Origin: Ignavibacteria bacterium RIFOXYB12_FULL_35_14
GTDB lineage: Bacteria; Bacteroidota; Ignavibacteria; Ignavibacteriales; Ignavibacteriaceae
Assembly (NCBI GenBank): GCA_001803045.1
Contig: MHAR01000015.1
Coordinates: 1 to 39,773 of the forward strand
Length of the DNA stretch: 39,773 bases
Direction: 5' to 3'
Positions 1 to 39,773 of the stretch are shown here, piece by piece (the stretch's first letter is position 1; the number at the start of each line of letters is the position of its first letter). Below the pieces are notes generated by a model. That model saw only the letters and a list, made by a program, of their open reading frames with translations. It searched no databases and was not told the origin of the DNA. Position numbers and translations under genes: made by a program.

Positions 1-5
1 TAACA

Positions 6-30
6 ATCATAAATAATAAATCATAAATCA
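6..30. repeat. Left arm of inverted repeat flanking the four-helix-bundle gene
   Basis: An AT-rich 25-base segment (ATCATAAATAA...AAATCA) that matches the reverse complement of bases 378-402 at about 23 of 25 positions. Its last base is the first base of the start codon of the gene at 30. A degenerate direct copy lies at about 520-553, immediately before narH, and both copies end in AATCATGGA. Low base complexity means part of the similarity could be chance. Confidence 0.6.
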
Positions 31-380
31 TGGATAAGGCGGAGCTAAAGAATCGAACAAACGACTTTGCACATAGGAGTGTTAAATTAGCTTTGAGTTT
101 ATCTAATACGATTCTTGGAAGACATTTGCAGGTGCAGTTAATTAAAGCTGCCACTTCTGTTGCTGCGAATTACAGGGCAGCTTGCATTGCACAATCAAAA
201 GCAAGTTTTATTGCAAAGTTGAGTATAGTAATTGAAGAGGTTGATGAATCATTATTCTGGTTGGAATTTATAATTGATGAGAGTTTAATTAAGAAAATTA
301 GAGTTGACAGTTTATTAAAAGAAGCAGCCGAATTAACAGCCATATTTATTGCCTCGAGAAAAACAATTCAAACGAAATGA
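30..380 (+). CDS. Four-helix-bundle protein (S23 / rRNA intervening-sequence protein family)
   Basis: A 116-residue, helix-rich protein with the pattern of the four-helix-bundle family first found in 23S rRNA intervening sequences (TIGR02436-like): an N-terminal basic helix with LALSLSNTILG, then QLIKAATSVAANYRAAC and an acidic helix IEEVDESLFWLEFI. The molecular role of the family is unclear; a related fold is the Avd accessory protein of diversity-generating retroelements. No reverse transcriptase or 23S rRNA gene is nearby. It sits directly before narH, where narG would be expected, so it appears to interrupt a nar operon. The coding sequence is bracketed almost exactly by inverted repeats (6-30 and 378-402), and there is no clear ribosome binding site. 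Family assignment is from recognition of the sequence pattern. Confidence 0.85.
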   Translation: MDKAELKNRTNDFAHRSVKLALSLSNTILGRHLQVQLIKAATSVAANYRAACIAQSKASFIAKLSIVIEEVDESLFWLEFIIDESLIKKIRVDSLLKEAAELTAIFIASRKTIQTK

Positions 381-402
381 TTTGTGATTTATTATTGATG
401 AT
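378..402. repeat. Right arm of inverted repeat flanking the four-helix-bundle gene
   Basis: Begins with the stop codon TGA of the four-helix-bundle gene and reads TGATTTGTGATTTATTATTG and onward. Its reverse complement matches bases 6-30 with about two mismatches. A related AT-rich tract (TTTATTATTTACTATTGATT) occurs alone at about 7012-7043 after the DoxX-like gene, so the sequence may be a dispersed repeat. Confidence 0.6.
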
Positions 403-553
403 TTATGATTTATAATTTGAAAATTGAAAGGGCGGTGCAAATATTAAAAATATTTTTCAACAGAGAAGTTAGTTAAAAATTCGAAATTGAATTGTAATTA
501 AATACGAATAAAACAATAAAAAATAATCAATAATAAATAATAAATAAAAAATC

Positions 554-2107
554 ATGGACGTAAGATCTCAAACTGCAATGCTTTTTCATCTCGATAAATG
601 TATCGGCTGCCATACATGTTCAATTGCTTGTAAAAATATTTGGACCGACCGAAAAGGAGCCGAATACATGTGGTGGAATAATGTAGAGACAAAACCAGGT
701 ACCGGCTATCCTACAAAATGGGAAAACCAAAGCATATACAAAGGCGGATGGAAAAAAGACGGTAAAGAAAATATTTCACTACGAGGTTCAGGTAAGTTTA
801 AGGGCTTGCTTAACATCTTTCACAACCCGTATTTACCGGTAATTGATGATTATTATGAACCGTGGACTTATAAATATTTGGATTTAATCGAATCACCCCA
901 GGGGGATGATCAGCCGACAGCAATACCGGTTTCATTACTTACAGGAAAACCGTTAGACATTAAGTCCGGTCCTAATTGGGATGATGATTTAAGCGGTACA
1001 CCTGAATATGCAAGGAAAGATCCAAACTTTGAAAATTTATCTCCTGCTGAACAAGAAGCAATGTTTCAGTTAGAAAAAATGGCAATGTTTTATCTGCCGA
1101 GAATATGCAATCATTGTTTGAATCCGGCTTGTGTTGCTTCATGTCCTTCGGGTGCAATCTATAAACGCGGCGAAGATGGTGTGGTTTTAATAAATCAGAA
1201 AGTCTGCCGTGCATGGAGGATGTGTGTAACTGCTTGTCCGTATAAAAAATCATATTATAATTGGGGAACCGGTAAATCCGAGAAATGTATTTTATGCTAT
1301 CCAAGATTGGAAGCCGGTTATGCGCCAGCTTGTATGCACTCTTGCGTTGGAAGAATCCGTTATCTAGGAGTTCTTCTTTATGATGCAGATAAAATAAAAG
1401 ATGCTGCCTCAGCGCCTGATAATGAGTTGATAGAAAAACAATTAGATTTAATCCTCGATCCTTTCGATGAAAATGTAATTAGGATGGCCAAAGAAAATGG
1501 AATTGCGGATTCGACAATATTTGCAGCACAAACTTCACCAATATATAAATTTGTTAAAGTGTGGGGAATTGGTTTACCTCTTCACGCTGAGTATAGGACG
1601 CTGCCGATGTTATTTTATGTGGCTCCATTATTACCGGTGATGGCAACTTTGAGTACAACCGATAACGCGACGCAGGCCGGTAAGCTTGACCCGATTGCAA
1701 AATTCTGGGACAAGAATCATTTGTATGATACAGCTACCGAATCAATTTGGGGTACAATTGAACAGGCAAGATTTCCATTACAATATCTTGCCAATATGTT
1801 TGGGACTGGTAATGAAGAAATGATAAAATCAGTTCTCAAAAAACAGCTCGCTGTTCGTATTCACCGTAGAAGTATTACGGTTGGTGATATAGATAAAAAT
1901 CTTGTCGCAAAAGCCTTAATTGATGTTGGGCTTACTCCTAAAGCCGCCGACGATATTTATTATCTAACATCCCTAGCAAAATTTGACGATAGATTTAATA
2001 TACCGCCGGCACACAGAGAACAAGCCCTTGAAATGCTTGAAAACACTGGCGATCTTAAGGGTTCTAACGGATTTGGATTTAAAGAAGCGCCGATGAGGGG
2101 AATGTAG
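554..2107 (+). CDS. narH: Respiratory nitrate reductase beta subunit (iron-sulfur)
   Basis: NarH carries electrons from the cytochrome b subunit NarI to the molybdenum subunit NarG on the cytoplasmic face of the membrane. At 517 residues it is close to the E. coli length of about 512. The N-terminal Cys cluster is C16-x2-C19-x2-C22-x3-C26. Later come CNHCLNPACVASCP and CRAWRMCVTACP, where Trp replaces one Cys, the hallmark of the NarH [3Fe-4S] cluster, and finally CILCYPRLEAGYAPACMHSC. The long NarH-specific segment GTGYPTKWENQ...KGGW is present. narJ starts 4 bases after the stop. narG is absent from this window; the normal order narGHJI suggests it lies just upstream of base 1, with the four-helix-bundle gene between. 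Confidence 0.97.
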   Translation: MDVRSQTAMLFHLDKCIGCHTCSIACKNIWTDRKGAEYMWWNNVETKPGTGYPTKWENQSIYKGGWKKDGKENISLRGSGKFKGLLNIFHNPYLPVIDDYYEPWTYKYLDLIESPQGDDQPTAIPVSLLTGKPLDIKSGPNWDDDLSGTPEYARKDPNFENLSPAEQEAMFQLEKMAMFYLPRICNHCLNPACVASCPSGAIYKRGEDGVVLINQKVCRAWRMCVTACPYKKSYYNWGTGKSEKCILCYPRLEAGYAPACMHSCVGRIRYLGVLLYDADKIKDAASAPDNELIEKQLDLILDPFDENVIRMAKENGIADSTIFAAQTSPIYKFVKVWGIGLPLHAEYRTLPMLFYVAPLLPVMATLSTTDNATQAGKLDPIAKFWDKNHLYDTATESIWGTIEQARFPLQYLANMFGTGNEEMIKSVLKKQLAVRIHRRSITVGDIDKNLVAKALIDVGLTPKAADDIYYLTSLAKFDDRFNIPPAHREQALEMLENTGDLKGSNGFGFKEAPMRGM

Positions 2108-2111
2108 AAAT

Positions 2112-2759
2112 ATGATTAGATATGAATTACTGGCAGATTTATTTCTTTATCCTTCTGAAGAATTAAGGGCAAAAATATTCGAAATAAAAAAATATCTTGA
2201 TGAGAATTTTCTAATTGTATCAGATTCATTGAGAGAATTTTCCGAATTCGTTAAAATGACTTCGCTTAAAGAATGGGAAGAAATTTATACACGAACGTTT
2301 GATGTTCAAGCGCTGACTACGCTCGATTTAGGTTATGTTGTTTTCGGCGATGACTACAAAAGAGGAGAACTGCTTGTTAATTTAGGTAACGAACATAAAG
2401 CAGCTAGCAACGAATGCGGAACAGAGTTAGCCGATCATCTTCCGAACATTCTTCGCTTAATTAATAAAACCACCGATGAGGAATTCAAGCAAGATTTGAT
2501 TTATTATATCGTATTTCCGGCATTAACAAAAATACTTTCAGATTTCAATAAGGAAAGTATTGACGGTAAGAACAAGATTTACGATAAACATCACAGAACT
2601 ATTATCGAGCAAAATGAAACTAATCGGTTGATCTATCGAAAGCCAATAAAGACAATACTTGAAATAATAAAGATAGAATTTCCGGATAAACAGATTACAA
2701 TGCCAGAAGAAAAAGAATTCACAAAAGAAATTTCTAATGAATTAGAAATTCAAAGTTAG
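2112..2759 (+). CDS. narJ: Nitrate reductase assembly chaperone NarJ (delta subunit)
   Basis: A 215-residue soluble protein of the TorD/NarJ chaperone family, which holds apo-NarG so that the molybdenum cofactor can be inserted before membrane attachment. Visible features are the N-terminal YELLADLFLYPSEELR, the central EWEEIYTRTFDVQALTTLDLGYVVFGDDYKRGELLVNL and the acidic helix ELADHLPNILRLI, all typical of NarJ. It lies between narH and narI with gaps of 4 and 10 bases, consistent with one transcript. The C-terminal part is Lys/Glu-rich and less conserved. Confidence 0.95.
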   Translation: MIRYELLADLFLYPSEELRAKIFEIKKYLDENFLIVSDSLREFSEFVKMTSLKEWEEIYTRTFDVQALTTLDLGYVVFGDDYKRGELLVNLGNEHKAASNECGTELADHLPNILRLINKTTDEEFKQDLIYYIVFPALTKILSDFNKESIDGKNKIYDKHHRTIIEQNETNRLIYRKPIKTILEIIKIEFPDKQITMPEEKEFTKEISNELEIQS

Positions 2760-2769
2760 GAATGCTGTT

Positions 2770-3498
2770 ATGAATCTTTATAATAATTTCTTTTTCGTTG
2801 CTTTTCCTTATGTAGCTGTTATAATGTTTTTAATTGGTACGATTTATCGCTATAGAGCAACAAAGTTTAAATACAGTTCCATTGCATCTCAATTTCTTGA
2901 AACGCGCAGATTATATTGGGGATCTGTTCCATTTCACTGGGGAATTATATTTTTATTCTTTGGTCACTTAACCGCATTTCTCGTTCCCCGTTATGTTCTT
3001 CTTTGGAATCAACAGCCGTTACGTTTGGCAATTTTGGAAATTACAGCATTCGTAGCCGGTATCTTGACTTTCTTAGGATTGATAAATCTTTTCTACAGAA
3101 GATTATCCAATCCACGAATTAAAAAAGTAACAAATTATGCAGACATCATTCTTGAAATTTTACTGCTGACAGAAATATTTTTCGGGCTGTGGGTTGCGTA
3201 TGCTTACCGTTGGGGTTCTTCCTGGTTTGCCGTTGTGATTGCACCGTATTTAAAATCGATCTTCGAATTTAATCCTCAAACTGATGCTATAGTTATGCTT
3301 CCGCTGGTGGTTCAACTACACATAATATTTGCATTTCTAATTTTACTTTTAATTCCATTTACCCGGTTAGTTCACTTGCTTGTTTTTCCATTAAGCTATT
3401 TGTGGCGTCCCTATCAAAAAGTAATTTGGAACTGGAACAGAAAGAAAATCAGAAATCCCAAAATGGGTTGGACAATTCATAAACCACAAAATAATTAA
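2770..3498 (+). CDS. narI: Respiratory nitrate reductase gamma subunit (cytochrome b)
   Basis: NarI is the membrane cytochrome b that oxidises quinol and passes electrons to NarH. The 242-residue protein has about five hydrophobic helices. The four histidines expected to bind the two b hemes are visible: H56 (VPFHWGI) and H66 (FFGHLTAF) in one helix, H184 (QLHIIF) and H202 (RLVHLLVFP) in another. The C-terminus is basic (NWNRKKIRNP), fitting a cytoplasmic end. It follows narJ by 10 bases and completes narHJI. Length and histidine spacing match the family, so it should be functional. Confidence 0.96.
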   Translation: MNLYNNFFFVAFPYVAVIMFLIGTIYRYRATKFKYSSIASQFLETRRLYWGSVPFHWGIIFLFFGHLTAFLVPRYVLLWNQQPLRLAILEITAFVAGILTFLGLINLFYRRLSNPRIKKVTNYADIILEILLLTEIFFGLWVAYAYRWGSSWFAVVIAPYLKSIFEFNPQTDAIVMLPLVVQLHIIFAFLILLLIPFTRLVHLLVFPLSYLWRPYQKVIWNWNRKKIRNPKMGWTIHKPQNN

Positions 3499-3595
3499 AT
3501 GCACCTAAGATCATGAAACAGCGACCACCATATAAGCAGGCTATGAGGCAGATGTTCACTTAAACGAATGTTCTAAATAAATCATTTGAATAGGT

Positions 3596-5110
3596 ATGAA
3601 GATAAAATTTACGCATAAAGCTCACAAGATACTTTTTTTTAATACATTAGCATTTACGATTTGCTTTGCGGCCTGGATGCTTAATGGTGTGCTGGTCACT
3701 TTTCTAGTCGATAACCAAGTTTTCGATTGGGGACCCATCGAAATAGGCTGGCTCATGGGAATTCCTGTTCTTGCCGGATCAATTTTTAGATTACCCGCCG
3801 GAATACTAACAGATAAATACGGTGGTAAACCTGTCTTTGGCGGTTTACTTTTATTTTCTGCAGTACCGATGTTTTTACTTACTTATGCTGACAACTTTTT
3901 CGGGTTTGCAGTATTAAGTTTTGGTTTTGGATTAACTGGTATAAGTTTCGCAATAGGTATTGCATATACTTCTGTTTGGTATCCAAAAGATTGGCAGGGA
4001 AGAGCACTTGGGATATTCGGCGCCGGTAATGCCGGAGCCGCACTTACTACTTTACTTGCTCCAACACTTCTGAATTTACTTACTGATAACAGAAGTAATT
4101 TGGAAAATTGGAGAATGCTTCCTGTTATTTATGCGGCTGCTCTTCTAATTATGGGAGTTGTATTCCTTTTCTTTACCGAAAATAAAAAACCTGCAAGTAA
4201 TAATAAGACGCTTAAACAGCTGCTTCTTCCGTTAAAGGATACTAAGGTATGGCGCTTCGGTTTATATTATTTTCTCGTCTTTGGTTGTTTCGTTGCATTT
4301 TCACAATGGTTAGTTCCTTACTTTGTGAATGTTTATTATTTACCACTTGTTACAGCGGGAATATTTGCTTCACTATTTAGTTTCCCTTCGGGCGTTATCC
4401 GCGCCCTAGGCGGTTGGATGTCCGATAAATGGGGGGCACGAAAAGTAATGTTCTTTGTTCTTGCAACATCTGTTCTCATTAGCTTAATGCTTACAGTTCC
4501 CCGAATGGATATTTATTCACCCGGACAAGGAATAATGAATAAAAGAGCAGGAACGGTTACTTCGGTTTCCGATACAATGATAGTAATAGGTAATCAAGAG
4601 TATCCTGTAATTTCTAAATCAGTAAAAAGCGAAATTGTTGATGATAGAATTTTGATCTTGCCTACAAAAGAAGTTTGGCAGGAATCGGTTGTAAATGTTG
4701 GCGATAACGTTGTAAAGAAAGAACTACTTGCAAAAGGAGTAACAAGAATTTATTTCCAGGCTAATGTTTGGATATTTGCATTTTTAGTGATACTTATTGG
4801 TAGTATTTGGGGGGTAGGCAAAGCAGGTGTTTATAAATTAATTCCAGACCATTTCCCTGAAGAAGTTGGAGTTGTGGGCGGAATGGTTGGGGTTCTCGGT
4901 GGACTTGGCGGTTTCTTTGGTCCAATTATTTTTGGTTACTTTTTAGAAGGAACAGGTTTATGGACAAGTTGCTGGATGTTTATGTTTGTTCTATCTATAG
5001 CATGCTTGGTGTGGTTGCATTTGTCAACCAAAAAATTAATAGAAGATGAAGCCCCTGAAGTTTTGGAGCATATTGATATGAGTCCAAAACATCAAATAAA
5101 GAGTAACTAG
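3596..5110 (+). CDS. narK: NarK-type nitrate/nitrite transporter (MFS) with an extra domain of about 80 residues
   Basis: A 504-residue major facilitator protein of the nitrate/nitrite porter family. Visible features are the N-terminal FAAWMLNGVLVTFLVD, the conserved RLPAGILTDKYGGKPVF loop after TM2, the nitrate-signature GNAGAALTTLLAPTLL and the C-terminal GVVGGMVGVLGGLGGFFGP. NarK proteins are usually about 420-470 residues. The extra length is residues about 302-385, between predicted TM9 and TM10, hence on the extracytoplasmic side if the N-terminus is inside. This insert contains AGTVTSVSDTMIVIG and VNVGDNVVKKELLAKGV, resembling a small barrel-sandwich fold. The gene follows narI by 97 bases; a second NarK follows 10 bases downstream. 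Confidence 0.92.
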   Translation: MKIKFTHKAHKILFFNTLAFTICFAAWMLNGVLVTFLVDNQVFDWGPIEIGWLMGIPVLAGSIFRLPAGILTDKYGGKPVFGGLLLFSAVPMFLLTYADNFFGFAVLSFGFGLTGISFAIGIAYTSVWYPKDWQGRALGIFGAGNAGAALTTLLAPTLLNLLTDNRSNLENWRMLPVIYAAALLIMGVVFLFFTENKKPASNNKTLKQLLLPLKDTKVWRFGLYYFLVFGCFVAFSQWLVPYFVNVYYLPLVTAGIFASLFSFPSGVIRALGGWMSDKWGARKVMFFVLATSVLISLMLTVPRMDIYSPGQGIMNKRAGTVTSVSDTMIVIGNQEYPVISKSVKSEIVDDRILILPTKEVWQESVVNVGDNVVKKELLAKGVTRIYFQANVWIFAFLVILIGSIWGVGKAGVYKLIPDHFPEEVGVVGGMVGVLGGLGGFFGPIIFGYFLEGTGLWTSCWMFMFVLSIACLVWLHLSTKKLIEDEAPEVLEHIDMSPKHQIKSN

Positions 5111-5129
5111 TTAATAAAAGGTGAGTAAA

Positions 5130-6467
5130 GTGCCTGAAGTTAATATTAATGATTGGCGAGTAGAAGATGAAATCTTCTGGAAAAAAACCGGTAAAAAAAT
5201 TGCATGGCGAACTTTAACTATAACAACTTTTGCTCTTATACTTTCTTTTGCCACATGGTTTATGATGAGCGCCATTGTAGTCCGCTTACCGCAAATCGGT
5301 TTCAAGTTCGGTACAATGGAATTGTTTTGGCTTACTGCAATGCCTGGTTTAGCTGGAGGTACTTTAAGAATAATTCACACTTTCCTTATTCCGATATTTG
5401 GAACTCGGAACGTTATTACGTTCTCGACCGTCTTAAAGCTTATTCCGTGTATCGGATTAGGTTTCGCTATCTTAAATCCTCAAACGCCTTTTTGGATTTT
5501 TCTGCTATTATCTCTTTCTGCCGGATTTGGCGGGGGCGATTTTTCTTCATTCATGCCAAGTACAAGTATTTTCTTTCCAAAAAGATTTCAAGGTACAGCG
5601 TTAGGCATACAAGCAGGTATCGGAAACTTTGGTGTGAGTTTAGCGCAGTTTGTTACTCCATGGGTAATCAGTTTCAGCTTATTAGGCGGTTCTTTAGGAG
5701 TATCTCAAGTTATCTCTTTCAATCAAGAATCGAAAAATGTTTGGCTTCAAAATGCTGCATTTTGGTACGTTCCATTATTAATTGTTGTTGCACTGTTAGC
5801 ATGGTTCTATTTGAAGCGCATTCCTATCAAAGCATCATTCAAGGAACAGCTCGATATTTTTTCAAATAAACACACTTGGTTCTGCACAATAATTTATGTA
5901 ATGACCTTCGGTTCATTCTCTGGATTTTCAGCGTCATTTCCTTTGCTGATAAAAACAGTTTACGGTAATTTTCCTGATGCACCCGATCCTCTTACTTATG
6001 CCTTTTTAGGTCCCTTAATCGGTTCAATTATGCGCGTAGCTGCTGGACCAATTTCTGATAAAACTGGTGGAGCTATTCTTACACACATTACCGGTATCGG
6101 TTTATTTATAAGTGTTGTTATAATGGTATTAGCCGGGTTGCTTACACCTGAATCACTTGAAGTTTTTCCGTACTTTGTTGCATTAATGCTGTTCATTTTT
6201 TTCTTGACTGGAATTGGTAATGCTTCGACATTTAGGCAATTTCCTATTATCTTTTCTCACTCACCGAGGCAAGCTGCAGGAGTTCTAGGATGGACAGCCG
6301 CAGTTGCTGCATATGGTCCTTTTATTTTTTCCATATTGATTGGCTGGTTAATTTCATCAACTGGCTCAGCAAATTATTTCTTTATTGGCTCTGCATTTTT
6401 CTATCTGATTGCTACTTTTATTAACTGGAAGTATTATACAAGAAAAGGAGCGGAGAAGCCATCTTGA
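5130..6467 (+). CDS. narK: Second NarK-type nitrate/nitrite transporter (MFS)
   Basis: A 12-helix MFS protein of about 445 residues. Family features: FATWFMMSAIVVRLPQIGF in TM1, GGGDFSSFMPSTSIFFPKRFQGTALG and the GIGNFGVSLAQFVTPW nitrate-signature helix, plus GIGNASTFRQFP in the C-terminal half. It lacks the large insert of its neighbour, so the two probably represent the NarK1 and NarK2 types often found in tandem (H+/nitrate symport and nitrate/nitrite antiport); which is which cannot be told here. The frame is open from GTG at 5121, but AAAAGGTGAG at 5116-5125 is a ribosome binding site that better fits the GTG at 5130, so I use that start. Confidence 0.9.
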   Translation: MPEVNINDWRVEDEIFWKKTGKKIAWRTLTITTFALILSFATWFMMSAIVVRLPQIGFKFGTMELFWLTAMPGLAGGTLRIIHTFLIPIFGTRNVITFSTVLKLIPCIGLGFAILNPQTPFWIFLLLSLSAGFGGGDFSSFMPSTSIFFPKRFQGTALGIQAGIGNFGVSLAQFVTPWVISFSLLGGSLGVSQVISFNQESKNVWLQNAAFWYVPLLIVVALLAWFYLKRIPIKASFKEQLDIFSNKHTWFCTIIYVMTFGSFSGFSASFPLLIKTVYGNFPDAPDPLTYAFLGPLIGSIMRVAAGPISDKTGGAILTHITGIGLFISVVIMVLAGLLTPESLEVFPYFVALMLFIFFLTGIGNASTFRQFPIIFSHSPRQAAGVLGWTAAVAAYGPFIFSILIGWLISSTGSANYFFIGSAFFYLIATFINWKYYTRKGAEKPS

Positions 6468-6565
6468 TTCGTTTAAATTAATTTTGATACTACACTTTTA
6501 CTGCTCAATGTGCAACAGACATAAAATAAATAAACGAAAAAGTACAACGATAATTTGGAGAAAAC

Positions 6566-7003
6566 ATGAAACAGTTTTTTACGATACCCGGCTGGTTTGA
6601 AAATAAGGACCTTGCTTATTCCTCTATCCGTATATTTTTAGGCGCTGCTCTTTTTGTAAGAGGATGGATGATAAGTTCCGACCCAAGCATAATTACTCAG
6701 CTAACAGGAGCCAACCAATGGTACTGGTGGTATTCATACATTATAGTAATTCATATTATCGGCGGAGCGCTGATGGCAATTGGTTTTGCTACACGATATG
6801 CAGCGTTATTACAGATTCCTGTTCTTTTCGGTGCTGTCTTCTTCTTTCATCTTAAGCAAGGTTTGATGAAGGTGGAGCAATCATTGGAGCTGTCAACTCT
6901 GGTTCTCGTACTATTGATAATTTATTTCCTCTTCGGATCTGGAGCATTATCGGTTGATAGTTACTTGGCAAAAAGAAAAAGCTCCGAAAAAAAAGAGAGT
7001 TAA
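6566..7003 (+). CDS. DoxX-family membrane protein
   Basis: A 145-residue protein with four predicted membrane helices and the DoxX pattern: SSIRIFLGAALFVRGWMI in the first helix, the HIIGGALMAIGFATRYAALLQIPVLFGAVFF pair of helices, and a last helix ending FLFGSGALSVDS before a Lys/Glu-rich tail. DoxX proteins are linked to quinone-level redox or thiol metabolism, but a role here is not established. It follows the second narK by 98 bases and has the spaced purine run TTTGGAGAAAAC before ATG. Its place between nitrate transporters and a nitrosative-stress repair protein suggests a part in the nitrate-respiration response. Confidence 0.85.
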   Translation: MKQFFTIPGWFENKDLAYSSIRIFLGAALFVRGWMISSDPSIITQLTGANQWYWWYSYIIVIHIIGGALMAIGFATRYAALLQIPVLFGAVFFFHLKQGLMKVEQSLELSTLVLVLLIIYFLFGSGALSVDSYLAKRKSSEKKES

Positions 7004-7074
7004 CTTTTTAATTTATTATTTACTATTGATTATTGATAATTCGATGTTTTAAACAAATAGGCGAAGAGAGTACT

Positions 7075-7812
7075 ATGAATCATACAATAAATCCAGGAAT
7101 AACAATTGGAGAGCTAGTCAGAGACGACTATCGAACTGCCGAAGTATTTAAAAAATTTAATATTGATTTCTGCTGCGGTGGAAAAAAAACAATAGATGAA
7201 GTTTGTTCTGATAATAATATTTCTACGGATGAACTAACTAACGCGCTAAGTGATACGGTAAATAAAAACAACGTTGATAATGAGCATAATTTTAAGGATT
7301 GGGAACCGGATTTTTTAGCAAATTATATAGTTAAAGTACATCATAAATATGTGGCAGAAAATATTCCGCTGCTTTTGGATTTCAGTTGTAAAATTGCTAA
7401 TGTTCACGGTGAACGTCATAAGGAACTGATAAAAATTGCCGATTTATTCAATAAAATTGCCGAAGAATTACAGCATCATATGATGAAAGAGGAAAGAATA
7501 TTGTTTCCGTATATCTCAGATCTTTGGAATACCTATAAAAACAATGTATCCATTGGTTCGTCTACATTTGGAACTGTCCGTAATCCAATTGCGATGATGG
7601 AAATGGAACATGAAAATGCAGGTTCGTTGCTGAAGCAAATGCGCGAGCTAAGCGCTGATTATAAAATTCCCAAAGATGCATGCGCGACTTATTCTGTAAC
7701 CTATCAAAAGCTTGATGAGTTCGAAAATGATTTGCATCAGCATATTCATTTAGAAAATAATATATTATTTCCTAAAGCAATTGAGCTTGAGGAAAAGTTA
7801 ATCAGACAATAA
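7075..7812 (+). CDS. ric: Iron-sulfur cluster repair di-iron protein (RIC; ScdA/YtfE/NorA family)
   Basis: Members of this family repair Fe-S clusters damaged by NO or oxidants through a di-iron centre. The frame is open from 7033, but the ATG at 7075 follows GAAGAGAG and yields the typical N-terminus. The 245-residue protein has an N-terminal DUF542/ScdA domain with TAEVFKKFNIDFCCGG (C33-C34), then a hemerythrin-like domain with HH at 89-90, HHMMKEERILFP, MEMEHENAG and HQHIHLENNILFP supplying His and Glu ligands. It stands after the nar/narK block, a setting where NO made from nitrite would be a hazard. Confidence 0.93.
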   Translation: MNHTINPGITIGELVRDDYRTAEVFKKFNIDFCCGGKKTIDEVCSDNNISTDELTNALSDTVNKNNVDNEHNFKDWEPDFLANYIVKVHHKYVAENIPLLLDFSCKIANVHGERHKELIKIADLFNKIAEELQHHMMKEERILFPYISDLWNTYKNNVSIGSSTFGTVRNPIAMMEMEHENAGSLLKQMRELSADYKIPKDACATYSVTYQKLDEFENDLHQHIHLENNILFPKAIELEEKLIRQ

Positions 7813-7914
7813 GGATTAAAATTCAAACGGAAAAATGAAAAATTGTTTTTACTATTTTTGTGCTGGTAACATTACAAATAAATATTCTTAATAATAATTT
7901 AGTGAGATGTAAAC

Positions 7915-9216
7915 ATGGATAAACCTTATTTTCCGCTCGATTCACTTTATCGTTTGCCATGGACTATGCCAGATAACGGTATTACGTGGCTTGAACCCAC
8001 ATCGCAGTGTAATTTAAGTTGTTACGGTTGTTACCGTAAGAATATTAAAAATTCTCATAAAACACTAGAACAAGTAAAACATGAATTGGATTTTTTTCAA
8101 TCACAAAGAAAATCTGATTGCATATCAATTGCCGGAGGCGATCCCTTAGTGTATCCGAACATACTTGAATTAGTTGCCGATATAAAAGCAAGAGGACTTA
8201 AACCAATAATCAATACAAACGGTATTGCACTTACTAAAGAACTTCTGCGTAAGCTTAAGAAAGCTGGAGTGTTCGGATTTACTTTTCATATTGACAGCAA
8301 ACAAGGAAGAGGCAGAGATCCAAAATGGCTTGGTAAAAATGAAATAGAGCTGAATGAACTGCGGCTTTACTATGCTGAAATGCTTGCTGAAGAAGGTGGA
8401 ATTGCATGCTCATTTAATTCTACTGTTTATGGCGATACGCTTCAGTACGTTCCTGAATTAGTCGAGTGGTCGCGTAAACATATTGATATAGTTGATACGA
8501 TGGTATTTATCATTTTTAGATACATTACACCGAATACTCCTTTTGATTTTTATGTTGGAGATCAGAAGATTGTCTGGACAGATATTCACTATCATTCTGA
8601 TAACGAAGAAGTTGTGGATTTGAAATCTCCTGATGTTGTAAATAAAATCAGGGAGAAACATCCCGACTTTTCACCAGCGGCATTCTTAAACGGAACTCAC
8701 AAAGCCGATGACTACAAATGGCTTCTTACCGAAAGAATTGGAAATAAGGATAAAATATTCGGTTATACCGGTAAAAAGTTTATGGAGTTGGTGATGACTG
8801 TTTATCATTACGTGTACGATAAATATTTAAGCTATGCTTCACCAAAAATGTTGAGTATGGGCAGATCAACAATGTTTGCGCTTTGGCCTTTTGATAAAGG
8901 AGTAAAAAAAGCATTTAGGAATTATTTAAAATATATTGCAGTCAACCCCTTTAGAATTTTTAAGAAAGCTCACTTGCAATCCATATTAATAATACAACCG
9001 CCGGACCTCTTAGCAAATGGTGATCAAAGCATGTGCGACGGATGCCCGGATGTAACTTACTGGAAAGATAACAACGGTACTGAAAAACTTGTTTGGTCGT
9101 GCAGGTTAGAAGAGCCGATGAAGTACGGTGACTTTTTAAGATTGGTGCCAAAGAATGAAGCTGATCAAGAAAAAGAAAAAGTTTTACACTATAACTATAA
9201 TGTAAATGGAGATTAA
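7915..9216 (+). CDS. Radical SAM protein of unknown substrate
   Basis: A 433-residue radical SAM enzyme. The [4Fe-4S]/SAM motif is C32-NLS-C36-YG-C39, followed by ISIAGGDPLVYPN (the GGE-type SAM motif, here GGDP) and later INTNGIAL. The C-terminal region carries additional cysteines C374-DG-C377 and C396 (VWSCRLEEP), reminiscent of an auxiliary cluster as in SPASM/twitch proteins but not a clear match. It has no leader-peptide-like gene beside it that I can see. It lies between the RIC and hemerythrin-like genes, so a function in NO/iron stress or in modifying a respiratory protein is possible but only inferred. The substrate is not recognisable. Confidence 0.85.
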   Translation: MDKPYFPLDSLYRLPWTMPDNGITWLEPTSQCNLSCYGCYRKNIKNSHKTLEQVKHELDFFQSQRKSDCISIAGGDPLVYPNILELVADIKARGLKPIINTNGIALTKELLRKLKKAGVFGFTFHIDSKQGRGRDPKWLGKNEIELNELRLYYAEMLAEEGGIACSFNSTVYGDTLQYVPELVEWSRKHIDIVDTMVFIIFRYITPNTPFDFYVGDQKIVWTDIHYHSDNEEVVDLKSPDVVNKIREKHPDFSPAAFLNGTHKADDYKWLLTERIGNKDKIFGYTGKKFMELVMTVYHYVYDKYLSYASPKMLSMGRSTMFALWPFDKGVKKAFRNYLKYIAVNPFRIFKKAHLQSILIIQPPDLLANGDQSMCDGCPDVTYWKDNNGTEKLVWSCRLEEPMKYGDFLRLVPKNEADQEKEKVLHYNYNVNGD

Positions 9217-9308
9217 CCTAAACAGAATTTAGATCAGCTCCGTGAAACAACGGATTGAATTTCAGTCCTCACGTATTAATATTCGATAAAATAAGGTAGA
9301 CTAAGGTT

Positions 9309-9953
9309 ATGGATGTAGAAAATTTGAAACAGACAGACCCGATAAAAAGGATTATTGAAAAAGATAATTCTGAAGGGCTTTCACCAATGGATCCGCCAAA
9401 TGCATATAGCCCGCAAAACATTGGAGAAATTTCTTATGAATTTATGCATCCTTTTTTGCAAGGTTTGATTGATGAACATAAAGCATTCGTAAAAGTATTA
9501 AATGTATTTGAAGAATCTTTGATAAACTGGCGAAGTAACGGTTGGATTTTTGACCAAGAGATCAATGCCGGTTTAAAACAGTTTTTCAATTTCTTTGATG
9601 AAAAAATTCTAATACACAATCAAAGGGAAGAAAAGATATTGTTTCCCCTTCTACATCGAAAACTTATTGAAACCGGCGAGCATAATTCAAAGGACACATT
9701 CTATACGGGAATTAATTTAATGGAAGATGAGCATATGAAGGTTTCACAAGCAGCGGCGGTAATTTTTAATTTTTTAGGATTAGCTTCACGACTTCACGAC
9801 AATCGTTCAAAAGAAATTCTATTTGAAACCGCTTATGAACAAGGTATGGCAATTGTGGAAACCATGAGATTGCATATTTACAGAGAAGAGAATATATTGT
9901 TTCCGCAGGCTATGCAATTGTTTACTACTTTCGATTTAGAAAAATTGACTTAG
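9309..9953 (+). CDS. Hemerythrin-like domain protein
   Basis: A 214-residue soluble protein with the hemerythrin HHE pattern: FMHPFLQGLIDEHKAF, then ILIHNQREEKILFPLLHR, MEDEHMKVSQAAA and LHIYREENILFPQAM, giving His/Glu ligands for a di-iron centre. The first 40 residues (Pro-rich, SPMDPPNAYSPQ) are not part of the domain and have no signal peptide. Hemerythrins bind O2 or NO, or store iron. Together with the RIC protein 1.5 kb upstream it suggests a local response to NO or oxygen around nitrate respiration. A CGT-N6-ACG inverted repeat (9241-9252) lies about 60 bases before the start; it may be the terminator stem of the radical SAM gene. Confidence 0.88.
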   Translation: MDVENLKQTDPIKRIIEKDNSEGLSPMDPPNAYSPQNIGEISYEFMHPFLQGLIDEHKAFVKVLNVFEESLINWRSNGWIFDQEINAGLKQFFNFFDEKILIHNQREEKILFPLLHRKLIETGEHNSKDTFYTGINLMEDEHMKVSQAAAVIFNFLGLASRLHDNRSKEILFETAYEQGMAIVETMRLHIYREENILFPQAMQLFTTFDLEKLT

Positions 9954-10006
9954 AAAAATCTCTTAATTCTAATTCATTATAAAGTATAATTGTTCTTTAA
10001 AATATT

Positions 10007-10167
10007 TTCTCCGAGTTGTTGAGTCTAAGTTCATAAAGAATATGATTCCTCAACCGATTTGTCTGCTACTTGGTAGATAGGGTAAGTTTGGAAATGAACT
10101 TGTCCCGCAATTAGCGGGATAAACCTGCCAGCCCCAATTTGTGTTGGGGACGCTTTGCAAAGGAGAG
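10007..10167 (+). ncRNA. Moco/Tuco-type riboswitch before the molybdenum cofactor operon
   Basis: This leader can fold as a P1 helix of TTCTCC (10007-10012) with GGAGAG (10162-10167), a P2 helix GTTGAG (10018-10023) with CTCAAC (10049-10054), a GGG (10080-10082) plus AAGTT/AACTT hairpin with GGAAATG in its loop, then TCCCG, a CCCCAA/TTGGGG hairpin (10132-10149) and GCAAAGGAGAG. The order GGG - purine-loop hairpin - TCCCG - AAAGG matches, as I remember it, the core of the molybdenum cofactor riboswitch upstream of E. coli moaA. The leader at 30831-30950 has the same CTCCGAG...CCGAT...AAAGGAGAG frame. Genes below are moaA, moaC, moeA and mobA, exactly the expected regulon. Family assignment is by eye; no covariance model was run. 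Confidence 0.68.
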
Positions 10168-10208
10168 TCTAACTAAAACGATTTAACATAATTATATTAT
10201 TTTCACTT

Positions 10209-10237
10209 AACCCCGCTAATGCAAAGCGGGGTTTTTT
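10209..10237 (+). terminator. Intrinsic terminator of the Moco riboswitch expression platform
   Basis: AACCCCGC (10209-10216) pairs with GCGGGGTT (10226-10233) around a 9-base loop and runs into a T tract (10232-10237). It lies 83 bases before the first gene of the operon, so it would stop the leader transcript. GCGGG at 10114-10118 inside the aptamer could pair with CCCGC of the terminator's left arm (10212-10216), a possible antiterminator. Confidence 0.85.
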
Positions 10238-10320
10238 ATAATATCTGAGATGATCTGTTTAATCAGCGTCATCTGCGCCTGCCACTATGTGGTTCTATTA
10301 AAAATTAAAGGAGTAACACA

Positions 10321-10638
10321 ATGTCACAAGTACCAAAACGATTTCAGAAATTCGTTGATGATTATCCACAAGTTGCAAAAGCTTATGAAGAGCTTGGCGA
10401 TGCTGTTCACACTGCCGGTCCGCTAAATGAAAAAACACGAGCACTCATCAAACTTGCAATCTCAACCGGTGCACGTCTTGAAGGCGCAGTTCACTCGCAT
10501 GCGCGCAAAGCAATTAAAGCCGGTTGTACTGCTGAAGAAATGCGGCATGTTGCTTTACTTGCTCTCCCAACAATTGGTCTTCCTTCGATGATGGCTGCAC
10601 TAAGCTGGGTTGATGATATTGTCGAGAATAAAAAATGA
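10321..10638 (+). CDS. Carboxymuconolactone decarboxylase (CMD/AhpD-like) family protein
   Basis: A 105-residue all-helical protein with the CMD-fold pattern LNEKTRALIKLAISTGARLEGAVHSHARKAIKAGCTAEEMRHVALLALPTIGLPSMMAAL. The redox-active CxxC of true AhpD alkylhydroperoxidases is missing: the position reads AVHSHARKA, so a peroxidase role is unlikely, although the Glu/His pair found in this superfamily is kept. A strong AAAGGAG ribosome binding site precedes the ATG. It is the first gene behind the riboswitch and overlaps the next by 4 bases (ATGA), so it is probably translationally coupled to the transporter. Function in cofactor synthesis is unknown. Confidence 0.88.
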   Translation: MSQVPKRFQKFVDDYPQVAKAYEELGDAVHTAGPLNEKTRALIKLAISTGARLEGAVHSHARKAIKAGCTAEEMRHVALLALPTIGLPSMMAALSWVDDIVENKK

Positions 10639-11159
10639 TTGAGATTTTAGCAAAGCTCTTTTTGGCATTTATTAAGGTTGGTTCATTTTCATTCGGCGGA
10701 GCTTATTCACTTATTCCATTGATTGAAAAAGAAGTAGTCAATAATCATCAATGGCTGAGTCATGATGAGTTTTTACGAGTGCTTGGAATGGTAGAAATAT
10801 TTCCCGGTGCAATTTCGATTAAGTTTGCAACATACACCGGTTACAAAACCGCCGGCATTTTAGGAGCAATTGCAGCTAATCTTGGAAATATTTTCACGCC
10901 GGCAATCTTGATTATATTTAGCACCTACATCTATTCCATCTATGAAAAAAATGTTTTGGTGACCAAAGCTTTTGATGGTATTAAGTATGCAGTCATCGGA
11001 ATGATTGCAGCAATTATGTATCAGTATGCTTTGAAGAATGGAAATCATTGGCAGGAGTTTGTTTTGTTGGCTATTGGCGCCGCGCTGATTATCTTTTTTA
11101 AACTACATCCGGCGTATGTGGTAATCATTGCTGCAATAATTGGGATAGTGATTCTGTGA
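10635..11159 (+). CDS. Single-domain CHR (chromate transporter family) protein
   Basis: A 174-residue membrane protein holding one CHR domain: FIKVGSFSFGGAYSLIPLIEKEVV, then the VEIFPGAISIKFATYTGYKTAGILGAIAANLGNIFTPAILI segment with the conserved Pro-Gly and Gly-rich helix. Long ChrA proteins carry two such domains, and short ones normally occur as adjacent pairs; here only one is seen. It overlaps the CMD-like gene (ATGA) and moaA (GTGA) at its two ends, so it belongs to the Moco operon. The family exports or exchanges oxyanions (chromate, sulfate), so molybdate or tungstate is a reasonable but unproven substrate. Confidence 0.88.
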   Translation: MIEILAKLFLAFIKVGSFSFGGAYSLIPLIEKEVVNNHQWLSHDEFLRVLGMVEIFPGAISIKFATYTGYKTAGILGAIAANLGNIFTPAILIIFSTYIYSIYEKNVLVTKAFDGIKYAVIGMIAAIMYQYALKNGNHWQEFVLLAIGAALIIFFKLHPAYVVIIAAIIGIVIL

Positions 11160-12151
11160 AGCTAGTTGATAACTTCAATCGCATTCATGATTATATTCGC
11201 ATCTCACTGATTGATAAATGCGATCTGAAATGCATCTATTGTAATCCAACAAATTCATTCGCACATTTTGACTCGAACAATGCAATACTTTCGTATGAAG
11301 AATTATACCAACTGATAAAAATCCTCGTAAGAGATTTAGAAGTAAAGAAGGTTCGTTTTACCGGCGGCGAACCATTAATAAGAAAAGATATATTAAAATT
11401 TTTTCGAATTATTGCTTCGTTAAAGCATAAATACGATTTTGAAATTGGAATTACTACTAACGGTACTCAATTGATTGAAAAACTCGAATCGCTTTATCAA
11501 TTTGGTGTTGACCGCTTAAACATTAGCCTGGATACATTAAGCAAAAGTAAATGTATTGTAATTACCGGTAAAGATTATTTTGATCAGACCCTTGCTTCAA
11601 TTCACAAAGCAATGTCAATTGGTTTTAAAAGCGTTAAAGTAAATGCGGTCATCATGAAAAATATAAATGATGATGAGTTGAATAGCTTTGTTGATTACTT
11701 CAAAGATTACCCAATCACACTTAGATTTATTGAATACATGCCTTTTACCGGAAATCAATGGGATGATTCAAAGTTTATGAGTTGGGAAGAAATGAAAACA
11801 GAAATAGACAGCAAGTATTTATTAGCAGCAATACGCAGCGATGGGAAAGTTTCTAAAGACTATTTTGTTAAAGGAACGAATCTTAAAATTGGTTTCATCA
11901 GTTCCATTTCAAATCATTTTTGTGATAGCTGCAATCGGTTACGCATCACAGCATCAGGTAGGATGAAAAATTGTCTGTTTTCTTCTGCTTCCAATGTGAG
12001 CTTAAAAAAATATCTTTCCGATAAATCAATTTCAGATGAGAACATTGCAGAAATCATTAAAAATTCCTTACAAAAAAAATGGTTCAAGCATCCAAGTGTA
12101 GATGAGCTGGTACAGCTTAAACAAAATAATATGATGAGTATAGGTGGATGA
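11156..12151 (+). CDS. moaA: GTP 3',8-cyclase (molybdenum cofactor biosynthesis protein A)
   Basis: MoaA is the radical SAM enzyme that rearranges GTP to 3',8-cyclo-7,8-dihydro-GTP, the first step of molybdopterin synthesis. The 331-residue protein has the N-terminal cluster C22-x3-C26-x2-C29 (KCDLKCIYC), RFTGGEPLIRKD, TTNGTQL and RLNISLDTL, and the C-terminal second cluster FCDSCNRLRITASGRMKNC. It ends in Gly-Gly, as needed for catalysis in this family. The start is GTG at 11156, overlapping the stop of the CHR gene as GTGA; the stop overlaps moaC as ATGA. Confidence 0.96.
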   Translation: MKLVDNFNRIHDYIRISLIDKCDLKCIYCNPTNSFAHFDSNNAILSYEELYQLIKILVRDLEVKKVRFTGGEPLIRKDILKFFRIIASLKHKYDFEIGITTNGTQLIEKLESLYQFGVDRLNISLDTLSKSKCIVITGKDYFDQTLASIHKAMSIGFKSVKVNAVIMKNINDDELNSFVDYFKDYPITLRFIEYMPFTGNQWDDSKFMSWEEMKTEIDSKYLLAAIRSDGKVSKDYFVKGTNLKIGFISSISNHFCDSCNRLRITASGRMKNCLFSSASNVSLKKYLSDKSISDENIAEIIKNSLQKKWFKHPSVDELVQLKQNNMMSIGG

Positions 12152-12624
12152 AAAAGAAATTATCGCATATCAACGGCATAGGAAAAGCAACAATGGTTGA
12201 TGTTTCCGATAAAGAGACAACTACTCGCAGTGCAGAAGCTTATGCTGAAGTAAAAGTGTCAGAAGAGATTTTTAAGGCAATTAAAACCAACACTGTCAAA
12301 AAAGGCGATGTGCTTTCAATTGCGAAGTTTGCGGGAATTCAAGCCGCCAAGAAAACAAGCGAGGTGATTCCACTTTGTCACAACATTTTCATTTCAAAAA
12401 TTGATGTTGAATTACGACTTAATTCTAAAAACAAAACTGTTGAAATAAAATCATTTGCAAAAACAACAGCGCAAACCGGAATCGAGATGGAAGCTTTAAC
12501 AGCAGTCTCAGTTGCTGCTTTGACCGTGTACGATATGTGCAAAGCCATTGATAAATCAATGGTAATTGGTGAAGTAAAATTACTAAGCAAAGCTGGAGGC
12601 AAAAGTGGAAAATATCGATTATAA
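12148..12624 (+). CDS. moaC: Cyclic pyranopterin monophosphate synthase
   Basis: MoaC converts the MoaA product into cyclic pyranopterin monophosphate. At 158 residues it has the usual family length. Diagnostic segments are SHINGIGKATMVDVSDKETT at the N-terminus, KKGDVLSIAKFAGIQAAKKTSEVIPLCHNIFISK with the catalytic-region His, GIEMEALTAVSVAALTVYDMCKAIDK, and the C-terminal LLSKAGGKSGKY. It overlaps moaA by 4 bases, consistent with coupled expression of the two enzymes that act in sequence. Confidence 0.97.
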   Translation: MKKKLSHINGIGKATMVDVSDKETTTRSAEAYAEVKVSEEIFKAIKTNTVKKGDVLSIAKFAGIQAAKKTSEVIPLCHNIFISKIDVELRLNSKNKTVEIKSFAKTTAQTGIEMEALTAVSVAALTVYDMCKAIDKSMVIGEVKLLSKAGGKSGKYRL

Positions 12625-12675
12625 AATTCATTATGATAGATCTATTTTTTGTAATAAAATAGGAGAAGACAATTG

Positions 12676-12789
12676 AACGCAGATTTCGCTGATTAGGCAG
12701 ATTTTTAAATCAAAATCAAAAAAATAATTATGAGTAAACTTGAAGAAATAATCAGAGTAAATCCGCTCAATCTGAGCAATCTGTGTTCT
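12676..12789. repeat. REP-like imperfect palindromic element between a ribosome binding site and the MOSC gene
   Basis: The left end GAACGCAGATT (12675-12685) is the near-reverse complement of the right end AATCTGTGTTC (12778-12788), and the inner parts (GCTGATTAGGCAG / ATCCGCTCAATCTGAG) continue the pairing imperfectly over about 114 bases. ATTG stands on both sides (12672-12675 and 12790-12793) as a possible target duplication. The sequence style resembles short non-coding palindromes common in this bacterial group. It separates AGGAG (12661-12665) from the MOSC reading frame. Confidence 0.6.
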
Positions 12790-13257
12790 ATTGCGATTGG
12801 GAAAGTTGTGGCGATTTCGATAAGTAAGAAAAAAGGAATTCCCAAATCCAATGTTCAATATGCAAAGTTGATTGAGAATTTTGGAATTGAAGGTGATATT
12901 CATGCTGGCAATTGGCACCGACAAGTAAGTTTCCTTGCGTTGGAAAGTATTGAAAAGATGCGTGAAAAAGGATTGCATAATCTTCGGCCCGGTGCGTTCG
13001 CGGAAAACATTACGACAGAAATTTTAACTCTGCCAGAATTACAAATTGGCACGCGAATAAAAATTGGCGACCAAGCTGAGTTGGAGATAACCCAAATCGG
13101 TAAAGAATGTCATAGTAAATGCGCTATATTTTTTAAGGTTGGTGATTGCGTTATGCCAAGAGAAGGAATATTTGCCGTAGTACTTAAAGGCGGAAAAATT
13201 TTTGTGGGTGATAGAATTGAGCTTGATGATTCTCTGATTCAAAGAAATCCTAGTTAG
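12730..13257 (+). CDS. MOSC domain protein
   Basis: The open frame gives 175 residues. From about residue 22 it matches the MOSC domain of the molybdenum cofactor sulfurase C-terminal family: IGKVVAISISKKKGIPK, then GIEGDIHAGNWHRQVSFLALESIEKM, RPGAFAENITTEIL and the conserved Cys region IGKECHSKCAIF. MOSC proteins bind or transfer Moco or sulfur. The first ~21 codons fall inside a palindromic element, the ATG at 12730 has no ribosome binding site, and a good AGGAG lies 65 bases upstream beyond the element. So the true start is uncertain (GTG at 12808 is another option) and expression may be altered. Confidence 0.85.
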   Translation: MSKLEEIIRVNPLNLSNLCSIAIGKVVAISISKKKGIPKSNVQYAKLIENFGIEGDIHAGNWHRQVSFLALESIEKMREKGLHNLRPGAFAENITTEILTLPELQIGTRIKIGDQAELEITQIGKECHSKCAIFFKVGDCVMPREGIFAVVLKGGKIFVGDRIELDDSLIQRNPS

Positions 13258-13260
13258 TCC

Positions 13261-13344
13261 TTGTCAAGAACTTTGTGTTCCTTCGTGGTACAGAAAACAT
13301 TTAACCACAAAGTATCACACAAAGAAGTACGAAGTTTTTGACAA
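13261..13344. repeat. Imperfect palindromic repeat between the MOSC gene and moeA
   Basis: TTGTCAA (13261-13267) is matched by TTGACAA (13338-13344), and the inner stretch CTTTGTG..CTTCGTGGT pairs with ACCACAAAG..CACACAAAG. The 84-base element could form a long hairpin, has no coding capacity and is unlike the element at 12676. Sequences of the form CTTTGTG...GTGGT...ACCAC...CACAAAG are common dispersed palindromes, so this is probably a mobile or relict element within the operon. Confidence 0.6.
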
Positions 13345-13388
13345 ACAAAAATTGAAAAATGAATTTAAATTATATTATAAATTAACGT

Positions 13389-14591
13389 ATGGTAACTTAT
13401 TCCGAGGCCCTAAAAATAATTCGTACTGAATGTAATAAAATTATACTTCACACCGAGGAAGTTGATTTGCTCGATTCTATTAATCAAATATTGGCTGAAG
13501 ATGTATTTGCCGATGTTGATTTACCGCCGTTTGATAATTCGGCGATGGATGGATACGCTGTAAAATTTAGTAAGAGAAATGAGTGGAATATAATTGGAGA
13601 AATTTCTGCTGGCAATTATTCACCTCTCAACCTTTCTGAAAATGATGCTGTATTAATTACAACTGGAAGCAAAATTCCAGTCAATGCTGATACAGTCCTT
13701 CCTATTGAAGATGTAGAAGTTCAAGGAAATCTTCTTAAGTTAAAAGCTGATACCTTTTACAAAGAAGGAATGAACATAAGGCCAAAAGGAAATGATTTAC
13801 GGAAAGATCAAATAGCTGTTCATTGTTTTACCAAAATTGATTCTAAAGTAATTGCGGCATTAGCAAGCTGCGGCAAAGATAAAGTAAAAGTGTTTTGTAA
13901 GCTGAGAGCGGCAATATTAGCAACCGGTGACGAGTTAATTCCGATCAATGAAATTCCGGCTGATGATAAACTTCGTGTGTCGAATACATATTCACTTTAT
14001 ACTGTGGTAAAAGAAATGAATCATACGCCAATTATGCTTGGCTTCATTAAAGATGACAAAGAAATTATTCGTAAAAAAATAAAAGCAGCATTTGAAATGG
14101 ATATTGATATGCTGATTACAACCGGAGGTGTTTCTGTTGGTAAATATGATTTTTTGAAAGAAATATTTGAAGAGGAAGGAGTTAAAGAAAAATTTTGGAA
14201 AGTGAACATTAAACCTGGAAAACCAATTTATTTTGGTATTTGTGAAAAAAATGAAAAAAGAATTCTCGTATTCGGTCTGCCGGGAAATCCGGTTTCATCA
14301 TTAGTTAATTTTTACATCTTCATAAAACCGGCAATTGATTATTTATTTCATCGAAATTATTTAAATAACATCACTGCAATTTTGCAAGATAATTTGAAGA
14401 AGAAGGATAGCAAGCTTCATTTTTCGCGAGGGATTCTTTACGAGGATAATGGTGAGTGGAAAGTAACATCAAAATTCACCCAATCATCCGGCGATCTTGT
14501 TGAGATGAGTCGGGCTAATTGTTTAATCGTCATCGAAGAAGAAAGAGAAAATCCTACAAAAGGAGAAAAGGTAAAATGTATTCGGATATAA
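13389..14591 (+). CDS. moeA: Molybdopterin molybdenumtransferase MoeA
   Basis: MoeA inserts molybdate into adenylylated molybdopterin. The 400-residue protein has the family length and order: an N-terminal domain with ADVDLPPFDNSAMDGYAVKF, TTGSKIPVNADTVLPIEDV and NIRPKGNDLRKDQ, a MogA-like domain with ATGDELIPINE, TTGGVSVGKYDFLKE and KPGKPIYFG, then VFGLPGNPVSSLVNFYIFIKP and the C-terminal beta barrel. It starts 132 bases after the MOSC gene, with a palindrome between, and no clear ribosome binding site is seen before the ATG. The last 16 bases overlap mobA. Confidence 0.96.
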   Translation: MVTYSEALKIIRTECNKIILHTEEVDLLDSINQILAEDVFADVDLPPFDNSAMDGYAVKFSKRNEWNIIGEISAGNYSPLNLSENDAVLITTGSKIPVNADTVLPIEDVEVQGNLLKLKADTFYKEGMNIRPKGNDLRKDQIAVHCFTKIDSKVIAALASCGKDKVKVFCKLRAAILATGDELIPINEIPADDKLRVSNTYSLYTVVKEMNHTPIMLGFIKDDKEIIRKKIKAAFEMDIDMLITTGGVSVGKYDFLKEIFEEEGVKEKFWKVNIKPGKPIYFGICEKNEKRILVFGLPGNPVSSLVNFYIFIKPAIDYLFHRNYLNNITAILQDNLKKKDSKLHFSRGILYEDNGEWKVTSKFTQSSGDLVEMSRANCLIVIEEERENPTKGEKVKCIRI

Positions 14592-15172
14592 CCGGTATTA
14601 TACTTGCGGGTGGTAAAAGCTCACGAATGGGAGTGAACAAATCATTTTTAAGGTTGGGAAATCAGACAATTATTGAAAGAATAACGGATTTGATGAATTC
14701 TCTTTTCAAGGAGGTAATTATAATTACTAATACTCCTGAGGAATATGAATTTCTTAATCGTTCTTTACATAAAGATATTTACATAGGATATGGACCATTA
14801 GGCGGAATTCATTCGGGTTTAATATATTCAAAAACGGAAAAAAATTTTGTCATTTCGTGCGATGTTCCGCGGATGACGAAGGAAATGATAGAATATATCG
14901 TCAACTTTCAAACACATAAACCAATTGTCTTTTGCCAAGCAGGAGGTTACCATCAGCCATTAGTTGGTATTTATAAAAAGAAAATTATCGTTGAGATTGA
15001 AAAATTTTTATCAGATAATACCAAAACAGCCGATAAATCTTTCCATCATTTTCTTAAAGATGTCAATGCTGAGCTAATTGATCCTAAAGATTTACCGTTT
15101 TATAAAGACGAGATCTTCTTTAATGTGAACAATCCCGATGATTATTCACTCATATTATCTGAATATTATTAA
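14576..15172 (+). CDS. mobA: Molybdenum cofactor guanylyltransferase MobA
   Basis: MobA attaches GMP to Mo-molybdopterin to make the bis-MGD cofactor needed by NarG and NapA. The start is the ATG at 14576 behind AGGAGAAAAGG, overlapping the end of moeA; the frame is open further upstream. The 198-residue protein has the nucleotide motif GIILAGGKSSRMGVNKSFL, GYGPLGGIHSGL, the metal-binding NFVISCDVPRM and the late HQPLVGIY and NVNNPDDY. A second, frameshifted copy lies on the minus strand at 21287-21864 and is clearly diverged, so it is not a recent duplication. Confidence 0.95.
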   Translation: MYSDITGIILAGGKSSRMGVNKSFLRLGNQTIIERITDLMNSLFKEVIIITNTPEEYEFLNRSLHKDIYIGYGPLGGIHSGLIYSKTEKNFVISCDVPRMTKEMIEYIVNFQTHKPIVFCQAGGYHQPLVGIYKKKIIVEIEKFLSDNTKTADKSFHHFLKDVNAELIDPKDLPFYKDEIFFNVNNPDDYSLILSEYY

Positions 15173-15400
15173 TAAATTCCTTTATTTAATCTAACGATAC
15201 ATTAATAACCCAATTAATAATTTTCCAGATTCCCCTATGAATAATGATAGTCTCTCCATAAGGATCATTTTCAGAAAGCATTTTTTGGGGGTTAAGATTA
15301 TTTCATGAATTGAAGTTGTAGGTCGGTAATGCCGCCATTATGTTTTTATTCGAAGATATTTTTCGCAGTGTTGATTGTCAGATCGTCTATGCATATTTTT

Positions 15401-15422
15401 AATCAGATAATTTAATCTGATT
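15401..15422. promoter_or_regulatory. Perfect inverted repeat, probable operator of the Rrf2-type regulator
   Basis: AATCAGAT (15401-15408) and ATCTGATT (15415-15422) form a perfect 8-base inverted repeat around AATTTA, ending 4 bases before the start codon of the Rrf2-family gene. Rrf2 regulators commonly repress their own promoters, so this is a likely operator. Its closeness to the ATG could also let it fold over the translation start. The 15173-15400 stretch before it holds nothing else that I recognise. Confidence 0.5.
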
Positions 15423-15426
15423 TTAT

Positions 15427-15858
15427 ATGACGGTATTTTTCTCAAAAAAATGTGAGTATGCTTTACAAGCAATTCTATTAATGGCTGCCTCCGAAAGCGA
15501 TTGTGTTTGTCCTGCCGAAGAGATTTCTAAAAAGTTAAGCATTCCCAAAGAATTCATTTCAAAAATTTTACAAAGCTTAACCGAGAGCGGAATCATCGAA
15601 TCTAAAAAAGGTAAAACCGGTGGATTCAAGATGGCAAAGCACCCTTCTAAAATAAAGCTGATTGATATCGTTGAAGCTGTTGATGGTTTGGATAGTTTTA
15701 ATACTTGCGTGCTTGGTTTTCCAAACTGCTCTTCAAAAAATCCATGTCCACTACATGATAAATGGGGGGAGTTGCGAACCCGGACATACGAAATGTTAAG
15801 CGAGGAAAACCTAGAACATTTTAAAGAAAAAACTCTAAATAAAATTAAAACGCTTTAG
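15427..15858 (+). CDS. Rrf2-family transcriptional regulator (NsrR/IscR-like, iron-sulfur)
   Basis: A 143-residue winged-helix regulator. Rrf2 features: N-terminal FFSKKCEYALQAILLMA, the recognition region AEEISKKLSIPKEFISKILQSLTESGIIESKKGKTGGFKMAK, and the cluster-binding loop with C94-x6-C101-x5-C107 followed by PLHDKW. The three Cys in this loop ligate a [2Fe-2S] or [4Fe-4S] cluster in IscR, NsrR and RsrR. Placed before a NapH-like protein and an octaheme cytochrome operon, an NO- or redox-sensing NsrR-type role is more likely than Fe-S biogenesis control, but this is inference from context. The next gene begins 19 bases downstream. Confidence 0.92.
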   Translation: MTVFFSKKCEYALQAILLMAASESDCVCPAEEISKKLSIPKEFISKILQSLTESGIIESKKGKTGGFKMAKHPSKIKLIDIVEAVDGLDSFNTCVLGFPNCSSKNPCPLHDKWGELRTRTYEMLSEENLEHFKEKTLNKIKTL

Positions 15859-15877
15859 ATTTTTTGGATAGGAATTT

Positions 15878-16999
15878 ATGAGTGAGGAGATAACAACGAG
15901 GAAAAAATTAATTCGTAACGGTGAAAAACCTATTCAAAAGTATAGATTCATAGTTCAATTGTTATTCGCTGCTTTGTGCATTTGGATTGGAGTAGAGTTC
16001 TATTTATTCGTAAAATACCTTGAAACGGGCGGTTCAGCTTCATACTTCACACGTCCCCCCGGTGTTGATGGATTCTTACCAATAAGCTCCTTAATGAGTT
16101 TTTATTATTTTCTAACTACGGGTACAATACATTCAGCACATCCTGCCGGTATGTTTATATTCTTTGGAATAGTTTTAATGTCATTGGTAATTGGAAAATC
16201 CTTCTGCAGTTGGCTGTGCCCTATTGGATTGCTTACGGAACTAATAGGTGATTTTGGAGAAAAAATATTCAAGCGAAAGATTCAATTACCAAGATTTTTA
16301 GATTATCCGCTGCGCAGTTTGAAATATTTAATGCTCGGATTTTTATTCTATGCTGTTTTCTTTTTAATGACCAGCGCTGCGCTAAAAGCTTTTCTTGACA
16401 GCCCTTACAATTTAGTTGCCGATGTAAAGATGTATTATTTCTTTGCCGGCATTTCTCGATTCTCGCTCATAGTTATTTCAATATTATTCGTGCTATCAGT
16501 TGTAATCAGAAATTTTTGGTGCCGGTATTTGTGTCCTTACGGTGCGTTACTTGGAATTGCTTCACTTTTAAGCCTAGTAAAAATTAAAAGGAATGTAAAA
16601 AACTGTATTGAATGTAATCTATGTAACAGGGCATGCCCCTCAAACATAAAGGTAGACAAAGTAAAAACAGTTTTTTCAGACGAATGCACAAGCTGCTTAA
16701 AGTGTATTGATGCTTGTCCTGTTGCCGATACTTTAGAACTTCATTCATTTTTTCCTAAAAGAAAAAAGCTCTCTAAGAAGGCAATTGCAATTACGCTTGT
16801 TGCTATCTTTATGATAACAACTGGGATTGGGATGTTAACCGGTAATTGGCAGAATGATATCACTAAGGAGGAGTATCTCTTTCATTTTAATTACATGGGA
16901 TCGTATGGGCATCCAACTGGAAATGAAGAATTTAAAAAACTTAACGAGCAGACTCTGAATGAAAAGAAGGGTAAAAATCCAATTTCAAATAAAAATTGA
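15878..16999 (+). CDS. NapH-like polyferredoxin membrane protein
   Basis: A 373-residue membrane protein with about five helices and the NapH/NosR-type Fe-S pattern. Two CxxxCP motifs follow membrane helices (SFCSWLCPIG and FWCRYLCPYG), then two ferredoxin clusters CIECNLCNRACP and CTSCLKCIDACP, and another membrane helix (AIAITLVAIFMITTGIGMLTG) with a C-terminal tail. Such proteins pass electrons from the quinone pool to periplasmic reductases or act in metal-site maturation. It is longer at the C-terminus than NapH of the nap operon (29706) and differs from it, so it probably serves the downstream octaheme cytochrome system or an unidentified reductase. It is co-directional with and close to the Rrf2 gene. 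Confidence 0.88.
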   Translation: MSEEITTRKKLIRNGEKPIQKYRFIVQLLFAALCIWIGVEFYLFVKYLETGGSASYFTRPPGVDGFLPISSLMSFYYFLTTGTIHSAHPAGMFIFFGIVLMSLVIGKSFCSWLCPIGLLTELIGDFGEKIFKRKIQLPRFLDYPLRSLKYLMLGFLFYAVFFLMTSAALKAFLDSPYNLVADVKMYYFFAGISRFSLIVISILFVLSVVIRNFWCRYLCPYGALLGIASLLSLVKIKRNVKNCIECNLCNRACPSNIKVDKVKTVFSDECTSCLKCIDACPVADTLELHSFFPKRKKLSKKAIAITLVAIFMITTGIGMLTGNWQNDITKEEYLFHFNYMGSYGHPTGNEEFKKLNEQTLNEKKGKNPISNKN

Positions 17000-17302
17000 A
17001 TTCTTAAAGTTTACCCGAACTACGCTCACTTCATAATCATTCAGTCAACTTTCAACATTCAAACACAATCTGGGAAAACCTTTTGTATTGGTGCAATAAC
17101 ATATTGGATTAGTTACTCGCGTTACGCACACCGAATATAGAAACTCAAAAACAAACCCATCTTCTAAGTAAAGGACTCAGGTTACAAAGTGATGGATTCC
17201 TATTATGCTGAGAAACTGGTTTTGTAATCTTAACATTTATCTAAGGGGCGTTAGTTACATAATCATTTTTATTTATTTCATCCATTCCTGATGACGAAAA
17301 TC

Positions 17303-17314
17303 CGTAAGCTGACG
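17303..17314. promoter_or_regulatory. CGT-N6-ACG inverted repeat, possible enhancer site for the NtrC-type regulator
   Basis: CGTAAGCTGACG within TCCGTaagctgACGGA. A similar repeat, CGTCAATTGACGG, lies before the nap operon at 24561-24573; the two share CGT, a central A and TGACGG. Each ends 62-63 bases before its -24 element, a normal distance for an enhancer-binding protein. It could instead be a plain hairpin. Confidence 0.4.
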
Positions 17315-17376
17315 GATTTCATTCACCTTATTCTATTCGTATGTACTCTATTCGACACTATTCCCTCTCTTTCTGA

Positions 17377-17393
17377 TGGCACTATAGTTGGCA
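17377..17393 (+). promoter_or_regulatory. Sigma-54-like promoter (-24/-12) before the Rieske operon
   Basis: TGGCAC-TATAG-TTGGCA. The -24 element matches the TGGCAC consensus exactly, and the -12 element is TTGG instead of TTGC at the correct spacing. The predicted transcript start is about 25 bases before the ATG of the Rieske gene. An NtrC-type activator with an intact GAFTGA motif is encoded at 23194. Confidence 0.5.
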
Positions 17394-17428
17394 ACCTGAT
17401 AGGAATTAAAATGTAGAAGGAGTTAATT

Positions 17429-17896
17429 ATGAATGAGGGTGATAATCCTCAAAGTAAATCCCGCCGGAATTTTATTAGCAAACTATTAATGGGTGGAGGA
17501 TTATTTGCTAGCTCTGCATTACTTATCAGACATGGAATTGATTATGTGTTTCCGTCTGTAGAAACACCACCTTTACGTAAACTTCTTATTGGAAGAGTTG
17601 ATGATATAAAAATTGGTGAAGCAAAAGAAGTTCATGTCGGAGAAAGCACTTTATACTTGATCAAAAACGAAGATGGTTACAAAGTGTTTTCATCGATATG
17701 TACACATCTTGGCTGCAAGGTAAAATGGGAGGCGTATAGAAACAGATTTTATTGTCCTTGCCATAAAGGAATTTTTGATTCTCAGGGAAATGTAGTTGAA
17801 GGACCACCACCGAGACCTTTGGATGAATTTAAAGTTGAAGTTGATAAGAACCTGGTTTATATGTGGATTGAAGAGAAATCTAGGAGGACCGTATGA
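17429..17896 (+). CDS. Rieske iron-sulfur protein of a cytochrome bc-type complex
   Basis: A 155-residue protein with an N-terminal SRRNFISKLLMGGGLFASSALLI segment (twin Arg followed by one membrane helix, so Tat-exported and anchored), then a Rieske domain. The [2Fe-2S] ligands are C91 and H93 (CTHLGC) and C109 and H112 (CPCHKG), with C96 and C111 forming the usual disulfide. The GPPPRPLDEF loop is also typical. It takes electrons from quinol at the Qo site of cytochrome b. It overlaps the cytochrome b gene by 4 bases (ATGA). No cytochrome c1 follows; the octaheme cytochrome takes that position. Confidence 0.95.
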   Translation: MNEGDNPQSKSRRNFISKLLMGGGLFASSALLIRHGIDYVFPSVETPPLRKLLIGRVDDIKIGEAKEVHVGESTLYLIKNEDGYKVFSSICTHLGCKVKWEAYRNRFYCPCHKGIFDSQGNVVEGPPPRPLDEFKVEVDKNLVYMWIEEKSRRTV

Positions 17897-18945
17897 GTGG
17901 TAAAGTGAAAGAATGGCTGATGAAACGAGTTCCTTTCAACCAGGAAAAAACCTCAAAGGCAATGTCAAAAATTTTTCTTGAAGAGCCAATTCCTAAACAA
18001 ATGAAAAACTGGTATTACGCACTTGGAGCAACTCCATTAATCCTTTTTGGTTTTATGGTTGTAACAGGAATTCTGCTAACATTTTATTACATACCATCAT
18101 CGGATAAAGCATACGATAGTGTAAGATATATAACTGAAGAAGTAAGCATGGGTCACTGGATCAGAGGCATACACAGATGGGCTTCCAATCTTATGGTGAT
18201 AGCAATCATTCTTCACATGGTAAGAGTATTTTTTACGAGAGGATACAGAAAACCGAGAGAATTAAATTGGATAGTCGGAATCCTGATGCTTGGTGTTACA
18301 CTCACTTTATGTTTTACCGGTTACTCAATGGTTTACAATCAGCTATCATATTGGGCAACAACAGTTGGCACAAATATGATAAAAGAAATTCCGCTTGTTG
18401 GAACTACTATTCTCGGCTTTTTAAGAGGAGGCGAGGAAGTATCAAGCAATACATTAACACGATTCTTCAATCTTCATATAGGTTTTTTACCAACGCTGTT
18501 ATTCATTCTGATTGTTATACATATTGTGTTTATAAGAATGCACGGAGTTTCAAAGCTTGAAGGATATGAGAATGAAGAAACTTATTCTTTTTATCCCGAA
18601 CATTTTTATCATACAATTATTGTCACACTTTTTTTACTTACTTTCATCAGTGCTTTAGCAGTCATACTTCCTCCGGGATTGGGAGAACCTGCCGATCCGA
18701 ACACTACTCCCGCACATGTAAAACCCGAATGGTACTTCTTTGCGGTGTATTCAATATTGAAATTTATTCCTTTAAAGGCAGGGATATTTTTAATGATCGC
18801 TTTTGTGATAATAGCTACATTCTGGCCTTTCATTGATGATATGCTGAGAAAAAAATGGCCAAAACTTAAAGCTCATTATATGATCGGTTCATTAACAATA
18901 GTTTTATTCCTGTTCTTTACTGTTTATGAAATTATAGTTTATTAA
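17893..18945 (+). CDS. Cytochrome b of a Rieske/cytochrome b quinol oxidase complex
   Basis: A 350-residue single-chain cytochrome b containing both the b6-like N-terminal part and the subunit IV-like C-terminal part. Heme ligands: H94 and H108 in HRWASNLMVIAIILH, and H195 and H210 in HIGFLPTLLFILIVIH. The Qo-site motif PEWY is at 258-261. About eight membrane helices are seen. It would oxidise menaquinol, send one electron to the Rieske protein and recycle the other across the membrane. It overlaps the Rieske gene and is followed 28 bases later by the octaheme cytochrome. Confidence 0.95.
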   Translation: MSGKVKEWLMKRVPFNQEKTSKAMSKIFLEEPIPKQMKNWYYALGATPLILFGFMVVTGILLTFYYIPSSDKAYDSVRYITEEVSMGHWIRGIHRWASNLMVIAIILHMVRVFFTRGYRKPRELNWIVGILMLGVTLTLCFTGYSMVYNQLSYWATTVGTNMIKEIPLVGTTILGFLRGGEEVSSNTLTRFFNLHIGFLPTLLFILIVIHIVFIRMHGVSKLEGYENEETYSFYPEHFYHTIIVTLFLLTFISALAVILPPGLGEPADPNTTPAHVKPEWYFFAVYSILKFIPLKAGIFLMIAFVIIATFWPFIDDMLRKKWPKLKAHYMIGSLTIVLFLFFTVYEIIVY

Positions 18946-18973
18946 AAGCTTGAAATTAATTACGGAGAAATAA

Positions 18974-20587
18974 ATGTCTGAGAATAACAATTCATTAGCT
19001 ACACAAAAATTAATTGTCGGCATCTTCAGCATATTGCTGTTAATTATCTTAATAATAGTAGCAGCAGTAGAAATGAAACAAACTATGGTACCCGAATTAA
19101 TTGTTGATATAAGCGGAGAAAATAAAAATTGTGTTAGTTGCCATATAGAAAAAGGAATTGCTGTGAAATCAATTGATCTATGGAAAAAGAGTTTGCACGC
19201 AGAGATGAGTATTTCCTGTGTTGACTGCCATACCGCGAAAGAAGGTGATTTTGATGCATTCTTTTGCCCTGAAAGTGATTTCTTAGTTGCACGTCATCCA
19301 ACTCCGAAAGATTGTGCAGAATGCCATGAGCAGCAAGTAAATGAATTTGCCGACAGTAAACATGCACATCAATTCTGGTTGATAAAAAATACAGATCGTT
19401 CTGTCTTTGAAAATCCGATTTCAACGAGACACGGATGCGAACAATGCCACAATATTGGTAATCTCTGGCCGGACGGAAGTGTGGGTGAATGCGATGCCTG
19501 CCATCCAAAACACTCATTTAGTAAAGCAGTTGCCAGGCAGCCTGAAACTTGCGGTGAATGTCATATTGGTCCTGATCATCCACAAATAGAAATTTACCTT
19601 GAATCTAAACATGGAAACATTTTTCGTTCACAGGAAAAGAAACTTGATTTGAATTATTCATCAAAAGACGGCAAACCAATCCCAATTGATGTTCCTGTTT
19701 GCACTACCTGCCACATGGATGGTAATGAAACTCAACCAATGACTCATAATGTAAGTGCAAGACTTGCATGGGAATCCCAGGCTGCCTGGAGTTTCAGAAC
19801 TGTTTGGTTAGAAGAATCATTAGGTAACTGGGAGATGAAACGATCTAGAATGGAATCTATTTGCAAGAGCTGTCACGCCCCGGATTTCATTCAAACTTAT
19901 TTATTGACCGCCGATCTTATTAACCTGCAGTACAATGAAATAAGAAGAATTATTGTTGGTATGAATAAAAAACTTACAGAAAAAGGTATGGTGAGCAGAT
20001 TGGAAAAAGATGGTAAATTCTATTCAGATCCTGTTCTTACCGGATGGGATGAAGAATCAGAATATCTAATGTATCACGCATGGCATCATGAAGGAAGAAG
20101 ATTTAGGTTTGGTGCAGAGATGATGGGTGCAGATTATACTCAATGGCATGGTATATGGGAGGTTCAGGACGACATGGTTAATATGTTTAAATTCGCCGCT
20201 GAACGTGGTGATCCGGAAGCTAAGAAATGGGTACAATCAAATGATCCTATAAAATTTGCTCCTTATGCTTTATATGATATTCCCGGTAATTCCTGGGGGA
20301 TAAATGTTTTATCTAACACATTTCCTTATGTTTATAATGCTTACCCGGATTACTGGGAAAGAATTAAAGCGAATGTAAAAGCGGCTTATGAAAATGGCTT
20401 ATTATCCGAAGCTCAGTGGTTATCTTGGTCTAAACGTTATGAAAATAAAGAGCATTATCTTGGCACTAAGTATAATGTGGATTCTGTTTATAAAATCTAT
20501 ACTGACAGGGATAACCTTGATACTAAATCAATGAATAAAAAAGCCGTTGAGTTAAAACTTCCCGGCAAACCATTCTGGAGTTGGTGA
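18974..20587 (+). CDS. Membrane-anchored octaheme c-type cytochrome (hydroxylamine oxidoreductase-like)
   Basis: A 537-residue protein with one N-terminal membrane helix (about 12-32) and eight CxxCH heme motifs starting at C53, C82, C114, C155, C173, C193, C243 and C297. Spacing and the C-terminal region (HAWHHEGRRFRFGAEMMGADYTQWHG, with Tyr388) match the octaheme HAO family. Members either oxidise hydroxylamine or hydrazine, when a Tyr cross-links the catalytic heme, or reduce nitrite, hydroxylamine or NO. Which applies cannot be decided by eye. Standing where cytochrome c1 would be, it probably receives electrons from the Rieske protein, favouring a reductive role. HAO-like proteins joined to bc complexes are known from anammox bacteria. 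Confidence 0.88.
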   Translation: MSENNNSLATQKLIVGIFSILLLIILIIVAAVEMKQTMVPELIVDISGENKNCVSCHIEKGIAVKSIDLWKKSLHAEMSISCVDCHTAKEGDFDAFFCPESDFLVARHPTPKDCAECHEQQVNEFADSKHAHQFWLIKNTDRSVFENPISTRHGCEQCHNIGNLWPDGSVGECDACHPKHSFSKAVARQPETCGECHIGPDHPQIEIYLESKHGNIFRSQEKKLDLNYSSKDGKPIPIDVPVCTTCHMDGNETQPMTHNVSARLAWESQAAWSFRTVWLEESLGNWEMKRSRMESICKSCHAPDFIQTYLLTADLINLQYNEIRRIIVGMNKKLTEKGMVSRLEKDGKFYSDPVLTGWDEESEYLMYHAWHHEGRRFRFGAEMMGADYTQWHGIWEVQDDMVNMFKFAAERGDPEAKKWVQSNDPIKFAPYALYDIPGNSWGINVLSNTFPYVYNAYPDYWERIKANVKAAYENGLLSEAQWLSWSKRYENKEHYLGTKYNVDSVYKIYTDRDNLDTKSMNKKAVELKLPGKPFWSW

Positions 20588-20597
20588 TTTTTTTTGT

Positions 20598-20626
20598 ACT
20601 GGCTCACAATTACTGTGTGAGTCAGT
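20598..20626 (+). terminator. Hairpin after the octaheme cytochrome gene, probable terminator
   Basis: ACTGGCTCACA (20598-20608) pairs with TGTGAGTCAGT (20616-20626) with one G-T pair and a 7-base loop, followed by TTGTCTATATTT. The following T run is weak, so it may only attenuate transcription into the next gene. Confidence 0.6.
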
Positions 20627-20655
20627 TTGTCTATATTTATTTATTAGGTAGGAAA

Positions 20656-21273
20656 ATGGAAAAATTGAACCGTAAGCTTTTACATTCAAATATTGTCTAT
20701 ACTTTTATTTTCGGAGTTCTGTGGGGACTGCTTGAAATAATAGCAAATGAATTCTTGGTCCCAAACAATATTTTCATAAAGGGTTTAATATTTTCTTTTA
20801 TTGCGGTCTTTGTTTTGATATTCTCAAAAAAAATAATTGATTATAAGTTCTCATTATTAATTATTGCAACAATAGCTCTGTTGATGATTTTTGCTTCAAG
20901 AGGATATTCTCTAAACATCATGATAGCAATATTTTCAGAAGCACTTATTGCCGAAATAATTTTTCTCTCTTTCAAATTTAGATTAACGACCACGATGGCA
21001 ATAGGTGCATTGATTTTTTTGTATTCTTTTATACATGGATTGATATTTCACGGTTCCTTACCCGGCAGTTATATTGTTTACCTGTATAATAATTTATTCT
21101 CTGATTTAACCGGAATTTCAGCTTCTAAAAATGCTTATTTTTTAGTGCTTTTATTTTTTTGGTTTGTTAGCTTAGCTATTGGTATTGCTACAGGCTGGTT
21201 GAGTTTTAGGATTGTAAACGCGACTCAAAAAAGAGTAAAGGAGAGTATTGAGCATTATATACTTTCGGAATAA
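20656..21273 (+). CDS. Integral membrane protein, ECF S-component-like, paralogue of the gene at 31006
   Basis: About 205 residues with six hydrophobic helices. The frame is open from 20581, but the ATG at 20656 follows TAGGTAGG and gives a normal N-terminus. It shares with the protein at 31006 the motifs FGxLWGLxEI near the N-terminus, a helix with AxIAEIxF, the LIHGLIFHG / LIHSLIMQG segment and GxxxGWxxxxxxN near the C-terminus. The size and hydrophobic pattern resemble substrate-binding S components of ECF transporters, but no family is firmly recognised. It is next to the second mobA, and its paralogue sits behind a Moco-type riboswitch, so a molybdenum- or pterin-related transport role is suggested. 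Confidence 0.7.
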   Translation: MEKLNRKLLHSNIVYTFIFGVLWGLLEIIANEFLVPNNIFIKGLIFSFIAVFVLIFSKKIIDYKFSLLIIATIALLMIFASRGYSLNIMIAIFSEALIAEIIFLSFKFRLTTTMAIGALIFLYSFIHGLIFHGSLPGSYIVYLYNNLFSDLTGISASKNAYFLVLLFFWFVSLAIGIATGWLSFRIVNATQKRVKESIEHYILSE

Positions 21274-21286
21274 AAAACTCTCTTTT

Positions 21287-21864
21287 TTATTGGAATGAGG
21301 GGAACTGTTCTTTTAAAAATTCATAGTCTTCAGCTCTATTAAGATTAAAGAAAATTTCTTGAGGGAATCTTTCAGCATCTAATATTTCTGCATCTATTTT
21401 TTTAATAAAATTTTGAACTCTTAAACTATTGGTCTTTAATAAATCTTCAAGAATTGGTAAACAATTCTTAGTGTAATTACCGCAAAGGAATTGTAATTGG
21501 TCACCTTTTTTATAAATAACTGCAGGCCGATTAGATCTATATTTTGAAATAAATTCAACAGCATCAATTGAAATTAATGGAAGATCACAGGAGATAATAA
21601 AATTTTTATGGGTATTTGAATAAAAAATCCAGAGTGAATTCCTGCTAAAGGTCCCAACCCGGGGAAGATATCCTTATAAATTTTTAATCCCATAAACTGA
21701 TAATCTTCAGGTGTATTTGAAATAATCATTATCTCATTACATGATTGACTAATTCTTTCATATATAATTTCTATTATCTTTTTACCGGATAAGTCAAGTA
21801 AAGCTTTATTCTGTCCAATCCTAGAACTTTTCCCGCCTGCTAAAATTATTCCTGTTATTGTCAT
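21287..21864 (-). pseudogene. mobA: Second mobA (molybdenum cofactor guanylyltransferase), frameshifted
   Basis: Read on the minus strand, the frame from 21864 gives ITGIILAGGKSSRIGQNKALL and GLGPLAGIHSGFF, then shifts out of frame. The other reading continues YSNTHKNFIISCDLPLISI and runs to a stop at 21287, ending FFNLNRAEDYEFLKEQ, all matching MobA. One base is missing in an A/T run of six at 21622-21627 (GGATTTTTTATTC on the minus strand); a seventh T restores a full frame of about 192 residues. Both halves keep their motifs, so the break is recent, or a sequencing error, or a slippage site. The intact mobA at 14576 could cover a loss. Confidence 0.88.
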
Positions 21865-21990
21865 TGATAAAAAATATTCTATTAATTGAGAAAATTATTA
21901 AAGATTACATCTTAATTTTCATTAAAAAAGCAAAATCAGTTGGTATATTTATTGGTCATTGTATTTCACTTAATATAGGAAACAATAACT

Positions 21991-23184
21991 ATGCCTGATT
22001 CATCACTTTGTGACCGAAAATCCCTCATAGCCATAATGGATAGCCTTGATGTTGGAATCATTTTCGTTGATGAAAACAACGATATAATATTTATCAACAA
22101 ATCTGCCGAGAAGATACGGCAGATGAAAAGTGAAGAAAGAGTTGGTACATCTATACTCGATTGTCACGGCGGGATGATGAATAATAAAGTACTGGAAGTA
22201 ATGGATAATTTCAAAAAAGATCATAATAGTACACGACATAAGTTGATAAAAACCCAGGGTAAATATTTTGATAATATTTATAATGTTGTAAAAGACGAAC
22301 AATCTGAATTTTTGGGTGTTGTATTATTGAGCCAGGATGTTACTGAGAAAAAACTTCTTGAAGAGAAGCTTCAAAAATATAATGAGGAACTTGAGCAGAA
22401 AGTAAAAGAAAGAACCGAAGAAATAGAAAATGCTTATAATAAACTTCAGATAGCACAGCAACAATTAATACAATCAGAAAAGATGGCAGCAATTGGTCAA
22501 TTTGTTGCCGGCTTAGCTCACGAAATAAATAACCCTTTGGATGGAATTCAAAACTGCCTGCAAGCAATTTTATCAGATATACATAACATTGAACAAACAA
22601 AAAACTATGCTGAGCTTTCGTTGGAGGGATTGTACAAAATAGAAATGCTCGTAAGAAAGTTGTTGAGCTATGCCCGAACATATACCTTAGAAAAAAGTGA
22701 GGTAGATATCAATTTTATTCTGAAAGATATACTCTCTTTAACCTCGCTTAAACTGAAGAATAAAAATATAAGCATACAAGAGGAATTCTCACCTGACTTA
22801 CCAACAATTTACGGTGACCATCACTATGTAGAACAGATTTTTGTAAATCTTATTCTCAATGCATCTGATGCCATGCCTCAAGGTGGTCAGCTTACGGTGA
22901 AAACTTATCTTGACAAAGAAGGATTTGTTACTATAAAAGTTATTGATACCGGACAAGGGATTCCGAGAGAATATCTAAACAAAATATTTGACCCATTCTT
23001 TACTACTAAACAAAAAAGTAACGGCACCGGACTGGGGCTTTATTTAACATACAGCTTTGTTGCTCAACATCAAGGAAAAGTTTTAGTAAAAAGCAAGGAA
23101 GGCAAGGGTACGGAATTTACTGTTTTACTCCCGACAAATTCTGTGGAAGAGAAAAAAATCGAATTGAAGCATGTATTATTATGA
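21991..23184 (+). CDS. PAS-domain sensor histidine kinase (NtrB-like)
   Basis: A 397-residue soluble kinase with no membrane helix. Residues about 13-115 form a PAS domain with an unusual [18 protein letters not shown] stretch (C58-H59), followed by a coiled coil ([33 protein letters not shown]). The dimerisation/phosphoacceptor region is [18 protein letters not shown] with H177. The ATP-binding domain has [16 protein letters not shown] (N box), DTGQGIP (G1) and [16 protein letters not shown] (G2). It precedes the NtrC-type regulator by 9 bases, so the pair forms a cytoplasmic two-component system. What the PAS domain senses is not evident. Confidence 0.93.
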
Positions 23185-23193
23185 AGAAATAAT

Positions 23194-24543
23194 ATGCGGA
23201 TAATTGTTATAGACGACGAAAAAATAAAACGAACAACTATGACCGACGTTTTGAACAAAGCCGGTTATAACGTAGAGTCGTTTGAAACACCAATTGCGGC
23301 ATTAGCTCACTTCGAAAAATTTGGTTCTGATATTGTAATAACCGATATAAGAATGCCGGGATTAGATGGATTTGAAGTATTGCGGAAAGTTAAAAGCATT
23401 AGTCCAAATACTGCGGTTGTAATGATAACAGGTTATGGAACAATAGAATCGGCAGTTGAAGCAATGAAGCTAGGTGCGTATGATTATCTTACCAAACCAT
23501 TTTCATCTGACCAGCTGCTGCTTGTAATAAGTAAAGTTCGCCGCTTCATTGAACTTGAAAATGAAAATATCAGCTTAAAAGAAAAATTGTCTGAGATTTA
23601 CTCATTTCATAATATTATTGGTAAATCCAGAGTGATGCGCCAGCTTTACGAAAAGCTGGAAACTATTTCTAAAACAGATATGGCTGTTTTGATTGAGGGA
23701 GAAAGCGGTACAGGAAAAGAAATCGTTGCAAATGCCATCCACTACAACAGTGTCAGAAAAAATAAACCGTTCATAAAATTAAGCTGCGCAATATTAAACG
23801 AATCTCTTCTTGAAAGCGAGTTGTTCGGTCATGTTAAAGGCGCATTTACCGGTGCAATTAAAGACAATAAAGGAAGGTTTGAGTTAGCCAACGGCGGAAC
23901 TCTCTTTCTTGATGATGTTGATGATATTCCAAAATCATTTCAGGTGAAACTGCTGCGTGTTCTTCAAGAAAAGGAATTTGAAAAGGTTGGCGGCAATATA
24001 TCGATGAAAGTGGATGTTAGAGTGATTAGCGCTACAAAAGTTGACTTGCTGAGCAAAGTTAAAAAAAATGAGTTTAGAGAGGATCTGTATTACAGACTCA
24101 ATGTTATTCCAATTAAACTTCCGCCTTTGCGAGAAAGAAGAGAGGATATCGTTTTATTGTTAAATCATTTTGCCAAAAAAATTGGAAAAGAAAATCTTGA
24201 ATTTTCAAATGATGCACTTGAAGTTTTGATTAATTACAATTGGCCTGGAAATGTTAGACAGCTTGAAAATACTTTATGCCGAATAGTAGCTTTTTCGAAG
24301 TCGGATTTTATAACTAAAGATATGATACCGATTGATATATCTTTAAATAAGCAAAGAAATCTACCAATAGATTTTAATGGGATTGAAAAAGTTCAGTTTG
24401 ATAAAGTAGTTGAAGAAGTCGAATCGGCAGCTATAAGCTGGGCTTATAAAAAAACAGAGGGCAATCAATCTAAAGCAGCTGAATTATTAGGGATAAAAAG
24501 AACTACCTTCCGGGATAAGCTGATTAAATATAACATTAACTAA
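23194..24543 (+). CDS. NtrC-family sigma-54-dependent response regulator
   Basis: 449 residues in three domains. The receiver domain has acidic D7-D8 and phosphoacceptor D51 (VITDIRMPG). The AAA+ domain has Walker A GESGTGKE, the sigma-54-contacting GAFTGA loop (ELFGHVKGAFTGAIKDNKGRFE), Walker B GGTLFLDDVDDI and the arginine-finger region LRERREDI. A Fis-type helix-turn-helix ends the protein (GNQSKAAELLGIKRTTFRDKL). Likely targets are the two sigma-54-like promoters at 17377 and 24634, each with a similar inverted repeat about 62 bases upstream. It lies between the two operons it may control. Confidence 0.95.
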   Translation: MRIIVIDDEKIKRTTMTDVLNKAGYNVESFETPIAALAHFEKFGSDIVITDIRMPGLDGFEVLRKVKSISPNTAVVMITGYGTIESAVEAMKLGAYDYLTKPFSSDQLLLVISKVRRFIELENENISLKEKLSEIYSFHNIIGKSRVMRQLYEKLETISKTDMAVLIEGESGTGKEIVANAIHYNSVRKNKPFIKLSCAILNESLLESELFGHVKGAFTGAIKDNKGRFELANGGTLFLDDVDDIPKSFQVKLLRVLQEKEFEKVGGNISMKVDVRVISATKVDLLSKVKKNEFREDLYYRLNVIPIKLPPLRERREDIVLLLNHFAKKIGKENLEFSNDALEVLINYNWPGNVRQLENTLCRIVAFSKSDFITKDMIPIDISLNKQRNLPIDFNGIEKVQFDKVVEEVESAAISWAYKKTEGNQSKAAELLGIKRTTFRDKLIKYNIN

Positions 24544-24560
24544 AACCATCGGCACTTTTT

Positions 24561-24573
24561 CGTCAATTGACGG
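24561..24573. promoter_or_regulatory. Palindrome upstream of the nap operon, possible NtrC-type enhancer site
   Basis: CGTCAATTGACG (24561-24572) is a perfect 12-base palindrome followed by G, and overlaps a second inverted repeat GACGG-TTGC-CCGTC (24569-24582). It resembles the site at 17303-17315 (CGT, central A, TGACGG) and lies 61 bases before the -24 element, as does that site. Confidence 0.45.
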
Positions 24574-24633
24574 TTGCCCGTCTTGAGTTACAATTCACAG
24601 TTTAAATAAACACTCGCAAACCCACTTTCTCCA

Positions 24634-24649
24634 TGGCATAATATTGGGG
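24634..24649 (+). promoter_or_regulatory. Sigma-54-like promoter before the porin/nap operon
   Basis: TGGCATAATATTGGGG: a good -24 element (TGGCAT) and a GG at the spacing of the -12 element (GG-N10-GG), the same GG-N10-GG form as the promoter at 17377. The -12 half is poor against the TTGC consensus. The transcript would start about 45-50 bases before the porin ATG. Confidence 0.35.
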
Positions 24650-24708
24650 AAAATAATTTGATGCTATAAGTGTCATTTAACAACATTCATATAATGGAGG
24701 TAAACTTT

Positions 24709-26190
24709 ATGAAAAAAATGCTATGTACTATTGTGTTTTTTCTGTTTGCAGTACAAATAAATTTTGCTCAGGACGTAATAAAAACTGAGCTCAAATTTAA
24801 CGGTCTTTATAATGCTTGGGGACAAATGCAAAATGATTTCACAATGGGTAAAACCGAATACAGAGATCATTATTTCGTTCAAATGTTCAGACTCAATTTC
24901 TCCTTCAATTATGGGGATAACCTCAAAGCAATCACACGGTTCGATTTGGGACAAGGTTGGTGGGGAGTTGATAACGAAACTCCTACGTATTCAGGTGCAA
25001 GCGGTATGTTTGATAACAAGGATACGCATTATCTTTTGCACGTGGATCATGCCTATATTTGGTTTAATGTTCCCTCAATATCAACTGCTTTCAACGTTGG
25101 CCGGTTTAACTGGTCTGCAGGCAACAAGCTTGTTCTCGATAACAATTATGATGGTATAAGTGCTCAGATTAAAGTTGGAGAAACCGACAATATTAAAATT
25201 GGTGCTGCAAAAATTTCTGAAGGTGTTTTAAGCATTTCAGATCTTCCCAAAGTTTCACCACCTGATTCAAAGGGCGGTTATGATGCCCGTGATGCTAATT
25301 TATTTACAGCATCTTACAATACAAAGTTTGCGGCTACAAATCTTGAATTTTATGGAATGTATTACAACGATGCATCCATCAATGATTCTACAGCTTACCT
25401 TATTGACGGTATTTACTATAATAGACCAAGATTTACTCCACAAGTTACATCACTAGGAATTGTTGGTGCTGCTGGTACAACTAAAATTGACAAACTGACT
25501 CTTAATTACGAAGCTAATTATCTTATCGGAAAAGATGACATTAATAATCAAACCTACGCTGGAAAATTGAATACATCAACAACAGCATTAGATCCGCTAA
25601 AATATGATAAAAACAACAGCGATTTAGCCGGGTACAACTTATACCTTAAACTAGATTATGCGGCTGCAGATGCAGTAAGTGTCGGTTTAGTTGCAGGTAT
25701 GGGCTCAGGTGATGACGATCCGACAAGCGGTAAGGGTAATGTTAATAAGCTTCGTACGGCAGGATTCTTCTACTTAACAGAAATGTGGGAAGATTCTATT
25801 ATGCCGGATGAAGAAGGAATTACTCCTCAGGGATTAGGAGCTCCAAACATTAGAGCTTACAGAGAACTTGAAAATACTACGGCTCTCCAGGTAAACAGCA
25901 CCATAACGCTAAATCCAAAATGGAAATTATTCGGTTCTTTCACTTACTTAAGATCGACGAAATCGGTTTATGCCTGGACAAGTGCGGGTCCTGATCTTTC
26001 TAAAGCTGCATCTGACTTGGGTTGGGAAGTGGATTTAAAAACAGATTATAAAATTTATGACAATCTAACCTTCACATTCAGAGCAGGCTACTTTTCACCA
26101 GGTACTGCAGCTAAATATTTAATTCTTGGCAGCGATACCGGGCATCTGTCCCCCTGGGAATTGAAATCCGAAATTACTTTTGTCTTCTAA
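24709..26190 (+). CDS. Outer-membrane porin-like beta-barrel protein
   Basis: A 493-residue protein. The ATG at 24709 follows TGGAGG and begins a signal peptide (KKMLCTIVFFLFAVQINFAQ), cut at about residue 20; the frame is open a little further upstream. The mature part alternates polar and aromatic residues (YNAWGQMQNDF, FRLNFSFNYGDNLKAITRF, YNLYLKLDYAAADAVSVGLVAGMGSG) and ends in Phe (ITFVF), typical of an outer-membrane barrel. I do not recognise a specific family. As the first gene before napM and napA it may let nitrate or nitrite into the periplasm; that is inference from position. Confidence 0.8.
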   Translation: MKKMLCTIVFFLFAVQINFAQDVIKTELKFNGLYNAWGQMQNDFTMGKTEYRDHYFVQMFRLNFSFNYGDNLKAITRFDLGQGWWGVDNETPTYSGASGMFDNKDTHYLLHVDHAYIWFNVPSISTAFNVGRFNWSAGNKLVLDNNYDGISAQIKVGETDNIKIGAAKISEGVLSISDLPKVSPPDSKGGYDARDANLFTASYNTKFAATNLEFYGMYYNDASINDSTAYLIDGIYYNRPRFTPQVTSLGIVGAAGTTKIDKLTLNYEANYLIGKDDINNQTYAGKLNTSTTALDPLKYDKNNSDLAGYNLYLKLDYAAADAVSVGLVAGMGSGDDDPTSGKGNVNKLRTAGFFYLTEMWEDSIMPDEEGITPQGLGAPNIRAYRELENTTALQVNSTITLNPKWKLFGSFTYLRSTKSVYAWTSAGPDLSKAASDLGWEVDLKTDYKIYDNLTFTFRAGYFSPGTAAKYLILGSDTGHLSPWELKSEITFVF

Positions 26191-26208
26191 AAAAATTGTG
26201 AGAAAAAA

Positions 26209-26592
26209 ATGAAAAGAAAAATTTATTTGATTTTAATAATTCTGAGTTTCGGACTTTTATCAGCCGGTTTTATAAATAATACCCAGTCTGAAAATCAAAA
26301 TAGTTTACTCTTAAAAGACAAACACCCTAAAGTTGATTGGACAATAGGATGCACTGAATGTCACGAAGAAATCACACCCAAAGTTTTTAAGGATTGGAAT
26401 ATGAGCAAGCATGGTCAAGTTGGATTTGGCTGCTTTATATGTCATGGAGATGGGCAGGAAGAATTTAATGCTAAAGGGAAAGATAACGGGTGTTTGGGCT
26501 GTCATTCGGCAATGGAAGTTAATTTTAAAAAAACTAAAGTTAAATCATGTTTCGATTGCCATAACGGGCATACTTTAAAATTTCATAATTAA
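26209..26592 (+). CDS. napM: Small tetraheme periplasmic cytochrome c (NapM-like)
   Basis: A 127-residue protein with an N-terminal hydrophobic signal or anchor (IYLILIILSFGLLSAGF) and four CxxCH motifs starting at C48, C75, C95 and C114. Additional His residues (KHGQ, CHNGH) can serve as distal ligands. In Desulfovibrio-type nap operons a tetraheme cytochrome, NapM, precedes napA and feeds it electrons; here the order cytochrome-napA-napD-napG-napH is the same, so the name is by synteny and heme count. napC and napB are not in the window. Confidence 0.8.
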   Translation: MKRKIYLILIILSFGLLSAGFINNTQSENQNSLLLKDKHPKVDWTIGCTECHEEITPKVFKDWNMSKHGQVGFGCFICHGDGQEEFNAKGKDNGCLGCHSAMEVNFKKTKVKSCFDCHNGHTLKFHN

Positions 26593-26611
26593 GAGTTGGA
26601 GGAAAATTAAA

Positions 26612-28876
26612 ATGTCAATTTCAAGAAGAAATTTTTTAAAAGCTTCCGCACTTACAGCCGCGGCAGCAGCAATTGGAGTTGAACCTTTGCACAAAAGCAG
26701 TGTATTGGCAGCAGCCGTTCAGGAAAGCGTTGTCTGGTATAAATCTGTATGCCGCTTTTGCGGTGTTGGATGCGGCGTTATGCTGGGGGTTAAAGATGGA
26801 AAACCGTTCGGGATAAAAGGCGATAAAGAATGTCCGGTAAATAAAGGTCTTCTTTGCGTTAAAGGTTTTTATCTTCACAGAATGATAACTGCAAAGAATC
26901 GCCTCCTGCATCCTCTGGTTAGGAAAAATGGGAAGCTTGAAAAAGCTTCCTGGGATGAGGCTATGGATTTAGTTGCCTCGAGATTTAAAGAAATCTTAGA
27001 AAAAGATGGTCCTAATGCCCTTGCTTATTATGGATCCGGACAGGCACAAACAGAGGAGACATATCTTGCCCAACGTTTGTTCAAAGGTTATATCGGAACA
27101 AATAACGCTGATGGTAACCCGAGACTTTGTATGGCAAGTGCAGTGGGTGGATACACTACTTCTTTTGGTGCTGATGAACCAATCGGAACTTACAAGGATA
27201 TCGAACATTGCAATTTGTTTCTGATTATCGGATCAAATACTGCTGAAGCACATCCTGTTATATTTGACCTGTTAGTTCAAAGGAAAAAAGACAGTCCTTC
27301 TTGTAAAATCATTTTCATTGATCCAAGAAAAACTCCGACAAACAGAATAGTTGATCTTCATCTTCAGGTTAAACCGGGTTACGATCTTGCTATTATGCAT
27401 GCAATTGCCCGTCAGTTAATTAAAGATGGTTATACAGATGAGCAGTTTATTAAGGATAGTGTTAATTTTAGTAATGGTAAAGATCCAATTACCTATGATG
27501 ATTATAAAGCATTCCTGGAAAAATACACACCCGAATATGCGGCTGAACAAGCCGATATAAACCCTGCTGATATTGTTAAAGCCGCAAGAATGTTTGGTGA
27601 ATCACCAACTGCAATGACTATGTGGTGTATGGGGGTTAATCAAAGAGTTGCAGGAGTATTCCTTAATAATCTAATTCATAACATTCATCTTCTCACAGGA
27701 AAATTAGGTAAACCTGGTTGTGATTCATTCTCATTAACCGGTCAACCTAATGCCTGTGGTGGTGTGCGTGAGGCCGGGGGACTATGTCATATTCTCCCGG
27801 GACACCGTTTGGTTGCCAATGAACAGCACAGAAAAGTTGTTGCTGAAATCTGGAAAACTTCTCCGGATAAAATTCAGCCAACTCCCGGTAAACATACTGT
27901 TGCGATGTTCGGAGCTGCTGCAAAAGGTGAAATTAAAGGGATGTATATTCTTTGCACTAATCCTGCACAATCACTTCCTAATCTGAATAAGTATATCCCT
28001 GGTATGAAGGATACTTTCTTAGTTGTTGCAGAATCTTTCTATCCAACAGAAACATCAAAGATTGCCGATGTAGTATTGCCCGTTGCATTCTGGGGCGAGA
28101 AAGAAGGTGTTTATGGATGTACAGAAAGAAGATCGCAGCATCTTGCAAAAGCATTGAATCCTTCCGGTGAATCGCGCTGGGATGGTGATGTTATCGTAGA
28201 TCTTGCTAAACGAATGGGATATGGAAAAGGGTTCGAGCACTTTAAAGGTCCGGAAGATGTATGGAGTGAATATCAGAAAACAACTGCCGGTACTGATATG
28301 GATTTATCAGGTGCTACTTATGACAGACTCAAAAAAGTCAGAGGTCTCACTTGGCCTGTTCCTGATACAAGTCATCCGGGAACCTGGCATAGATTTACAG
28401 AAGGCGATCCATACTTCCCTAAAGATAAAGCCGGCAACAGAAGAATGTATTTCTATGCTAAACCTGATGGTAAGGCTGTTATATTTGCCCGCCCTGATAA
28501 AGGTCCTGAAGAACCTGTTTCTGCCGAATATCCGGTTGTGCTTACAACAGGCAGAATACTGGAGCAATGGCATACAATGACTATGACCGGACAAATTCCG
28601 GAGTTAGTGAGAGCTAATCCTGTTCCTTATGCTGAACTTAATCCGGATGATGCAAAATTATGGGGAATAAAAAACCGCGATAAGGTTAAAATAATTACAC
28701 GGCGTGGTTTACTAACTGTAAAAGCTAAAGTTATCGATCGTACTCGCAAAGGAACTATTTTTATTCCTTGGCATTGGCCTGAAAGTTTAACCAATATTCT
28801 TACTATCGACGCAGTGGATCCGGGATCATTCGAGCCTGAATATAAAGTGGCTGCGTGTCAAGTTGCAAAAGCATAA
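26612..28876 (+). CDS. napA: Periplasmic nitrate reductase catalytic subunit
   Basis: A 754-residue molybdopterin enzyme with a Tat signal (SRRNFLKA at 4-11). The [4Fe-4S] ligands are C47, C50, C54 and C82, with K84 as the conserved electron-relay Lys. The molybdenum ligand is probably C173 in NPRLCMASAV, the Cys that marks NapA rather than formate dehydrogenase (Sec/Cys in another context) or arsenate enzymes. Other NapA segments are WCMGVNQRVAGVFLNN, LTGQPNACGGVREAGGL and TTGRILEQWHTMTMTG. Its length fits the monomeric, Desulfovibrio-type NapA (about 755) rather than the longer E. coli enzyme. It reduces nitrate to nitrite in the periplasm using bis-MGD, made by the moa/moe/mob genes of the window. 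Confidence 0.93.
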   Translation: MSISRRNFLKASALTAAAAAIGVEPLHKSSVLAAAVQESVVWYKSVCRFCGVGCGVMLGVKDGKPFGIKGDKECPVNKGLLCVKGFYLHRMITAKNRLLHPLVRKNGKLEKASWDEAMDLVASRFKEILEKDGPNALAYYGSGQAQTEETYLAQRLFKGYIGTNNADGNPRLCMASAVGGYTTSFGADEPIGTYKDIEHCNLFLIIGSNTAEAHPVIFDLLVQRKKDSPSCKIIFIDPRKTPTNRIVDLHLQVKPGYDLAIMHAIARQLIKDGYTDEQFIKDSVNFSNGKDPITYDDYKAFLEKYTPEYAAEQADINPADIVKAARMFGESPTAMTMWCMGVNQRVAGVFLNNLIHNIHLLTGKLGKPGCDSFSLTGQPNACGGVREAGGLCHILPGHRLVANEQHRKVVAEIWKTSPDKIQPTPGKHTVAMFGAAAKGEIKGMYILCTNPAQSLPNLNKYIPGMKDTFLVVAESFYPTETSKIADVVLPVAFWGEKEGVYGCTERRSQHLAKALNPSGESRWDGDVIVDLAKRMGYGKGFEHFKGPEDVWSEYQKTTAGTDMDLSGATYDRLKKVRGLTWPVPDTSHPGTWHRFTEGDPYFPKDKAGNRRMYFYAKPDGKAVIFARPDKGPEEPVSAEYPVVLTTGRILEQWHTMTMTGQIPELVRANPVPYAELNPDDAKLWGIKNRDKVKIITRRGLLTVKAKVIDRTRKGTIFIPWHWPESLTNILTIDAVDPGSFEPEYKVAACQVAKA

Positions 28877-28883
28877 TATAATT

Positions 28884-28908
28884 GGGTGACTGTGTTTAGC
28901 AGTCACCC
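28884..28908 (+). other. Intercistronic hairpin between napA and napD
   Basis: GGGTGACTG (28884-28892) pairs perfectly with CAGTCACCC (28900-28908) around a 7-base loop. The downstream TGCATTTTAAAA is a weak T tract. It may lower expression of napD onward or stabilise napA mRNA rather than end transcription. Confidence 0.6.
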
Positions 28909-28932
28909 TGCATTTTAAAAGGGAAGCTTAGT

Positions 28933-29190
28933 ATGATAATAGCAAGCATGATTGTTACAACGCAAAAGGGTATGGCAGAAGAAGTTGCACTGCAATTAAA
29001 ACGAGTGCCCAATCTTACTACTCACGGTGTGTACAAAGGTGATAATATTATAGTTGTAATGGAAGCTGAAAAAGAAGAAGAATTAGTGAACATGTCTCGT
29101 TATTTAATGAATGAGTTTGAAGATATACTGGGAACATACCCAACCTTTATGGCTTCTGAAGATGAGGTAGATGAAATAGAAGAAAAGTGA
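28933..29190 (+). CDS. napD: NapA maturation chaperone NapD
   Basis: An 85-residue soluble protein with the NapD pattern: IIASMIVTTQKGMAEEVALQLKRVPNLTTHGVYKGDNIIVVMEAE and a C-terminal acidic tail. NapD binds the Tat signal of NapA and delays export until the cofactor is inserted. It starts 42 bases after napA, with a hairpin between, and overlaps napG by 4 bases (GTGA). Confidence 0.9.
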   Translation: MIIASMIVTTQKGMAEEVALQLKRVPNLTTHGVYKGDNIIVVMEAEKEEELVNMSRYLMNEFEDILGTYPTFMASEDEVDEIEEK

Positions 29191-29705
29191 TATCGCTTTT
29201 AAAATTTTTACAAAGCATAATAACGGGAAAAACTCCTTTAAGACCTCCCGGTGCTCTGCGGGAAGAAGAGTTTTTAAAGCGCTGCATTAAGTGTAACAAG
29301 TGTGCACAAATTTGTCCATACTTCAGCATACGGATAGCACACGTGGAGTGGGGAAGAAGCATGGGAACACCGATGATATTTGCACGCGATATTCCGTGTT
29401 ATGTTTGTATGAAATGTACACCTGTTTGTCCTACAGGTGCATTGCAAAATGATGTGGTTGAAAAAGAAAATGTAAGGATGGGCATCGCAAAAATCAATGA
29501 AGAGAAGTGTCTGCCTTATTTAGATGTAATATGCCGCGCCTGTTTTGAAAACTGCCCGATATTCAGAGAGGCAATAATTCTTGTAGATGAGTTGCTTCCT
29601 AAAGTGATTGATGAAAAATGTATTGGTTGCGGAATTTGTGAAAGAGTTTGTCCCGTTGAAGGTTCCGCAATTATTGTTTACAGTAAAGAAGAAATTACGG
29701 TTTAA
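29187..29705 (+). CDS. napG: Ferredoxin-type protein NapG (four [4Fe-4S] clusters)
   Basis: 172 residues with four Cys clusters: C33-x2-C36-x2-C39-x3-C43, C71-x2-C74-x2-C77-x3-C81, a third at C108 and C116-x2-C119-x3-C123, and C145-x2-C148-x2-C151-x3-C155. The order and the AHVEWGRSMGTPMIFARDIPCYVC segment are typical of NapG. It passes electrons from NapH toward periplasmic Nap proteins. Unlike E. coli NapG there is no twin-Arg signal; the N-terminus is only MISLLKFLQSIITG, so export is unclear. The start is GTG at 29187. Confidence 0.9.
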   Translation: MISLLKFLQSIITGKTPLRPPGALREEEFLKRCIKCNKCAQICPYFSIRIAHVEWGRSMGTPMIFARDIPCYVCMKCTPVCPTGALQNDVVEKENVRMGIAKINEEKCLPYLDVICRACFENCPIFREAIILVDELLPKVIDEKCIGCGICERVCPVEGSAIIVYSKEEITV

Positions 29706-30620
29706 ATGCCCCGGGTAAAGAGAAATAAGTTTTATAATAAATTAAATACTTATAGAAAAAGTGTACAGCTATTTTCTCTGGCTTTTTTGGTGGCAGTTCC
29801 GATTCTGGTTGTCAACGGGATCTATTCCATTATTGGTAATCTTTATTCAATTACAATTTTTGGTGTTGATATTGTTGATCCGGCAATGGCACTACAGACA
29901 ACAATATTATCAAGAGAGTTAATCGAAGTACTTATTATTGGAATAATACTTCCTGTTCTGCTTGCGTTGATATTCGGAAAAGTTTTTTGCAGCTGGATGT
30001 GCCCGTTCAATACCATCTCGGAGTATTGGCAGAAACTAACAGCTAAACTTTTTAGAAAGAGATACAGAAAAATTAAGTTGCAGGTGAAAGATGAAAATCC
30101 GAACCCGGTTATTTTCTGGAGTATTTTAATTTCATTTTTTGTCCTCAGCATCATATTGGATTTCCCGATGATTACTTTCCTTTCTGCACCGGGAATCATC
30201 TCTTCCGAAATATCTCACTTTATAATGGGAATGGGATTTGGTTTAGAGCTGCTAATTGTTTTGATGATAATCTTTATTGAGGGAATATTATTCAAAAGGT
30301 ACTGGTGTAAATTTGTTTGTCCGGTCGGCGGGGTTCTCTCAATTTTCAGAGTTAAAAGAACAATGCATTTACACTATAATTCAGATTTATGTTCTTGTGC
30401 AGCCAGATCAGAGCCGTGCAGTTACAGTTGCCCTCTCAATTTGTCACCAAAGAGCAAAAACATTTATCCGTTCTGTTTCAACTGCGGCGAATGTATTAGA
30501 ATTTGCGAGAAAACTGGAAGCGGTGCTTTATCATTTAGCTTCGGCACAAATAATATGTCATATAAAAAGGGAATGAAAAATTCTCATAAAGAAGAAATTG
30601 AATTTTCAATTAAGGAATAA
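29706..30620 (+). CDS. napH: Quinol dehydrogenase membrane component NapH
   Basis: A 304-residue polyferredoxin membrane protein with about four helices. Typical motifs are [15 protein letters not shown] and [11 protein letters not shown] (the CxxxCP pair) and the C-terminal clusters [16 protein letters not shown] and [13 protein letters not shown]. NapH takes electrons from menaquinol and passes them to NapG. It abuts napG with no gap. It is distinct from the NapH-like protein at 15878, which has different ferredoxin spacing and an extra helix at the C-terminus. Confidence 0.92.
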
Positions 30621-30622
30621 AA

Positions 30623-30802
30623 ATGTTTGCAAATTTTGGAACGACAGAAATACTAATCATCCTTTTTGTAATATTGCTTTTATTCGGCGGAAAGAAGATA
30701 CCTGAACTTGCCAAAGGTTTTGGAAAAGGAATCCGCCAGTTCAAGAACGAAATTAAAGATGTTAAAGAAGAACTTGATATCAGAGAGGATATTAAAAAAT
30801 AA
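30623..30802 (+). CDS. tatA: Twin-arginine translocase subunit TatA/E
   Basis: A 59-residue protein with the TatA layout: N-terminal membrane helix ([17 protein letters not shown]), the hinge and amphipathic helix [20 protein letters not shown], and a charged tail ([15 protein letters not shown]). TatA forms the pore through which folded Tat proteins pass. It starts 3 bases after napH, so it belongs to the nap operon, whose catalytic subunit carries a Tat signal. tatB and tatC are not in the window. Confidence 0.92.
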
Positions 30803-30830
30803 CGGACTAATTAAGTAGTAAAATAATTAA

Positions 30831-30950
30831 TTCTCCGAGCTTTATTCCCTAAAGATCAGTTTAGATTTATGGGAAGAAAGCCGATGGGTTTGATGAGAAA
30901 TCATCAAGCCTCCCACGTCCTGATATATCAGGACAAATTGGAAAGGAGAG
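30831..30950 (+). ncRNA. Moco/Tuco-type riboswitch before the TonB / membrane-transport operon
   Basis: TTCTCC (30831-30836) can pair with GGAGAG (30945-30950) as P1. Inside are P2 TTCCC/GGGAA (30845-30849 with 30871-30875), CCGAT (30881-30885), GGG with a TTGATGA-GAAA-TCATCAA hairpin (30886-30908), CCTCCC (30909-30914), a perfect GTCCTGAT/ATCAGGAC hairpin (30917-30934) and TTGGAAAGG (30938-30946). The core GGG - hairpin - GCCTCCC - TGGAAAGG matches the E. coli moaA molybdenum cofactor riboswitch as I recall it. It also shares CTCCGAG, CCGAT and AAAGGAGAG with the leader at 10007 that precedes moaA. Identification is by eye and by this pairing of leaders. Confidence 0.68.
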
Positions 30951-30966
30951 GTTGAACTTGAAGGTT

Positions 30967-30995
30967 AAACCTCATCTTTACGATGAGGTTTTTTT
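30967..30995 (+). terminator. Terminator of the second Moco-type riboswitch, with a visible antiterminator
   Basis: AAACCTCATC (30967-30976) pairs with GATGAGGTTT (30982-30991), followed by a T tract to 30995. GAGGTT at 30948-30953 can instead pair with AACCTC (30968-30973), and this antiterminator shares bases with the P1 strand GGAGAG. Folding of P1 would therefore favour the terminator: an OFF switch when ligand is bound. Confidence 0.8.
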
Positions 30996-31005
30996 GTTTG
31001 AGATA

Positions 31006-31605
31006 ATGATGAAAAAAGAAATAGATCAAAACGAATTTATATCTACCGCACTATTTGGGGCTTTGTGGGGTTTGATTGAAATTTCTCTAGGTACAATTTT
31101 ACACGCATCAAAAATTCCCTTCAGAGGAACCGTATTAACGATTATTGCAGTTGTAATAATTACTATCTCACGATCATTTATAAATTATAAGGGATCAATA
31201 ATTGCCATCAGTTCTGTAGCAGCAACTCTTAAATTAATTACACTGCCGGGATTCAACATAACTCCATTCATCGCAATAATGATGCAGGGTACAATTGCGG
31301 AGATTGTTTTTTCGTTCTTCACTTACAATTTAGTCTCATCCTTGTTTACTGGTTCGTTAATACTTCTTTATACATTAATTCACAGCTTAATTATGCAGGG
31401 AATATTCTTTGGGTTTGGTATTTACAATGTTTATCTGGAAATACTGAACAGCATTGGCAAAGCAATTAATTATGAGGGAGAAATATCTTTAATATTAATT
31501 CCGGTTATAGTTTTTCTATATATTTTTATTGGTGCCAGTGCGGGATGGTTCGGCTATGCAACAGCCAACCGGACAAGAGAAATTTTACAGGAAAGTGTCG
31601 TATGA
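31006..31605 (+). CDS. Integral membrane protein, ECF S-component-like, under riboswitch control
   Basis: About 199 residues with six hydrophobic helices. The frame is open from 30952, but that start lies upstream of the terminator; ATG at 31006 or 31009 is the first beyond it. Motifs shared with the paralogue at 20656: FGALWGLIEI, a helix with GTIAEIVFSFF, LIHSLIMQG and GASAGWFGYATAN. The size and helix pattern resemble small substrate-binding membrane components of ECF transporters, but no named family is certain. It overlaps the next gene by 4 bases (ATGA). With a Moco-type riboswitch above and a TonB receptor below, transport of molybdenum, tungsten or a pterin cofactor precursor is the best guess. 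Confidence 0.7.
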   Translation: MMKKEIDQNEFISTALFGALWGLIEISLGTILHASKIPFRGTVLTIIAVVIITISRSFINYKGSIIAISSVAATLKLITLPGFNITPFIAIMMQGTIAEIVFSFFTYNLVSSLFTGSLILLYTLIHSLIMQGIFFGFGIYNVYLEILNSIGKAINYEGEISLILIPVIVFLYIFIGASAGWFGYATANRTREILQESVV

Positions 31606-32153
31606 AGAATAAATATTTAGTACCCATAATTTTCATTGTAGCACTTTTTATTCCACTTGATTTTTCATTTTATTTTTTTCCCCCGGCAATTTTGTATTTG
31701 ATGTTCTTAGATATTCATCTTTTCTGCTTCTTAAGAAGAATATCTTTTCTTCTCTTTGTCATAATTCTACTTATTGTTCAACCAATGGTTATCGGTGAAA
31801 AGGATTTTCTTTTGCTCGGAATAAAATTTTCAACAAGCGGGTTTTATAACGGATTGATAATGATTTTTAGAGCGGTGGTTATGATTCCTGCAATTAATTA
31901 TTTATCAAAAACTGCCGGTAGAAAAAAGCTTCAAAGTTTATTTGCAAAACTAGGATTGAAAAATTATGATGAAATACTTGATCATTCACAAAAATTGTTC
32001 CCTTTATTAAAAGAGAAAACTAAGGAATTTTTTACAAAGGCAGAACGTAAAAAAATTTTTAATCCTATTGAGTTATCAGCACAGCTATTAGCTTTTTTAA
32101 TTAAAGCCGCTCATTCATATACAGCAAAAACTAAAGAAGAGAATGTTTTATGA
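31602..32153 (+). CDS. Small membrane protein, possibly ECF T-component-like
   Basis: About 183 residues starting at ATG 31602, overlapping the upstream stop as ATGA. The N-terminal 110 residues hold about four hydrophobic helices (YLVPIIFIVALFIPL, PAILYLMFLDIHLFC, RISFLLFVIILLIVQP, GFYNGLIMIFRAVVMIPAI). They are followed by a soluble Lys-rich part with LFAKLGLKNYDEILDHSQKLFPLLKEKTKEF, reminiscent of the LGLP..L segment of EcfT/CbiQ proteins. The clear ARG coupling motifs of EcfT are not seen. No ECF ATPase gene is next to it. It overlaps the TonB receptor gene (ATGA). Confidence 0.6.
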   Translation: MKNKYLVPIIFIVALFIPLDFSFYFFPPAILYLMFLDIHLFCFLRRISFLLFVIILLIVQPMVIGEKDFLLLGIKFSTSGFYNGLIMIFRAVVMIPAINYLSKTAGRKKLQSLFAKLGLKNYDEILDHSQKLFPLLKEKTKEFFTKAERKKIFNPIELSAQLLAFLIKAAHSYTAKTKEENVL

Positions 32154-34069
32154 AAAATATAATTACAATAATAGTTGTTGTATCGTCACTGATCTTTGCT
32201 CAGAAGAAAGATACTTTAATGCAATACAATCTTGGTGAAATTGAAGTAACAGCGAGAAAAGGAAATCAATTAAACTCTGTTGAAATTTCTCAAAAAGAAT
32301 TTCAGATGCAGAATTCATTCAGCGCTTTTGATGCTTTGCAATTCAGTCCCGGTGTATATGCTTCGGTTTCAGGAAAGAATGAAGCCCAACTATCAATCCG
32401 TGGATTTGATCAAAGACAAATATCTGTAATGATTGATGGAGCACCTGTTTACATTCCATACGATGGCAGTTTTGATCTGAATGCAATTCAGTTAGCAGGA
32501 TTCAATAAAATATCAATTTCTAAAAACGTTTCTTCTATTCTTTACGGTCCTAATTCTATGGGAGGCAGCATAAACCTAATTTCTGAATATCCTGTTAAAA
32601 ATTTTTCTGCAAAAGTTAATTATCAGAAAGGGAGCAGCCAGAATTTAAATATAGGATTCAACGGGATTTTATCCGCGTTTTATTTTAATGCAGCTTTTGG
32701 TTACCACAAATCGAATGGCTTTGCATTGCCATCAAGTTTTTCTGCTGCCGCTAACGAAGATGGAGAAAGGCGAGAAAACAGCGGTTATGATTCTAAAGCC
32801 AGTATGCTCAAACTTGGTACAAAGATTTTTGATTTTTTAGATGTGGCTTTTGCGTATAATCATATAGATAATGAAAAGGATGTTCCGGTAAATATTTATA
32901 CAATAAATCCGCGGTATTGGAGATATAGTGATTGGAATAAATCACTTGCAAACCTGATGTTTAATTCGGTTATCTCTTCGAACTTTACTATAAGAGGAAA
33001 TATTTTTTATGACAAGTACACGAATGTGCTTGATTCTTATGATGATGCAACCTTTACAACTCAAACAAAGAAATATGCTTTCCATTCAACGTATGATGAT
33101 TACTCCTATGGCTTAAATTTATCATCCTATATTTCATCTGAAATTTTACCTTTAACAAAAATTATTTTTTTGTACAAAAGAGACTCACACAAAGAGCAGA
33201 GCAATTATGGACAGCCCTATAAAAAGTTTGAAGCTGAAATTTTTACAATTGGAGTTGAAGAAGAATTTTCAATTGTTGATAATTTTAAAATAGTAGCTGG
33301 AATCAGTTATGATAAAATGAATCCGCTCTTCGCGGAGAATTCTCTGCTTCGTCCGGCAAGTTCATCACTCCACGGAAATTTGGGATTAAACTTTAACTTA
33401 AATGAAAATTTTCTGGTGTATATGATTGCTTCTAAAAAATCCAGGTTCCCGACATTAAAAGAATTCTATTCAGAACTTCTGGGAAGCAATAAACCTAATT
33501 CTGACCTGGCTCCAGAGCAAAGTTACAACTATGAAGCAGGGGCTTCCACAGCGTTCCTTGATTTTTATGTTGCTGTTTCCTTTTTCTTCAGCGAGGTAAA
33601 GGATCTTATACAGATAGTTTCGCTCGGAGATAATATTCGCCAATATCAAAACATAAATAAGGCGGCGCTAAAAGGAACAGAAGTTGAGTTGAAATATAAA
33701 TTCTCAGTTTTTAATGCGGCACTTAACTACACATATCTTTCTGCTAAAAATATCACAGAGGATGCTGAACTTCCAAACCGTCCGGAACACGTTCTTAATT
33801 TACTACTGAATAAAAATTACGATTTTGGTTTTGAATGGAATACAGAAGCATCATTTATTTCCAACCAATATTCATTTGATTCCGATTCACGAGAATTGAA
33901 GCGACTTCCGGATTATCTTATCATTGGTTTACGAATCGCTCAAAAATTTTTTTCAGATTATAAATTTTATTTTAGGATTAATAATATCACCGATAAATAT
34001 TATGAAACCGAGTATGGTTTTCCCCAACCGGGACGAGCGTATTTTGTTGGAATCCTGGCCGAATGGTAA
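32150..34069 (+). CDS. TonB-dependent outer-membrane receptor
   Basis: A 639-residue receptor with a signal peptide (MKNIITIIVVVSSLIFAQ). A plug domain follows: LGEIEVTARKG, FSAFDALQFSPGVYASVSGKNEAQLSIRGFDQRQISVMIDGAPVY and SKNVSSILYGPNSMGGSINL. The rest is a beta barrel ending in RINNITDKYYETEYGFPQPGRAYFVGILAEW with a terminal aromatic residue. The family imports metal chelates, cobalamin, sugars and other bulky ligands with TonB energy. It is co-expressed with the riboswitch-controlled membrane proteins (ATGA overlap). The substrate is not readable from the sequence, but the leader suggests a molybdenum/tungsten complex or pterin. TonB/ExbBD are not in the window. Confidence 0.92.
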   Translation: MKNIITIIVVVSSLIFAQKKDTLMQYNLGEIEVTARKGNQLNSVEISQKEFQMQNSFSAFDALQFSPGVYASVSGKNEAQLSIRGFDQRQISVMIDGAPVYIPYDGSFDLNAIQLAGFNKISISKNVSSILYGPNSMGGSINLISEYPVKNFSAKVNYQKGSSQNLNIGFNGILSAFYFNAAFGYHKSNGFALPSSFSAAANEDGERRENSGYDSKASMLKLGTKIFDFLDVAFAYNHIDNEKDVPVNIYTINPRYWRYSDWNKSLANLMFNSVISSNFTIRGNIFYDKYTNVLDSYDDATFTTQTKKYAFHSTYDDYSYGLNLSSYISSEILPLTKIIFLYKRDSHKEQSNYGQPYKKFEAEIFTIGVEEEFSIVDNFKIVAGISYDKMNPLFAENSLLRPASSSLHGNLGLNFNLNENFLVYMIASKKSRFPTLKEFYSELLGSNKPNSDLAPEQSYNYEAGASTAFLDFYVAVSFFFSEVKDLIQIVSLGDNIRQYQNINKAALKGTEVELKYKFSVFNAALNYTYLSAKNITEDAELPNRPEHVLNLLLNKNYDFGFEWNTEASFISNQYSFDSDSRELKRLPDYLIIGLRIAQKFFSDYKFYFRINNITDKYYETEYGFPQPGRAYFVGILAEW

Positions 34070-34544
34070 AAGGATTCTAATAATTACAGGTAAGGTAAAC
34101 TCTGGTAAATCATCGAAGTTGGAGAAGATTATTCACCAACTGAACTCTGCCGGAAAGAATGTTAACGGATTCATCAGCAGAGGAATTTTTTCCGGGTCGA
34201 ATAAAACGGGTTATAACCTAGTTAATATTTCTACCGGTGCCGAATATCATTTAGCTTCAACTTCTCCTAAAAAAAATTTTAATCTTAAGCAAGGCAGCTT
34301 CTACTTCAATGAGGAAGTTTTTAATTACATATATGATAACGCAAAAGAAAATTTAACGGCGGATATAATCGCATTAGATGAAATTGGTCATCTAGAACTA
34401 CAGAACAAAGGATTCTATCCTTTCTTTAAGATTTGTCTTAAAGATTTCGAAGGAAAATTACTCATTGTTGTTCGGAACAGTTTGTTGGAAAGTGTATTAA
34501 GAAAATTTAGAATTCATAATGATAGCGTTATTGAAAAAAGTTAG
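34014..34544 (+). CDS. P-loop NTPase (THEP1 / DUF265-like)
   Basis: A P-loop protein with RILIITGKVNSGKSSKLEKIIHQL (Walker A), VNGFISRGIFSGSNKTGYNL and DIIALDEIGHLELQNKGFYP (Walker B), matching the small THEP1-type nucleoside-triphosphatases. The start is uncertain: the frame is open upstream inside the TonB gene. ATG at 34014 or TTG at 34047 are reasonable, and either overlaps the receptor by 20-55 bases, so coupling is likely. It ends with a short basic tail. Whether it energises the membrane proteins or handles the imported ligand is not known. P-loop proteins also occur in Moco pathways (MobB), which fits the riboswitch but does not prove it. Confidence 0.82.
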   Translation: MVFPNRDERILLESWPNGKRILIITGKVNSGKSSKLEKIIHQLNSAGKNVNGFISRGIFSGSNKTGYNLVNISTGAEYHLASTSPKKNFNLKQGSFYFNEEVFNYIYDNAKENLTADIIALDEIGHLELQNKGFYPFFKICLKDFEGKLLIVVRNSLLESVLRKFRIHNDSVIEKS

Positions 34545-34763
34545 CGTTTTTAATTAAGTGATGTAATTCAAATATAAAATTAGCATCCAATACTTTCATT
34601 TGATTTCACACATAGATGCTTCCCACCTTAAACTACTAATAATGAATTTCTCGCAGCATAGAATTTAATTTAATTCTTGTATTTTCAAATTGCTAAACTT
34701 ACTCTGTATTGTTAAATTGTATTTGAAAATTGAATTCAATTCTCAGAACAAAACTTTTCGGAA

Positions 34764-35234
34764 ATGAAATTATCTGACTTACTTCATAAAGACTTTATAA
34801 TTGCTGATCTTAAAAACACAGCTAAGGAAGATGTCATTAATGAACTCATCGATCTATTTAATAATGACGGCCGGGTGATTGATCTCAAGAAGGTTCGCGA
34901 TGCAGTACTTGACCGCGAAAAGATAATGTCGACCGGTGTTGGAAAAGGTTTTGCAATACCGCATGGAAAAACGAATGCTGTCAACGAGATTCTCGCAGCA
35001 TTTGGGAAGACAGAGAATCCTATTGATTATCAAGCTCTCGATAGCCAGCCGGTTCATTTAGTTTTTCTCCTTGTTGGGAAAGATAACATGGTGTCTACAC
35101 ATATAAAGCTGCTTAGTCGGATTTCCAGGATGATGAATAAAGACGAATTTAGGGAAAAGCTTATTCATGCAAAATCAAATGATGAGATTGTAGAGTTATT
35201 CAAAACCGAAGAACAGAATTATTTCGATGTCTAA
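34764..35234 (+). CDS. PTS EIIA domain protein (PtsN / fructose-type)
   Basis: A 156-residue soluble protein with the EIIA-fructose/Ntr fold: LLHKDFIIADLKNTAKEDVINELIDLF, VRDAVLDREKIMSTGVGKGFAIPHGKT with the phospho-accepting H67, VHLVFLLVGKDNMVSTHIKLLSRISRMM and a C-terminal EIVELF. No EIIB or EIIC is present, so it is more likely a regulatory PtsN-type protein than part of a sugar transporter. It starts 219 bases after the NTPase gene; that gap shows no recognisable feature. hisS follows 49 bases downstream. Confidence 0.9.
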   Translation: MKLSDLLHKDFIIADLKNTAKEDVINELIDLFNNDGRVIDLKKVRDAVLDREKIMSTGVGKGFAIPHGKTNAVNEILAAFGKTENPIDYQALDSQPVHLVFLLVGKDNMVSTHIKLLSRISRMMNKDEFREKLIHAKSNDEIVELFKTEEQNYFDV

Positions 35235-35283
35235 GTTTTTCAAAAAAATCCATCCAACATTTTCTTTTATCTAAATACCTCAA

Positions 35284-36534
35284 ATGATTAAAGCTGTAAC
35301 CGGAACAAAAGATATTCTTCCATCCGATATTCCTAAGTGGAAACATTTAGAGTCCGTTGTTCAGACTATCTTTAAAAATTTTAATTACTCGGAAATAAGA
35401 ACACCTATTTTCGAGGAGACAGTTTTATTTGCCCGCGGGATTGGAGAAGAAACCGACATTGTCGGAAAAGAAATGTACACTTTTCTTGATAAAGGGCAGA
35501 CGAGCATAACCTTAAAACCTGAAATGACAGCTTCAGTGGTTAGAGCTTTCATCGAGCATTCGTTGGCAAGCAAGCAGCCGCTTTATAAACTGTATTATAT
35601 CTCGCCAATGTTCAGGCAAGAAAGACCACAGGCAGGACGGCTTCGCCAGTTCCATCAATTTGGTGTCGAGGCAATTGGTAGCGAATCGCCAATTCTTGAT
35701 GCAGAAATTATTCAAATTGCATATGATATTTTGAGAAGATTAGGATTGAAAGATTTGCTCGTGAAAATTAATTCTCTCGGTATTCCCGAATCCAGAGAAA
35801 ACTATAAAAAAGAATTAAGACATTTTTTGAATGATAAAAAAAATAAACTATCTGAAGACAGCCAAAAAAGATTTGATACTAACATTCTAAGAGTATTTGA
35901 CAGCAAGATTGAAACCGATCAAGAATTATTAAAAGGCGCTCCCATACTTTTGGATTATCTAGATGAGGAAAGTAAAATATATTTTAATATTGTTAGAAAT
36001 ATTTTACGCGAAGCAGATATTCCTTTTGAAATTGATACAAAGTTGGTTCGTGGCCTGGATTACTACGCAAAAACTACGTTTGAAATAATCAGCGGGAAAG
36101 TTGGTTCACAGAATGCTCTCTGCGGAGGCGGAAGATACGACTTATTAGCTGAACAGTTGGAAGGAAAGCCGACTCCTGGTGTTGGGTTTGCCGCCGGTAT
36201 CGAGAGAATTCTATTAGCATGTGAGAATGAAAAAACGTTAAGTCTGCCCGAAGAGAAATTAGATTTTTATATTGTTACTGTTGGAGAAAATCTAATTGAG
36301 AAAGTTTACAACGCGGCATCAATTCTGCGGAGAAGAAATTTTTCGGTTGAGTTTGATTACTTAGACCGAAGCGCTAAAGCACAGATGCGGGAGGCAAACA
36401 AGCTTAATGCCCGCTTTGTAATATTTTTTGGCGGTGATGAATATTCAAATGGATATTTCTCCTTGAAGAACATGCAAACAGGTGAACAGAAGCAATTTCC
36501 GCTTGAAGATTTAAAAACTATTGTTATAGAATAA
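35284..36534 (+). CDS. hisS: Histidyl-tRNA synthetase
   Basis: HisS charges tRNA-His in translation. The 416-residue class II synthetase has motif 1 (ETVLFARGIGEETDIVGKEMYTF region), motif 2 (YYISPMFRQERPQAGRLRQFHQFGVEAIGS), the HisRS-specific RGLDYYAKTTFE and the Gly-rich GGGRYDLLAEQL motif 3 region, then the anticodon-binding domain (FYIVTVGENLIEKVYNAASILRRRNFSVEFDY). Length is normal. It overlaps no neighbour; the hypothetical gene starts 6 bases after its stop. Confidence 0.98.
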   Translation: MIKAVTGTKDILPSDIPKWKHLESVVQTIFKNFNYSEIRTPIFEETVLFARGIGEETDIVGKEMYTFLDKGQTSITLKPEMTASVVRAFIEHSLASKQPLYKLYYISPMFRQERPQAGRLRQFHQFGVEAIGSESPILDAEIIQIAYDILRRLGLKDLLVKINSLGIPESRENYKKELRHFLNDKKNKLSEDSQKRFDTNILRVFDSKIETDQELLKGAPILLDYLDEESKIYFNIVRNILREADIPFEIDTKLVRGLDYYAKTTFEIISGKVGSQNALCGGGRYDLLAEQLEGKPTPGVGFAAGIERILLACENEKTLSLPEEKLDFYIVTVGENLIEKVYNAASILRRRNFSVEFDYLDRSAKAQMREANKLNARFVIFFGGDEYSNGYFSLKNMQTGEQKQFPLEDLKTIVIE

Positions 36535-36540
36535 TTGCTC

Positions 36541-37050
36541 ATGCCGCTAAAAAAACCAAAAACAGTTCCAAAGATTGCTAAAGCAAGAAAGGTAACGATT
36601 GATAAGCTTAAAGAAGCTGTTCCGAATAAAAGGGAATCGGAGATTGAATACAATTGTAAAATTGCGTTCAAGTTCAATCCAGTAAAAAAAGTTCAGCAGT
36701 ATTTATTCGCGCTGGAAACAGAAAAGCTTTTTTCCAGTATGAAATACGGAATTACAACAGAATCAAAAAAAGATAAAAAGGTGATTGACATAAGTATTTT
36801 GGGATTAACTCCAAGCCAGGCGTATCTTATTGAACCAGGTCCGGCTAAGAGCGAAGTTTTTTTTGAGGATCTTTATGGAGAATATACGGTTAACATTATC
36901 AAGAAAGACGGAAGCATAAATAGTGCTATAGTTGATTTTAACTTGTTCAAAAAAGATATTAAGTTGTTGAAAGAATTTTTACCCCCTAAAAAAAATAACA
37001 GAAAATTTTGTACATTCTCTGTTGATCAAAGAAATTTCGCATTTGAATAA
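36541..37050 (+). CDS. Hypothetical protein, Lys-rich N-terminus
   Basis: A 169-residue protein starting at ATG 36541, 6 bases after hisS; the frame also begins with TTG at 36535. The first 30 residues are basic (PLKKPKTVPKIAKARKV), with no signal peptide or membrane helix. The body alternates charged and hydrophobic stretches (YNCKIAFKFNPVKKVQQYLFALETEKLFSS, DISILGLTPSQAYLIEPGP, EYTVNIIKKDGSINSAIVDFNLF), suggesting a compact beta-rich fold. I recognise no family. Its tight position between hisS and lgt suggests an operon, but gives no function. Confidence 0.8.
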   Translation: MPLKKPKTVPKIAKARKVTIDKLKEAVPNKRESEIEYNCKIAFKFNPVKKVQQYLFALETEKLFSSMKYGITTESKKDKKVIDISILGLTPSQAYLIEPGPAKSEVFFEDLYGEYTVNIIKKDGSINSAIVDFNLFKKDIKLLKEFLPPKKNNRKFCTFSVDQRNFAFE

Positions 37051-37059
37051 AGGTTAAAG

Positions 37060-37914
37060 ATGTATCCGGAATTATTTAAAATAGGTCCGTTCACAGTTTA
37101 CAGCTATGGTTTAATGCTTGGAATTGCCTTCATTATTGCAAGCTACATCCTCACTAAGGAAGTTGAAAGAAGAAAGTTAAATCCGAACGTTGCAACGGAA
37201 GTAACTCTGTTAGCAATAATATTTGGAATTATCGGCGCAAAGCTTTTTCATCTTTTTGAAAATTGGGAATCGTTTATGAATAATCCAATTGGAATGGCTT
37301 TTTCTCCCGGAGGATTAACTTTTCATGGTGGGCTACTTTTAGTAATTATTGTTGTATGGATGTATGCACGCAGAAAAAAAATTCCCTTCTTAACACTTGC
37401 TGATCTTGCAGCCCCATCTTTAGGATTAGCTTACGGCATCGGGAGAATTGGCTGTCACTTTGCCGGTGATGGTGATTATGGAATTCCAACCGATCTTCCT
37501 TGGGGAACAAATTATGAAAACGGTACCGTTCCGCCGTCAGTAATGTTCAGAGGAAGTGAAATTGCTGAAAGTTTTCCAGGCGGTGTTGTACCCGATAACA
37601 CGCCTCTTCATCCAACTCCAATTTATGAATTTCTTATCATGTTGATTATTTTTTTTATACTCTGGAAATTCAGAAAGAAAGAATGGCCTGATGGAAAACT
37701 ATTCACAATTTATTTAATGCTTGCCGGTTTAGAAAGACTAATGATTGAGTTCATTCGTTTAAATCCCAAACTTCTCTTTGGACTCTCAGAAGCTCAACTT
37801 ATTTCGATCATTTTGATTGCTGCTGGAATTATCGGCTACTATTACTTCACCAAGAAAAAAGCTCTAAAAAGGTATAATTCTCCGCCGTTTATTAAAATTG
37901 AAACTAAAAAGTAG
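37060..37914 (+). CDS. lgt: Prolipoprotein diacylglyceryl transferase
   Basis: Lgt transfers diacylglycerol from phosphatidylglycerol to the Cys of prolipoproteins at the inner membrane. At 284 residues with about seven helices, it shows YSYGLMLGIAFIIASY, FSPGGLTFHGGLLLVI, the catalytic-region GRIGCHFAGDGDYG, TPIYEFLIM and LERLMIEFIRLNP. The start, MYPELFKIGPFTVYSYG, is typical of Bacteroidetes/Chlorobi-type Lgt. The RlmB-type gene follows 13 bases downstream. Confidence 0.96.
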   Translation: MYPELFKIGPFTVYSYGLMLGIAFIIASYILTKEVERRKLNPNVATEVTLLAIIFGIIGAKLFHLFENWESFMNNPIGMAFSPGGLTFHGGLLLVIIVVWMYARRKKIPFLTLADLAAPSLGLAYGIGRIGCHFAGDGDYGIPTDLPWGTNYENGTVPPSVMFRGSEIAESFPGGVVPDNTPLHPTPIYEFLIMLIIFFILWKFRKKEWPDGKLFTIYLMLAGLERLMIEFIRLNPKLLFGLSEAQLISIILIAAGIIGYYYFTKKKALKRYNSPPFIKIETKK

Positions 37915-37927
37915 TTAAAAAACTAGC

Positions 37928-38656
37928 ATGGCTCTAATTATTGGAAGAAAGCCTGTACTAGAAGCGATAAATTCGGGAGAAGAATTAGAGCAAGTTTATA
38001 TTCTGCATGGTCAACACGGCGGGATAATAGATGCAATACGAATTGCATCCAAGAAAAAAGGAATCCGTTGCGGTGAAATTTCAAGCGATAAGTTCAGACA
38101 GATAACAACCAATCCAAATGCTCAAGGTGTTGCTGCTCGAAAGACTTCGCAAAAATATTTTACCTTTCAAGAAATTATCCATTCATCTAAAGAAAAAAAA
38201 TATCCGCTTATATTAATTTTAGATTCAATTCAAGATACACATAACCTTGGAGCAATTTTACGCACAGCAGAATGTACCGGTGTTGATGGAGTTCTTTTAA
38301 CAAAACATAACAGTGCACCGATAAACGAGACAGTCGTAAAAACCTCTACAGGTGCTACCGAACATTTAAAAATTTGTCTGGTAGACAATCTTGTGAATGC
38401 AATAAAAGAATTAAAGGAAAACGGGTTTTGGATTTTCGGTGCTTCACTTTCAAATGCTAAAGATTATAATACATTGGACTACAAACTTCCTGTTGCCATT
38501 ATTCTTGGAAATGAGGAAAAAGGAATTCGAAAGCTTGTAGCAGAAAATTGCGATTTCCTTGTCAAAATTCCCATGATGGGAAAAATTCAATCCTTAAATG
38601 TCTCAGTTTCAGCCGGTATTCTATTGTTTGAAGTGCTGCGGCAGCGTTCTGATTAA
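37928..38656 (+). CDS. rlmB: SpoU-family 23S rRNA 2'-O-ribose methyltransferase (RlmB-like)
   Basis: A 242-residue SPOUT-fold methyltransferase. The N-terminal substrate-binding domain (IIGRKPVLEAINSGEELEQVYILHG, ITTNPNAQGVAARKTSQ) is that of RlmB, which methylates G2251 of 23S rRNA. The SpoU motifs are LILDSIQDTHNLGAILRTAECTGVDGVLL, VAIILGNEEKGI and IPMMGKIQSLNVSVSAGILLFEVLRQR. The start is ATG at 37928, 13 bases after lgt. The RlmB name rests on the domain layout; another SpoU target is possible. Confidence 0.9.
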   Translation: MALIIGRKPVLEAINSGEELEQVYILHGQHGGIIDAIRIASKKKGIRCGEISSDKFRQITTNPNAQGVAARKTSQKYFTFQEIIHSSKEKKYPLILILDSIQDTHNLGAILRTAECTGVDGVLLTKHNSAPINETVVKTSTGATEHLKICLVDNLVNAIKELKENGFWIFGASLSNAKDYNTLDYKLPVAIILGNEEKGIRKLVAENCDFLVKIPMMGKIQSLNVSVSAGILLFEVLRQRSD

Positions 38657-38717
38657 AGAATCTCATTGATATTCCCTTAAAAAAGCATTATAATTCATTA
38701 GATTTTTGGGGGACCTA

Positions 38718-39557
38718 ATGAAAAAGAAAATATTTTTCTTGTTTGCGGTTCTTACCTTACCAGGATCGCCTCAAACCGGCGACATTGATACCTTATACTA
38801 TCTCCACGATACTTCACACTTCATTCCTAATTATGCAATTGCTGCAGAAGTTTTTAATATACACACAAGATTTTATCCACAACAACCTTGGCCAGCATAT
38901 AGAATATTAGAATTGCATTTGATGCTTCGACCAAATAAGATTGGCGATACTATACAAAGCATTTCATTTTATAAAGATACACTTCTACAGTTAATTTTCA
39001 CGAAAACTATTAACGCTGTGCTTGATAGCAGTAATGTTTTTCCAAACTGGTTCAAAATTATCTTTGATGATCAGACACCAATAACTGGAGTGATAGAAGT
39101 GCCAACTTGGTGGGGAGAATTATGTGAAGTTGATCCGCTTCAAGTCAGCGGAAATACAATCGGATTTTTTGATGGCTCGCAATCATGGGGAATCTTTCAC
39201 GACTTACCTGTAAAGTTCATCATTCAGCAAATACCTGTAGGTGTAAAGGAAAATGAATTGCATGATTTCAATTTCAAGCTTGAACAAAACTACCCCAATC
39301 CATTCAACCCAAGCACGAAAATCAGGTACACTATTCCCCTCTTGGGAGGGGCGAGGGGTGGGTCAGTTACGCTTAAAGTTTATGATGTTCTTGGAAATGA
39401 AGTTGCTACTTTAGTTGATGAATACAAACCAGCGGGAAGTTATGAGGTCGAATTTCAGTCCGCAGTAGGCAATAAGCAGTTGGCAAGTGGAATTTATTTT
39501 TATCAGTTGAAAGCTGGAAATTTTATTGAAACTAAGAAGATGCTTTATTTAAAGTAG
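38718..39557 (+). CDS. Secreted protein with type IX secretion C-terminal sorting domain
   Basis: A 279-residue protein starting at ATG 38718, behind GGGGGACC. The N-terminus MKKKIFFLFAVLTLPGSPQTG looks like a signal peptide. The N-terminal ~185 residues are not recognised (aromatic-rich, extracellular-looking). The C-terminus has the type A T9SS sorting pattern: NFKLEQNYPNPFNPSTKIRYTIP, VTLKVYDVLGNEVATLVDEYKPAGSYEVEF, ASGIYFYQLKAGNFIETKKMLYLK. It is therefore exported through the outer membrane and attached or released. Within the sorting domain the stretch LLGGARGG interrupts the usual IRYTIP-(x)-VTLKVYD spacing and is encoded by a GC-rich hairpin sequence. Confidence 0.88.
   Translation: MKKKIFFLFAVLTLPGSPQTGDIDTLYYLHDTSHFIPNYAIAAEVFNIHTRFYPQQPWPAYRILELHLMLRPNKIGDTIQSISFYKDTLLQLIFTKTINAVLDSSNVFPNWFKIIFDDQTPITGVIEVPTWWGELCEVDPLQVSGNTIGFFDGSQSWGIFHDLPVKFIIQQIPVGVKENELHDFNFKLEQNYPNPFNPSTKIRYTIPLLGGARGGSVTLKVYDVLGNEVATLVDEYKPAGSYEVEFQSAVGNKQLASGIYFYQLKAGNFIETKKMLYLK
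39333..39363. repeat. GC-rich hairpin insertion inside the T9SS sorting domain
   Basis: CCCCTC (39336-39341) pairs with GAGGGG (39346-39351), and a second GAGGGG follows at 39353-39358. The insert adds LLGGARGG in frame. Its base composition is far from the AT-rich gene around it, suggesting a small palindromic element inserted into the coding sequence. Confidence 0.5.
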
Positions 39558-39581
39558 TATCAACAATTTTAAAGGTGAACT

Positions 39582-39773
39582 ATGAAAAGGTTATTTTCCT
39601 TAGTGTGGCTTTTACTGTTCAGTTTATTTCTATCAGCCCAAGACTTTCAGTATTTGGGTCTTGCCAATAAAAATATCACTTCATTAAAAATTGGTGAAGG
39701 TATAATTGCTGTCGGCACAAACTACAATGGTGTCTATTGGCATCAGCTTTACAACATTACTGATTCTACGTGG
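39582..39773 (+). CDS. Secreted protein, partial (runs off the window)
   Basis: A reading frame starting at ATG 39582, 11 bases from AAAGGTGA, and open to the end of the window (64 codons). The N-terminus MKRLFSLVWLLLFSLFLSAQ is a signal peptide cut after Ala-Gln, like the other exported proteins here. It continues with FQYLGLANKNITSLKIGEGIIAVGTNYNGVYW, a pattern seen in beta-propeller repeats. It lies 24 bases after the T9SS protein gene, so the two may be co-transcribed. The rest of the protein is outside the window. Confidence 0.8.
   Translation, partial: MKRLFSLVWLLLFSLFLSAQDFQYLGLANKNITSLKIGEGIIAVGTNYNGVYWHQLYNITDSTW

Follow-up and report, generated by a model that had tools for sequence, protein, structure and literature searches.

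A Moco riboswitch-led operon for a TonB receptor and ECF-type membrane proteins, a candidate importer of preformed molybdenum cofactor

In modABC and moa operons under the control of a Moco riboswitch, the RNA is described as regulating the supply of the molybdenum cofactor, Moco (PMC2408646). The operon analysed here carries the same RNA family; instead, however, it encodes a predicted outer- plus inner-membrane uptake unit and occurs in genomes most of which lack moaA. Similar to the use proposed here, Caenorhabditis elegans takes up with its diet Moco that other organisms have made, and in this animal the transport mechanism is said to be unknown (PMC9793310). The same source calls the membrane crossing of Moco unknown even where uptake is proven, and describes the cofactor as unstable. 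Because of this instability little is known of Moco movement between cells, and the same property counts against an import reading. Among bacteria, a "molybdopterin import cluster" is named in the genome report of Desulfitobacterium hafniense PCE-S, the likeness being one of name only, as the naming sentence neither describes nor tests its genes (PMC4511579), and some T11SS outer-membrane proteins have been suggested for cobalamin or molybdopterin uptake (PMC12282271). With the exception of these two passing mentions, searches of the open-licence PMC literature brought up no work on a Moco importer in bacteria, nor any that links a TonB receptor to a Moco riboswitch. To our knowledge, no transporter for the molybdenum cofactor has been proven.

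Leader RNA and terminator

The window is a stretch of 39,773 nucleotides from Ignavibacteria bacterium RIFOXYB12_FULL_35_14, for which riboswitch family, terminators, protein families, S fold, recurrence and gene losses were computed. Directly before the operon lies an aptamer of the Moco/Tuco type, a variant without stem P3 (30,821–30,964, + strand), which matches RF01055 with 70.2 bits (E 4.3e-15) against the curated Rfam threshold of 36 bits used in cmscan. A second RF01055 aptamer (9,997–10,181, + strand; 53.5 bits, E 3.4e-10) precedes the Moco synthesis operon. The first-pass annotation had read both leaders as Moco-type from the letters alone and had expected common control of this operon and the moaA operon; both readings stand, and in the Infernal check each leader is over the cut-off. 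These two are exactly the Rfam matches in the window at curated thresholds, and an RF01055 search of the whole genome returns the same two and no third.

The aptamer is followed, before the first gene, by the predicted intrinsic terminator, a hairpin with a T run (30,967–30,995, + strand) whose 10-bp stem at 30,967–30,991 is perfect. A terminator also follows the aptamer of the moaA leader, and a terminator-like stem is found after the aptamer in 9/9 operon leaders examined. The 3' strand of aptamer stem P1 (30,945–30,953, + strand) can alternatively form a duplex of -9.8 kcal/mol with the terminator's 5' arm, suggesting a possible antiterminator; in the window leader 29 of 300 shuffles give an equally good duplex, and support is stronger in seven relatives. 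A chance or misread leader was ruled out by the two RF01055 matches over the cut-off together with recurrence, and a cobalamin operon by the lack of any cobalamin riboswitch in the window.

Operon genes and their neighbours

Four same-strand genes are tightly packed after the terminator, neighbours overlapping by 4, 4 and 23 bases, as first described. The first (31,009–31,605, + strand; start ATG at 31,006 or 31,009) encodes S, a protein of 198 residues which, judged from its modelled fold, is an ECF-type substrate-binding component, in agreement with the S-component-like protein of the annotation. The best VIA-align match of the AF2 model (pLDDT 85.1) is 5edl, presumably YkoE (Z 15.9, rmsd 3.6, 169 residues), and rows 2–12 are all S components, RibU included (Z 8.7–11.6), with unrelated rows from 8.3. 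Helical bundles can score Z 13–14 there through their common arrangement, and among the VIA-align rows the assignment leans mainly on 5edl. Foldseek gives weak matches (best 5edl, E only 0.01), as does the family search (PF09819, 4e-4), and a sequence search of S against solved structures returned no match.

The second gene (31,602–32,153, + strand; 183 residues) was previously called simply a second small membrane protein; this stands, and the product, T, can be refined by family profiles to a distant ECF T (CbiQ/EcfT) component. TIGR02454 (CbiQ) is matched by 6/7 T family members (best 1.8e-6), the window protein itself reaching 17.9 bits (E 0.002) against a cut-off of 111.8, and PF02361 by 5/7 (best 0.0026), the window protein not among them. 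T is akin to the C-terminal half of S-T fusions; its AF2 model (pLDDT 57.6) is too poor for use, and a sequence search against solved structures gave nothing credible. No ABC-type A component (EcfA) is present among the operon genes, and it is possible that ABC A subunits are shared from elsewhere in the genome.

The third gene (32,150–34,069, + strand; 639 residues) is the TonB-dependent outer-membrane receptor that had been recognised from its translation, with plug (PF07715, 1.6e-18) and beta-barrel (PF00593, 7.8e-30) both over the cut-off. Its nearest solved relative by family profile is BtuB (9.8e-31), and PqqU (YncD) is matched at 2.2e-20; as a BtuB equivalog it fails, with 121 bits against the TonB-B12 cut-off of 599.7. 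The fourth gene (34,047–34,544, + strand; 165 residues, start TTG, exact start uncertain) encodes a THEP1-like P-loop NTPase (NTPase_1), again as annotated (PF03266, 9.1e-22; 78.1 bits, cut-off 23.9). Its Walker A and DEIG/DExG motifs are aligned in nine members, and its nearest solved structures are 1ye8 and 2i3b.

Upstream lies a nap operon (26,612–30,802, + strand) for a NapA-like Moco enzyme, NapD (PF03927, 6.7e-10), NapG, NapH and TatA, itself preceded by S2, a paralogue of S (20,656–21,273, + strand; 103.6 bits with the S profile), from which the motif LHxxxxPFxG is missing, as it is from four S2-type copies in relatives. The riboswitch-led synthesis genes (10,321–15,172, + strand) begin with a CMD-family protein (10,321–10,638) and a CHR-family protein (10,635–11,159), followed by MoaA, MoaC, MOSC, MoeA-like and MobA-like genes. 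With MoaA, MoaC, MoeA-like and MobA-like genes present, this genome may make Moco itself, which counts against the import reading, although MoaE is undetected.

Recurrence and loss of Moco synthesis genes

A search of related genomes, which the annotation had suggested, found the operon in nine further genomes, so that the arrangement is known from ten genomes of one order and is not a product of chance. RF01055 stands directly before S in 10/10, and no other riboswitch takes its place; the match is over the cut-off in nine (window and eight relatives) and at 34.2 bits (E 2.4e-6) in one. The nap genes lie upstream in 9/10, and the NTPase gene is present in four of the nine operons seen whole and absent from five. 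One further genome (G296) was left out, its S being without LHxxxxPFxG and its 6.7-kb contig without a TonB gene; counted in, it would make 10/11 without MoaA.

At a threshold of E 1e-40, no MoaA is found in 9/10 operon genomes. The four MoaA-less ones examined further (G212, G051, G124, G220) lack MoaC and MoaE as well, and three of them lack MoeA, their sole PF00994 gene being CinA. PF00994, meant to show MoeA, matches CinA too: the PF00994 genes of about 420 residues in G212, G124, G220 and G132 are over the CinA cut-off, and the CinA reading in the remaining panel genomes comes from size and coverage. All four nevertheless retain NapA-type or DMSO_red_II enzymes and MobA-like genes (65–109 bits). 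MobA assignments throughout are 55–119-bit matches under the curated cut-off, that of TIGR02665 being reached in 0/34 genomes and 1/14 controls; NCBIfam scans of six gave MobA as the best model each time, also under the cut-off. ModA (TIGR01256), the one molybdate-uptake component covered by the search, is found in 6/34 panel genomes and in neither the window's genome nor these four. The losses are not an effect of incomplete assembly, since G124 is a single-contig operon genome and G132, likewise a single contig, carries an S-T fusion, NarG and MobA, with CinA as its only PF00994 gene.

Across the 27-genome panel of the order, an S-family gene accompanies PF01568 in 9/9 MoaA-less genomes, versus 2/6 without PF01568 (p 0.011); excluding G070, whose PF01568 match is weak (32 bits), the figures are 8/8 and 2/6 (p 0.015), and G066 and G047 were entered as MoaA-positive despite scores under the MoaA cut-off. 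S is carried without a PF01568 match by G019, G047 and G263. In each of the 18 order genomes with PF01568 (DMSO-reductase family), exactly one of MoaE and an S-family protein is present, a post hoc pattern that fails outside the order in 3/7 chosen genomes (both in G016 and G119, neither in G168). The loss of MoaA is not significant alone (present in 1/10 operon genomes versus 56/154 others, one-sided p 0.08), as 107/164 genomes of the order lack it.

Fused relatives of S lie near PhsA-like, Xdh or Nar genes or MobA at 13/23 fetched order loci, or 9/19 minus four chosen loci, counts with the latter (L223 to L226) being biased because these were fetched for a known nearby PF01568 enzyme. A CMD-family gene, like the first gene of the riboswitch-moaA operon, is directly beside the fusion at 10/31 loci, and in some relatives the THEP1-like NTPase forms one chain with S and T. 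None of seven fusion loci (L133, L135, L141, L142, L214, L216, L223) has an RF01055 match over the cut-off, so that this riboswitch is seen only with the operon type. ABC-type genes are visible by eye near some fusion loci (L140, L219).

Proposed function and comparison with known systems

From this distribution over genomes we infer that the operon probably serves to take up and salvage molybdopterin cofactor that is already made, Mo-molybdopterin (Moco) being the likeliest form; substrate, direction, energy source and switch direction are part of the same inference. The cofactor would cross the outer membrane through the TonB receptor, and at the inner membrane the ECF-type S protein would bind it and, with T, move it inside, where the THEP1-like NTPase may power transport or accept the cofactor. 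Addition of GMP by MobA would then give the cofactor form of Nap/Nar-type enzymes. With ample cofactor in the cell, P1 of the riboswitch would close, the terminator would form and the importer would be switched off. More tentatively, and with the odds somewhat against it, Moco might be regarded as a vitamin for these bacteria, supplied by a ligand-switched TonB and ECF-type importer in which a non-ABC THEP1-like NTPase replaces the ABC ATPases.

The annotation had left the cargo between a molybdenum or tungsten complex and molybdopterin itself. Of these, a pterin cofactor imported ready-made agrees better with the genomes than molybdate or tungstate does: nine of the ten operon genomes have no MoaA, and the four of these tested have no MoaC, MoaE or ModA and yet keep MobA and Moco enzymes. 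Import of molybdate or tungstate, free or chelator-bound (molybdophore), in place of ModABC is unlikely, even though some ECF systems carry metals. It would also suit the absence of a ModA match from the window's genome, G212, G051, G124 and G220, and some molybdate transporters are known to be preceded by Moco riboswitches (PMC2408646). With MoaA lost in nine of the ten operon genomes, and MoaC and MoaE in the four tested, however, imported metal could not be converted to cofactor, and the structures closest to S in fold are S components of the vitamin type.

It is quite improbable that the cargo is Tuco, the form with tungsten, or molybdopterin without metal in place of Mo-molybdopterin. Stem P3 is reported as the mark of one RF01055 subtype, linked to Mo rather than W, and the P3-less type was linked by Regulski et al. 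to Tuco users (PMC2408646). P3 is a subtype mark and is not required for RF01055 membership. It is missing from the window operon leader, where the P3 alignment columns are deleted, and from all nine related ones, so that a tungsten form is conceivable, and the window's own moaA leader, unlike its operon leader, has letters in that region. The moa-gene leaders of the order are, however, also P3-less in the 5/5 others aligned (L003, L006, L010, L012, L014), and P3-sized inserts occur in three aligned leaders, all from outside the order; P3 may therefore track kinship. The linked enzymes, moreover, are of the Nap, Nar, PhsA-like and DMSO_red_II types, which are normally Mo enzymes, and the three MoeA-less genomes have no known route for metal into bare molybdopterin.

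A cargo such as another vitamin or haem, or a part in the maturation of Moco enzymes, with switching only coupled to Moco demand, is the least probable reading. In its favour, BtuB is the receptor's nearest solved relative, and S-T fusions adjoin Moco enzymes also in MoaA-carrying genomes, the window's included. Against it, the distribution within the order tracks Moco enzymes and the loss of Moco genes, and it is not obvious what a TonB receptor would do for maturation in the cytoplasm.

These riboswitch-controlled genes, in genomes with Moco enzymes and without the synthesis pathway, provide a candidate transporter and make the passage of Moco across membranes directly testable. They also predict cofactor exchange in nitrate-reducing communities; for anammox systems, such exchange has been suggested from pathway considerations (PMC10116762). 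The THEP1-like partner may indicate a new way to power ECF-type transport.

Among known systems, PqqU (YncD), the PQQ receptor, is alike in the TonB import of a redox cofactor, and differs in cofactor and control; we know of no ECF partner for it. ECF transporters with YkoE/RibU-type S components share the S fold and a CbiQ-related T. The present operon differs from them in having no ABC ATPase among its genes, and adds a TonB receptor and a new, predicted substrate, with the THEP1-like NTPase placed after the receptor in 4/9 operons and fused to S and T elsewhere. B12 uptake through BtuB resembles the proposed system in that a riboswitch governs the TonB receptor and the cargo is a large cofactor; there, however, the riboswitch is a cobalamin one and BtuCDF forms the inner-membrane part, whereas here the riboswitch is of the Moco family and the inner-membrane part is of the ECF type.

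Riboswitch leaders and operon products

At curated thresholds, the Rfam scan of the window returns two RF01055 molybdenum cofactor (Moco) riboswitches, at 30821-30964 (70.2 bits) and 9997-10181 (53.5 bits), in line with the leaders proposed by the first-pass annotation, and no other family; the own-genome search reveals no third copy. Behind the 30821 aptamer come a terminator, a hairpin with a perfect 10-bp stem plus a T run, and then four genes that overlap one another, encoding S (31009-31605), T (31602-32153), a TonB receptor (32150-34069) and, up to 34544, an NTPase of roughly 165 residues. Upstream of the operon lies a nap cluster (NapA-like enzyme, NapD, NapG, NapH and TatA).

Family matches of S, an ECF-type S component, are weak (PF09819 at 4e-4, under cut-off; Trep_Strep in six of nine aligned members). 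For its AlphaFold model, built from nine sequences (pLDDT 85.1), the best solved match is the ECF S component 5edl (Z 15.9 over 169 residues; E 0.01 in Foldseek alone). Eleven further S-component entries reach Z 8.7 to 11.6 and unrelated entries begin at 8.3, so that, as far as the predicted fold goes, mainly 5edl stands apart. Regarding T, a distant ECF T component, six of seven members match the CbiQ T-component model (best E 1.8e-6), the window protein at E 0.002, far under cut-off. The receptor has both plug and barrel domains, and a profile of its family matches BtuB best (9.8e-31), followed by the colicin I receptor and PqqU/YncD (~2e-20). The NTPase is THEP1-like (PF03266, 9.1e-22; nearest solved structures 1ye8 and 2i3b) and may be an energiser, a cofactor acceptor or something else.

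Recurrence of the operon and its switch

A search for S in 296 phylum genomes and 164 genomes of the own genome's order finds operon-type S in ten distinct genomes (G000, the own genome, G212, G051, G220, G124, G421, G414, G413 and G393, together with G348). S, T and the TonB receptor are seen together in nine, the contig of G413 stopping inside S, and the NTPase gene follows 3' in four of these nine whole operons (own, G421, G212, G220). Nine of the ten have nap genes upstream; the exception, G220, carries in their place a DMSO_red_II-type enzyme operon (over cut-off) with TatA. The profile search of genome contigs with the S alignment returns seven loci, all labelled as Ignavibacteria-type or Bacteroidetes MAGs. 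RF01055 stands directly 5' of S in all ten genomes, over cut-off in nine and under it in G348 (34.2 bits, E 2.4e-6). Across the phylum sample, it occurs in 15 of 296 genomes at E 0.001 (13 over cut-off); of its 16 places, five head the S operon and ten head moaA, which in G074 lies ~2 kb further away, while the weakest (G285, 30 bits) has neither within its 3-kb locus.

The AACCTC(A/G)TC terminator stem is near-identical in all nine over-cut-off operon leaders, and the 5' arm of the terminator can form a duplex with the aptamer's 3' P1 strand (-7.0 to -13.7 kcal/mol). Among 300 shuffles, 0 to 12 are as good in seven leaders, and 29 and 33 in the window leader and that of locus L022. This pairing fits an off switch in which ligand-bound P1 would free the terminator, a direction that we infer. 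Stem P3 is absent from all ten operon aptamers; a passage in Regulski et al. (PMC2408646) ties P3-less RNAs to the tungsten cofactor. Since P3 is also absent in five of five other aligned moaA leaders of the order, and the three leaders with a P3-sized insert all come from outside it, P3 presence here may track kinship. The own moaA leader has letters in the P3 region.

The first two genes of the riboswitch-moaA operon (10321-11159) encode a CMD-family protein of 105 residues (PF02627) and a half-size member of the CHR (chromate-transporter) family, which may transport molybdate or tungstate. Both genes are found together at five related riboswitch-led loci. The CMD-family gene lies between riboswitch and moa genes in six of seven order loci (absent in G140), and at 10 of the 31 loci that carry a fusion of S it sits immediately beside the fusion.

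Fused and paralogous forms of S

In many order genomes S is fused to T, mostly in chains of 320-380 residues, and in eight such fusions hhalign relates the C-terminal half to T (probability 77, E 2e-5). At 10 of 21 order loci, an NTPase gene either overlaps the fusion or directly adjoins it. Furthermore, single chains of 557-582 residues in the order S, T, NTPase occur at L213 and L214 (order) and L147 (outside), with all three domains profile-detected and PF03266 over cut-off in the first two; the L148 chain shows S and NTPase. At L143 to L146, which are from outside the order, the NTPase precedes S, with no T match in the profile search and none of the reference Moco genes within the fetched 14-17 kb. 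Of 23 order fusion loci retrieved, 13 contain MobA or genes of the PhsA-like, Xdh or Nar type, a count that becomes 9 of 19 without four loci picked for such enzymes. In the own genome (contig C30, L141, 4299-9129), an S-T fusion lies 56 bp 5' of same-strand xanthine-dehydrogenase-like genes.

Of 17 order genomes compared, 10 have MobA no more than 12 kb from an S-family gene; in G000 and G212 the nearest such gene is the paralogue S2. In the window, S2 (20656-21273) is a lone copy upstream of nap, flanked by a multihaem cytochrome and a sensor kinase. Beside it, a second MobA-like gene (21323-21858, minus strand) is matched as two separate pieces and looks broken. S2-like copies are present in G124, G051, G212, G348 and others; the relatives' S2-type copies examined lack the LHxxxxPFxG motif, so S2 perhaps has a ligand different from that of S.

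Loss of cofactor-synthesis genes and the proposed imported form

MoaA (E at most 1e-40) is found in 57 of 164 order genomes, and among the ten operon genomes in the own genome only; taken alone, this loss is weak evidence (one-sided p 0.08). Order-wide, S is present in 27 of 57 MoaA-positive vs 69 of 107 MoaA-negative genomes (p 0.046), with 55 of the 164 less than 90% complete or more than 5% contaminated. The strength of the gene losses lies instead in what MoaA-less genomes retain. In G212, G051, G124 and G220, no match passes the MoaA cut-off (weak radical-SAM matches only), and MoaE, MoaC and ModA are undetected. Three of them also lack MoeA, their sole PF00994 gene being CinA (over the CinA cut-off); G051 keeps a MoeA-like gene adjoining MobA. 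All four carry a DMSO-reductase-family enzyme and MobA-like genes that score 65 to 109 bits; here, as throughout the panel, these matches stay below the MobA cut-off. G124 is a single contig, so assembly gaps are not the cause of its missing genes. Similarly, single-contig G132 encodes an S-T fusion together with NarG and MobA, with MoaA, MoaC, MoaE and MoeA all undetected. Since only the last step, GMP addition, is retained, these gene sets point to Mo-molybdopterin (Mo-MPT) as the candidate imported form.

The panel of 34 comprises the phylum sample's 27 members of the order and seven outsiders picked for riboswitch or S fusion. Among MoaA-less genomes of the 27, an S-family protein occurs in nine of nine with the DMSO-reductase-family marker PF01568 vs two of six without (Fisher p 0.011), a marker that does not cover the families of xanthine oxidase, sulfite oxidase or AOR. 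A post hoc comparison is cleaner: of 18 order genomes with PF01568, all 16 without MoaE have S and both with MoaE lack it (p 0.0065; like the Fisher p and the order-wide p 0.046, this value ignores shared ancestry). Outside the order the rule is broken in three of seven, G016 and G119 having both and G168 neither. The pattern would explain the candidate importer in the own genome, which has MoaA and MoaC and no detected MoaE, even though MoaA, MoaC, MoeA-like, MobA-like and MOSC proteins are all encoded in the window.

Of the 12 MoaA-positive order genomes in the panel, 10, the own included, show no MoaE (PF02391) match; an unrelated MPT synthase and MPT import are both possibilities.

Import of molybdate or tungstate would account for the riboswitch and the missing ModA, but it gives no reason for MoaA-less genomes to need the operon. 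Judged from sequence, import of a preformed molybdopterin cofactor is the most likely reading, since it accounts jointly for the riboswitch control, the components at both membranes, the lost synthesis genes and the kept MobA. Searches of open-licence PMC literature turned up no work on a Moco importer in bacteria; molybdopterin import and molybdopterin uptake are mentioned only in passing, in PMC4511579 and PMC12282271, respectively.
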